Below are positions 1 to 47,831 of a stretch of DNA of 47,831 nt, piece after piece. The translations under genes were made by a program, and so were the position numbers. The DNA is taken from positions 1 through 47,831 of the forward strand of contig CAJBLH010000061.1 in the NCBI GenBank assembly GCA_903953895.1, read 5' to 3'. Numbering within the stretch: the stretch's first letter is position 1; the number at the start of each line of letters is the position of its first letter. Source of the DNA: an uncultured Desulfobacteraceae bacterium. Lineage in GTDB: Bacteria; Desulfobacterota; Desulfobacteria; Desulfobacterales; Desulfatirhabdiaceae. A model generated the notes under the pieces. It was given only the letters and a program-made list of their open reading frames with translations. It did no database searches and was not told where the DNA came from.

Positions 1-2
1 AC

Positions 3-116
3 TTCATTCGCGTTCATTTCACTACAAAAAAAGTACCTGCAGTTGCAATGGGAATTATCAAAGAAAAGCTCTCCTGGGAGAATATCTTCATGATCCGAGT
101 TGCAGCAGCCGTGTAA
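3..116 (+). CDS. possible C-terminal end of a gene truncated by the window edge
   Basis: An open + strand frame runs from the window edge to a TAA at 114-116 and encodes about 37 residues, ending in MIRVAAAV. The composition (mixed hydrophobic and charged, no low complexity) is compatible with the tail of a real protein, but no family could be recognised and no start is visible. It lies 147 bp upstream of the UbiA-family gene on the same strand. It could equally be chance; sequence to the left of the window would decide. Confidence 0.2.
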   Translation, partial: FIRVHFTTKKVPAVAMGIIKEKLSWENIFMIRVAAAV

Positions 117-263
117 TATCCCATACTACTGAACCAGTGCCGAAATATCGGAATCCGCCAAAAGATATCCGTCATTTTGGTTTTGCATTGCACGCCAAAA
201 AAAGGTAATGAAGCAGCAAATCGTATACTGGGGTTCAAACATTTTCAACATCAGGGCAGATTC

Positions 264-1214
264 ATGACACCGATACAGTTCGACGCACATCCCACTTTTT
301 TATACCGGCTAAAACTCTTTCTTGCACTGTCCCGGACACCGCACGGACTGATCGATATGGCAACCCCGATTTTTGCGGCGTTGATCTGGATAGGTCACAT
401 TCCGTCCTTCTCCGTGGTGTTTCTGGGTCTGTTGACCACATTCGCCGGCTATACAGCGGTGTATGCCTTGAATGACATCGTGGATTATCCCCAGGACCGA
501 CTGGCTGCCCGGCAGGGCGATGCCTGTCCGGCTTACGGAGATCTGGATGCCATCCTGGTGCGTCATCCCATGGCTTGCGGCTTTCTCTCTTTTCGTGAGG
601 GACTGGCCTGGGCAGTGGCATGGGCGATTCTGGCGGCAATCGGTGCTTATCTGTTAAATCCGGCATGCCTGGTGATATTTGCGTCCGGATGCTTACTCGA
701 AGCCATATACTGCCTGCTATGGCGAATCAGCCATTACCGCACCCTTGTCAGCGGGGCCGTCAAAACCCTTGGAGCGGTAGCCGCGATATTTGCGGTTGAC
801 CCACACCCATCGGCGTGGTTTTTAATCGCACTTTTTTTGTGCCTTTTTTTCTGGGAAATCGGCGCACAGAATATCCCCAACGACTGGACCGATGTGGAAA
901 CCGACAGCAGCTCCGGCGCCAGAACCCTTCCTATCCGTTTTGGCGCCCGGCGATCGAGCATGATCATTTTGGGAAGTATTCTGCTGGCGCTGCCGCTCAA
1001 TACCGCCGTATTTCAACTTTCTCCGGTCCATTATTCGCCAATATATCTGATTGCCGCACTTGGAGCCGGAGTTTATCTGCTGCTGATGCCGGCGCTTCGG
1101 CTCAGCGTTTCCCGCACCCGCCAGGATGCCATGGCGCTGTTTAACCGGGGCAGCTATTATCCGCTGCTGATGATGGGAATCGTTTTGGTCAAGACCTTTG
1201 TAAACCCGCAATAA
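264..1214 (+). CDS. UbiA-family polyprenyltransferase
   Basis: An integral-membrane prenyltransferase of about 316 residues, of the type that joins a polyprenyl diphosphate to an aromatic or other acceptor (quinone, heme or lipid pathways). Both Asp-rich metal-diphosphate motifs of the UbiA superfamily are visible: NDIVDYPQD near residue 75 and NDWTDVETD near residue 205, between several hydrophobic helices. The frame stays open upstream to a TTG at 177, but the ATG at 264, preceded by an AGGGCAG ribosome-binding site, gives a normal UbiA length, so I chose it. The acceptor cannot be deduced. No other quinone or heme gene lies nearby, and the following CODH/ACS operon is separated by 400 bp, so the two are probably not co-transcribed. 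Confidence 0.85.
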   Translation: MTPIQFDAHPTFLYRLKLFLALSRTPHGLIDMATPIFAALIWIGHIPSFSVVFLGLLTTFAGYTAVYALNDIVDYPQDRLAARQGDACPAYGDLDAILVRHPMACGFLSFREGLAWAVAWAILAAIGAYLLNPACLVIFASGCLLEAIYCLLWRISHYRTLVSGAVKTLGAVAAIFAVDPHPSAWFLIALFLCLFFWEIGAQNIPNDWTDVETDSSSGARTLPIRFGARRSSMIILGSILLALPLNTAVFQLSPVHYSPIYLIAALGAGVYLLLMPALRLSVSRTRQDAMALFNRGSYYPLLMMGIVLVKTFVNPQ

Positions 1215-1616
1215 CGTCACATCAGGATGTCAAGGTTTAGCTTGTCTTTCTGTTGTTTTTCTGTGTATATTTGGAAATTGATCGATTGATTATTTTCATG
1301 GTTTTCTTGAACTTCTATTGACAAAGTGATCATCTTAAGATAGGCGATAATATTGCCAAAGCAATTGATCTATCCTGAAACGGGCGTGAGTTGAAGAACA
1401 TCAATCAGCAACGGAATTGGTTATAACGTTCGAAATAATTCGCTACATTAACTACTGCGGTAGATTAATAGATTCTTGACAATGACATTTATATCGAAAG
1501 GGGGGCTGATAGTTCATACGGGGAACGGCAAACGCCGCCGCCCCACATTCTGGAGTCCGTATTTATGAAGTTATTCATTTCTAACACCTTTTTACCATCT
1601 AACGAGGGAGGTAACA
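1215..1616 (+). promoter_or_regulatory. 400-bp gene-free leader of the CODH/ACS operon
   Basis: No convincing ORF lies here. The stretch is clearly more AT-rich than the flanking genes, as expected for a promoter region. TTGACA hexamers occur at 1318-1323 and 1476-1481. The first has TAGGCG at 17-bp spacing and GATAAT a little further down; neither makes a strong sigma-70 promoter. No sigma-54 -24/-12 pair and no B12 box of a cobalamin riboswitch was found. A structured element lies at 1516-1562 (separate entry). The cdhD ribosome-binding site GAGGGAGGT is at 1604-1612. Confidence 0.4.
1516..1562 (+). promoter_or_regulatory. imperfect stem-loop in the cdhD 5' leader
   Basis: Outer arms ATACGG (1516-1521) and CCGTAT (1557-1562) are exact reverse complements. 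They enclose a GC-rich inner hairpin in which GGGG pairs with CCCC and GGC pairs with GCC. No T-run follows, so a simple terminator is unlikely. A role in mRNA stability or leader regulation of the operon is inference only. Confidence 0.35.
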
Positions 1617-3173
1617 TTGGGCTTAGACATTTTTAAAGAAACATATGCCGGCGGAATCAAGGAAATCACTTTGGGCAAAGGCCCCAAAGCGGTAACCGTC
1701 GGAGGAGAAACCTGCTATCCGTTCTATCAGTTTGAAGGCAAGATGGCCAACAAACCCAGAATCGCCATGGAAGTCTGGGATATCGCACCGGAAGACTGGG
1801 CTGATGCCGCTCTGTCACATTTTAAAGATGTGGTTTCCGATCCGGCAGCCTGGGCGAAAAAATGCGTGGACCAGTTCGGGGCGGAAATGATCGTCCTTCA
1901 ACTGAAAAGCGTGGATCCCAATTTAAACAACGCCAGTCCTGAGGAAGCGTCCGCCACCGTCAAAAAAGTACTGGCGGCCATCGATGTGCCGCTGATTGTC
2001 TGGGGCTGCGCCAATGCTCAGAAAGATGAAGCGGTATTCAAGAAAATCGCCGAAGACTGTCAGGGCGCCAACCTGGTAATCGGGCCGGTCGAAGATAAAA
2101 ACCACAAGGGAATCGGCGCTGCCGCCATGGGGTATGGCCACACCGTCATTTCCTCTTCTCCCATCGATGTCAACCTTGCCAAACAGGTCAACATTCTTCT
2201 GGAAAATCTGGGGATGCCTTCCAGCCGCATGATCATCGATCCCACAACCGGCGGTTTGGGCTACGGCCTGGAATATTCCTATTCCGTAATGGAGCGTCTC
2301 CGGATGGCCGCCATGGCTCAGGGAGATGATAAACTTCAACTGCCCATCATCAACAATCTGGGGAACGAAGTATGGAAGTGCAAGGAAGCCAAACTGACGG
2401 CCGCAGATGCGCCGACCCTGGGTGATCCTGAAAAGCGCGGTATCCTGATGGAAGCCGTTGGGGCCGTCACCTATCTGATGGCCGGTTCCGACATTCTCAT
2501 CATGCGTCATCCCGAAGCCATCCGCATGGCCAAATCCTTTATCGATCTTCTGATTGCCGGCGGAAAAGCTTCAGATGTCGCCCCCATCAAGAAGCAACTC
2601 GCTGATGTGGAATTAAACCTGGCATCTCTGTCTCCGGCCCCGGACCTGACGATCGAAGAAGAAAAAGTCAAGGCGGCTGCGCCAGCGAAAGCGCAAGCAC
2701 CCAAGGCCGCAGAAAAGCCCCAGGCGGCACCCGCAAAGGTCGAAGTCAAGGCAGCGCCGCAACCGGAAGCCAAACCCGCCGCTGCGGCCGTAGTCGATAC
2801 CGCCGCCCTGGAAGCCAAAACCAAGGCTGACACAGAGGCAAAGGCCAAAGCCGATGTAGAAGCCGCAGCCAAGGCTGCCGCAGCCGCAAAAGCCAATGCC
2901 GAAAATGATGCAAAAGCCAGGGCCGACGCAGAAGCTAAAGCCAAAGCCGATGCAGACGCCAAAGCCAAGGCTGAAGCCGCAGCAGAAGTCGCCAAACGCG
3001 AGGCCGAAGAAGACGTCATCCGTCAGCAACGCGCCAAAGAGCGTGAAGCCCGCACAGCCCAGCACCAGACCGCTGCCGCAGAGTCCATTTCTCTAACGCC
3101 GGCTGCAGTACAAAAGACGGCTGTTGAAAAAATCCTTGAACAATTGAATCGCATTCATCGCAGAGTTTGCTAA
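1617..3173 (+). CDS. cdhD: corrinoid iron-sulfur protein small (delta) subunit, CdhD/AcsD, with long Ala/Lys-rich C-terminal tail
   Basis: Small subunit of the corrinoid Fe-S protein, which carries the methyl group from methyl-THF to acetyl-CoA synthase. Residues 1 to about 330 form the CdhD TIM-barrel (segments such as VWDIAPEDW and DPTTGGLGYGLEYSYSVMER are typical). The usual bacterial protein ends near 310-330 residues, but here about 180 extra residues follow. They are rich in Ala, Lys, Glu and Pro (TolA-like runs such as AEAKAKADADAKAKAE) and end in a short amphipathic segment (KILEQLNRIHRRVC). The start is TTG at 1617, placed by GAGGGAGGT four bases upstream; no ATG is better positioned. 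It is the first gene of the operon, before cooS, acsB, acsC and acsE. The barrel identity is firm; the role of the tail is unknown. Confidence 0.93.
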   Translation: MGLDIFKETYAGGIKEITLGKGPKAVTVGGETCYPFYQFEGKMANKPRIAMEVWDIAPEDWADAALSHFKDVVSDPAAWAKKCVDQFGAEMIVLQLKSVDPNLNNASPEEASATVKKVLAAIDVPLIVWGCANAQKDEAVFKKIAEDCQGANLVIGPVEDKNHKGIGAAAMGYGHTVISSSPIDVNLAKQVNILLENLGMPSSRMIIDPTTGGLGYGLEYSYSVMERLRMAAMAQGDDKLQLPIINNLGNEVWKCKEAKLTAADAPTLGDPEKRGILMEAVGAVTYLMAGSDILIMRHPEAIRMAKSFIDLLIAGGKASDVAPIKKQLADVELNLASLSPAPDLTIEEEKVKAAAPAKAQAPKAAEKPQAAPAKVEVKAAPQPEAKPAAAAVVDTAALEAKTKADTEAKAKADVEAAAKAAAAAKANAENDAKARADAEAKAKADADAKAKAEAAAEVAKREAEEDVIRQQRAKEREARTAQHQTAAAESISLTPAAVQKTAVEKILEQLNRIHRRVC

Positions 3174-3184
3174 CGATAATTTTG

Positions 3185-3209
3185 GCCGGCGTTTTTCCAT
3201 GATGCCGGC
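3185..3209 (+). repeat. GCCGGC hairpin between cdhD and cooS
   Basis: GCCGGC at 3185-3190 and again at 3204-3209 (self-complementary, so the copies pair) enclose a 13-nt loop. It sits in the 69-bp gap between two genes of the operon and has no T-run, which suggests mRNA processing or stabilisation rather than termination. Confidence 0.35.
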
Positions 3210-3242
3210 AAGATACCCTATAATGATGAGGAGAACCTCAAA

Positions 3243-5285
3243 ATGGCAGAACTGAAAAAAGTAGTGGAAGCCAAAGAAGTGAAAGAAGTCAAAGCGCCCA
3301 AACTGGCCGATCCGATCGCTGCATCCATCGATCCGGCAACCCAGCAAATGATTCGCCGGGCGCAGGAACTGGGCATTGAAACGGTTTTTGACCGCGCAGT
3401 TACCATGAAAGCTTGTAATATCGGCATTCAGGGAACCTGCTGCAAAAACTGCGCAATGGGCCCCTGTCGTCTCCCCCTGACCAAATCCGACGGACCCGAT
3501 GAGCGAAAAGGCCTCTGTGGCGCCACCGCCAATACCATTGCCGCCCGCAACTTCGCCCGCATGGTGGCGGCCGGCGCAGCAGCCCACTCAGACCATGGCC
3601 GTGCTGTTGCGGAAGTCTTCATGTCTGTTGCCAAAAAAGAAACCAAAGATTATAGAATCAAGGATCCGCAGAAGCTGATCTCCATTGCCCCGCACTTTGG
3701 TGTCGCTACCACGATTGAAACAGATGGCAAGACCGTTGACCGGGATCTGGATGAAATCGCCCTCGAAGTGGCGGAAAAAGCCCTGGGAGAATGGGGAAAA
3801 ACTTCCGACACTCTGGACTATTTGAAAAGAGCCCCCCAGCCCCTGTATGAAAGATGGAAGAAACTTGGCGTGCTGCCCCGCAACATCGACCGGGAAATCG
3901 TTGAAATCATGCACCGTACGCACATGGGCGTGGATCAGGATTACAAAAACCTGGTCAAACAGTGTACGCGGGCCGCGCTGGCGGATGGCTGGGGCGGATC
4001 CATGATCGCTACCGATCTTCAGGATGTCATGTTCGGAACCCCGTATCCGCTGCAGTCCGAAGCCAACCTCGGAATTATGAAGGAAGATCATGTTAACATC
4101 ATCATCCATGGCCATGAACCCATTCTCTCCGAAATGATCGTTGCAGCAGCTCAGTCCCACGAAATGATCGACTACGCCAAGACCAAGGGCGCCAAAGGCA
4201 TCCAGCTCGGCGGCATCTGCTGTACGGGCAATGAAATTTTGCAGCGTCACGGCGTTCCGCCCGCAGGTACGTTCCTGCAGCAGGAACTGGCCATCGTTAC
4301 CGGCGCGTGTGACGCCATGGTCGTGGATGTCCAGTGTGTTTTTCAGAACCTGGCCAATGTCGCCAAATGCTTTCACACCAAACTGATCACCACCCATCCA
4401 ATCGCCAAGATGGAACAGGACAACGTCATTCACATCGAGTTCGACGAACATCATGCCATGGATGACGCCAAACGCATCGTCACCATGGCCATCGACAACT
4501 TCACCAATCGTCGGGCCGAAGTCATGATTCCCCGCCACAAAGCCACACAGATCGCCGGCTTCGGCGTTGAATCCATCAAATATCACCTGGGCGGAACCTT
4601 CCGCGGCGATTATTACACCTTAAACGACAACATCATCAACGGACGCATCCGGGGCATTGCCGGTGTCGTCGGTTGCAACAACGCCAGAACCCGCCACAAT
4701 GAATCCGCGATCCTCATTATCAAAGAGCTGATCAAAAATGACGTCATCGTTCTGACCACAGGCTGCAATGCCATTGCCTGCGGTATGGAAGGGCTTCTGT
4801 CTCCGGAAACCGCCGCTGTTTTCTGCGGTCCCGGTCTTGCCGAAGTCTGCGAAACCGTCGGTATCCCGCCGGTTCTGCACCTGGGTTCCTGCGTGGACAA
4901 CAGCCGGATTCTGCTGGCCGCCACCGAAGTGGTTAGAGCCGGCGGCCTGGGCAAAGATCTCTGCGATCTTCCGGCAGTCGGAAGCGCCCCTGAATGGATG
5001 AGTGAAAAAGCTATCAGTATCGGACAGTATTTTGTAGCATCCGGAGTCTATACTGTATTCGGCGTCCATCTGCCAATGACCGGCGCACCGGTTTTCCAGG
5101 ATTACATGTACAAAGAACTGGAAAAAATTTACGGTGGTATGTGGGACTGTGAAGATGATCCGATCAAACACGCCCACAAGATGATCGCCCATATCGACAA
5201 GAAGCGCAAAGCCCTTGGCATCGACAAAGCCAGGGAACGCGTGCTGATGGATATGGCCGACCGCCAGAAGCTGGAGACCGCGTAA
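3243..5285 (+). CDS. cooS: anaerobic Ni-Fe-S carbon monoxide dehydrogenase catalytic subunit
   Basis: Interconverts CO2 and CO; within CODH/ACS it supplies CO to the A-cluster. At 680 residues it is the expected length. Near the N-terminus the Cys series C58, C66, C67, C70, C75 (motif GTCCKNCAMGPCRL) followed by a Cys in KGLCGA matches the B- and D-cluster ligands. C-cluster motifs follow: HGHEP, GGICCTGNE, CNNARTRHNES, GCNAIACGMEG and LHLGSCVDNSR. The ATG at 3243 follows GAGGAG at ideal spacing. The gene lies between cdhD and acsB, so it is the CODH partner of ACS (AcsA) rather than a stand-alone CO oxidase. No cooC nickel-insertion ATPase is in the window. Confidence 0.97.
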   Translation: MAELKKVVEAKEVKEVKAPKLADPIAASIDPATQQMIRRAQELGIETVFDRAVTMKACNIGIQGTCCKNCAMGPCRLPLTKSDGPDERKGLCGATANTIAARNFARMVAAGAAAHSDHGRAVAEVFMSVAKKETKDYRIKDPQKLISIAPHFGVATTIETDGKTVDRDLDEIALEVAEKALGEWGKTSDTLDYLKRAPQPLYERWKKLGVLPRNIDREIVEIMHRTHMGVDQDYKNLVKQCTRAALADGWGGSMIATDLQDVMFGTPYPLQSEANLGIMKEDHVNIIIHGHEPILSEMIVAAAQSHEMIDYAKTKGAKGIQLGGICCTGNEILQRHGVPPAGTFLQQELAIVTGACDAMVVDVQCVFQNLANVAKCFHTKLITTHPIAKMEQDNVIHIEFDEHHAMDDAKRIVTMAIDNFTNRRAEVMIPRHKATQIAGFGVESIKYHLGGTFRGDYYTLNDNIINGRIRGIAGVVGCNNARTRHNESAILIIKELIKNDVIVLTTGCNAIACGMEGLLSPETAAVFCGPGLAEVCETVGIPPVLHLGSCVDNSRILLAATEVVRAGGLGKDLCDLPAVGSAPEWMSEKAISIGQYFVASGVYTVFGVHLPMTGAPVFQDYMYKELEKIYGGMWDCEDDPIKHAHKMIAHIDKKRKALGIDKARERVLMDMADRQKLETA

Positions 5286-5293
5286 TTATCCAT

Positions 5294-5313
5294 AAGGTTT
5301 AAGGTTTAAGGTT
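5294..5313. repeat. short tandem repeat AAGGTTT
   Basis: Nearly three copies of a 7-bp unit (AAGGTTT, AAGGTTT, AAGGTT) lie just after the cooS stop codon, in the 80-bp gap before acsB. This is a simple-sequence tract with no evident function. Confidence 0.6.
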
Positions 5314-5365
5314 AACAGCATGTTTAACGCTTAACACTTATTTCCTCAACGAAGGAGGAGTTTCT

Positions 5366-7582
5366 ATGTCAAGATTAGTTGCATTTGCGGCCATTCAGGG
5401 CGGCTATAATATCGTTTCGAAAGTCGAAGGCAAATACAAAAAGGCTCTGGCAACCTATAACGCCGACACCAAAGTCGGTTTCCCCAACACGGCCTATTAT
5501 CTGCCGGTCATTTACTCGCTTCTTGGGATGAAGGTCGAAACCCTGGAAGACATGAAAAAACCGCTGGATTTTGCCCGTGGTCTGTTGCCCCCGCATGTCA
5601 AGGGCTCGCATCATCTTCCCTATCTGGGGCCACTGCTGGATGCCGGCATGGCGGCGCTGCTGGCATTTGAAATCGAAGAGGCGCTTCGTTATCTGACGGA
5701 TCCGGATTATTATCTTCACTCCGAAGATATCGATGAAGCCAGCGGCAAGATATGGCTGGGCGCAGCCGATGACACGGTGTTCAGAAAACGCGGTGTAGAA
5801 TTTGTGGACGGCTCGGCTCCGGGATTTGCGGCCATCGTGGGCGCCGCCCCCAGTCCTGAAATCGCCAAGATGATCGTGGAAGAATACCAGAAACGTAGTC
5901 TCTATATTTTCCTTGCCGCCAACCAGAACGGCACCACAGTTGCCGAACAGTTGATCGAGGCAGGAGTTCAGATCGGCTGGAATACCCGTATCGTTCCCTT
6001 TGGTCCGGATATTTCATCCGCCATTTTCGCTCTTGGCTTTGCCAACCGCGCCGCCATGGCCTTCGGCGGGATCAAACCCGGCGACTACAAGACCATGCTG
6101 ATGTATAACAAAAACCGTATCTTTGCATTCGTCAATGCACTTGGTGATGTAAATGCGGAATGGGCTGCTGCGGCTGCCGGCTGCGTCAACTGGGGTTTTC
6201 CGACCCTGGCCGACACCGACATTCCGGAGATTCTGCCGACCGGTATCTGCACCTACGAGCATGTTGTAGCCAACGTCAAACATGAAGACATGGTTCAGAA
6301 ATCCGTTGAAGTCCGGGGTCTCAAGGTCACGGTTTCCAAGATCGACATTCCCTGCGCATTCGGCCCGGCCTATGAGGGCGAGCGCGTCAGAGGTGCGGAT
6401 CTGTATTGCCAGTGCGGCGGTGGCAAGACTCAGTGTACCGAGCTGGTCAAAATGGCGGAAATGGGCGAAATTGAAGACGGAAAAGTCATTGTTGACGGAC
6501 CGGATTTAAAGGACGTGAAAGAAGGCGGCACCTTCTCCCTGGGTATTTATGTCCAGGTCGCGGGCCGCGAATTCCAGACTGATTTTGAACCCATTCTGGA
6601 ACGCCAGATCCACCATCTCATCAATTATATTCAGGGCATCATGCACATCGGACAGCGGGATATTTCCTGGGTCCGGGTAAGCAAGGCCGCCGTGGATAAA
6701 GGCTTCTCCCTGAAAGACATCGGGGTTGTGCTTCATGCCAAGTTACACCAGGATTTCGGAAAGATTCTTGACAAGATTCAGGTAACGCTTTTCACCCAGA
6801 AGGACGATGTGGACAAGCTGACCACCCGTGCCCGCGCCGAATACAAAATGCGGGATGAGCGCGTTGAGAAGATGACCGATGAAGCCGAAGAAATTTTTTA
6901 CTCCTGTACACTCTGTCAGTCTTTTGCACCCAACCATGTCTGCACCGTCAGCCCGGAACGAACCGGTCTTTGCGGCGCATACAACTGGATGGACTGTAAG
7001 GCTTCTTATGAAATCAATCCCACAGGCCCCAATCAGCCCATTGAAAAAGGGGAATGTCTCGACCCCGTATTGGGTCAGTTCAAGGGCGTTAATGAATTCA
7101 TTCTGAAAGCCTCTCGCGGGGCCGTGACACATTATAATTTTTACTCCATGGTCACCGATCCCATGACCACCTGCGGATGCTGCGAATGTATCGCTGCTAC
7201 ACTTCCCACCTGCAACGGCGTTATGACCGTCGGACGCGATTATGCCGGTGAAACGCCCTGCGGCATGAAGTTCACCACCCTGGCCGGTGTCATGGGCGGC
7301 GGGGCCTCCTCACCTGGATTTGTCGGCCATTCCAAATACAACATCACCCAGAGAAAGTTCATCAAGGGTGATGGCGGGCTTCACCGCATGGTCTGGATGC
7401 CGAAAGCTCTGAAAGAAGAGCTGAAAGAAAGAATCGTCAAGCGCGGAGAAGAGATGGGGATTCCCAATTTCTACGATATGATTGCCGACGAAACCGTGGG
7501 CATCACCGAAGAAGAAATTATGCCCTTTCTCCAGGAAAAAGGCCATCCGGCCCTGTCCATGCCGTCGATCATCGGCGGTTGA
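5366..7582 (+). CDS. acsB: acetyl-CoA synthase (CO-methylating), CODH/ACS A-cluster subunit
   Basis: Condenses CO, a methyl group from the corrinoid protein and CoA into acetyl-CoA. The 738 residues match the bacterial full-length form with its N-terminal CODH-contact domain. A-cluster ligands are visible: C514, C517, C526 and C536 for the 4Fe-4S cube (motif SCTLCQSFAPNHVC), and C603-G604-C605 for the distal nickel. The spacing is the same as in Moorella ACS, with a constant offset. The ATG at 5366 follows GAAGGAGGAG. It sits between cooS and acsC in the operon. No unusual residue was noticed. Confidence 0.98.
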   Translation: MSRLVAFAAIQGGYNIVSKVEGKYKKALATYNADTKVGFPNTAYYLPVIYSLLGMKVETLEDMKKPLDFARGLLPPHVKGSHHLPYLGPLLDAGMAALLAFEIEEALRYLTDPDYYLHSEDIDEASGKIWLGAADDTVFRKRGVEFVDGSAPGFAAIVGAAPSPEIAKMIVEEYQKRSLYIFLAANQNGTTVAEQLIEAGVQIGWNTRIVPFGPDISSAIFALGFANRAAMAFGGIKPGDYKTMLMYNKNRIFAFVNALGDVNAEWAAAAAGCVNWGFPTLADTDIPEILPTGICTYEHVVANVKHEDMVQKSVEVRGLKVTVSKIDIPCAFGPAYEGERVRGADLYCQCGGGKTQCTELVKMAEMGEIEDGKVIVDGPDLKDVKEGGTFSLGIYVQVAGREFQTDFEPILERQIHHLINYIQGIMHIGQRDISWVRVSKAAVDKGFSLKDIGVVLHAKLHQDFGKILDKIQVTLFTQKDDVDKLTTRARAEYKMRDERVEKMTDEAEEIFYSCTLCQSFAPNHVCTVSPERTGLCGAYNWMDCKASYEINPTGPNQPIEKGECLDPVLGQFKGVNEFILKASRGAVTHYNFYSMVTDPMTTCGCCECIAATLPTCNGVMTVGRDYAGETPCGMKFTTLAGVMGGGASSPGFVGHSKYNITQRKFIKGDGGLHRMVWMPKALKEELKERIVKRGEEMGIPNFYDMIADETVGITEEEIMPFLQEKGHPALSMPSIIGG

Positions 7583-7615
7583 TAGGCCCGGTATCTTGAA
7601 CTGAAGATGGAAAAG

Positions 7616-7643
7616 CTGAAGGCTGTACAGCAGCAGCCTTCAG
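7616..7643 (+). repeat. perfect 10-bp hairpin between acsB and acsC
   Basis: CTGAAGGCTG (7616-7625) and CAGCCTTCAG (7634-7643) are perfect reverse complements separated by 8 nt. No T-run follows at once, so it is more likely an intercistronic stabiliser or processing element than a full terminator. It lies 33 bp after acsB. Confidence 0.6.
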
Positions 7644-7757
7644 TCATCCATCCTTGGTCATAGCCTGCTTTTTTGTATGGTGGGTTCACGCACCAACAAC
7701 ATTTCCGGACGCAAATGACCGTTTGCGTTCCTGGTGAATACAAATAAGGAGATAACA

Positions 7758-9098
7758 ATGGCATTAACCGGTATTCAGATTTTCAAACTTCTGCCGAAAA
7801 CCAACTGCAAGGAATGCGGGGTTCCGACCTGTCTGGCGTTTGCCATGAATCTGGCATCTAGCAAGGCGGAACTGGATAGCTGCCCCTATGTATCCGAAGA
7901 GGCCAGAGAAAAACTGGCTGAAGCCTCCGCTCCACCCATTCGGCCTGTCGCCATTGGAAAAGGGGTTCGGGCATTGACTTCCGGCGGAGAGACTGTTCTT
8001 TACCGACACGAGAAAACCTTTTTCAACAAGACCGGCCTGGCGGCGATGGTCGAATCCAGCATTTCGGTTGCCGACCTTCAAGCCAAGCTGAAGGTATGGA
8101 ATGCTTTCCAGTTTGAGCGCGTGGGCCTGAATCTTCGCCCCGAAATGGTCGCCCTGAAGGATGTCACTGGCGACAAAGCCGCTTTTGCCGAAAAAGCCAA
8201 ACTGATTGCCGAAACCACAGAATTCAACCTGGTATTGATGACCGGCGACGCCGCTGTCATGAAAGCCGGTATTGACGCCTGTAAATTCAAAAAACCCCTG
8301 ATGTATGCGGCCACCGCCGCCAATGTCGACGCTTTTGGCGCACTGGCCAAAGAAAACAATCTGCCGCTGGCGGTAAAAGCGGATTCGGTTGAAGCGCTGA
8401 TTCCCTTGACCACGAAGCTGACCGAAATGGGGCTGAAGGATCTGGTCATCGATTCCGGTTCCCGGGAAATGAAAAAGGCCCTCGAAGATCAAGTCGTCAT
8501 CCGCCGAGCGGCCCTGAAACAGGGAAACCGGGCACTGGGCTTTCCGACCATTGCCTTCCCCTGCGAAATGGCGTCCAATCTGGATATGGAAACTCTGATC
8601 GCCGGTATGCTGATCGCCAAATATGCAGGGGTTGTCGTGCTGTCCGATTTCAAGGGCGAGTCTGTCTTCCCGCTGCTTCTGGAACGGCTCAACATCTTTA
8701 CCGATCCGCAGCGACCCATGACTGTCGTTGAAGGAATTTATGAAATCGGCAATCCGAACGAGAATTCGCCGGTTCTGGTAACCACAAACTTTGCTCTCAC
8801 CTATTTTATCGTATCCGGTGAGATTGAAGGCAGCAGGGTTCCCGCTTGGTTGCTGATCAAAGACTCCGAGGGTCTGTCGGTCATGACGGCCTGGGCCGCC
8901 GGCAAGTTCTCCGGAGATGACGTGGGTATGTTTGTCAAGAAATGCGGCATCGCCGACAAGATCAAACACAAGGAACTGATTATTCCGGGTTACGCTGCGG
9001 CAATTGCCGGAGATGTAGAAGAAGAACTCACTGGCTGGACCATTACGGTCGGCCCCAGAGAAGCGGCCCATATCCCGGCGTTTTTAAAAGCCAGATGA
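7758..9098 (+). CDS. acsC: corrinoid iron-sulfur protein large (gamma) subunit, AcsC/CdhE
   Basis: Large subunit of the corrinoid Fe-S protein; it binds cobalamin and a 4Fe-4S cluster that reactivates the cobalt. With the chosen start it has 446 residues. The N-terminal cluster motif is clear: C17, C20, C25 and C42 (NCKECGVPTC, then SCPY). A TIM-barrel and a C-terminal B12-binding Rossmann region (from about residue 330, LLIKDSEGLSVMTAWAAGKF) follow. The frame extends upstream to 7734, but AAGGAG at 7746-7751 places translation at the ATG at 7758. Partner of CdhD; methylated by the AcsE encoded next. Confidence 0.97.
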   Translation: MALTGIQIFKLLPKTNCKECGVPTCLAFAMNLASSKAELDSCPYVSEEAREKLAEASAPPIRPVAIGKGVRALTSGGETVLYRHEKTFFNKTGLAAMVESSISVADLQAKLKVWNAFQFERVGLNLRPEMVALKDVTGDKAAFAEKAKLIAETTEFNLVLMTGDAAVMKAGIDACKFKKPLMYAATAANVDAFGALAKENNLPLAVKADSVEALIPLTTKLTEMGLKDLVIDSGSREMKKALEDQVVIRRAALKQGNRALGFPTIAFPCEMASNLDMETLIAGMLIAKYAGVVVLSDFKGESVFPLLLERLNIFTDPQRPMTVVEGIYEIGNPNENSPVLVTTNFALTYFIVSGEIEGSRVPAWLLIKDSEGLSVMTAWAAGKFSGDDVGMFVKKCGIADKIKHKELIIPGYAAAIAGDVEEELTGWTITVGPREAAHIPAFLKAR

Positions 9099-9136
9099 TT
9101 TCTTTTCCCTGAAAAGGGTCAGAAAATCCGGATTTC

Positions 9137-9159
9137 GGGCAGAAATTCATCTTCTGCCC
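9137..9159 (+). repeat. perfect 8-bp hairpin between acsC and acsE
   Basis: GGGCAGAA (9137-9144) and TTCTGCCC (9152-9159) pair perfectly over a 7-nt loop; flanking GATTTC and GAAATTC can lengthen the stem with a bulge. A smaller hairpin (CTTTTC at 9102-9107 with GAAAAG at 9111-9116) precedes it. There is no T-run. Like the hairpin at 7616, it sits in an intercistronic gap of the operon. Confidence 0.55.
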
Positions 9160-9222
9160 TGAAATTCGGGCTGGGCGCAGTACCTTGCCCCTGCCCTCAC
9201 CATTTTCACCCAAGGAGGTTGT

Positions 9223-10104
9223 ATGTATCTAATTGGCGAAAGCTTGAATGTTATCAACAAAAAAATTGGTCGGGCTTATAAAGAACGCGATCCCAAGCCC
9301 ATTCAGGAAGAAGCCCTGTTTCAGAAGTCGAAGGGAATGGATTTTATTGACATCAATCTGGGACCGGCCAAAAAAGACGGGGTGGATCTGATGCCCTGGG
9401 TGGTTCAGGTGGTTCAGGAAGTTGTGGATGATGTTCCATTGGTCCTGGATACCTCCAACATCGACGCTATTGAAGCCGCGCTGAAGGTCTGCAAGCTGCC
9501 TCCGCTGATCAACTCCATCATGTGCCGTCCGGAGCGATACGAGCGTATGATTCCGATCGCCGCCAAGTACAACGCGGATTTTATCGCCCTGATGTGGGGA
9601 CCGGAAGGCCTGCCGCGAGATGAAAACGAACGCGCAGCACTGTGTGTGGAGCTGCTTTATGCCGCCAATGAGGCTGGCATCCCGAATGAAAAGATCTGGG
9701 TTGACGGAATTGTTACACCGGTCAACATCCAGCAGCCCCAGCTCATCAGCCTCATGAATTTTCAGGCCATGATTCAAGACATTGCGCCGGGCGCCAAAAG
9801 CACCTGCGGTTTGTCCAACATTTCAAACGGCCCGCCGACTCATCTGCGGCCCATTTTGAATCAGACATATATGGTCATGCTCGAAAAACACGGCATGTAT
9901 TCGGTCATCTCTGATCCGCTCGATGATCAACTGACCTCCATTGCCAAGGGAAAACGCCAGGATATCGTGGATATGATCTACGGCATCATGGACGGCAACC
10001 AGCCGAATATGGCCGGCCTTTCCAAGGAAATGCAGGATTATGCCAAAACCACCAACGTCATTTTAGGCAATGTTCTGTATTCCGACTCCTGGCTGGAAGT
10101 ATAG
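9223..10104 (+). CDS. acsE: methyltetrahydrofolate:corrinoid Fe-S protein methyltransferase
   Basis: Transfers the methyl group of 5-methyl-THF to the cobalt of the corrinoid protein (AcsC/CdhD). The 293 residues fit the pterin-binding TIM-barrel family. Characteristic segments include DINLGPAKKDG, LDTSNIDAIEAAL, NSIMCRPERYE and CGLSNISNG. ATG at 9223 follows AAGGAGG. It is the last recognisable Wood-Ljungdahl gene of the operon and is followed directly by a terminator-like hairpin. Confidence 0.95.
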   Translation: MYLIGESLNVINKKIGRAYKERDPKPIQEEALFQKSKGMDFIDINLGPAKKDGVDLMPWVVQVVQEVVDDVPLVLDTSNIDAIEAALKVCKLPPLINSIMCRPERYERMIPIAAKYNADFIALMWGPEGLPRDENERAALCVELLYAANEAGIPNEKIWVDGIVTPVNIQQPQLISLMNFQAMIQDIAPGAKSTCGLSNISNGPPTHLRPILNQTYMVMLEKHGMYSVISDPLDDQLTSIAKGKRQDIVDMIYGIMDGNQPNMAGLSKEMQDYAKTTNVILGNVLYSDSWLEV

Positions 10105-10130
10105 AATTTCTATTGATTATCAGTACTTTC

Positions 10131-10154
10131 AAAGCCCCGGATCTGCGGGGCTTT
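10131..10154 (+). terminator. terminator-like hairpin after acsE
   Basis: AAAGCCCCG (10131-10139) and CGGGGCTTT (10146-10154) form a perfect 9-bp GC-rich stem with a 6-nt loop, followed by a T-biased stretch (GTAGTTTTC). It is probably a partial, rho-independent-type terminator that lowers expression of the downstream DUF3786 and cytochrome genes relative to acsE. Confidence 0.6.
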
Positions 10155-10177
10155 GTAGTTTTCAGGAAGCAGGTTAT

Positions 10178-10789
10178 ATGCCCCGCATCGACGATTATTA
10201 CAATGCCGCAACCATTGCGATAGAAGCACTCCGGCAGGCGCCCCGGAAAGACATACTGAAGCGCTCCGGATTTGAAGAAACCGCTGACGGCATCCGTGTT
10301 TCTTTTCTAAATCGGACATACCTCATCGGCCTTCCCGATTTTACCTTTTGCGATACGGCATCGGAGCCCAAGGAAGTCCCCATTCAGGAACAGGTGTTGA
10401 TTCTCCATTATCTGCAGGCCGGCGGACTCCAGTTTCCGACAGGCAACTGGATTGCCTACCGCGAAATTCAAGGCGCCTCATTTTATTTCAGCGCCTTTGT
10501 CAAACGCGCCATCGATCCCTTGAAAAAAACGTTCGGTGCAAATATTCAGGGCCTTGTTCGGGCCGCAGAACACCTTGGCGGCCAGGCCATACCTGCCGGA
10601 GATGCTGGCTTTGAATTCCGGGTGCTGCCCCGAATTCCGATTCAACTGATCCTCTGGGAAGGGGATACGGAATTTCCGCCCGAGGCCAACATCCTGTTCG
10701 ATGAAACCATCGGCGACATCCTCTCTCCTGAAGATGTGGCCTGGCTGTCCGGCATGCTGGTTTATCGGCTGATGGCGCTCGGCAGGTAG
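10178..10789 (+). CDS. DUF3786-type protein of the CODH/ACS neighbourhood
   Basis: A soluble protein of 203 residues with no signal peptide or membrane segment. From memory of the family it resembles DUF3786 proteins, which often sit beside CODH/ACS or corrinoid genes; I see no catalytic motif. Shared-looking features include the mid-region VLILHYLQAGG, then TGNWIAYREIQGASFYFSAF, and the C-terminal segment RIPIQLILWEGDTEFPPEA. The upstream frame opens at 10070, inside acsE, so I chose the ATG at 10178 after GGAAGCAGG. A role in corrinoid or ACS maturation is only inferred from position. Confidence 0.7.
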   Translation: MPRIDDYYNAATIAIEALRQAPRKDILKRSGFEETADGIRVSFLNRTYLIGLPDFTFCDTASEPKEVPIQEQVLILHYLQAGGLQFPTGNWIAYREIQGASFYFSAFVKRAIDPLKKTFGANIQGLVRAAEHLGGQAIPAGDAGFEFRVLPRIPIQLILWEGDTEFPPEANILFDETIGDILSPEDVAWLSGMLVYRLMALGR

Positions 10790-10798
10790 CATACCGTC

Positions 10799-12286
10799 AT
10801 GAAGCTTCTATTTTTGACGCTCTCCATTCTTTATGGGATCATGGCTCCCCTGTCCGGCCTGTGCGAAGACAAGCCGATTGTCAGCAACGCTTCCCAGCAG
10901 TGCCTCGACTGCCATGCCGCACTTCACCCCGGAATCGTCGAAGATTGGAAAAAAAGCCGTCATGCGATGGTTACCCCGGAAAAAGCCCTGACCACAGCAG
11001 AACTAAGCAAACGCATCTCCAGCACTTCGGTTCCGGATGACATGAAATCCGTTGTGGTAGGCTGTGCCGAATGCCATACCCAGAGGCCGGAATCCCATGC
11101 CGATACGTTTTCACACAATGGCTTTTCGGTGCATGTAGTGGTCAGCCCCGCAGACTGCGCCGCCTGCCACCGCCAGGAAAGGGATCAGTACGCAGAAAAC
11201 ATCATGTCTCATGCCTGGAAAAATCTGGCGGAAAACCCCATCTACCAGATTCTGAAGCAAAGCATTCTCGGAACTCCGGTTCGCAAATCCGGCAAATTGG
11301 CATTCAATCCCCCGGATGCCGCTACAAATGCGGAAACCTGTTTTTACTGCCACGGCACCCGACTGACGGTTACGGGTTTTGAAAAACGGGATACCGACGC
11401 CGGCGAACTGGAATTTCCGATCATCGATGGATGGCCCAATCAAGGTGTTGGCCGCGTCAACCCCGACGGCAGCAACGGCGCCTGCACATCCTGCCATACC
11501 CGGCACGCCTTTTCGATGGAGATCGCCAGAAAGCCCTATACCTGCAAGGAATGTCATTCCGGACCGGACGTTCCGGCCTATAAAGTCTATGAAACCAGCA
11601 AACACGGCAATATCGCAGCTTCCAAGCAGAGTACCTGGGATTTTCAGGCTGTGCCCTGGACTGTTGGCAAGGATTTTACCGCACCGACTTGTGCGGCCTG
11701 CCATATCAGTCTGCTGACCCACCCAGAGGGTGATGTCATCGTCCAGAGAACCCATCGGATGAGCGACCGACTTTCGAATCGAATATTCGGGCTTATTTAC
11801 GCACACAGACAACCGATCAGTCCAGACACCACCCGCATTCGAAACAGCGCCGGACATCAGTTGCCAACTGATTTCAACGGGCTTCCCGCAGCATCCTACC
11901 TGATAAACGACGCGGAATACGCGAAACGTCAACAGACCATGCAGTCCGTATGCCTGTCCTGCCACAGCCTGTCGTGGGTGAAAGGACACTGGCAGCGCTA
12001 TGACCATGCCATTCAATCGACCAATGCCGCCACCCGTACCGCTACCGACATCATGCGGGATATCTGGAAAAAAGGGTTTGCTTCGGGGCTTGACCGCAGC
12101 GCGAACCCGTTTGATGAAGCCATTGAAAAAAAATGGTGCGCGATCTGGCTGTTTGACGCCAACAACTCCCGGTTCTCATCGGCCATGGCCGGCGGCGGGG
12201 ACTACGGCGTTTTTGCGGAAGGCCGGTTCCCGCTATCGGCCCATGTGGCGGAGCTCCATGAGTGGTTGATGCGGAAAGGCAAATAG
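10799..12286 (+). CDS. octaheme c-type cytochrome, hydroxylamine-oxidoreductase (HAO) family
   Basis: An exported multiheme cytochrome of 495 residues, with a signal peptide at about residues 1-21 (hydrophobic LLFLTLSILYGIMAPLSG). Eight CXXCH haem sites begin at residues 35, 89, 120, 181, 229, 249, 298 and 385. The segment after the sixth, SGPDVPAYKVYETSKHG, is the hallmark of HAO-family octahaem proteins. HAO relatives oxidise hydroxylamine or hydrazine, or reduce nitrite or hydroxylamine; the crosslinking tyrosine that separates these groups cannot be judged without an alignment. It starts 9 bp after the DUF3786 gene and may be co-transcribed. No quinol-oxidising membrane partner is adjacent. 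Its link to carbon metabolism is unclear. Confidence 0.9.
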   Translation: MKLLFLTLSILYGIMAPLSGLCEDKPIVSNASQQCLDCHAALHPGIVEDWKKSRHAMVTPEKALTTAELSKRISSTSVPDDMKSVVVGCAECHTQRPESHADTFSHNGFSVHVVVSPADCAACHRQERDQYAENIMSHAWKNLAENPIYQILKQSILGTPVRKSGKLAFNPPDAATNAETCFYCHGTRLTVTGFEKRDTDAGELEFPIIDGWPNQGVGRVNPDGSNGACTSCHTRHAFSMEIARKPYTCKECHSGPDVPAYKVYETSKHGNIAASKQSTWDFQAVPWTVGKDFTAPTCAACHISLLTHPEGDVIVQRTHRMSDRLSNRIFGLIYAHRQPISPDTTRIRNSAGHQLPTDFNGLPAASYLINDAEYAKRQQTMQSVCLSCHSLSWVKGHWQRYDHAIQSTNAATRTATDIMRDIWKKGFASGLDRSANPFDEAIEKKWCAIWLFDANNSRFSSAMAGGGDYGVFAEGRFPLSAHVAELHEWLMRKGK

Positions 12287-12296
12287 CCGTTTGCGA

Positions 12297-13157
12297 TTAT
12301 TTGGCGTCACCGCTGCGAATCATCAATACCACGGCGGACAAAATGACGGCGCTGCCGATGTAGCTTTGCAGATCAAAAACCTCGTTCCACCAGAAATATG
12401 CAATAATGGCGGCTACAACGGGTTCAAGTGTCGCCGTGATGGAGGCCCGTCCGGCATCCAGATATTTCAGTCCCAGATAATAACAGGTATTGGCGCCGTA
12501 TGTACTGATGATCACGAGCAATATCAGCGCCATCCATGCCGTCGGCGTTTTGGGAGCGAAAGTGACCCAGGGAAGCAGGCCGACGGCGCCGACGGGCAGG
12601 ACATACAGGAAGAGATTGTATGAACTGTATCGGCCCGAAAAGTGCTTTCCGAAGATATAATACAGAGAATAGCAGAAGCCGGACGCCAATCCAAAGGCGA
12701 TAGCCGGCACACTGATCGCACCGCCCGCACCGCCTCCTTTGCCCATAGAAATGGCTGTGATGCCGATAAGGGTCAACGTCATGGCCGATATTTTAACCAG
12801 GGTAATGGATTCTTTAAGAAACACCCGCGACAAAACGATGACCCATGCCGGAGCCGTGTACAGCAAAACAGCCGCCAGAGCCGCCCCGCCATGCTTTACG
12901 GCCATCTGATAAAAAGAATAAAACAGGGAAACCCCACATACCCCAAATATCAGAATATACGGAATGTCTTTAACTTGCAGACTGATTTCGCGCCGAATCA
13001 CCGCATGACCGCCGAAAAGAATCCAGGCCAGCAGCGCCCGCCAAAAAGCCACTTCCATGGGCGAAACGCCTTCCTGAAAAGCCAGCCTGGAAAACGGGCC
13101 GATCATTCCCCACAACACCGCTGCCGCAACAATACTTGCATATCCCTTTAACACCAT
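12297..13157 (-). CDS. EamA-family (DMT superfamily) transporter
   Basis: A polytopic membrane protein of 286 residues with about ten hydrophobic helices arranged as two EamA repeats. Typical segments are LWGMIGPFSRLAF near the N-terminus and LEPVVAAIIAYFWW near the end. The frame runs upstream to 13223, but the ATG at 13157 with AAGGAG in front is the better start. It is convergent with the octahaem cytochrome, with only a 10-bp gap and no visible terminator. The substrate (amino acid or other metabolite export) cannot be deduced. Confidence 0.88.
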   Translation of the reverse strand: MVLKGYASIVAAAVLWGMIGPFSRLAFQEGVSPMEVAFWRALLAWILFGGHAVIRREISLQVKDIPYILIFGVCGVSLFYSFYQMAVKHGGAALAAVLLYTAPAWVIVLSRVFLKESITLVKISAMTLTLIGITAISMGKGGGAGGAISVPAIAFGLASGFCYSLYYIFGKHFSGRYSSYNLFLYVLPVGAVGLLPWVTFAPKTPTAWMALILLVIISTYGANTCYYLGLKYLDAGRASITATLEPVVAAIIAYFWWNEVFDLQSYIGSAVILSAVVLMIRSGDAK

Positions 13158-13375
13158 TATTTCCGATCTCCTTGAAGACCTGCCGTGAACTGCCGGATTC
13201 ATGACCATCGCTTGACCCGGCATTAGTAATCCAGGAGCGAAATAATATCAAATCGAAACTGCGGATTGTAATAACTTAAAGTAGTTTTCATTGACTCACC
13301 ATAAAATCCATGGCATGAACAATCAAAGTCCATTCAGTCATCGGGAAGCCATCCGGGCAGGGGAAGTCCAAGCAA

Positions 13376-14215
13376 ATGGAAAGTACAGATTCCAGCAACT
13401 CACCGTCTATCGAGAAACCACCTTTGCCAAATTCAGCTTCACCTACAGCCATTGTCGTGGAGAATGTTCATAAGCGGTTTGGTCATCTTCAGGTTTTAAA
13501 AGGGGTTTCCCTATCGGCCGATGAAGGAGACGTCATTGCCTTGATCGGCTCCAGCGGTTCCGGGAAAAGCACGCTGCTGCGGTGCATCAACCTTCTGGAA
13601 ATCCCGGACTCCGGCACGGTGCATATTGCCGGTGAGCTGATCCGCATGAAGAAAAATCGCCGCAGAGAAACCGTTCCTGAAGATCAGAGGCAGGTAGACC
13701 GCATCCGCAGTCGGCTGGGCATGATTTTTCAGCATTTCAATCTCTGGACCCATATGACCATTCTGGAAAACGTTATTGAGGCGCCGGTGCATGTGCTGAA
13801 GCGACCCAAAAAAGATGCCGTTGAACTTGCCATGGCGCTTTTAAAAAAAGTCGGCATCGACGACAAGGCCGGATATTATCCGTCCCAGCTTTCTGGCGGT
13901 CAGCAGCAACGTGCAGCAATCGCCCGGGCGCTGGCCATGGAGCCTGCGGCCCTGCTGGTGGATGAACCCACGTCAGCCCTTGATCCAGAATTGGTGGGAG
14001 AGGTACTCCGCGTCATGCAGCAATTGGCGGAGGAAGGCCGCACCATGCTGATCGCCACCCATGAAATGGATTTTGCACGCCATGTATCCAGCCGCGTGAT
14101 GTTTCTTCACAACGGCGGCGTGGAAGAAGAAGGCCCCCCGGATCAAATCTTCGGCTACCCGTCCTCCGAGCGGTGCCGGCAATTCCTGACAGGGTATCTT
14201 GCAAAGAATGAGTAA
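13376..14215 (+). CDS. polar amino-acid ABC transporter ATP-binding subunit
   Basis: HisP/GlnQ-type ATPase of 279 residues. Walker A is GSSGSGKST, the Q-loop lies in IFQHFNLW, the ABC signature is LSGGQQQR, and Walker B is ALLVDEPTSALDPE with the H-loop in ATHE. A Ser/Pro-rich stretch of about 25 residues precedes the ABC fold. ATG at 13376 is preceded by AGGGGAAG. It is the first gene of the set ATPase, binding protein, permease, permease, so it energises import through the two permeases below. Confidence 0.95.
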   Translation: MESTDSSNSPSIEKPPLPNSASPTAIVVENVHKRFGHLQVLKGVSLSADEGDVIALIGSSGSGKSTLLRCINLLEIPDSGTVHIAGELIRMKKNRRRETVPEDQRQVDRIRSRLGMIFQHFNLWTHMTILENVIEAPVHVLKRPKKDAVELAMALLKKVGIDDKAGYYPSQLSGGQQQRAAIARALAMEPAALLVDEPTSALDPELVGEVLRVMQQLAEEGRTMLIATHEMDFARHVSSRVMFLHNGGVEEEGPPDQIFGYPSSERCRQFLTGYLAKNE

Positions 14216-14264
14216 GGGTGGCCACTACCACTTGTTTAACACTTTTACGATAAAGAGGTGAATC

Positions 14265-15050
14265 ATGCGAAAATGGAGTCTTGTCATTCTGCTTTTAGTT
14301 CTGGCGGTATGCTGGTTTGGAAATGCATCGGCGGCGGATTCAACAAAAAAGCTGCGCATCGGTACGGAAGGCGCCTACCCACCGTTTAACTTCAAGGATA
14401 ATAACGGAAAACTGGCCGGTTTCGATATCGATATTGCCGAAGCCCTCAGTAAGGAAATGGGCATGGAATGCGAGTTCAAGGAACAGGATTGGGACGGGCT
14501 GATTCCTGGCCTGCTGTCTAAAAAATTCGACGCCATCGTCGCCTCCATGTCCATCACGGATGAACGCAAACAGAAAGTCGATTTTTCGAACAAATATTAT
14601 CAGACGCCGGCCCGGTTTGTGACCAAAAAAGGCGCCGGAATCACCGTATCCAAGGAGGGGTTGAAAGGAAAAACCGTTGGCGTGCAACGGGCGACCATTC
14701 ACGAGAATTTCATCAGAGACATGTTCGGGGATTCTGTGGTGGTCAAAGCCTATCCCACACAGGATGAAGCAGATATGGACCTGGTCGCCGGCCGTCTGGA
14801 CCTGATGATTGCCGATGCCACCGTGCTGCTGAGTGGATTCCTTGCCACGGATGCCGGGAAAGGATTCGAGTTTATCGGCCCTAGCTATGTCGATAAGAAA
14901 TGGTTTGGCGAAGGTGTTGGAATCGCAGTTCGAAAAGGAGATGACAAGCTGCGTGAAAAGCTGAACAAGGCCATAGACACCATTCGCACCAACGGTGTGT
15001 ATCGGAACATCAACGCTAAATACTTCAATTTTGATGTCTACGGCCAATAG
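14265..15050 (+). CDS. periplasmic amino-acid-binding protein of the ABC transporter
   Basis: Family-3 solute-binding protein of 261 residues. It has a signal peptide at residues 1-23 (cleavage likely after NASA) and the family start LRIGTEGAYPPFNF. Further motifs are GFDIDIAEAL and DGLIPGLLSKKFDAIVASM, which resemble the lysine/arginine/ornithine-binding (HisJ/ArtJ) group. ATG at 14265 follows AAAGAGGTG. A strong hairpin just downstream (15107-15125) may keep its transcript more abundant than the permease genes. Substrate is probably a basic or polar amino acid; this is inference from similarity. Confidence 0.93.
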   Translation: MRKWSLVILLLVLAVCWFGNASAADSTKKLRIGTEGAYPPFNFKDNNGKLAGFDIDIAEALSKEMGMECEFKEQDWDGLIPGLLSKKFDAIVASMSITDERKQKVDFSNKYYQTPARFVTKKGAGITVSKEGLKGKTVGVQRATIHENFIRDMFGDSVVVKAYPTQDEADMDLVAGRLDLMIADATVLLSGFLATDAGKGFEFIGPSYVDKKWFGEGVGIAVRKGDDKLREKLNKAIDTIRTNGVYRNINAKYFNFDVYGQ

Positions 15051-15106
15051 CATCCAGCGGAATCATCGAGAAAACATTCTCCTTCCACCGGGCAAACATA
15101 CGAATC

Positions 15107-15125
15107 CTTCCCCCTGTGGGGGAAG
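15107..15125 (+). repeat. REP-like hairpin between binding-protein and permease genes
   Basis: CTTCCCCC (15107-15114) and GGGGGAAG (15118-15125) pair perfectly over a TGT loop and are followed by ACCGGGAGGGG. The whole resembles the C/G-rich dispersed intergenic elements common in many proteobacterial genomes. A C-rich tract near 33350-33370 is similar. The downstream GGGAGGGG doubles as the permease ribosome-binding site. Confidence 0.6.
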
Positions 15126-15141
15126 ACCGGGAGGGGTTTAA

Positions 15142-15822
15142 ATGACCCTGTTCAACTTAAAAGGTTATGGCTGGATGCTGTGGGAAGGCGTCCAGTTGAC
15201 GGTACTTGTTGGTGTGGTCTCTATGGCTGTCGCCATATTGCTGGGCCTGGTCGGCGCCTGGGGAAAGCTGTCCGGGTCCCAGGTCGCTCGGGCCATAGCC
15301 GGCACCTATACCACCATGATTCGCGGCATCCCGGAACTTGTCATGATTCTTTTGATATATTACGGCGTTCCCACACTAATTCAGGATATTTTCGACGTCA
15401 ATATTGACTTCAATCCTTTTATTGCGGGCGTTGCCACCATCGGATTCATTTACGGGGCTTTTTCCACGGAAGTTTTTCGGGGCAGCTACCTGGCGGTATC
15501 CCGAGGCCAGATCGAAGCGGCAAAGGCTACAGGAATGAACCGGAATCTTCTGTTTCGCCGGATTCTGCTTCCCCAGATGTGGCGGTTTGCGCTTCCGGGC
15601 TTGGGAAACGTCTGGATGGTTCTTATCAAAGCAACGGCGCTGGTCTCGGTGATTCAGCTTCCGGAGCTGATGCGAAATGCCGATATCGCCTCCCGCGCCA
15701 CCCGACTTCCGTTTACCTGTTATTTCGCAGCTTCCCTGATTTACCTGCTATTGACGGTCGTATCCATGAGCCTTCAGCAGCGGGCCGAAGTCTGGGCAAA
15801 CCGAGGGATTCGAAGGACATAG
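15142..15822 (+). CDS. amino-acid ABC transporter permease (HisQ-type)
   Basis: Inner-membrane permease of 226 residues with about five helices. It carries the His/Glu/Gln permease signature: TTMIRGIPELVMILLIYYG near the N-terminus and the EAA loop ATGMNRNLLFRRILLPQ that docks to the ATPase. ATG at 15142 is preceded by GGGAGGGG. The next permease gene starts six bases after its stop codon. Confidence 0.93.
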   Translation: MTLFNLKGYGWMLWEGVQLTVLVGVVSMAVAILLGLVGAWGKLSGSQVARAIAGTYTTMIRGIPELVMILLIYYGVPTLIQDIFDVNIDFNPFIAGVATIGFIYGAFSTEVFRGSYLAVSRGQIEAAKATGMNRNLLFRRILLPQMWRFALPGLGNVWMVLIKATALVSVIQLPELMRNADIASRATRLPFTCYFAASLIYLLLTVVSMSLQQRAEVWANRGIRRT

Positions 15823-15827
15823 CCATC

Positions 15828-16526
15828 GTGGATATATCGATCATTCAGGACAGCATCCCCCGGCTCCTGCACGGCGCTGTGACAACGGTCGAATTGACGG
15901 CCGTCAGTCTGGCATTCGGGCTGTGCCTGGCGGTTCCATTCGCCATCATGCGCACCCACCGGAACCCCCTGTTGTGGATGCCGGTATATGCGTTCAATTT
16001 TTATTTTCGCGGCACCCCCCTGCTGGTCCAGGTATTTCTGGTCTACTACGGAAGCGGACAGTTTCAAATATTTCTGACACAGGTCGGCCTGTGGACATTT
16101 TTCCAGCAAGCCACGTTTTGTGCGGTGCTGACGCTGACGCTCAATACCGCCGCCTATACCTGCGAAATTCTGCGCGGCGGCATCGAGGCCATTTCTTTCG
16201 GAGAAATCGAAGCAGCCCGGGCCTGCGGGATGTCCGGACTCCTGCTCTATCGCCGGATCATCCTTCCCAAAGCATTTCGTCTGGCCTGGCCGGCATATAC
16301 CAACGAAGTCGTCTTTCTGCTTCAGGCGACTTCACTGGTATCCATCATCACCGTCATGGACATTACGGGGGTAGCCCGTATGGTCGCATCCCGCAGTTTT
16401 GCTTTTTATGAATTGTACATCACCGCCGCCATCCTCTACCTGATACTGGTCTACGGGGTACTTTCCTTTTTTCGGAAGGTGGAGTACCGGTTGTCCGGGC
16501 ATCTTCGTCATCCGTCGTTGCGATGA
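15828..16526 (+). CDS. amino-acid ABC transporter permease (HisM-type)
   Basis: Second permease of the importer, 232 residues from a GTG at 15828. Features include the family motif FYFRGTPLLVQVFLVYYG, an EAA loop ARACGMSGLLLYRRIILPK, and about five hydrophobic helices. The open frame begins at 15579 inside hisQ. I chose the GTG because it has AAGGA upstream and gives the normal family length. It probably forms a heterodimer with the preceding permease. Confidence 0.92.
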   Translation: MDISIIQDSIPRLLHGAVTTVELTAVSLAFGLCLAVPFAIMRTHRNPLLWMPVYAFNFYFRGTPLLVQVFLVYYGSGQFQIFLTQVGLWTFFQQATFCAVLTLTLNTAAYTCEILRGGIEAISFGEIEAARACGMSGLLLYRRIILPKAFRLAWPAYTNEVVFLLQATSLVSIITVMDITGVARMVASRSFAFYELYITAAILYLILVYGVLSFFRKVEYRLSGHLRHPSLR

Positions 16527-16539
16527 GCGAGGCATTTCG

Positions 16540-17484
16540 ATGAAAAAAGCAGTGAATAATCGTTCGTTACGGGCAGACTGGCTGCTTCTGCTAACCGCCG
16601 TGATATGGGGCTGTGCTTTTGTCGCGCAACGCTCGGGCATGCGCTACATCGGCCCATTTACGTTTAATGCCGTCCGCTTCATGCTGGGAGGCTGCGCGCT
16701 TGTTCCCCTGATCTTGTATCGTAACCGCCGATATGGAACGCCGTCCGACCCGGGGCATGCGTTTTTTTCCCGGGAATTTCTACTAAAAGGACTGCTGATC
16801 GGCATCGTGCTTTTCTGCGGCGCCGGCCTGCAGCAAATCGGTATGGTTTATACCACAGCCGGAAAAGGCGGATTCATTACCGGACTCTATGTGATCCTGG
16901 TGCCAATCATCGGGCTGTTTCTGGGCAGACGAACGGGATGGAGCGGCTGGGCCGGTGCGCTGCTGGCAACCATCGGGATGTATCTGTTATGTGTCGCAGA
17001 TACCCTGACCATCGAAACCGGTGACATATGGGTTCTATCCAGTGCTTTTTTCTGGGCGAACCATGTGCTGATCATCGGATGGCTGTCCCCGAAAATGGAC
17101 ACCATCAAACTGGCATGCGCTCAGTTTATCGTCTGTGCGATCCTGAGCCTGACAACAGCGATCCTGATCGAACCCATCACGATTTCCGGAATCCGTGACG
17201 GAATTCTGCCGATTCTGTACGGGGGCCTGATATCCGTTGGCATTGCCTATACTCTGCAGGTGGTCGCCCAGAAAGATGCGCCGCCAGCCCATGCATCCAT
17301 TATACTGAGCCTTGAAACCGTTTTTGCCGCTATTTCCGGCTGGCTGCTGCTGGGAGAAGCATTATCACTTCGAGCGGTTATCGGATGCGGGCTCATGCTG
17401 GCCGGTATGCTCATCGTGCAGCTCTGGCCGGCGTCCTTGCCAGAAACGGCGATTTCGCACATGTCACCCCGGACGGCCGGTTGA
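16540..17484 (+). CDS. EamA-family (DMT superfamily) transporter
   Basis: A ten-helix membrane transporter of 314 residues. It begins with the EamA signature AVIWGCAFVAQRSGMRYIGP and has a second repeat ending in LETVFAAISGWLLLGEAL. It starts 13 bp after the HisM-type permease and is followed 10 bp later by the Hsp70-like gene, so it is probably in the same operon as the amino-acid importer. An exporter role for amino acids or related metabolites is likely from the family; the exact substrate is unknown. Confidence 0.88.
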   Translation: MKKAVNNRSLRADWLLLLTAVIWGCAFVAQRSGMRYIGPFTFNAVRFMLGGCALVPLILYRNRRYGTPSDPGHAFFSREFLLKGLLIGIVLFCGAGLQQIGMVYTTAGKGGFITGLYVILVPIIGLFLGRRTGWSGWAGALLATIGMYLLCVADTLTIETGDIWVLSSAFFWANHVLIIGWLSPKMDTIKLACAQFIVCAILSLTTAILIEPITISGIRDGILPILYGGLISVGIAYTLQVVAQKDAPPAHASIILSLETVFAAISGWLLLGEALSLRAVIGCGLMLAGMLIVQLWPASLPETAISHMSPRTAG

Positions 17485-17494
17485 GGAGATTATC

Positions 17495-20296
17495 GTGGAT
17501 TCTGTTGATAAACGCTTTGTTGTCGGGATCGATCTAGGCACCACCAATTGCGCCGTCGCCTATGCAGACCTGCAGGGAGGAAAAGACAGCGGCACAGATA
17601 TCCGATTGTTCAAAATCCCCCAGTTGACCGGGCCAGGGGAAGTCTCGCGGCTTGCGGTGCTGCCATCTTTTCTCTATCTTCCCGGCGATTATGACCTGTC
17701 TGCCGAAGCTGTTCAACTGCCCTGGTCCGTTTCTGCTGCGGATTCCGATCTGCCCCGGGTTGTCGGTGCATTTGCCAGGGATCATGGCGCCAAGATTCCG
17801 TCCCGTCTGGTGTCTTCAGCCAAAAGCTGGCTTTGCCACCCCCATGTCGACCGCAGAGCCCGCATCCTGCCCTGGGGCTCTGCAGGCGGTGTCTCCGGCA
17901 TCTCTCCGGTTCAGGCAACGGCCGCCTATCTGGCGCACATCCGGGCTGCCTGGAACAGCTTCCGGGGAGAGGATGAAGATCAGTATCTGGAACACCAGCT
18001 CATCGTTTTAACCGTTCCGGCGTCATTTGATGAAGTGGCCAGAGAGCTGACCGTGGAAGCCGCCGCCGCCGCCGGCCTGAATGCTGTCACCCTGCTCGAA
18101 GAGCCAATAGCCGCATTCTATAGTTGGCTGATCCGCAACGAAAACCGCTGGAATCGTTTCATCTCTCCCGATGAACTCATTCTGGTCTGCGATGTCGGCG
18201 GCGGCACCACCGACTTTACCCTGATTTCTTTGAGGGAAGCCGCCGGCAGCCCCCGGTTCGAGCGTATCGCTGTCGGCGATCACTTGATTCTGGGCGGAGA
18301 TAATATGGACCTGGCGCTTGCCCGAAGCATTGAAATGCGCCTTGGCAAAAATGCGATGCTGACCGGAGACCGGTGGAAAACGCTGTGCCATCAATGCCGA
18401 CAGGCCAAGGAAATGCTACTCGACAATAAAACCGCCTCCCGGAAGATAACGATCATGGGAGAAGGCAGCCGCTTGATCAGCGGAACCCTTTCCGCTGATC
18501 TGGATATTGCCGGAGTCGAATCGATTCTGGTGGATGGTTTTTTTCCGCTGCTGGACCCCGATCCCAATCCGCCGGCCCATGCTTCCCGAAAAGGCATCAC
18601 GGAATTCGGCCTGCCCTATGAGCCGGAACCGGCCATTACCAGACATCTGGGGTGGTTTCTGAGCCGGCACCAAGCCGATGTCTCCCACTCTCCGCAAATG
18701 ACGTTTCGCGCCCCGGACTGCATCCTTTTCAATGGCGGCGCCTTGAAACCGCAGGTTATTCAGGAGCGTATCCGACAGGCCATTCGCCACTGGTTCGGCC
18801 AGGATGATCCTTCATTGCCGCGGGTACTCAACAATCCGGACCCGGATCTGGCCGTGGCCCTGGGCGCCGCGTACTACGGGCTCGTCAAGACCGGTCGCGG
18901 GGTACGGGTCGGCAGCGGCAGCGCCCGGTCTTATTATATTGGCGTCGCCACCCCTACGGCCGGTGCGGATCAGGCCGTCTGCCTGGTAGAGCGCGGACTC
19001 GATGAAGGCAGCCGGATTCAGCTTGAAGACCGGGACTTTCAGGTTTTGACCAATCAGCCGGTCAGCTTTGATCTATACAGTTCCAGTTTTCGCTCCGGCG
19101 ACCGCTGCGGACAACTGGTGACCGTGGATGATTCCCTTACCCGGCTGCCGTCGATTCAAACCGTCATCCAGTATGGCAAAAAAGCTGAGCAGATCCGTAT
19201 TCCAGTAGCCATCGAAGCCGGCTACACGGAAATCGGAACCCTGGCTCTGGGATGTCATTCCCGAATCAGCGATCACCGATGGAAACTGCAGTTTCAGCTT
19301 CGGGATGCCGTAAATGCACCCAAAATCGCCGATTCGGAGGTGTTCGAGACATCCCAGGTCGAGGCGATTCACGATGTTCTACGAACGGCTTTTTTGCAGC
19401 CCGTATCCGGCCCCGTGCTGAACTCGCTGGTCAAAGACATTTCCGGTATCATCGAGCGGCCCCGGGAAAAATGGCCGCTTTCGCTGATCCGCAGCATGGC
19501 CGACGTATTGCTTTCCCTGATTCAGGCGCGTCTGACCGCCCCGGATTTTGAAAGCCGGTGGCTGAACCTTTTCGGGTTCTGCCTGCGACCCGGTTTCGGA
19601 GACGGGTTTGACGGACACCGCATCAAGGCGATCTGGAAGATTTACAAACCCGGCCCGGTTCACAGCCGGCACAGCCAGGTCCGGTCCGACTGGTGGATTC
19701 TGTGGCGCCGGATCGCAGGTGGCCTGAGCGCCGGGCACCAGCGCCAGTTCTTTCAGGATTTGACGCCTTATCTGTTTGCCCCCAAACCGATAAGGCAGCG
19801 TACCGCTCCTCAGGAATATCTGGAGATGCAGATGGCGGCCGCCGGCATGGAACGCCTGGCCGTTAAGGACAAGATACGACTCGGACAATTGGTCCTCACC
19901 GATCTTCAGTCCAAAAATCCCCGGCCTCAGCAGTTCTGGGCATTATCCCGAATCGGCGCCCGAGAACTATTGAATGGTCCGATCGACCGGGTCATTCCAC
20001 CGGGACTGATCCAGGGCTGGGTCGAAGCCCTGATAACGGGCAACTGGGCGGATCATGGACCTGTTGGCCAGGCGCTCCTTCATCTGGCCCGAAAAACCGG
20101 TGATCGGACACGGGATATGGACTCCGCTGTTATCGATCGGATCAGCAACCGGCTGTCCGGAAGTGGATTTTCATCAGATCAGCTTCGGGTCCTCTTTGAA
20201 GTCATCCCGCTTCGGGAGCAGGAAACCAGCGCCATTTTCGGCGAGGGTCTGCCATCCGGACTGATTCTACAATACGGCGCCGGCAGTGTGCATTGA
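17495..20296 (+). CDS. Hsp70-family protein with C-terminal DUF3731-like domain
   Basis: A DnaK-related protein of 933 residues, far longer than DnaK. The N-terminal actin-like ATPase is clear: phosphate-1 GIDLGTTNCAVAYAD, the connect region LLEEPIAAFYSWL, phosphate-2 CDVGGGTTDF and an adenosine loop near FNGGALKPQV. The C-terminal third (from about residue 640) lacks a DnaK lid. It contains segments such as SRWLNLFGFCLRPGFGDGFD that match my memory of the DUF3731 domain of 'DnaK-related' proteins. The frame opens at 17312 inside the previous gene; GAGGAG at 17483-17488 and a GTG at 17495 define the start. No DnaJ or GrpE gene is nearby, and its client is unknown. Confidence 0.9.
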   Translation: MDSVDKRFVVGIDLGTTNCAVAYADLQGGKDSGTDIRLFKIPQLTGPGEVSRLAVLPSFLYLPGDYDLSAEAVQLPWSVSAADSDLPRVVGAFARDHGAKIPSRLVSSAKSWLCHPHVDRRARILPWGSAGGVSGISPVQATAAYLAHIRAAWNSFRGEDEDQYLEHQLIVLTVPASFDEVARELTVEAAAAAGLNAVTLLEEPIAAFYSWLIRNENRWNRFISPDELILVCDVGGGTTDFTLISLREAAGSPRFERIAVGDHLILGGDNMDLALARSIEMRLGKNAMLTGDRWKTLCHQCRQAKEMLLDNKTASRKITIMGEGSRLISGTLSADLDIAGVESILVDGFFPLLDPDPNPPAHASRKGITEFGLPYEPEPAITRHLGWFLSRHQADVSHSPQMTFRAPDCILFNGGALKPQVIQERIRQAIRHWFGQDDPSLPRVLNNPDPDLAVALGAAYYGLVKTGRGVRVGSGSARSYYIGVATPTAGADQAVCLVERGLDEGSRIQLEDRDFQVLTNQPVSFDLYSSSFRSGDRCGQLVTVDDSLTRLPSIQTVIQYGKKAEQIRIPVAIEAGYTEIGTLALGCHSRISDHRWKLQFQLRDAVNAPKIADSEVFETSQVEAIHDVLRTAFLQPVSGPVLNSLVKDISGIIERPREKWPLSLIRSMADVLLSLIQARLTAPDFESRWLNLFGFCLRPGFGDGFDGHRIKAIWKIYKPGPVHSRHSQVRSDWWILWRRIAGGLSAGHQRQFFQDLTPYLFAPKPIRQRTAPQEYLEMQMAAAGMERLAVKDKIRLGQLVLTDLQSKNPRPQQFWALSRIGARELLNGPIDRVIPPGLIQGWVEALITGNWADHGPVGQALLHLARKTGDRTRDMDSAVIDRISNRLSGSGFSSDQLRVLFEVIPLREQETSAIFGEGLPSGLILQYGAGSVH

Positions 20297-20374
20297 TGGA
20301 ATGAGTAGCTATCTTCTTGACATGTCAAAATAAAATTGTTAACCGTAAACATTTTCGAATTCGGAATACGCGAA

Positions 20375-20429
20375 AAAAGAACCGCGGCATACAGCGAAAA
20401 TGGCGTTTCGCGCAGACCGCGGTTCTTTT
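20375..20429. terminator. 13-bp inverted repeat with nested hairpin ahead of the response-regulator gene
   Basis: AAAAGAACCGCGG (20375-20387) and CCGCGGTTCTTTT (20417-20429) are perfect reverse complements. Inside them GCGAAA (20394-20399) pairs with TTTCGC (20406-20411). A-run and T-run edges give U-tracts on both strands, so it may act as a bidirectional terminator closing the Hsp70 operon, or as an attenuator in the leader of the REC-LuxR gene, whose ATG is 34 bp downstream. The rest of the 166-bp gap shows nothing else. Confidence 0.65.
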
Positions 20430-20462
20430 AACAATCTTTCGAAAAACGAAAGGAATGGCACC

Positions 20463-21440
20463 ATGAAGTCAGTGACATCTGCAAGCAGTCAAACCGCAGA
20501 AAACAAGACTTTGGAAGCAACTGCTCCAGACGGGCGGACGGAGGGCCCACCAGACCATCGCATCACTGTTGTCGATGATGATTCGATTATCTGCGACATC
20601 ATGGAAGCCATGATCGCTTCCTGGAATTTCATCCCCTATATTCTGCCCGAGCCTTATCTTCTGGATGAGCTGATTGAAAACGGTGCTTCCACGGATATTT
20701 TTCTCTTGGACATGCGGCTTCCGAATGGATCGACGATAGACTGGATACCCCGGATACTGAACGTTTTTCCCGAAGCCAAAGTCATTGTCATGACCGGCTA
20801 TGCGGATACGGAAACCGTCATCGAGGCAATCCGCTCCGGCGCCTTCGATTTTCTTCAGAAACCGATCGCAATGGAATTGATGCGGCATTCCCTGGATCGG
20901 GCAATTCAAATGCAAGAAAGGGAACGCCGTGAAAAACTGATGGTTGCAGACCTTCAGCAGAAGCATTCCCAACTGCTCGAGCAGAAACAAAGGCTGGAGT
21001 TTCTGAATGAACGCCTTCTCGATACGAACCGGGCATTTTCAACACTGGCTCAGAATCTGGATTTTGAGCGTGTCGATATTCTGAATCGGATATCGCATAA
21101 AATCGAATCCGGGCTCATTCCGGCCGTAGATAGGCTGCGCTCAGACCATCATCTGGCCCGATACGCCATCGAACTGGACATCATCATCGACATGCTGCGC
21201 GAAATCACTTCCGGAACTAACGATACGGTTTCCTCGGTACTGACGACCACCGAATCCCGTGTGGCGTCCCTTATCAAAAAAGGCATGACAACGGAGAAAA
21301 TCGCCGATCATCTTTTTATTTCCGTAGATACGGTCAAAACACACCGGAAAAACATCCGGAAAAAACTGAATATCACAAACTCCCAGAGCGGTTTGAGGGA
21401 TTTTTTATTGACCAAGCCAGAGAGTCCGTCCGTCTGGTAA
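20463..21440 (+). CDS. response regulator, REC - coiled coil - LuxR-type HTH
   Basis: A DNA-binding response regulator of 325 residues. The receiver domain (about residues 30-155) has the acidic pocket VVDDDS, a phospho-acceptor Asp in FLLDMRLPNGS, the switch Thr in VMTGYAD, and Lys in LQKP. A heptad-like linker of roughly 90 residues follows (EKLMVADLQQKHSQLLEQKQ). The C-terminal LuxR/GerE helix-turn-helix is GMTTEKIADHLFISVDTVKTH. The frame is open from 20400, but ATG at 20463 with AAGGAATGG fits better and leaves the 20375-20429 hairpin outside the gene. No kinase is adjacent. It converges on the exopolysaccharide operon, which it might regulate (inference). Confidence 0.88.
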   Translation: MKSVTSASSQTAENKTLEATAPDGRTEGPPDHRITVVDDDSIICDIMEAMIASWNFIPYILPEPYLLDELIENGASTDIFLLDMRLPNGSTIDWIPRILNVFPEAKVIVMTGYADTETVIEAIRSGAFDFLQKPIAMELMRHSLDRAIQMQERERREKLMVADLQQKHSQLLEQKQRLEFLNERLLDTNRAFSTLAQNLDFERVDILNRISHKIESGLIPAVDRLRSDHHLARYAIELDIIIDMLREITSGTNDTVSSVLTTTESRVASLIKKGMTTEKIADHLFISVDTVKTHRKNIRKKLNITNSQSGLRDFLLTKPESPSVW

Positions 21441-21463
21441 TCGCGTCGGGCCTCCGGTAGTCC

Positions 21464-22276
21464 TTATTTTTTTGCTTCCAGGCGCTGAATCAGGGGGCTC
21501 ATATTCGGCACCACTCCGACAACAGGAATGTTCAGGTACCGGGAGACCTGTCTTTCGGTACTGAAAGACGGGTCCATCCACTCTGCAATCCCTGCCGCAA
21601 TGCACCAGATCATCAGGGATACCAACAGAATCACCATGGCTGGAAATAACCGATCCATCCGCCACATCGACCGGTGTTCCAGTACCTGCATCTCCCCTCC
21701 CAACGCAGCCGGCTGGAGCGTGGCAGGCATCTCTGTTCCCGCCGCATTCTGTGGCTGGGAAGCGCCGCCTGTTTCCATGTTCCTGTTCTGATTCCTCATG
21801 GTGCGAACGATTCCCTCTTTTGATCGATTCACCAGACGCTGCGCGTAATAAGTAACAAAAAACCTTCCCTGACTCATATCCGGACCGTAATACCCCACAT
21901 GAACGGCGTCATCGCTGTCCGGTTTCAGCATTAAACTGGATTCGATCATTCCTTTTAAATCCCGCAAATCCGTCGCTTCCTTGGGTCCCGTAACTGCACC
22001 TTTCAGAATCTGTTTGGTAAGTTCCATCATGGCAAAATCGTCCAGAAACAATTCAGCAGGACGCGAAAGCAGCTCGGCCATCGGCAAACAATCCACCGGT
22101 GTGCGGGAAAGGGCAATGGGCGCAGTTTTCTGGACTGCAATTTTCTGAGTAACGGAAAATCTGTCCGGCGACGCCCCGGCAGCCAGAAGGTAAACAGCCA
22201 AAGGCAATAACACCAACGGCAGCCACTGCTTGATTCTCTGCATGCCGTTACGATACCGTTTGAAATAATAGCGCAT
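21464..22276 (-). CDS. small Wzz-like (polysaccharide co-polymerase) membrane protein
   Basis: A protein of 270 residues with a membrane segment near residues 18-36 and another near 210-232, and a periplasmic region between. The sequence after the second helix (STERQVSRYLNIPVVGVVPNMS) matches the cytoplasmic end of Wzz chain-length determinants, but the long coiled-coil core of normal Wzz is missing. It lies 27 bp after the CpsD-like ATPase gene, so the two may form a co-polymerase/ATPase pair. It is the last gene of the exopolysaccharide strand and converges with the REC-LuxR gene. The family assignment rests mainly on topology and the C-terminal motif. Confidence 0.6.
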   Translation of the reverse strand: MRYYFKRYRNGMQRIKQWLPLVLLPLAVYLLAAGASPDRFSVTQKIAVQKTAPIALSRTPVDCLPMAELLSRPAELFLDDFAMMELTKQILKGAVTGPKEATDLRDLKGMIESSLMLKPDSDDAVHVGYYGPDMSQGRFFVTYYAQRLVNRSKEGIVRTMRNQNRNMETGGASQPQNAAGTEMPATLQPAALGGEMQVLEHRSMWRMDRLFPAMVILLVSLMIWCIAAGIAEWMDPSFSTERQVSRYLNIPVVGVVPNMSPLIQRLEAKK

Positions 22277-22303
22277 AAGCCACCTCTTTGATCTGAATGT
22301 TTC

Positions 22304-22954
22304 CTACATTCTGCTTTTCCAGTTATTCACCACCACCCCAGCCACCTTTGCGCCGGAGCTCTCCAGCCTCACCTGAGCCTGTTTGACCTGCTGGCGGGGA
22401 GTCACACCGGTCAGTACCACCATAATCGTTGCATCACAGGCGCTTCCGATAACAACCGGGTCTGTCATCCGCCTGTTGGCCGGAAATACCGACGCCGTAT
22501 CCACAAGGAGTACATCATACATTTGCCTGGCCTGATTGAGTATCTCCCGGGCCAGGCCGGCATACTCGGCGCCGGAATTCTCGCCACTTTCTTTCAAGAC
22601 CGGTGCGGTCAGAACATCCAGATGAGGTATCCCCGAAGGGCGGATCCGCCCTATCAGATTTTTGTCTTGGGCATACTGCTGCAGGTCCCACGCGGGAGTC
22701 AATCCGAAACACGGATGCAGACCCGGAGAGTACCAGTTCATGTCGATTGCCAGAACCCGTTTGTCGCCGCTTCGGGCTGCCAGCAGTCCCAATCCTGCCG
22801 TCAGCGTGGTCTTGCCTTCACCCCATGCTGCGCTGGTAATCATCCAGCAGACAGGCGGCTGCCGATCCATCAAGGACGTTATGCCCGCCAAAATCCGATT
22901 GGCTTCCGCCAGCTCGGAAAACACTTGAACAATCTTTTTTTCGGTAAACTCCAT
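22304..22954 (-). CDS. CpsD/Wzc-like P-loop ATPase of exopolysaccharide synthesis
   Basis: A cytoplasmic ATPase of 216 residues of the MinD/BY-kinase fold. Walker A is SAAWGEGKTT (about residues 41-50), Walker A' is VLAIDMNW, and Walker B is VLLVDTAS. It lacks the Tyr-rich C-terminal tail of an autokinase, so it may be a regulatory ATPase rather than a tyrosine kinase. Its ribosome-binding site AAGGAG lies within a possible hairpin (22962-22979). It is separated by 180 bp from the BY-kinase gene and adjoins the small Wzz-like gene. Confidence 0.8.
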   Translation of the reverse strand: MEFTEKKIVQVFSELAEANRILAGITSLMDRQPPVCWMITSAAWGEGKTTLTAGLGLLAARSGDKRVLAIDMNWYSPGLHPCFGLTPAWDLQQYAQDKNLIGRIRPSGIPHLDVLTAPVLKESGENSGAEYAGLAREILNQARQMYDVLLVDTASVFPANRRMTDPVVIGSACDATIMVVLTGVTPRQQVKQAQVRLESSGAKVAGVVVNNWKSRM

Positions 22955-22961
22955 AGTATCT

Positions 22962-22979
22962 CCTTTTTTCTTAAAAAGG
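22962..22979 (-). promoter_or_regulatory. hairpin overlapping the ribosome-binding site of the CpsD-like gene
   Basis: On the + strand CCTTTTT (22962-22968) pairs with AAAAAGG (22973-22979). On the - strand mRNA the A-rich arm contains the AAGGAG ribosome-binding site of the gene starting at 22954. The stem is AT-rich and weak, so modest or temperature-dependent translational control is possible but unproven. Confidence 0.35.
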
Positions 22980-23004
22980 GGTCATTGATTCAATGGGAAT
23001 CATG

Positions 23005-23101
23005 ATATGCTGAGCGGATGCAATCTTTGGGCTGTCAAAACTCGCACGCCGGGCCTCTCCCGGAGACAGAGAGAGTTCAGGACTATGACCGCTCAACATA
23101 T
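23005..23101. repeat. long-arm imperfect inverted repeat in the 180-bp gap between the two ATPase genes
   Basis: ATATGCTGAGCGG (23005-23017) and CCGCTCAACATAT (23089-23101) are reverse complements at 12 of 13 positions and enclose 71 nt. The enclosed part includes a smaller hairpin, CCGGG (23049-23053) with CCCGG (23059-23063). It does not match any riboswitch consensus I can recall. It may mark the end of the main operon or a leader of the ATPase/Wzz-like pair. Confidence 0.45.
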
Positions 23102-23134
23102 GTGGTCACAAGGACGCAGTGATAACCATAAAAA

Positions 23135-23956
23135 TCAAGGCGCCGGTTTCAGCGGATAACCGTAAGTCTTAGCATCGTAGTCACGGATGTCACTGTTGTA
23201 GCGGTTGATCACAAAACCTAGAAATTTTTCTCTTGGAATCATTTCGACAGCCCTTTCAACATCTTCCATCGATGTTTTGCCTGCCTGAACCACCATCAGT
23301 ATCCCGTCCACCAGAGACGAAAAAATCAGTGCATCCGATCCGCTGAGAAGCGGGGGAACATCGAAAAAAACATATCGGTCCGGATAGCGGTTTTTCATTT
23401 CCAGAAAAATCGCTTTCATCTTTGGTGATCCCAGCAACTCAGCGCTGTTCTGGAGCGTCCTGCCCCCAGAAATCAGGGTGAATTTTTCAATGCCTGGCCA
23501 GATCACGATTTCATTCATCGGTACATCTTTCATCAGATGATCGACCAGGCCCAGCCGGCTATCGATGCCCAGCATATCATGAATATGCTGCTTTCTGAGA
23601 TCACAGTCCACCAGAAGAACGGTCTGGCTGAATTCCTTTGCAAAGGTCAGGCTCAGGTTGATCGCTGTCAGTGTCTTGCCCTCTGCTGGCAGCGCGCTGG
23701 TGATCATGATCGTGTTCCAGCCCTTCTCCCGGGTCTGGTTCAGAATCTTGGTGCGAAGTACCTTGTACGCCTCAAGAGAGGGCGCGCCCGGCAGTACTGC
23801 AATGCACCGGTTTTCGGCGGCTACCTGGGGATCCAGCCGGATGGGCCGGGATGCTCCATATGAAGGGTTCACCCATCCGGCATTCTCTTTTCCTTGACGG
23901 CCGTCCTCTTCCAGCCCATCTCCTCTTGACTTGTCTTTTTTGAATCTTCCGAACAT
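23135..23956 (-). CDS. BY-kinase-type tyrosine autokinase of the exosortase/EPS system
   Basis: A cytoplasmic bacterial tyrosine kinase of 273 residues that would partner the adjacent Wzz. Walker A is SALPAEGKTLTA, Walker A' is VLLVDCDLRKQ and Walker B is YVFFDVPPLL. The C-terminal tail has several tyrosines (RYNSDIRDYDAKTYGYP), a plausible autophosphorylation cluster. The frame opens at 24016, overlapping the wzz end, but ATG at 23956 follows AGGAGG and gives the expected N-terminus MFGRFKKDK. It is the last gene of the main block before the 180-bp gap. Confidence 0.9.
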   Translation of the reverse strand: MFGRFKKDKSRGDGLEEDGRQGKENAGWVNPSYGASRPIRLDPQVAAENRCIAVLPGAPSLEAYKVLRTKILNQTREKGWNTIMITSALPAEGKTLTAINLSLTFAKEFSQTVLLVDCDLRKQHIHDMLGIDSRLGLVDHLMKDVPMNEIVIWPGIEKFTLISGGRTLQNSAELLGSPKMKAIFLEMKNRYPDRYVFFDVPPLLSGSDALIFSSLVDGILMVVQAGKTSMEDVERAVEMIPREKFLGFVINRYNSDIRDYDAKTYGYPLKPAP

Positions 23957-23975
23957 TTCCCCCCTCCTGATAGGT

Positions 23976-25541
23976 TCACAAATCAAGCCGTCTGGCAATT
24001 TTGGCCCACAAAACATCCAGGTCCATCACAAAGAAATGGAACACCGCAATTCCGGCTGCAATCGCTGACAATACGCAGCAGATAACAACAACCCGCTTTA
24101 TCCGCTGCCGCTTTTTGTCTCTCCAGGTAACGATTTCCGGTATACCACCCAGCACCGGCAGTCCCATATTTTTGGTAAGGGTCGTGACACTTCGAACAGA
24201 TCGATCCGAAAATTCCCTGATCGCAGCCACACCGACCCCGGCCCCGATACCCAGAACAAAACCTATCAATAGAACAGCCGGAATATTGGGTTTCACCGGT
24301 TTTTCCGGTAGTCGAGCCGGATCGATGAGATTGAAGCGCTCCCCCATCTGTCCTTTTTCAAGACCCTGGGCAACCTTGGCTTCCATGGTCTTGCGGATCA
24401 AGTCGTCGTATTTGGTCTGGGTATTGTTTCGCTCGGAAATCAATCCCTTATAGACCTCATCCACCTTCGGTGTCGCCTCGAGCCGGCGCTGGTATTCCGC
24501 CTGCTTTCTTCGCATATCATCAATCTGCCGCCGGATGGATTCGGCATTAGCCTTCAAGCTGGCCAGTTGGGAAGTCAGGGCAAGATAGGCAGGATTGTTG
24601 GGTTTTTCATGTGCAGTCGTTCCCGATGATGAAGCCTCCAACCGCTCCTCGAGTTTGGCGATTTCAGCTCGAGTTTTGATGACATCCGGATATTTATCAG
24701 AATACCGACTTTCGATCTGAACGAGCTTGGCTTTCAATTCTCGCAACAGGGCTTTATCCTGGTTGTCCGTTTCCGAGGGAATGCTGCTGAGCTGGCTCTG
24801 AAGGTCGCTTTCCTTTTCTCTCAGGCTTCTCAGCATATCTGTCAACTGGGAAATATCTCGGTCGGTCCGATCCAGGGCCTGAAGGTTCACTTGAAGCATC
24901 TCGGGCAGCGCATCCATGTTTTTACGTTTGAAAACAGAAAGATCGGCATCGATTTTCAGGAGCTGATCCTTCATGTTCTGGGATTCCTCTTCCAGAAACT
25001 TGAAAGTGCCCGCGGTCTGTTGTTCCCGAACCTTCAGGTTTTCTTCTAAATACAGTGAGGTAAGTACTCCTGCCACCTTCTGAACAAGTTCCGGATTTTC
25101 ACCGTCATAGGACAAGGAAAAGGCGATGGTGGCAGCAGATGGTCGGCCGGTCCGGCTATCCATCACATCGGCACTGATCGTCTTGAAGGCAATGTCCTTT
25201 TTCATCTTGTCGATGACTTCTTCAGTCGTCTTGGTCCTGCGCAGATCCGGATAAAGATTGAACCTGTTGACAATTTCCAGTAGTTTTGTGGAAATCATTA
25301 CCCGCTGGTTGATGACCTGAAGACGTTGATCTGCAAACCCAGTTACTGTTGAGGCGACAAAATCACGCGGGATTTCCTGCTCCTCGATCAAAATTGTCGA
25401 TGTGGACCGGTATGTCGGTGGCCAGACAAAAGCTGCAACCGCAGCAATGGTAAAAACGATCAGCGCCGGTATCACCAGACTCCACTTGCGTCGTTTGATG
25501 ATGGCAACATAGTCCTGAATACTCGTAATTTCTTCCTGCAT
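23976..25541 (-). CDS. Wzz-family polysaccharide chain-length determinant (XrtA-system type)
   Basis: An inner-membrane polysaccharide co-polymerase of 521 residues that sets chain length together with the BY-kinase. It has an N-terminal helix near residues 20-40 (SLVIPALIVFTIAAVAAFVWPP), a long periplasmic coiled-coil region (about 170-390), and a proline-rich motif with a C-terminal membrane helix (RLPEKPVKPNIPAVLLIGFVL, with IGFVLGIGAGVGVAA as its core). A cytoplasmic end with a second hydrophobic stretch follows. It fits the longer Wzz group found in exosortase-linked loci. It starts 64 bp after the barrel gene. Confidence 0.9.
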   Translation of the reverse strand: MQEEITSIQDYVAIIKRRKWSLVIPALIVFTIAAVAAFVWPPTYRSTSTILIEEQEIPRDFVASTVTGFADQRLQVINQRVMISTKLLEIVNRFNLYPDLRRTKTTEEVIDKMKKDIAFKTISADVMDSRTGRPSAATIAFSLSYDGENPELVQKVAGVLTSLYLEENLKVREQQTAGTFKFLEEESQNMKDQLLKIDADLSVFKRKNMDALPEMLQVNLQALDRTDRDISQLTDMLRSLREKESDLQSQLSSIPSETDNQDKALLRELKAKLVQIESRYSDKYPDVIKTRAEIAKLEERLEASSSGTTAHEKPNNPAYLALTSQLASLKANAESIRRQIDDMRRKQAEYQRRLEATPKVDEVYKGLISERNNTQTKYDDLIRKTMEAKVAQGLEKGQMGERFNLIDPARLPEKPVKPNIPAVLLIGFVLGIGAGVGVAAIREFSDRSVRSVTTLTKNMGLPVLGGIPEIVTWRDKKRQRIKRVVVICCVLSAIAAGIAVFHFFVMDLDVLWAKIARRLDL

Positions 25542-25605
25542 AATTCCCCAGTGGATTACAGAGTTAAGAAAAACGTTCCGTTTATTCCGTGGTTTCTACC
25601 CTTTT

Positions 25606-26841
25606 TTATTCAAACAGCGGATACTGCATCGAAAACCGAACCATCACCAGATTTCGGTCTGCATCACTGTCCGAACCCTCCTGATATGCCGTCCGGGTAT
25701 AGGTATAGGAGACATCCATCGACATATCTGTTGTAAAATTATATCGAATACCCGGCGTGATGTATAAGGTCTGCTCATCGATGGCTTGAGCGGAATACTG
25801 ACCCGTGTCTGACTTGTTCATAAAATAGCCGCTGGAAAACAGACCCGTAAACTCGTAGGCGAAACGCCTGCTCATGCGAATACCCACGGAAGTTCGCTCC
25901 GAGGCTCCGGTTCTGCCACTGGCCGCCATGATATCGTGGTTCAGGGAAAAATCGATGCTGGAGATATCATCTTTATAGGAAACCACGGCATTACCGACCC
26001 CGCCCCAACCCTGAGTTTGCACCGTATTCGTCACCAGAACGAAAGAAAACGGCGGTACGAACTGATACTGCGATGTTTCATACTGTGACGGCGTGTAGCG
26101 GACACCGGCATCCACAATCACATTCCAGAGTTCATGGAAAGCCCTGCCAAAGCCCACCATCGCCGTGTAATTGTCGATAGTGGAATCAACGTAACGGTAA
26201 TTGGCATAGCCCAAAGAAGCCCGGCCTTTGGTAGCGGGTAAAACCGCACTTAAATCATGGATAAACAGCAGATTGGCATTCTTTGCCTCCATATCACGAA
26301 AATACGGGTTGGACTGGCTCGGGCTGTTGTTCTCGTAGTGGTCCTTGGTATAGTCAGCAGAAAAAGATGTCAGGGTAGTCTCTGAAATCGCGTATCTTCC
26401 GCTGCCTCCAAATTTCTGGCGATCGCGTTTGAGAGCATTCATAACCAGACCCGTGGTTTCGATTTCCCGGTCTGGAGAAGAATCCCGGGTAAAGCCTGCC
26501 GTAGCGCCAAGACTGAACCTCGGGCTCAGCGCGTAACCGATGTTGCCTTGATAGTCCTGGTCTGTTGCATTCAGATCCGTATTGTCCACATAAATCCGCT
26601 CATCGAGTCTGGCTGTCATACCGGCTTTCAGCCGCTCTGTGTTGCGCTCAAGCTTCAGGCCCGGAGATGCCGTGGTGATGAAATCAGAAAGCCCGGAGGA
26701 TTTTTCGAAATAAAGATTGTCGTTATACTCCTCCTTGATCGATATCATGGGAATTATCCGGATTTCATCCCCTGCCGCCGGCAGCGACAGCAGCATCCCC
26801 AGCAGCAGTCCCAGCAGCCCGATCTGTCTTCGATATCCCAT
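25606..26841 (-). CDS. outer-membrane beta-barrel protein of the EPS/exosortase locus
   Basis: A secreted protein of 411 residues with an N-terminal signal sequence (IGLLGLLLGMLLSLPAAG). It has many alternating aromatic/polar strands typical of a transmembrane beta-barrel (for example TPGIRYNFTTDMSMDVSYTY) and an aromatic C-terminal strand (RFSMQYPLFE). Barrels of this kind accompany exosortase loci and may serve polysaccharide secretion or modification. The frame starts at 26856, but AAAGGGAG lies just before the second Met at 26841, which I chose. The gene sits between the Wza-like and Wzz genes. Confidence 0.8.
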   Translation of the reverse strand: MGYRRQIGLLGLLLGMLLSLPAAGDEIRIIPMISIKEEYNDNLYFEKSSGLSDFITTASPGLKLERNTERLKAGMTARLDERIYVDNTDLNATDQDYQGNIGYALSPRFSLGATAGFTRDSSPDREIETTGLVMNALKRDRQKFGGSGRYAISETTLTSFSADYTKDHYENNSPSQSNPYFRDMEAKNANLLFIHDLSAVLPATKGRASLGYANYRYVDSTIDNYTAMVGFGRAFHELWNVIVDAGVRYTPSQYETSQYQFVPPFSFVLVTNTVQTQGWGGVGNAVVSYKDDISSIDFSLNHDIMAASGRTGASERTSVGIRMSRRFAYEFTGLFSSGYFMNKSDTGQYSAQAIDEQTLYITPGIRYNFTTDMSMDVSYTYTRTAYQEGSDSDADRNLVMVRFSMQYPLFE

Positions 26842-26877
26842 CTGTCTCCCTTTCATGGCTGGGTGAAGGCTTTCACA

Positions 26878-27438
26878 CTACGGCACGACAATCACATCCC
26901 CTCGCTGGAGCCGGACATTTTGAGCCAGATCGGCATTTTCCACGACATCATCATACCGGAAGGGAATAACCACGGACTGATTCGCGTTCTGGCGGATGAT
27001 GCGAATTTTATCTTTTTTGGCGAACGGATTCAGCCCTCCAGCCATGGCCAGCGCTTGAAGAGCCGTGACATTGGCGTTCAGCACGAATTTTCCAGGGCTG
27101 TTGACGCGGCCGATGACGTAGATCAGCATGCTGTTCACCTGCCGGACTTCAACGGTCAGAACCGGGTCCGGAACATACTTGATAATCTCGGACTGGATTT
27201 CCGATTTCAGTTCTGATACGCTCTTGCCTGACGCCTGAAAAACACCGATCAAAGGAAAGGAGATTTTCCCGTCTGGCAGCACCACAACGGACTTGGTCAG
27301 CGACTCATCCTTCCAGTTGGAAATATCCAGAATGTCGCCTGGTCCGATGACATACGGCTCCTCCTCCGCACATGCCGAACCGCCCATACCCAACAGCATC
27401 ATCCCGATGCAGAAGCATACGAATCCTGTCTTTTTCAC
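26878..27438 (-). CDS. Wza-like polysaccharide export protein
   Basis: A periplasmic or outer-membrane polysaccharide export protein of 186 residues. It has a signal peptide (residues 1-24, ending GGSACA), then the Poly_export domain (YVIGPGDILDISNWKDESL and VVLPDGKISFPLIG) and one SLBB-type domain (YVIGRVNSPGKFVLNANVTALQALAMAGGL). It is shorter than E. coli Wza, as is usual in exosortase loci. A Cys precedes the mature N-terminus, but the lipobox is not canonical. It lies 36 bp upstream of the barrel gene. Confidence 0.92.
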   Translation of the reverse strand: MKKTGFVCFCIGMMLLGMGGSACAEEEPYVIGPGDILDISNWKDESLTKSVVVLPDGKISFPLIGVFQASGKSVSELKSEIQSEIIKYVPDPVLTVEVRQVNSMLIYVIGRVNSPGKFVLNANVTALQALAMAGGLNPFAKKDKIRIIRQNANQSVVIPFRYDDVVENADLAQNVRLQRGDVIVVP

Positions 27439-27474
27439 AGTTCCTCCTTTATTTTAACAAGAAAAACTCATTCA

Positions 27475-27519
27475 AACCACGGAATACACGAAACACAGGG
27501 GAAAAAATATTTCGTGGTT
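27475..27519. repeat. inverted repeat in the gap between TPR lipoprotein and export genes
   Basis: AACCACG (27475-27481) and CGTGGTT (27513-27519) are complementary. The interior resembles the dispersed 'cacgaaatacacggaa' intergenic sequence seen in many proteobacterial genomes. It lacks a clear T-run, so it is probably a repeat remnant rather than a terminator. Confidence 0.4.
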
Positions 27520-27540
27520 AAGATCAAATTTCGGCAGAGA

Positions 27541-29922
27541 TTACTGCATTAAGACTTCTGCCGCATCTCTGCCGAAAAAATCATCTTTTGATGCCAGGGC
27601 TTTTGCCAGATGCTCCCGGGCTTCTTCGGTTCTGCCTAGCTTATGAAGGGCCATGCCCAAGTGATAATTGATGCCGGTGGATTCCGGATCCAGCATATAG
27701 GCTCTTTCCAGAAATTCCAGGCCCTGTTTCATATCCTCTGTGCGATAGTAAATCCAACCGAGCGTATCCAGGATATACGCATTCTGAGGATTTGCGGTGT
27801 AGGCTTTTTTGGCCAGTTCCAGAGCCCGCTCCAGATCTTTTGGTGACCTGCCGTGATCGGTCAGCAAAAAAGCCAGATTGTTGACTGCAGACCAGAGTTC
27901 CGGTTTTTTTTGAACCAGTTTTTCGTACGTTTCAATAGCCTTCTGGTAGTTTTTTGTCAACTCATAGAGCTGGCACAGGGAAAAATAGGCAGCCTGGTTA
28001 TCGGGATTGGCCGCCAGGGTATCCTCGAATTTTTTGATGGCGCTGTCACTTTCTCCGCGGGACACATACAGCCGGGACAGATTGTTCAAAGGGGCCGGCC
28101 ACAGGGGCTGGATTGCGATGGCTTTTTCATAGGCCGCCTCTGCAGCCGGATAGTCTTTTTTCAGGCCGTATACCTGCCCCATGAAATTATAGGCGACGGC
28201 ATCCTGGGGATTTTCCCGTATCCGTTTTTCACAGAAAGCGATCGCTTCCGCAAATTTTTTCTGCTCGACATAGGCCCTGATGAGCGAAGCATAAATAGCG
28301 GCGGACTTGGGATTGAGAATTACAGCCTGCTCCAGTTCCACGGCTGCCTTGTCCCATTTACCCTGAAGGCTGTAAAATTCACCCAGCTTGGCATATCCCA
28401 GGTGACTTTTGGGGGCTTTGCGCTTGATGTCGGAAAATTCCGCCTCGGCGCGGCGGATGTCTTTCATTTTGACGAAAACATCCCCGAGATCAGCCATGAC
28501 CTCGATATCGTCCGGATGGGCATCCAATATCTTTTTCAGTAGAGACTCGGCTTTTGCATACTCGTTTTGCAGCACCAGCAGGCGGCTGAGGGATCTGATG
28601 ATCTCCCGGGAGTCCGGATTCATTTTCAGGGCATTCTGCAGGGTATCGACGGCCAGACCGGGCTCCTTGTTCAGGACATGGGCTTCAGCCAGGCGGACAT
28701 ATGCCGTCATGAACTGCGGCCGCTCGGTGACAACGATTCGAAATTCGGGAACCGCGGCGGCACCGTCCTTCGCAGCCAGATAAATATTGCCTCGAGTATA
28801 ATGGGCGTCCACATCTTTGGGGTTGTCTTTGAGAATTTCATCCACATACTTTTTTGACACATCCGGTTCCTGGCGCTGCAGATAGACCTTGGCCAGGACG
28901 TTCTTGGCCCGGATGATCTCAGGATTGGCAGAGTCTTTGTCCAGAAGCAGGCACTCCTTCAACACCGCAACCGCCTCGTCCGTTCGGTTCTGGTTAGCAT
29001 AGATATCACCCAACATCAGGCGGATAGTAAAGCTTTTGCCATTCTGCTGAAGGCCGTCTTTCAGCACTTTTTCAGCATCTTCTTTCAGGTTCCGGGAAAG
29101 GTACAAAGAGGCCACCTGGGTAATATTCTCCTCTTTTGCCGGATCGGAAGCCAGAACGTTCTTTAAAATATCGGTTGCTGCCGACTCGTTTCCGGACGTC
29201 CAGTATAAAGCGGCAAGATTGAGTTTATGTCTGACAACATCCGGTTCCATCTCCACCAATTTCTGCACCAGCGCCACGGCCTCATCGATTCGACCGGTAC
29301 TTCGGTAAAGATCGGCCAGAGCGGTCAGCAGGGGAATGTTCTGCGGGTTGGCGGCAATACCGCTTTTCAGGGCCGCCTCAGCCCCATTTTTGTCATTCAG
29401 ATTCTTGCAGGCAACGGACAGGAGCAGGTAGACATCGGATCTTGTCAGCCCCTTCTGGATCAGATCGTCCAGATAGGTTCTGGCTGCTTCATTGTTCTTG
29501 AGATTTACCCATGCAGCACCTTTCAGAAGCTGAGCATCCGCGTTCTGAGACTCGCTTTTTAAAACCAGATCGGCTTTTGCAAGGGCGTCTTCGGGCTTCT
29601 GCGCCATTAAAAACAGTTTTCCCGTCTCGACATGAGCCGAAAAAAGATTTGCGTTCAGCTCCACCGCCTTTGAAAAATTTGCGAAAGCCTTCTGCGGATC
29701 TTTTTTTTGCAGCTCGACCTTGCCGAGCATGTAAAAAGCATCGGCAAATTTCGGATCGATCTGAATCGCATTTTTAAACTCCAGCCCAGCTTTGACATAA
29801 TCGCCTTTTTCGAAAAAAGCCTTTCCTTTTTCGAAAAATTTCATCTTCTTGGCCTCGGGACCACCGCAGCCGGCAAGAAAAAAGACAATCAGCAGCGTAA
29901 CAACATGAATGCGTGAATGCAT
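27541..29922 (-). CDS. TPR-repeat lipoprotein, PrsT-like, of the exosortase system
   Basis: A lipoprotein of 793 residues with a signal peptide and lipobox at the start (LLIVFFLAGC, Cys near residue 19). It is then almost wholly tetratricopeptide repeats, about twenty copies of the 34-residue pattern (for example KAFFEKGDYVKAGLEFKNAI and YNFMGQVYGLKKDYPAAEAA). This matches the long TPR lipoprotein found in PEP-CTERM/exosortase EPS loci. It probably scaffolds assembly or secretion in the periplasm. AAGGAT precedes the ATG. It lies between the sugar-phosphate transferase and the export gene. Confidence 0.92.
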   Translation of the reverse strand: MHSRIHVVTLLIVFFLAGCGGPEAKKMKFFEKGKAFFEKGDYVKAGLEFKNAIQIDPKFADAFYMLGKVELQKKDPQKAFANFSKAVELNANLFSAHVETGKLFLMAQKPEDALAKADLVLKSESQNADAQLLKGAAWVNLKNNEAARTYLDDLIQKGLTRSDVYLLLSVACKNLNDKNGAEAALKSGIAANPQNIPLLTALADLYRSTGRIDEAVALVQKLVEMEPDVVRHKLNLAALYWTSGNESAATDILKNVLASDPAKEENITQVASLYLSRNLKEDAEKVLKDGLQQNGKSFTIRLMLGDIYANQNRTDEAVAVLKECLLLDKDSANPEIIRAKNVLAKVYLQRQEPDVSKKYVDEILKDNPKDVDAHYTRGNIYLAAKDGAAAVPEFRIVVTERPQFMTAYVRLAEAHVLNKEPGLAVDTLQNALKMNPDSREIIRSLSRLLVLQNEYAKAESLLKKILDAHPDDIEVMADLGDVFVKMKDIRRAEAEFSDIKRKAPKSHLGYAKLGEFYSLQGKWDKAAVELEQAVILNPKSAAIYASLIRAYVEQKKFAEAIAFCEKRIRENPQDAVAYNFMGQVYGLKKDYPAAEAAYEKAIAIQPLWPAPLNNLSRLYVSRGESDSAIKKFEDTLAANPDNQAAYFSLCQLYELTKNYQKAIETYEKLVQKKPELWSAVNNLAFLLTDHGRSPKDLERALELAKKAYTANPQNAYILDTLGWIYYRTEDMKQGLEFLERAYMLDPESTGINYHLGMALHKLGRTEEAREHLAKALASKDDFFGRDAAEVLMQ

Positions 29923-29966
29923 GGGCTTATCCTTTTTTGTAGGTGATGATTTTTGTTGCAGGGCTT

Positions 29967-31601
29967 TCAGCCTCTCATGGCCATAAGAAACAGGGCGATG
30001 CCGGTCGCTGCCGTCAGCCGGCCGATTTTTCCCCGGAGTTCGCCGATCAGAACTTCATAGCTGAAAAAGAGCAGGAGGGTCTTTGCAACCACCTCCGCCA
30101 GAACCTTTTCCTTTATCCAGGCTCCGGCAATCAGCGGAGACAGTAGAACGATGAAGACAATGAGAAAATCCGACGGTGATATTTTGAAGCCGCTCCGGCG
30201 CTTTGTCAGCCTGAGGGTAGCGATGACGAAAACAGCGAGCCATAGGTAAGCCCCGTGGTAAATCATTTCCACCGACGTACCGTCGATCCGGAAGGCGGTT
30301 GAATCGGCTGCGGCGTACACGATAAAGGGAATAAAGAGATAAAGGGTCAGTATCAGGGCGTTCTGCATCCAGGATTTTCGGAAAAACCAGACGGCCGGCA
30401 AAACAGCCATCTGGATAGCCGCCACAATGCACAAGTAAAGGGAAAAGGATTCGGGCACAAAGCAGGTACCTATCAGCAGCAGGGGAAGGCCGAATTCCAG
30501 CCCCCTGAAGGCGGTTTTTATGAAGAAGCCCTGATCCTTCAGAGCTCGAAGCCGCCCCTTGATAGCCTTATCCATGAAACCGGTTCGCTGAAACCGCCAA
30601 TGAATGTGATCTGCAAGCACAAAAGCCGACACCACCAGGCTGAAAAAAACCAGATAGACGGTCAGCAGAAACCCGTCGCCATAATACCGGAAGAAAATGG
30701 CGGCAGAAATCATGATGCCCTGAAGGACATAAACAACCATCACCGATTCGGTATGAAACAGGCCCATGCGCAGGAGCTTGTGGTGAAAATGATTCTTGTC
30801 GGCCACAAAAGGAGACCTGCCGCCCGCAATTCGCTCACACATGACTGCAATCGTATCCATCACCGGCAGCCCCACGATGACAAGGGGGAGCCAGGGACTG
30901 AACGGCGTTGGACCCTGAGTGACGGCCAGTGATAAAGTCACCACGGAAAATCCCAGAAACATGCTTCCCGTATCTCCCATGAACAGCGATGCCGGAAAAG
31001 TGTTAAAACGCAAAAATCCGAAGATGGCCCCTGCCAGGGATACGGCAAGAAACACCACCATCAGATTCTCCGCCAGATAGGCCAGATAAGCGATGCTGCA
31101 GAGGCTGAGCAGACAGAGTCCCCCGGCAAGCCCGTCCAGACCGTCTGAAAGGTTGACGGCATTGGTCACGGCCACGATGGCGAAAATGGTCAGGGGAACA
31201 GACATCCATCCGGGCAGGACCATATCCTCCGGCAGCAGGACGCCCAGCGAGGTGATCCGTACCCCGCCATATATCGCCACTATAACTGCCGCCAGTATCT
31301 GACCTGCGAATTTCACCCGGTAATCCAGGCCCCGGTAATCATCCACCATTCCCATTGCCACCAGTACCCCGGAGCCTGCCAGATAAGCCCCGATAAACTC
31401 GCCGGAATACCTCCAGATGACAATCGGCAGACAGGCGCCCACAGCAATGGCAATTCCCCCACAGCGCGGAACCGGCGTGGTATGAACCTTTCTGGCATCC
31501 GGAATGTCCACCAGATGGAACCGCATCGCCACTCTGATAAATATCGGTATGAGCGCCACTGTCACAAACAGCGACATCAGCAGCGTCGATAAATAAATCA
31601 C
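29967..31601 (-). CDS. WecA/MraY-family polyprenyl-phosphate sugar-1-phosphate transferase with extended C-terminus
   Basis: Starts repeat-unit synthesis by transferring a sugar-1-phosphate onto undecaprenyl phosphate. At 544 residues it is much longer than WecA (about 360). The catalytic motifs are in the first 320 residues: MVDDYRGLDYRVKF, NAVNLSDGLDGLAGG, FMGDTGSMFLG and the His-rich DKNHFHHKLLR. From about residue 370 five or six extra hydrophobic helices form a second membrane domain of unknown role. The start is GTG at 31601, four bases after GGGAGAAAG. It lies directly downstream of the exosortase gene. Confidence 0.92.
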   Translation of the reverse strand: MIYLSTLLMSLFVTVALIPIFIRVAMRFHLVDIPDARKVHTTPVPRCGGIAIAVGACLPIVIWRYSGEFIGAYLAGSGVLVAMGMVDDYRGLDYRVKFAGQILAAVIVAIYGGVRITSLGVLLPEDMVLPGWMSVPLTIFAIVAVTNAVNLSDGLDGLAGGLCLLSLCSIAYLAYLAENLMVVFLAVSLAGAIFGFLRFNTFPASLFMGDTGSMFLGFSVVTLSLAVTQGPTPFSPWLPLVIVGLPVMDTIAVMCERIAGGRSPFVADKNHFHHKLLRMGLFHTESVMVVYVLQGIMISAAIFFRYYGDGFLLTVYLVFFSLVVSAFVLADHIHWRFQRTGFMDKAIKGRLRALKDQGFFIKTAFRGLEFGLPLLLIGTCFVPESFSLYLCIVAAIQMAVLPAVWFFRKSWMQNALILTLYLFIPFIVYAAADSTAFRIDGTSVEMIYHGAYLWLAVFVIATLRLTKRRSGFKISPSDFLIVFIVLLSPLIAGAWIKEKVLAEVVAKTLLLFFSYEVLIGELRGKIGRLTAATGIALFLMAMRG

Positions 31602-31687
31602 CTTTCTCCCATCAATGCCTTAAAGAACGCCGGTTTATGATAGATTCTCTTTGCAACCTTTACATCTTTGCGGTGAATATTTAACTT

Positions 31688-33262
31688 TCATTCCGGAATA
31701 AACGCCTTAAGTGCCCCTGCTGCCTCCCGAGTAAACCCCTGCAACCGCGTCTCCGCCGCTTCCATCGTCTCATCGGGATACACCGGCGTAATGATCCGCA
31801 CCAGCGCCGCTTCCGTCCGCTGTTGGGTCAGAGAGTCCCAAAAAGTATAGAGCTTGAGATGATAAAGCGTTGTCAGTATCCGGCCCATCTTGGCAAACCA
31901 GAAATATGTCAACTGCCTGGACCCATCTTTTTCCATAACGGCCCGGTTCACTGTCATGGATGCGTTTGCATCCAACGGAATACACGCATCTCCGGCCTGT
32001 TTAAAATCCCAGCCACCACCGGGCAGACAGGTTTCCGGCGAATGCACGGCCTCGCCCTTTCGCTGATCCTGGTAATACGCCACATAAAAATTGACCGCCC
32101 TGCCGGCAGCATTGACATAATCGGCCAGAAGATAATCACTGAAATACAGGGCATTCAAGTATTTCTGCTCCATGGTTTCACGCGTTCCGGACCACGCCCC
32201 TATCTGCATTGGAAACTCCGAAAACGCCTGCGAAGCCGGCACCTTGTTCCGAAACTCCACCCCGTGCGACAGCCCGAACGTCACCCCCAAAATCACCATC
32301 GCGGCCACAAACATCGGCTGCAACACCCCTTTTCCGCCGGTTTTCGCATTCGCGTTTTCTCCCTCCCGTTGGTCATCCCCTCCGAACAGCAGCGCCTGCT
32401 CGCCGACATTTTTCCGCGGCGGCAGCCATTTCAGCCCCCACATGATCAAAACCAACACCGGAATCGCCACCACGAACAGCAACCACCCTGAAAATCCATG
32501 GAAAAACCCTTCGGCAACCGTGGACCCGAACATGCTGTAGAGAATCCCGGTTGCAGCAATCCGGAAGCTGTTCATGAAAATGGCCAGCGGAACGCTGGAT
32601 AAAAACAGAACCGCTTTTTTCCAGAGTGCTGCTCTGAACCAGTAGGCCAGGATCAGACTTAATATCATCATGGGCATAACATACCGCAGGCCGCTGCAAG
32701 CTTCCACTACTTGAAGCTGGGTAAAGCCCAGATCGATGACATTGCCTTCCCGGTATGCCGACATGCCATACACATGAAGCATCCATACTCCGAGCTTGGA
32801 AGAAACGAGCTGCAGAAACAGGGATATCCTCACATTGATGAAATTGGGAAAGGGAAACATGGCCAGCATTACGACCAGTGCAAAACCGATCGACTTGATC
32901 TTCTCCCAGCCCAGATGGAGCCAGCACAGCCCGACAATGACGAGCCACAAAGAGAAGTACAGCGTAAAGTACTCTCCTCCCAGCTCACCGATCCAGAAGA
33001 ACCCGATTCCCAATAAAAACGGAGCCAATCCCGTCCAGGACGGCACTGAAGAAAGGTCATCCATCTGCGCCCGTTTCTCCCAGATCAGATACAAAACAAC
33101 AAACGGGATCAGGCTGCAATGGGAATAGTCCTCCCGCCCCCAGTCATGCAGCACGAGCTGCGTCAGTGCCGAATAATACACCAGGAGCAACGCCCCGGCA
33201 TACCCGACAGCCTTCAGCCATCCCGCCTGCCCAATCCGGATTTCTTCAAGCGCATTCTTCAT
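31688..33262 (-). CDS. exosortase (XrtD-like) fused to an EpsI domain
   Basis: An inner-membrane transpeptidase of 524 residues that would cleave and sort proteins with a C-terminal PEP/VPLPA-type signal to the outer surface. The N-terminal exosortase half has about eight helices and the catalytic triad: Cys in EACSGLRYVMP, Arg in FMNSFRIAATGI, and His in GFFHGFSGWLLF. The C-terminal half (about 320-524) is an EpsI/DUF3485 domain with the motif HSPETCLPGGGW. This fused layout is what I associate with exosortase D. ATG at 33262 follows AGGAGG. It is the first gene of the - strand EPS operon. Confidence 0.93.
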   Translation of the reverse strand: MKNALEEIRIGQAGWLKAVGYAGALLLVYYSALTQLVLHDWGREDYSHCSLIPFVVLYLIWEKRAQMDDLSSVPSWTGLAPFLLGIGFFWIGELGGEYFTLYFSLWLVIVGLCWLHLGWEKIKSIGFALVVMLAMFPFPNFINVRISLFLQLVSSKLGVWMLHVYGMSAYREGNVIDLGFTQLQVVEACSGLRYVMPMMILSLILAYWFRAALWKKAVLFLSSVPLAIFMNSFRIAATGILYSMFGSTVAEGFFHGFSGWLLFVVAIPVLVLIMWGLKWLPPRKNVGEQALLFGGDDQREGENANAKTGGKGVLQPMFVAAMVILGVTFGLSHGVEFRNKVPASQAFSEFPMQIGAWSGTRETMEQKYLNALYFSDYLLADYVNAAGRAVNFYVAYYQDQRKGEAVHSPETCLPGGGWDFKQAGDACIPLDANASMTVNRAVMEKDGSRQLTYFWFAKMGRILTTLYHLKLYTFWDSLTQQRTEAALVRIITPVYPDETMEAAETRLQGFTREAAGALKAFIPE

Positions 33263-33966
33263 CGTCCATTCCTCCTGTCGTTTTCCTATCAGCGGCTTAA
33301 TAGGCTGTCAGGCGCATTTATACTGTTAACGGCCATAATCAGCACTTTGAACCCCCGCCCCAACCCTCCCCCGCAAGGAGATGGAGTTTATGGAAAGCTC
33401 AGATTATGCCCGTTCGCAGTATATCCATTCGAGCATACCATGAAAACGCTTACGATTTGATCCGTCCTGGTTTCCATCTGTTCAACCTCAAGCCATGTAT
33501 GATCATGCGATATCATTCCGTCACCATCCGTGCGCCGAAGGCGCCTTCATAATCATCTGTACAAATAACATATACGTGATACTCTTGGAAGTCAAAAAAA
33601 CCTTTTTTAACCCGATTGGGCCGTTCAAACAAAAATAGATTCATCTATGACAAGAAACACTTGTTATAGGTTCTAAATACTGATATTTCTATTAAATAAT
33701 TCACATTTTTGCTTATTTTTTTCTGCAAAATGGATTTATTTGCTCCGCTGGTTCCCAATCTCCGGCTTGCGAACCAGCGGATGGATGTATTTTCATAGTA
33801 AAATAAATAATACTGGCGAAAAAAATGAGCGAAAATTAAGAAATAATATTAACCGGCAGTTGCGGTCATTCTGATTTATGTAATTTTCTATTTCATACTC
33901 ATTATTGGGTTTGTTCGGACAGTCCGCCGATCTTTCGTTATAGAGCAATGGTGAAAGGAGCAAACC
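33263..33966. other. 700-bp gene-free, AT-rich spacer between the EPS operon and the DruA-like gene
   Basis: No convincing ORF on either strand. The left part (33263-33480) is presumably the EPS operon promoter region. It includes a C-rich tract near 33350-33370 similar to REP-type elements. A small GCGCC/GGCGC hairpin lies near 33525-33545. From about 33580 to 33950 the base composition becomes strikingly AT-rich compared with its surroundings, with an 11-bp inverted repeat at 33744-33781. No strong promoter motif could be placed. Confidence 0.5.
33744..33781. repeat. perfect 11-bp inverted repeat
   Basis: TCCGCTGGTTC (33744-33754) and GAACCAGCGGA (33771-33781) pair perfectly over a 16-nt loop. 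It is a GC-rich island in AT-rich DNA 190 bp upstream of the DruA-like gene. It could be a terminator for transcripts entering the region, a regulator-binding site, or a relic of a mobile element. No second copy was found downstream of the gene. Confidence 0.6.
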
Positions 33967-34860
33967 GTGGACACGACAACACAACAGCAGAAATTTTGCG
34001 ATCGGCAGTTTACCGCTGAAGAGATATCGATAATCCGGGAAGTTGTTCAGACCTGCAAGGGGCTCAGTCGATTTGAGTTGGCTCACACGGTTTGCGAACT
34101 TCTGGACTGGAAACGCCCGACCGGTAAACTTAAGGCCCGGGAATGCCGGGATCTGCTCGAACGACTGGAAAACCAGGGGGAGATCAAGCTTCCGAAAAAA
34201 AAAGAGACCAAATCCAAAGGTAGTAAACAGCGCATCGTAATTTCGGAAACTGTACAACCTTTAAGCGTTCTGAGCGGCAGGGTCGATGCATTTTTGCCTT
34301 TGCGGGTGGAGCTTGTTGAAAACAAGGAGCAGCGCCGGTTGTTCAGTGAACTTATGGAGCGATATCATTACCTGGGATACAAGATGCCATATGGTGCGCG
34401 GCTTCAGTACCTGGTTTACGTGGATCAACCGCGGTGCGAAGTTGTAGGCTGTGTGCAGTTTTCCTCTCCGGCCTGGTGGATAAAAGTTCGGGATGATTGG
34501 ATTGGCTGGGATGATGAACGCCGCAAGCTCAGGCTTCAGCATGTGGTCAACAACAGCCGTTTTCTTGTTCTGGCGCGGATAGAGAACTTGGCCAGTAAGA
34601 TGCTTTCGGATGTGATGCGTCATCTGCCGGGAGACTGGCTGAAGCAATATGCGGTAGAGCCATGGCTGGTAGAAACGATGGTGGATCAACAGCGGTTTCA
34701 TGGGGGCTGCTACCGTGCGGCGAATTTTCTGGTGCTTGGGCAAACCACCGGTCGCGGACGCATGGATCGGAGCCATCAACGTCAAGGAGGCGAAATAAAG
34801 ACCGTTCTGGTCTATCCATTGGTCAAACATGCAAAGCGCAAACTTGTAGAAGGGCGGTAA
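33967..34860 (+). CDS. DUF4338 (DruA-like) protein, orphan
   Basis: A basic protein of 297 residues from a GTG preceded by AAAGGAG. The N-terminal 100 residues look like a winged-helix or DNA-binding region (IREVVQTCKGLSRFELAHTV). The rest fits DUF4338: RYHYLGYKMPYGARLQYLVY, VNNSRFLVLARIENLASKML and a C-terminal TTGRGRMDRSHQ near KTVLVYPL. This domain is DruA in Druantia anti-phage systems and also occurs as a free-standing gene often linked to transposases. No druB, C, D or E partner and no DDE transposase is present. The AT-rich upstream DNA suggests acquisition by transfer. Function unknown. Confidence 0.8.
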   Translation: MDTTTQQQKFCDRQFTAEEISIIREVVQTCKGLSRFELAHTVCELLDWKRPTGKLKARECRDLLERLENQGEIKLPKKKETKSKGSKQRIVISETVQPLSVLSGRVDAFLPLRVELVENKEQRRLFSELMERYHYLGYKMPYGARLQYLVYVDQPRCEVVGCVQFSSPAWWIKVRDDWIGWDDERRKLRLQHVVNNSRFLVLARIENLASKMLSDVMRHLPGDWLKQYAVEPWLVETMVDQQRFHGGCYRAANFLVLGQTTGRGRMDRSHQRQGGEIKTVLVYPLVKHAKRKLVEGR

Positions 34861-34961
34861 GAGAAGGCTGCATTGAAGAGAATCGGTGTGTTTGGAATTG
34901 GCTGACCATCTGGCGCAGGATACCTGATCCATTCCTCAATAGTCCATATATGATCAGCAAT

Positions 34962-36500
34962 TCATTGGGGAGATACCGGAACCAATTCATCATGCATCTT
35001 AACCGCATGGGATGCGGAAATGGGCAATAAAACAGTGAACGTCGATCCCTGAGAAGGTTCACTTGTGACCTGAATGCTTCCTCCCAATTCTTCCAGAAGG
35101 CCCTTGACGATGGGAAGGCCCAGGCCCGTGCCGGTGATAAAACGGGTTTTTTCATTCTTGACCCGATAAAACTGTTTAAAGATATTGTCGATATCTTTGG
35201 CATCGATGCCAAATCCGGTATCGCTGACGTCTGTCCGGATTTTGTCCGGAGTCAGGCTGATCTTGACCTCGATGGCGCCGCCATCCGGCGTATAGTTGAT
35301 GGCGTTTGCGATCAGATTTCCAAAAACGCTTTCCAGAGCCCGGGGGTCGGCTGAAATCATGGGGACCGGCTCGTCGGGAAGAAACAGATGCAGTTTCTGA
35401 TTTTTTGAGCCAGCCCGGATTTCCATAAAATCCACAATGCTTTTCAGAAGCTCATCCAGCTTGACAGGCTTGCACTCGATACACACATTTCCGGCCTCGA
35501 TCCGGGACAGATCCAGCAGGTCCCCGATCAGGGAAATCAACCCTTGCGTTTTTTCCTTGGCCCGCGACAGCAGATATTGATCCCGGGAAGACTCCTTTTC
35601 AACCATGTCTTTTAAAACCAGCGCCAATTGCTCATGAATGGTGGACAACGGGGAGCGCAGTTCGTGAGACACCTTGGCCACAAATTCGGATTTCAGGCGA
35701 TCCAGTACCTTCATGGCCGTAATGTCCACCAGATTGACCACAGCCCCGAGGCATTCGCCGCTGTCGCCAAGGACCGGCCTTCCGGAGGCCATCAGGTATT
35801 TTTCGCCGACTGTCGTAAACTCGTAGGTTGCCGGAAGGGACGGATCATTTCCGGCGGAAATGTCTTTGACCATCTGGCAAAACGCTTTATCCTGAATGCA
35901 GGCTTCAATGGCCTCTCCCGCAGCCGTATCCTCTTCGATGCCCATCAGCCACTGAAAAGCCGGATTCATCAACGCTACCTGACCCTGGACGTTGGTTACA
36001 AGAACGCCGTTTGGGAGAGATTCGACAATGGTGCGAATACGGCTTTTTTCCGTATCCAGGTCCGCCAGATTCCGTTGTCGCTCCTGAGCCAGTCTTTCGG
36101 TTTCTTCGGTAAGGCGAATCCGCTCTCTGGCGCGATTGATGACAATCCGCAGTTGGTCGGGTTGAAAAGGCTTGGGGATAAAGTCGTATGCTCCCTGCTT
36201 CATGGCTTCGATGGCGGTTTCAAGCGTGGCATAGCCGGTAATGATGATGACCAGAATCTCGGGATTCAGTCGTTGGATATGTCCCAACACCTCCATCCCG
36301 TCCATACCCGGCATTTTTAAATCCAGCAGCACAATGGATACTGGTTGCAGCTTCAGAACGTCCAACCCCTCACTTCCCCTTGAAGCTTTAAAAACCTGAA
36401 ATCCCATACGCGTCAGAATGCGTTCAGATCCTTCTCGAATACTTTCTTCATCATCGACGATAAGAATGGACAAACGATTCAAGGTATTTTCAGGTGTCAC
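34962..36500 (-). CDS. hybrid sensor kinase: REC - PAS - HisKA - HATPase
   Basis: A soluble histidine kinase of 512 residues with an N-terminal receiver domain. REC (about 10-125) has VDDEES, the acceptor Asp in LLDLKMPGMDG, the switch Thr in ITGYATLET and Lys in IPKPF. A PAS domain spans about 155-270. The H-box is KVSHELRSPLS and the ATPase lobe carries N, G1 and G2 boxes (NAINYTPDGG, DTGFGIDAKD, GTGLGLPIVKG). No membrane helix is present, so it is cytoplasmic and takes its input by phosphotransfer. GTG start at 36500 after AGGAAGG. It sits 65 bp downstream of another kinase, which suggests a phosphorelay. Confidence 0.93.
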   Translation of the reverse strand: MTPENTLNRLSILIVDDEESIREGSERILTRMGFQVFKASRGSEGLDVLKLQPVSIVLLDLKMPGMDGMEVLGHIQRLNPEILVIIITGYATLETAIEAMKQGAYDFIPKPFQPDQLRIVINRARERIRLTEETERLAQERQRNLADLDTEKSRIRTIVESLPNGVLVTNVQGQVALMNPAFQWLMGIEEDTAAGEAIEACIQDKAFCQMVKDISAGNDPSLPATYEFTTVGEKYLMASGRPVLGDSGECLGAVVNLVDITAMKVLDRLKSEFVAKVSHELRSPLSTIHEQLALVLKDMVEKESSRDQYLLSRAKEKTQGLISLIGDLLDLSRIEAGNVCIECKPVKLDELLKSIVDFMEIRAGSKNQKLHLFLPDEPVPMISADPRALESVFGNLIANAINYTPDGGAIEVKISLTPDKIRTDVSDTGFGIDAKDIDNIFKQFYRVKNEKTRFITGTGLGLPIVKGLLEELGGSIQVTSEPSQGSTFTVLLPISASHAVKMHDELVPVSPQ

Positions 36501-36565
36501 AGGAACCTTCCTAAGAGATGAACAGGGTTGTCGTCGGTGCGTAAGAAAGAAACTATTTCACGTTC

Positions 36566-38026
36566 TCACGCTGTATTTTCAGGGTTGATGGGCAGTTCGA
36601 TCACAAAAACAGATCCCTGGCCCGGATTGTTTCTGGCGGCGATTCTCCCCTGATGGCTTTCCACTATGCCGTAAGCCAGGCTCAGCCCCAGACCTGTGCC
36701 TTTTCCTTCTTCTTTTGTCGTGTAAAAAGGTTCAAAAACATGGGGCAGCACCTCATCCGGAATTCCGGGGCCAGTGTCGGAAATTTTAACAATGACATTC
36801 TGTGCGTCCGGCGACAGGGTTGTGGAAATGGATAGATTCCCCCGGCCGTCCATGGCCTGAGCCGCATTTAAAATGATGTTCATGAACACATGATTGAGTT
36901 GCTGGATGTCGCCCAATACCTGAGGAATATCAGCGGACAGGCGGGTCTCGATCAGAATATTCTGAAACAGAACCTGTTTTTCCAGGAGGAACAGGGTTCG
37001 GGTCAATGCTTTGTTGATATCGTGAAAATGCTTTTCCTGCCGGGTTTGCCGGGCAAATACGAGCAACTCTTTAACGGTATCCCGGCACCGTTCGGCATCC
37101 TTTAAAATTCGGCTCAAATCCTCTTTGGCCGGCTCTGTCAGATCATATTCCTCTTGAATCAGCCGGGAATAAAGCATGATGCCGCCCAGGGGGTTGTTGA
37201 GTTGATGGGCGACACCAGCAGCCAGCTTGCCCAATGACGCCATTTTTTCATTCTGAAGCAGTTGAATCTGGGCGGCTTCAAGTTCTTTTTTCAATCGAAG
37301 GCGTATTCGTAAATCATGAAAAAAACCAATGGAACCGACTTCTTCGTTGTCTTCGTAAATGATCGAAGCATACAAGCTGATGGGAATTTTCTCGCCGTTT
37401 TTTCCCAGAACATCCACGTGGTATTCTTTCAGTTTTCCCGTACCGCCGTAATCCTCGCTGCGCATTTTTTGCATAATGTCCCATGCACCGCGGTCCGGAT
37501 AAAGATCCTGAATGTAAAGAGTTTCGAGTGCTTCCTGAACGGTGTATCCGCTGACTTCCGCCGCAGACTCGTTGAAAATGAATATTTTACCCCTTCGGTC
37601 CGCGGCGATCACGCCATCCACAGCGCTGTTGAGCATGTTTTTCAGAAAGGCATTCGAGCGGCGCAGTTGCTCTTCCAGTTTTCCGAGCCGGGGTAGATCG
37701 AAATCCACCATCAGCAGCGCTTCAATAGCGCCGTTGGAATAGATGGGGTAACAGGAAACCCGCTCGCTTTCCAGCAGGCTTTTGGGGGAATGCCTCAGAA
37801 TGGGTTTGCCGTTCTGAAGCACACGACAGGCGGGGCAGTCATCACAGGGCGTGCTGAATTCAAAATAAATATCATAGCAAGTGCTGCCGACGATTTGCTT
37901 GCCGCGTTTTTCAGCCGTGTACCGATTGGTGGCCAGAATGCGATGATCCGGAGATACGACGATCATTTCGCGGTCCAGCGCATCGACAGCCCGGATCAGG
38001 TATTCTTTTTCAGATTCTGTGCGCAC
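36566..38026 (-). CDS. PAS-PAS sensor histidine kinase with a Cys cluster
   Basis: A cytoplasmic kinase of 486 residues with no membrane helix. The first PAS domain (about 10-115) carries four cysteines, C50, C61, C64 and C67 (CYDIYFEFSTPCDDCPAC), a pattern that could hold a metal or Fe-S cluster or act as a thiol switch. A second PAS domain spans about 125-245. The H-box is LAAGVAHQLNNPLGG, and the N, G1 and G2 boxes are NAAQAMDGRG, DTGPGIPDEV and GTGLGLSLAYG. The start is GTG at 38026, 16 bp after the stop of the Sec-containing HdrCB-like gene. This implies co-transcription and a redox input. Confidence 0.93.
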   Translation of the reverse strand: MRTESEKEYLIRAVDALDREMIVVSPDHRILATNRYTAEKRGKQIVGSTCYDIYFEFSTPCDDCPACRVLQNGKPILRHSPKSLLESERVSCYPIYSNGAIEALLMVDFDLPRLGKLEEQLRRSNAFLKNMLNSAVDGVIAADRRGKIFIFNESAAEVSGYTVQEALETLYIQDLYPDRGAWDIMQKMRSEDYGGTGKLKEYHVDVLGKNGEKIPISLYASIIYEDNEEVGSIGFFHDLRIRLRLKKELEAAQIQLLQNEKMASLGKLAAGVAHQLNNPLGGIMLYSRLIQEEYDLTEPAKEDLSRILKDAERCRDTVKELLVFARQTRQEKHFHDINKALTRTLFLLEKQVLFQNILIETRLSADIPQVLGDIQQLNHVFMNIILNAAQAMDGRGNLSISTTLSPDAQNVIVKISDTGPGIPDEVLPHVFEPFYTTKEEGKGTGLGLSLAYGIVESHQGRIAARNNPGQGSVFVIELPINPENTA

Positions 38027-38042
38027 GCAACCATCCTAAAGC

Positions 38043-39341
38043 CTAAAGGCCGACTTCCGCCAGATCGGGTCCCAGATAAGTGCGTTCATTTTCACCCAGC
38101 ATCCCCAGCGACAGGCAGATCAGTGTCCAGAGATGCACCGTATGGTAGTGGGCCTCATAATGCTCGCCGATGTCATGTACCTGAGCATGGCAGTTGTGAC
38201 AGGGTGTAATGCAGTAATCAGCGCCGGTAGCCATGATCTGTTCGAATTTGAGTCTGCCGTAGGCCCGCCTGGCTTCAGGGATGCCAGATTGCAGAAAACC
38301 GCCGCCACCGCCGCAGCAGTAGTTATTGGACCGGTTTGGAAACATATCGATGAAATTGTCCTCGCCCACAACGGCTTTGACGACAAACCGCAAATCCTCC
38401 GCCACCGGATCTCCAAAGGTTTTCCGCACCAACTGGCAGGGATCCTGAACCGTAAACTTGACTTTCAGGTCTTTGTTCCAGTCGGAATTGACCTTGAGCT
38501 TTCCTTCCCGGATCCACTGCGCATAATATTGAATGATGCTTTTGATTTCAAAATTGTAGGGAATGTTGAACTTTTTCAGTCCCGCCCGGACTGCAAACAG
38601 CTCGTGCCCTCATTCGGTATTGAGCCAGACCTTGCACTGCAGGTCATCCACGGCCTTGGCCTTGACCTCGACGATATGCTTCCAGTGGTCGTTTTCAGCC
38701 AGAAACATGCAATAATTCTCTGCCGCCCAGCCCTTGGAGCCATATGTCCAGTCTGCGCCAACCAGATGCAGAATTTTCCATAGCGGAACCATTTCATCCG
38801 GTTCGGTCACCGGCTCCCGGGAATTTTGATTCAGAAAAAACTCGGCTCCGACCTTGTCCATCGGCGCCTGAAGGTCTTCAAAACCGGGCTGGCTTTCCCG
38901 AACTTCATTTAGGATGTCTTCCACTACAAATCGCCAGTCTTCTTCGGATGCGCCCATAGCGCTGCACGTGTCATGTTTCAATGCCATATCGCATGAACCC
39001 ACGATTCCTTTGGGCTTCAATTCCCGGGGCCAACTCGATCGGACATTGAATACCAACTGGGGAATATCGATTTTCATGGGACAGACATAGATGCATCGCT
39101 GGCACATGGTACACATCCATGCCCACTTGGAGTTCAGGATTTCATCATCCATACCCAGAGAGGCCATGCGCAGAAATTTCCGGGGGTCCATATCTTCCAG
39201 TCCGGTTGCCGGACATCCAGAAGAACAGGCGCCGCAGGTCAGACAGAGGTTCAGGTTTCCGCCATCCGGCAGAAGGGCCATGACTTTGTCTTTAAACAGG
39301 CTTTTACCTGATTTTGAGAGACGAATGACATCTGTTGACAT
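38043..39341 (-). CDS. selenocysteine-containing HdrC-HdrB-like iron-sulfur oxidoreductase (UGA readthrough at 38610-38612)
   Basis: A 432-residue protein if the in-frame TGA at codon 244 is read as Sec. Two HdrC-type 4Fe-4S motifs come first: C33/C36/C39/C43 (CLTCGACSSGCP) and C77/C80/C83/C87. Next is a first CCG-type half ending in NTE-Sec-GHE, where relatives have ECGH. A second CCG half follows with DPC at 300-302, YCCGGGGG at 341 and CITPCHNC. The frame is open on both sides of the TGA with no other stop, and the family resemblance continues through it. A bSECIS-like hairpin starts 16 nt downstream. Relatives (HdrD, GlpC, DsrK, TmcB) pass electrons to thiols, quinones or other Fe-S proteins. 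It is flanked by a response regulator and a kinase. Confidence 0.9.
38577..38612 (-). promoter_or_regulatory. putative bacterial SECIS element of the HdrCB-like gene
   Basis: After the TGA at 38612-38610 and a 16-nt spacer, CAGTCC (38593-38588) pairs perfectly with GGACTG (38582-38577) around the loop GGGCG. The UGA-to-loop distance of 22 nt and G at the loop start match the bacterial SECIS pattern that SelB recognises. Confidence 0.65.
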
Positions 39342-39366
39342 GAGTGAAGGTCTCCTTGAAATAAAA

Positions 39367-39436
39367 GGTATCAGGGGGCAGGTATCAGGGGGCAGGCAAA
39401 GAAACCCTGCACCTTATTACCTGGTACCTGTCCCCT
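39367..39436. repeat. tandem and inverted repeat between two genes
   Basis: The 14-mer GGTATCAGGGGGCA is perfectly duplicated (39367-39380 and 39381-39394). AGGGGGCAGGTATC (39373-39386) is matched as a reverse complement by 39423-39436 at 12 of 14 positions. This kind of GGTACC/CCCCT-rich intergenic repeat is common in deltaproteobacterial genomes. No T-run strong enough for a terminator. Confidence 0.6.
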
Positions 39437-39446
39437 ATTTTCTTAA

Positions 39447-39833
39447 CTACATGCCCAGTAATCGCTTGACGCTCTGGGTAATGTCGTCTGCAGAAGCCGG
39501 CTTGGGAAGATAATCGTCGGCTTCCGTACTCATGCCGTCATAATGAGAATATTTTGTGGAGGTAACGCGGTCTGCAACCGCTGTCAGGAGTACAATCGGA
39601 ATATTGGCATAGGCGCTGTCTTTTTTGAGCGCCGCACACAGCTCATAGCCGTCCATCTCCGGCATCATGACGTCGAGAACAATGGCGTCCGGCGGGTTGG
39701 CTTTGATTTTTTCAAAACCTTCAACGCCGTTATAGGCAACTTCGGTTGCAAAACCTTCTTTTTCCAGATAGGTCTGCACAATCATCGAAAAATCAGGCTC
39801 ATCATCAACGATGAGAATGCGTTTTTTACTCAT
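39447..39833 (-). CDS. single-domain (CheY-like) response regulator
   Basis: A lone receiver domain of 128 residues with no output domain: acidic pair in IVDDEPD, acceptor Asp in IVLDVMMPEMDG, switch Thr in LLTAVADR and Lys in PKPAS. AAAGGACGTGACTT precedes the ATG. It lies 105 bp upstream of the Sec-HdrCB gene, with the two kinases beyond it on the same strand. It may serve as an intermediate phosphate carrier between these kinases or act on another protein. Confidence 0.93.
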   Translation of the reverse strand: MSKKRILIVDDEPDFSMIVQTYLEKEGFATEVAYNGVEGFEKIKANPPDAIVLDVMMPEMDGYELCAALKKDSAYANIPIVLLTAVADRVTSTKYSHYDGMSTEADDYLPKPASADDITQSVKRLLGM

Positions 39834-39912
39834 AAGTCACGTCCTTTCATATCACTGGATATAACGCTTGGAAGTTAAATGGACACCGCGAAAAGATACG
39901 AATCCGCAGCAC

Positions 39913-39928
39913 GCTAGGTTATCCTAGC
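39913..39928. repeat. GCTAGG/CCTAGC hairpin
   Basis: GCTAGG (39913-39918) pairs with CCTAGC (39923-39928) over TTAT. It lies in the 277-bp gap between the metF and response-regulator genes and has no T-run. Confidence 0.4.
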
Positions 39929-40061
39929 TTTCCTACCATACCGGCGCAGCTAAGTCCAGTGTTGGATAACAGGATGGTGTTTCTTGTTTTCTCATTTTTT
40001 CCCGGATACTTATTCCGATTTGCATTCAAAACAATACGATTATTTACGAACATCCGTTGGG

Positions 40062-40078
40062 GCGGGTTTGAAACCCGC
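40062..40078. repeat. GCGGGTT-TGA-AACCCGC palindrome
   Basis: A perfect 7-bp stem with a 3-nt loop sits 32 bp downstream of the metF stop codon. Similar 'gcgggtttgaaacccgc' palindromes are dispersed intergenic elements in many bacteria. It may also act as a 3' end stabiliser of the metVF transcript. Confidence 0.55.
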
Positions 40079-40110
40079 TACCAAGGTATCATATTGAATA
40101 CGACGTGGAA

Positions 40111-41046
40111 TTAACTTTCTACCGCGGGCCGGGGATAGAGACCGGCCCGTTTCACAATTTCAGACACTTTTTCTTCCCATTCAATGGCCATGACATGGAA
40201 CCCATGCACGCCTGCCAAGGATTTTAGTCGCTCGATGGTTTCCACGCAGATGGTCAGCCCCTCTTCGGGCTGTTTTTCCTTGGGGGTTCCGGCCATGCGC
40301 TTGATGACATCATCCGGAACATCCATCCCGGGAACCCGGTTTTTCATATACCGGGCCATGCCCACGGATTTCAACGGCGTGACGCCTGCCAGGATGTGTA
40401 CTTTTTCGGTAAGCCCCCGTTCTCTGGCCAGTTTCACCCACAGTTCGAACTTGTCGAGATTAAAAATACACTGGGTCTGAATGAACTCGACACCGGCGGC
40501 GATTTTCTTAGCCAGACGGGGAACCCGGATTTCAAAAGGGTCTGCAAAGGGATTTTCCGCAGCACCCACAAACATGCGGGGCGGCCGGTCGATATCGGCC
40601 CCGCCCAAAAATTTTCCGTCATCCCGCATGTGCCGCACTGTCTGGATGAGCTGAATGGAATCGATATCATGGACATTCTGGCCGGTTGGGCAATCCCCGA
40701 AGCTCTGGTGATCGCCCGACAGACAGAGAATGTTGTGGATATCGAAGGAGGCCGCCCCCAGAATATCACTTTGAAGCGCGATCCGGTTGCGGTCTCGCGT
40801 CACCATCTGAAGTACCGGCTCCATGCCCATGAGTTTCAGGCGGATACAGGCGGCCAGGCTGCACATGCGCGTGACGGATGTCTGGTTGTCGGTAATGTTG
40901 ATGGCATCGACGTAATCCTTGATCAAACGCCCTTTTTCTTCGATATGTTTGGGATTGCTGCCCCGGGGAGGACCGACTTCCGAGGTGACTGCCAGATGTC
41001 CTGCAGCCAGTATTTTTTCCAGTTTGCTTGGTGTTTGGGTGGTCAT
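40111..41046 (-). CDS. metF: methylenetetrahydrofolate reductase, MetF subunit
   Basis: Reduces 5,10-methylene-THF to 5-methyl-THF, the methyl source for AcsE. A FAD-binding TIM-barrel of 311 residues with motifs EVGPPRGSN, NITDNQTSVTRMCSLA, LQMVTRDRNRIALQSD and VEFIQTQCIFNLDKFE. The frame is open to 41103, but the ATG at 41046 overlaps the metV stop (ATGA) and follows the in-gene GGGAGGATG, so translation is coupled to metV. With MetV it forms the MetVF type of reductase known from Moorella, which does not use NAD(P)H alone but works with Hdr/MvhD-type partners. Confidence 0.95.
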   Translation of the reverse strand: MTTQTPSKLEKILAAGHLAVTSEVGPPRGSNPKHIEEKGRLIKDYVDAINITDNQTSVTRMCSLAACIRLKLMGMEPVLQMVTRDRNRIALQSDILGAASFDIHNILCLSGDHQSFGDCPTGQNVHDIDSIQLIQTVRHMRDDGKFLGGADIDRPPRMFVGAAENPFADPFEIRVPRLAKKIAAGVEFIQTQCIFNLDKFELWVKLARERGLTEKVHILAGVTPLKSVGMARYMKNRVPGMDVPDDVIKRMAGTPKEKQPEEGLTICVETIERLKSLAGVHGFHVMAIEWEEKVSEIVKRAGLYPRPAVES

Positions 41047-41711
41047 ATCTGCACATCCTCCCTGACGACTTTTCGGGGTCCGCCGGCCCTGTCGGTGGAC
41101 CAATCCTTGATCGAGAAGAGCTTTTCGTAGTCATCCATGCGCCCCAGCGACTTCAGGCGGTCTACGATGAGCTGCCAGGCGCAGTCCAGGTCTTTGTTGA
41201 CTTCACACTTGCCCTTGGTGGAACCGCCGCAGGGGCCGTTTAAAATCCGCTTGGCGCAGCGGGAAATCGGACAGATACCGGCGGTGTTCGCCAGAATGCA
41301 TTGGCCGCAGGCCTGACATCGTTCCGTCCAGAGTCCGCGCTTTTCCGTAACACCCAGAAAGCAGGTGTTAACACCCGGATAGACTGGCTTGGACAGATAT
41401 TTCTCGGCCATGAACTGAACGCCGACGCCGCAGGCCAGGGAAACCACCGCATCATACCGATCGATGCGATCCCGGATTTCTTCAAGATACTCATGATCGC
41501 ACTGACGTTCCAGGGTAATTTCGTCAATCCGCATGTCTTTTCCGTTGTTGATAAAATACATTCGCAGGGCGGATGCCAGAATGCCCACTTCTTTCTTTCC
41601 GCCCGCTTCACAGACGGTGACACATTCGTTGCATCCCAGAATCAGCACATTGCGGTGAGCTTCCACTTGCTGAATGATTTCTTCGATGGGTTTTCTATCG
41701 GCTACAATCAT
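41043..41711 (-). CDS. metV: MetV, iron-sulfur partner of methylenetetrahydrofolate reductase
   Basis: Small partner of MetF, 222 residues, rich in Cys: GCNECVTVCEAGG near the N-terminus (C28, C31, C35) and CQACGQCILANTAGICPISRC near residue 135, followed by NGPCGGSTKGKCEV. These match the Zn/Fe-S MetV family, which carries electrons to the MetF flavin. It is preceded by mvhD (140-bp gap) and translationally coupled to metF. The order hdrA-mvhD-metV-metF is the layout expected for an HdrA-linked MetVF complex. Confidence 0.93.
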   Translation of the reverse strand: MIVADRKPIEEIIQQVEAHRNVLILGCNECVTVCEAGGKKEVGILASALRMYFINNGKDMRIDEITLERQCDHEYLEEIRDRIDRYDAVVSLACGVGVQFMAEKYLSKPVYPGVNTCFLGVTEKRGLWTERCQACGQCILANTAGICPISRCAKRILNGPCGGSTKGKCEVNKDLDCAWQLIVDRLKSLGRMDDYEKLFSIKDWSTDRAGGPRKVVREDVQI

Positions 41712-41794
41712 GGTTTGACCTCTTCTGCTTTATTAAAAATTTAACATGGCCAATCTTATCTTTCGGGCAGGATGAAAAGGATCAAAGAAAAAAC

Positions 41795-41828
41795 AACAGG
41801 ATCGAATCACTCAATTTTTTATCCTGTT
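41795..41828. repeat. AACAGGAT/ATCCTGTT inverted repeat between mvhD and metV
   Basis: AACAGGAT (41795-41802) and ATCCTGTT (41821-41828) are complementary. GGATGAAAAGGAT at 41770-41782 is also an imperfect complement of ATCCTGTTCATCC (41821-41833). The sequence resembles the dispersed 'aacaggatgaacaggat' repeat of many Gram-negative genomes. On the - strand a poly-A tract, not a U-tract, lies beyond it. Confidence 0.5.
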
Positions 41829-41851
41829 CATCCATGTTAATTTTTTCTGTA

Positions 41852-42283
41852 TCAAGCCGCCTTTTTCATGGCCAATTTGATAGGATTGGGCCCCAGTTCG
41901 CGAATGCGTTGATCCATTTCCCGGGCATATTCGGCGAACCGAGGACCTTCCGCTGAAGAGAGGTTGAACATCTGAACACGCTCTCCACCCACGCCGACGG
42001 TGTCAAGGAGTTTCTTGGCCTGTTCCACCCGTTTTCTGGCTCGAAAGTTACCGCTGTTGAAATGACAATCTCCTTCCATGCATCCGACAGCGTAAACGCC
42101 GTCCGCACCTTTTTCAAATGCCCGGAGAATGTGGAGAATATCCACTTTCCCCGTACAGGGCACGCGAATGATCTTGGTGCTGGAGGGGTAGCTGAGCCGC
42201 ATCGAACCTGCCAGGTCCGCAGCAGTATACCCTCAGTAATTACAGCAAAATGCAACGATAACCGGTTCAAACGCTTCCGTCAT
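41852..42283 (-). CDS. mvhD: MvhD/FrhD-type 2Fe-2S electron-transfer protein with selenocysteine (UGA at 42233-42235)
   Basis: A 143-residue MvhD if the in-frame TGA at codon 17 is decoded as Sec. The N-terminus reads AFCCNY-Sec-GYTAADLAG, where MvhD proteins have the 2Fe-2S motif FxCNxC(S/G)Y. The rest is a full MvhD: IIRVPCTGKVDILHILRAFE, GVYAVGCMEGDCHF and the C-terminal third. The ATG at 42283 overlaps the hdrA stop in an ATGA, showing coupling. A gene caller would start inside, at about 42202 (MRLSYPSS), and lose the redox centre. MvhD links HdrA to a partner dehydrogenase or hydrogenase; here metVF is the obvious neighbour. Sec forms of this family are known in methanogens and deltaproteobacteria. 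Confidence 0.95.
42204..42235 (-). promoter_or_regulatory. putative bacterial SECIS element of mvhD
   Basis: After the TGA (42235-42233) and a 14-nt spacer, GGACCT (42218-42213) pairs with AGGTTC (42209-42204), including one G-U pair, around the loop GGC. Outer pairs are possible (GCTG with CAGC, GGGTA with TACCC). The UGA-to-loop distance is 20 nt and the loop starts with G, as in bacterial SECIS elements. Confidence 0.65.
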
Positions 42284-45200
42284 AATACCCCCTCCAGCAG
42301 GGCGTCTACCTTGCTGAGCAGTTGATCATCTTCATACCAATTCAGTTCGATCGCCTTGGCCGGACATTCGGATGCGCAAATGCCGCATCCATGACACAGC
42401 GCCACATCGATCTCGCTGACGCCGTCCGCGTTGATCCGTGGAACACCGTAAGGGCAGGACCGCACACAGATCAGGCAGGACGCACACATATCTGCTGTTA
42501 CCTGAGCCGTAACAGCAGAAAGGGTCAGGCTGTCCTGAGACAGAAACGTGGTGGCCCGGGAAGCTGCGGCCAGTGACTGTGCGATGGTTTCTGTAAGCAG
42601 TTTAGGACTGTGGGCTGTTCCGCAGATAAAAATGCCTTCTGTGGCCATGTCCACGGGCCGGAGCTTGACATGGGCTTCCAGGTAATACCCTTCGGCATTT
42701 CTGGCCAGCTTCATGATGGAGGAAAGTTCTTCGGTATCCCCTGCGACCATGCCGGCGCTGAGTACCAGACAATTGGCGCTGATCTGCAGTTTGCGCCGGA
42801 TGATCGGGTCGGTAAAAACGACATCAATGCCTTCCGCGGTGAAGTCAACCGTCGGCATGTCTTCCGGTGTATAACGGAAAAACAGGATGCCCAGTTTTCT
42901 GGCTTCGGTGAAATAGTCTTCGAGCAGCCCGTAAGTACGAATATCCCGATACAGGATGCTGACTTCCGCATCCGGATTCATCGCCTTGATATGCAGCGCA
43001 TTCTTGACAGCGCTCTGACAGCATATCCGAGAGCAGTTGGGGTTCTGATCGTTTCGTGAGCCGATACACTGAATCATGACCACCTGTTTCAGATTTGAAG
43101 CGCCCTGGGTTTCCAGAAATTTGCCCAGTTCCACCTGGGTCATGACCCGTGCATCCTGACCATAACCGAATTCAACGGGCTTGTATTCGGTAGCGCCGGT
43201 TGCCAGAATCACGGCACCATGGTCGATTTTTCGCTCGTACATGCCGGGACCAACCAGAACTTCCGTGGTGAAATTGCCTTTGAATCCGGTGAATCCAACG
43301 ATCAGCGACTCGGTGAGTACCTGAAGTTTGGGGTGAGATCTGACTTTTTGAACCAGATCATCGAGATATGCCTGAATATCGGCGCCTTCGATGGTTTGGG
43401 TCAGTCGGCGGGCCATGCCGCCAAGTTCCGGTTCTTTTTCGATCAGAACGACTTCAAATCCCTGATCCGCCAGCCCGAGGGCCGCGGTCATCCCGGCAGC
43501 GCCACCGCCGACCACCAGGGCCCGCTTGTTGACGGGAATCTGTTTTTCATGAAGGGCCCTTAAGGTTCCGGCCCGCGCCACAGCCATTCTGACAAGTTCC
43601 TTGGCTTTCTGGGTGGCCTGCTGGGGGCTGTCTGAATGAATCCAGGAATCCTGGTTGCGGATATTGGCCATTTCAAAAAGATATTTGTTGAGCCCGCAGG
43701 CCTGAAGGGTATCCATGAAAATGGCTTCATGGGTCTTGGGACTGCAGGAAGCCACGACCACCCGATTCAACTGGTGTTCCCGGATCAGTTCCTTCATCAG
43801 GTCCTGAGCATCCTGAGAGCAGGAAAACAGATTCTGGCCAGCGTACACGACATTCGGAAGGGTTGTGGAATATTCCTGAACCGCCGGTACATCCACCACA
43901 CCCGCAATATTGATGCCGCAATTGCAGACAAATACGCCGATCCGGGGCGTCAAACCCTCGACCGGCATCTCTTCCGGTATAACGACGGTTTTGGTACAGG
44001 AATACCTTGCCGGAGCCAGATTCGCACCGGCGGCGCAGGCCGCAGCACTGGCTTCGATGACAGACGAGGGAATGTCTTTGGGGCCCTGAAACACGCCGCC
44101 TACGTAAACACCGGGGCGGGAGCTTTCAACGGGGGCAAATGGATGGGTGGAAGCAAACCGGTATTTCCCCAGATCCACATGCAGACGCCCTGCCAGATCC
44201 ACTGAAGACTGCGGTACCTGAAGCCCGATCGAGAGAACGACCATATCGAAAGTTTCTTTCTGTATCGCCCCCCCGTCATCCACATAACGGATAACGAGTT
44301 CACGGGTTTCAGGAACCTCGTCGATGGTATGGATTCGGGATTTCACGAACCGGACACCGGCCCTGTCTTTCGCCCGAAGATAGTATTTTTCGTAGTCCTT
44401 TCCAAAGGAGCGGATGTCCATGTTGAATATAGCGCAATCCAGATTACCGCCGGCATGCTCCTTGGCGATCATGGCTTCTTTGATGGCGTACATGCAGCAG
44501 ACGGACGAGCAATAACCGTTGCCGCACCGGTTGACATCCCTGGAGCCTACGCACTGCAACCAGGCGATGCGCTTGGGTTCGGTGTGATCCGAGAGTTTCA
44601 CCAGGTGCCCCATGGTGGGACCGGATGCACTCAGAATGCGTTCGAACTCGAGGCTTGTGATCACATTGGGATTCTTTCCGTAATGATAGAACTGCCTGAA
44701 CGGCGTGGGATCGAAGGCCTCGCTGCCCGGGCACAGAATAACCGAGCCGACAGGGATATTGCGAATCACCGTTTCCTGATCGTGATCCACGGCCTTGGCC
44801 AGACAGGCATCCACGCACTGATAGCATTCCGAACAGATGCCGCAGGCCAGGCACCGGTCGGATTCTTTCCGGCTGCTTTCTTCTTCGTATCCGAGCTGTA
44901 CTTCGTTGAAATTAGCCACCCGGGACTGTGGCGGCAGATGGGGCATGGGCTCTCTGTCGGCTTTTGAAACACCCTCCACCGGTATATCGGCAGCGGCCGT
45001 CCAGTCGACTTCACGGCCTTCCATAATATCCAGTCCTTGAATGAACCGGTTGATGGAAATGGCCACCTCTTTCCCTGCCTGAATGGCCTCCACAACGGTT
45101 TTAGGGCCGGATACCGCATCGCCCCCGGAGAAAATATCCGGGTCTTTGGATTGCAGGGTAACGGGATCCACGACCATGGTTCCCCATCCGGTCAGGGTGC

Positions 45201-46767
45201 AGGCGCATTCATCTGTCAGACATGCCCAGTCGGACTCCTGGCCGATGGCCGGAATCACGGCATCCACTTCGATGATGAATTCGGAGCCCTTGACCGGAAC
45301 CGGACGTCGCCGGCCGCTCGGGTCGGGCTCTCCGAGCGCCATCCGGATGCATTCGAGGCCCTTGACCTTGCCGGCGTCATCTCCGATGATCCGCACCGGG
45401 TGGGTCAGGGTTTTGATTTCAATGCCTTCATCTTCGCATTCCGTGATTTCATCGCGACCAGCCGGCATTTCGTCCATGCTGCGGCGATAGATGATGAACG
45501 GCTTGGATGAGCCGGTACGAAGAGCGGTTCGGACCGAATCCATGGCCACATTCCCGCCGCCGATGACCGCCACGCGGTCCCCAAGATGAATCCGGTTGCC
45601 CAGATTGACTTCCCGCAAAAATTCGACTCCCGGATACACGCCGGTCAGGGATTCGCCATCAATGCCCAACCGTTTGCACTCATGGGCGCCGATGGCCACA
45701 AAAAAAGCCTTAAAGCCCTTTTCCCGAAGCTGGGCGATGGTAAAATCCTTTCCGATTTCGACACCTGTCTTGAACTGAACGCCCAGATCCCGGATGGTCT
45801 GGATTTCGGATTCGATAATGTCGCGGGGAAGTCGGTAAGACGGAATGCCGACGGTGAGCATGCCGCCCAAAACCGGCAGTTTTTCGAAAACCGTTACCGC
45901 ATAGCCTTCGATGGCCAGATAGTACGCAGCGGTAAGACCGGCCGGGCCGGAACCGATAATGGCGACTTTTTCGTTTTTCGATTCCTTGATCCTGGGAACA
46001 AAAGGAGAACCGCTTTTTAAATCTTCATCCGCCAGAAAGCGGTGAAGATATTGTATGCCGATGGGTTCGTCCACCTGATTGCGCGTGCAGATGGTTTCGC
46101 AGGGGTGGTGGCAAACACGGCCGCAGACTCCCGGAAACGGGTGATCCTGCTTGAAGAGTTCCAGCGCTTCCCGGTATTTTCCCGCATTGATCAGGGCGAC
46201 GAACCCTTGAACGCTGACATGTGCAGGACAGATGGCCTTGCAGGGGGCAGTGCCACGTTTTGTAATGGCGAAAGCGCCGGGAATTGCCTGGGCATACTGT
46301 TTGAAAGCCGCCTTTCGGGTGGCAAGGGACTTGTTGTATTCGTCCGGGATGCTGATAGGGCATACTTTAGCGCATTCACCACAGCTCGTACATTTGGAAA
46401 GATCAATAAACCGGGGCTTCTGCCGGACCCGGGCCGTAAAACTGCCGGGGTTTCCGCTGAGTTCCAGAAGCTCGGTTTGGGTGAGTAACTCGATGTTCAG
46501 ATGCCGGCCGACCTCGACCAGTTTGGGTGAGATCACTCACATGGCGCAATCGTTGGTGGGAAACGTCTTGTCGATCTGGGACATCATGCCGCCGACCGCC
46601 GCCGACTCCTCGACCAGATACACATAGTACCCGGAGTTGGCCAGATCGAGCGCGGACTGCATGCCCGCTATTCCGGCGCCCACAACCATAACGGCGCCCA
46701 CGAGTGGTGGCGAAACACCACCATCGCTTTCAGCCACAGGAAGAAAGGGCTCTGCTCGTTTTTCCAT
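42280..46767 (-). CDS. hdrA: giant HdrA fusion (HdrA - NfnB/GltD-like insert - HdrA) with selenocysteine (UGA at 46537-46539)
   Basis: A 1495-residue flavo-iron-sulfur protein if the TGA at codon 77 is Sec. Start ATG 46767 follows AAAGGAAA. Order: FAD-binding GAGIAG near 29; DCAM[15 protein letters not shown], where HdrA has DCxMC; ferredoxin motif at C126/129/132/136. An inserted NfnB/GltD-like module follows, about 167-580 ([27 protein letters not shown] at 272, GGGNVAMDS at 403). The rest of the first HdrA has a Cys-rich motif at about 639-651 ([13 protein letters not shown]) and [12 protein letters not shown] second HdrA has GGGAAG at 1087 and [14 protein letters not shown]. Two C-terminal ferredoxin motifs lie at 1428-1468. 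The family does flavin-based electron bifurcation or confurcation. It overlaps mvhD by ATGA. A TGA-blind annotation would lose the first FAD segment. Confidence 0.95.
46504..46539 (-). promoter_or_regulatory. putative bacterial SECIS element of hdrA
   Basis: After the TGA (46539-46537) and a 15-nt spacer, CTGGTC (46521-46516) pairs with GGCCGG (46509-46504), including two G-U pairs, around the loop GAGGTC. The UGA-to-loop distance is 21 nt and the loop begins with G and contains GGU, all fitting the bacterial SECIS pattern. Confidence 0.6.
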
Positions 46768-46840
46768 AAGCGATTTCCTTTAGAATTTGGGTGACAGCGA
46801 GCCGGTCATATCGGACGCGGCCCAGTGTTCGGCAGTTCTC

Positions 46841-47710
46841 TTAGATTTTTTCAAGGATGTCGGGGAGTTTGTCTTCCCACCCGATGGTCGATACTAATAC
46901 CCCGCTGAACCCTTGAGATCTGAGTGCAGCGATGGTTTCAGAGGCAATATGGGTGCATTCCCGAACTTTGTCGGGTGCATTCTGTATTCGTGTGATTAAG
47001 GATTCCGGGATTAACACATGCTCGACATTCCGGGACATGTAGCGGGCCATGCCTGCAGATTTCAGAAGTAGTACCGTCGGTATGATGGCGACTCTGCTCC
47101 GGTCGATCCGATTGAGAAACGGTCCCAAAACTCCTATATCGAACACCGGCGGCGTAATGAAAAATCGAACGCCGCTGTTGTTTTTTTGATTGAGAAGCTC
47201 GATTTCAGATTCCAGGCTCTCTCCCTTGGCCTGGGCTTGAACCGTCGATCCCACAAGAAACCGGGGAGATCCTTTCAAATCTATACCAGCCATGTCTTTG
47301 CCGTCTTGAAGCTTTTTCAGGGATTCCAGCAGCTCCATCAGGGTGATGTCGTATACGGCCTTGGCCTCATGATGGTCTCCGAAACGGGGGTCTTGGCCGG
47401 CGACCGCCATGACCGTGGAAATACCGCAGGCTGAAGCTGCCAGCAGATCCGCCTGCAGTGCCAGCCGGTTTCGGTCTCGGCAGCATATCTGCATGACAGT
47501 TTCCATACCGGCCTGCTGCAGGGCAATCGCACCGCCCAGGGCGCTCATGCGCATGACCGCGTTGCTCATTTCAGGAATCAGGAAGGCATCGACCTGCTCT
47601 TTGACACGCCTGGCATTCTTGATCATGGCGGAGATATCTGCGCCTTTGGGAGGTTCCATCTCGGCCAGAACGATGAATTCGCCGGCCTCTATCTTGGTTT
47701 TCAGATGCAT
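46841..47710 (-). CDS. second MetF-family (methylenetetrahydrofolate reductase-like) protein
   Basis: A MetF paralogue of 289 residues with the FAD TIM-barrel pattern: LAEMEPPKGADIS at the start, MQICCRDRNRLALQADLL, TVMAVAGQDPRFGDHHEAKAVYD and VRFFITPPVFD. It is clearly different from the metF at 40111 and lacks an adjacent metV. GGAGG precedes the ATG at 47710. It is the first gene of the strand block and lies 73 bp upstream of hdrA. It could be a true MTHF reductase, a version for another pterin, or a partner subunit of the HdrA complex; I cannot decide from sequence alone. Confidence 0.88.
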   Translation of the reverse strand: MHLKTKIEAGEFIVLAEMEPPKGADISAMIKNARRVKEQVDAFLIPEMSNAVMRMSALGGAIALQQAGMETVMQICCRDRNRLALQADLLAASACGISTVMAVAGQDPRFGDHHEAKAVYDITLMELLESLKKLQDGKDMAGIDLKGSPRFLVGSTVQAQAKGESLESEIELLNQKNNSGVRFFITPPVFDIGVLGPFLNRIDRSRVAIIPTVLLLKSAGMARYMSRNVEHVLIPESLITRIQNAPDKVRECTHIASETIAALRSQGFSGVLVSTIGWEDKLPDILEKI

Positions 47711-47831
47711 CGGGTTTCCTCCAGACTTGGGTAGGAGCGAAAAACAGCCGGGAATGACATATATATTTTCAATGCTGTGTGTTCCACTAACTTATTCATA
47801 ATATTTTAGTCAAGAAAAAAAATATAATAAT
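47711..47831 (-). promoter_or_regulatory. AT-rich upstream region of the metF2-hdrA block
   Basis: A very AT-rich stretch (about 47795-47831) ends the window. On the - strand it contains TTGACT followed by AT-rich sequence including TATTAT and TTGAAAATATATATG. Spacing to a good -10 is poor, so no promoter is assigned precisely. The ribosome-binding site GGAGG is at about 47718-47722. It is the likeliest promoter location for the metF2-hdrA-mvhD-metVF group. Confidence 0.35.

Follow-up and report, generated by a model that had tools for sequence, protein, structure and literature searches.

Gene content of the locus

The window, which is the whole stretch of 47,831 nucleotides analysed here, carries on its minus strand a gene cluster in the order metF1-hdrA-mvhD-metV-metF2-response regulator-hdrCB, followed by two kinases. 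The features of this cluster, together with those of a CODH/ACS cluster on the plus strand, are as follows.

46841..47710, minus strand: metF1, second MTHFR-family protein; Pfam MTHFR over the cut-off, NCBIfam below the cut-off
42280..46767, minus strand: hdrA, predicted selenoprotein of about 1495 aa; motif NDCAM-U with Sec codon at 46537-46539; GltD-like NAD(P)-binding region
41852..42283, minus strand: mvhD, predicted selenoprotein; motif FCCNY-U-GY with Sec codon at 42233-42235
41043..41711, minus strand: metV-like partner (MTHFR C-terminal domain, DUF5981); Pfam PF12225 over the cut-off, no NCBIfam match at 1e-10
40111..41103, minus strand: metF2, methylene-THF reductase family; Pfam MTHFR over the cut-off, NCBIfam MTHFR matches below the cut-off
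39447..39833, minus strand: single-domain response regulator in the interval between metF2 and hdrCB; Pfam Response_reg
39352..39357, minus strand: AAGGAG, resembling a ribosome-binding site, 5' of the hdrCB ATG; direct sequence reading
38043..39341, minus strand: hdrCB-like gene of a predicted selenoprotein, 432 aa, ATG at 39341, TAG stop at 38043-38045; Pfam Fer4_8 and CCG
38610..38612, minus strand: in-frame TGA, predicted Sec codon 244 (NTE-U-GHE); translation, with Sec or Cys in 135/135 distinct close-family proteins, window included
38577..38593, minus strand: putative SECIS apical hairpin CAGTCC-GGGCG-GGACTG with a 6-bp stem, starting 16 nt after the TGA
36566..38026, minus strand: PAS histidine kinase directly downstream of hdrCB; Pfam
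34962..36500, minus strand: response regulator-PAS-histidine kinase; Pfam
1617..10104, plus strand: CODH/ACS cluster (delta, CO dehydrogenase, ACS alpha/beta, gamma, methyltransferase-like); NCBIfam

Four of the five CODH/ACS proteins score over the NCBIfam model cut-off and the methyltransferase-like one below it. Because these genes lie at the other end of the window, we regard the region as acetyl-CoA-pathway territory. The gene set of an Hdr-type methylene-THF reductase (metV, metF, hdrA, mvhD and the hdrB/hdrC function) was found by Pfam in the single minus-strand cluster, and no hydrogenase genes were found among the neighbours there. Since HdrA (CAM-U) and MvhD (FCCNY-U) also carry an in-frame TGA, the cluster is predicted to encode three selenoproteins, and the initial annotation was right to call hdrCB the third of them and to describe its product as having an HdrC-HdrB architecture. 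It had also placed the gene among two-component genes. These are indeed present, but the setting that matters is the operon metF-hdrA-mvhD-metV-metF, in which or beside which the two-component genes are located.

Between the response regulator and hdrCB, the interval 39342-39446 holds copies of a dispersed repeat, CTGCCCCCTGATACCTG, which has 31 matches in the same genome at up to two mismatches, compared with 0 for the reversed control pattern. By eye, the histidine kinase at 36566-38026 has a Cys-rich N-terminal stretch, STPCDDCPACRV, that could be a redox-sensing site. Elsewhere in the genome, contig C279 carries a second cluster, hdrA-mvhD-hdrCB(Sec)-metV-metF, and on contig C63 a distant Sec copy stands beside hdrA-mvhD-like genes.

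Predicted selenocysteine at residue 244

Translated with TGA read as U, the minus-strand frame 38043-39341 gives 432 residues with a single TGA and a terminal TAG. Two ferredoxin motifs precede the TGA (C33, C36, C39 and C43; C77, C80, C83 and C87), the TGA itself opens a UGH motif (U244-G245-H246), and the second CCG motif behind it is complete (C302, C342-C343, C381-x-x-C384). The frame, coordinates, TE-Sec-GHE site and length of 432 residues given in the initial annotation are all borne out by this read-through translation, and the HdrC ferredoxin motifs and the second CCG motif that it claimed are present in the product. It had further put the Sec in the first CCG half; this is correct for the Sec, but that half has no working CCG motif, its aligned cluster ligands being lost except for residue 244.

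The TGA of hdrCB is almost certainly read as selenocysteine, a prediction from sequence on which four lines agree: the machinery, the conservation of Sec or Cys, the SECIS and the constraint downstream. As to the machinery, the genome has tRNA-Sec (75.5 bits), SelB (382 bits) and SelA (597 bits), each over its cut-off, which is also exceeded in 5, 2 and 1 of 14 control genomes, respectively.

As to conservation, residue 244 is Sec in 118 and Cys in 17 of the 135 distinct close-family proteins (≥55% identity, more than 100 bits and residues 40-385 covered, window included). Homologues with neither residue were looked for as evidence against the claim and none was found (0/135), so the claim stands; the comparison for Cys at the same position returned the 17 proteins just mentioned. 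Matches at E ≤ 1e-60 occur in 45 of 57 genomes taken from genus to order, its own included. A phylum sample of 297 genomes, again with its own and with at most five candidates scored per genome, contains 37 genomes with a match at E ≤ 1e-120. The 51 matches from that sample divide into 39 with the TGA and 12 without a stop. Sec (U) is also found in 80/80 GTDB loci, which were the top 80 out of at least 570 relatives and are thus biased toward near relatives.

The hairpin that had been claimed 16 nt after the TGA, with a stem of 6 bp, is there, and its stem pairs are kept across Sec relatives. Among the sites caught by sequence patterns (NTE-TGA/TGC/TGT-GH; for group B, W/Y-P/C-E), all six pairs are formed in 111 of 119 Sec stretches and in 0 of 17 Cys stretches. 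The fold in the window has a z of -2.45 against dinucleotide shuffles and of -2.13 against synonymous-codon sequences, 35 of 1000 of which are equally or more stable. Under dinucleotide shuffling the mean z is -2.31 for the 119 distinct Sec stretches versus -0.50 for the 17 Cys stretches (p 4e-7), and against synonymous-codon sequences the two means are -1.38 and -0.18 (p 7e-6). At position 252 the Sec proteins have R (101) or L (17) and the Cys proteins W (12) or Y (5); this residue seems to be dictated by the hairpin.

Behind the TGA, purifying selection acts on the codons about as strongly as ahead of it. Comparison with the two nearest relatives gives dN/dS values of 0.049 and 0.051 after the TGA and of 0.040 and 0.062 before it; for two further relatives the values after the TGA are 0.027 and 0.021, with synonymous sites before it saturated. 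That the TGA might instead be a true stop, a sequencing error or the mark of a decaying gene is hardly conceivable. TGA is a stop codon in table 11, but the codon recurs in the phylum matches and GTDB loci counted above, and SECIS, downstream constraint and Sec machinery are all present. We therefore rejected a true stop or a pseudogene.

For the history of the site we used a tree of 155 rows made with FastTree only, restricted to matches covering residues 40-385 at more than 100 bits, with fragments left out. It has 4 Sec/Cys changes, compared with a mean of 18.2 for shuffled labels, on a topology in which 51 of 152 inner branches are open, a long-branch warning applies to L075 and some phylum labels look wrong; the rows include some duplicates of a gene that differ in their ends (e.g. 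L003/L059), and some genomes and records overlap. A Cys protein, L054, and a Sec protein, L055, are nearest neighbours on this tree (support 81). Both genes have hdrA and mvhD behind them and, ahead of them, a distant MTHFR-family gene (26-27% identity to metF1); metV is also found at L054, and the stretch of L055 ends ahead of where metV would be. Because these tree neighbours share their gene surroundings, Cys seems able to replace Sec at residue 244.

Some relatives show peculiarities of their own. In a Desulfobacterales genome (bin589, L197:10001-11296) the frame is broken around residues 228-232, before the TGA, by assembly error or decay, and the two pieces were left out of the tree and the residue counts. 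Genome G042 has a tandem pair of Sec hdrCB genes (L077:6621-9694) that are 71% and 73% identical to that of the window. A third subgroup, seen in the phylum sample, comprises 13 matches at 53-56% identity; 12 of the 13 have the TGA, and 12 of the 13 come from genomes of 2.0-2.7 Mb. A scan of viral contigs gave 82 pattern matches, none of which was a relative. More distant still is an HdrCB-like group (31-38% identity) with Sec in 18/18 rows, in the motif W/Y-P/C-E-U-GHA. It includes the copy in the same genome (G000:C63:14761-15894; rows L003 and L059) and 16 other rows, and the neighbours are HdrA/MvhD-like in 16 of its 18 rows. Its member L059 scores under the HmcF, TmcB and DsrK cut-offs. 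A clear fold signal is absent from the 17 distinct stretches of this group (mean z -0.33 dinucleotide, -0.38 synonymous).

Known relatives and the cluster site

By its predicted Sec site and its domains, HdrCB belongs to a selenoprotein family that is already known, 'Fe-S oxidoreductase-like/GlpC'. A Sec 'Fe-S oxidoreductase-like protein' with the motif UGH is listed under PTHR43551 in the table of a review (PMC13188914), Zhang et al. 2006 described Sec Fe-S oxidoreductase-like/GlpC proteins in operons with Sec HdrA, FrhD and FrhA (PMC1794560), and the family is also treated in PMC9312934. Like HdrCB, it has the UGH site, Fer4 and CCG domains and a clustering with Sec HdrA and Sec FrhD/MvhD. 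The initial annotation had presented a Sec HdrC-HdrB-like protein as less commonly described; the selenoprotein is upheld, but its family is already in print. Less obvious than the known family is the setting metF-hdrA(Sec)-mvhD(Sec)-metV-metF-response regulator-hdrCB. The published operons of the GlpC family have FrhG/FrhA (MvhG/MvhA), and the partners in the window are instead MetV/MetF and a response regulator. We keep the family label despite this difference, since the published accounts, in their accessible text, do not make those two genes defining. Hydrogenase genes are present in Desulfoluna limicola (L192), whose HdrCB is 78% identical to that of the window and stands with HdrA, MvhD, a 20-kDa hydrogenase-type subunit and a [NiFe]-hydrogenase large subunit, the latter with Sec in DP-U-ISCATH near its end. 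These five genes also make up the published operon, though their order differs from that in the accessible 2006 text (PMC1794560). From Desulfobacterium autotrophicum, a Sec 'HdrD4' and HdrL proteins with a glutamate-synthase part have been reported (PMC2702500); they may belong to the same or near families as HdrCB and the window HdrA, which is alike in its glutamate-synthase part.

The best NCBIfam models for HdrCB are HmcF (174 bits, cut-off 750), TmcB (163 bits, cut-off 735) and DsrK (108 bits, cut-off 400), with HdrB at 26 bits (cut-off 345). Identity with HmcF, TmcB or DsrK was rejected because none of the scores comes near its curated cut-off. As for HmcF and TmcB, the same genome has them as other genes that exceed these cut-offs (834 and 777 bits); they have the same Cys/Sec-Gly-His site as HdrCB, but with Cys.

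The predicted model of HdrCB (pLDDT 87) has a fold like that of mycobacterial EtfD and of methanogen HdrB/HdrC. In the VIA comparison, in which residues 164-431 are the part spanned by at least one fifth of the rows, EtfD is the best match (Z 23.6, rmsd 2.9, 366 residues) and HdrB chains reach Z 20.1-21.2 over 247-253 residues; an H. pylori protein of unknown function (3kwl, Z 20.2, rmsd 4.0) and LutA (Z 19.2) fall in a similar range. HdrB has two noncubane clusters and EtfD a linear and a noncubane one (PMC13083937), whereas the first site of HdrCB keeps Sec244 only. According to the accessible text of the same paper, the linear [3Fe-4S] cluster of EtfD is ligated by C503, C538, C581 and C584, and the noncubane [4Fe-4S] cluster by C637, C672, C673, C709 and C712 together with H583; in the opinion of its authors the His ligand makes that cluster non-catalytic.

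In a profile alignment of the HdrCB family and HmcF/TmcB with EtfD, at 17% identity between HdrCB and EtfD, U244 falls on C581, G245 on P582, H246 on H583 and residue 247 on C584. The five Cys of the second site and His246 do not vary in either alignment (21 and 9 rows), and the same holds for residue 244 (C/U) in the one of 9 rows, to which HmcF and TmcB belong. From the linear-cluster ligand set of EtfD the C581 position alone is kept, as Sec: no Cys is found in the alignment at the positions of C503 and C538, and residue 247 is E, V, I, A or S in 135/135 rows and Cys in 0/135. Likewise, of the two complete CCG motifs of the HdrB type only the second is found. We rejected the idea that the first CCG half holds a cluster of its own, the aligned ligands other than residue 244 being missing. 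It might be thought that Sec244 ligates a cluster held in that half, given that the aligned C581 of EtfD ligates the linear cluster (PMC13083937), but because the other ligands of the half are absent such a role is unlikely. C211 is found in 135/135 close-family rows, but in the 9-row alignment neither the three distant Sec rows nor TmcB/HmcF have it.

Since the other first-site ligands have been lost, Sec244 would occupy an emptied cluster site beside a probable His ligand. One of the two clusters of HdrB thus appears to have been replaced by a single Sec, and His246 probably completes the remaining noncubane cluster. Sec244 may serve as a ligand, as a nucleophile on a disulfide or as a tuning residue. 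A literature search that left most subscription papers outside met no comparison of the UGH site with EtfD and no statement placing a Sec HdrCB with MetVF, which is weak evidence of absence.

Proposed role in methylene-THF reduction

We propose, with a probability of roughly 60%, that the Sec HdrC-HdrB fusion belongs, as electron-transfer subunit, to a Moorella-type (Hdr-type) methylene-THF reductase that works in the acetyl-CoA pathway of this bacterium, which is related to the sulfate reducers. At the level of sequence, the basis for this reading is the predicted Sec244, the two ferredoxin motifs, the one CCG motif, the loss of first-CCG ligands and the operon. HdrCB would carry electrons between the flavoprotein HdrA (with MvhD) and MetV-MetF, and we infer a path that leads from HdrA over two cubane clusters and the noncubane cluster with Sec244 to MetVF and could be used in either direction. 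One noncubane cluster would be held by the five CCG2 cysteines, probably together with His246. Sec244, at the vacated first-cluster site on the partner-facing end, would act as a redox-active residue or an extra ligand, and a single selenol would do the job of the second cluster of HdrB.

Related systems are known. The Moorella Hdr-type cluster has the same gene set as the window, with MvhD and with an HdrA that is described as having a GltD-like region (PMC9430772), and in marine Chloroflexi an hdrCB fusion occurs with metVF and adjacent two-component genes (PMC5736913), also as in the window. Unlike these versions, the window HdrCB is a predicted selenoprotein that is nearest to the DsrK/TmcB/HmcF models and has one complete CCG motif, and HdrA and MvhD are predicted selenoproteins as well. 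In Sporomusa, pull-downs with tagged HdrB and with tagged HdrA brought MetF along; MetVF was not co-purified with the Hdr-like proteins, and tagged MetV came without HdrB (PMC9430772). The Moorella enzyme, as the accessible text of the same paper has it, could not be purified. For sulfate reducers from seeps, metF-HdrABC has been predicted (PMC10553843).

Among the relatives, MetV/MetF adjoins hdrCB in at least 65 of the 155 rows, some of the labels being weak MTHFR-family matches; this is a lower bound because many loci are short. A Met gene lies no more than 1.5 kb away in 58 of the 65 rows with Met context. The gene order of the window recurs in a cultured relative, Desulfonema magnum (L143). 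Of the 80 GTDB loci (the best of at least 570 relatives), 39 come with flanks of no less than 7 kb on the upstream and 3 kb on the downstream side: MetV/MetF is found on the same strand within 7 kb in 21 of them, only HdrA/MvhD in 10 and neither HdrA/MvhD nor MetV/MetF in 8. The Sec subunit thus occurs without MetVF at 18/39 loci, which counts against the subunit reading, as do the scores of metF1 and metF2 against the NCBIfam MTHFR models, which stay below cut-off. From the counts at the 39 loci we rejected the idea that the subunit goes with MetVF exclusively, and because hdrCB of D. limicola adjoins a [NiFe]-hydrogenase pair, an acceptor other than MetVF must exist. Since the neighbours vary between MetV/MetF, HdrA/MvhD only, neither of these and the D. 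limicola hydrogenase, the Sec subunit appears to be an end-piece common to HdrA-based complexes, with methylene-THF reductase as one of them.

The protein might also be a general thiol/disulfide reductase end-piece, with an acceptor site of the DsrK/TmcB/HmcF kind that works on the disulfide of a protein such as DsrC or on a small disulfide; the adjacency to metVF would then reflect shared use of HdrA/MvhD and not electron delivery to MetF. Sec is suited to thiol/disulfide chemistry, TmcB and HmcF of the same genome share the [C/U]GH site, and the family is also found beside hydrogenase genes or without Hdr/Met neighbours. The adjacency of MetV/MetF in at least 65 of 155 rows, weak labels included, argues against such an enzyme, which we keep as a tentative possibility. 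A role of HdrCB as redox sensor input for the adjoining response regulator and histidine kinases is very improbable. The regulator does lie between metF2 and hdrCB, with the kinases downstream, and a close homologue of it (≥60% identity, same strand, ≤1.5 kb) is kept beside hdrCB in 22 of 155 rows, window included; but the other 133 rows, some of them short loci, are without a regulator within 1.5 kb on the same strand, and HdrA, MvhD and MetVF are the more constant neighbours. An exclusive link to two-component genes was rejected on the same count of 22/155.

How electrons enter and leave methylene-THF reductase is unsettled for acetogens and, by extension, for sulfate reducers with an acetyl-CoA pathway. 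With HdrCB as the electron-transfer subunit of this enzyme, an annotated but unexplained selenoprotein family would be placed in a specific pathway, and it would offer a testable site in the form of a Sec beside a noncubane cluster that is probably completed by His. The recurrent three-selenoprotein methylene-THF reductase operon, together with an emptied first cluster site that would leave Sec only, is a variant worth testing. The natural Cys versions might serve as a built-in comparison for what selenium buys, as in the tree neighbours L054 and L055. If this Sec protein is indeed the fused HdrCB of the desulfobacterial enzyme, the supply of selenium would touch three subunits at once.
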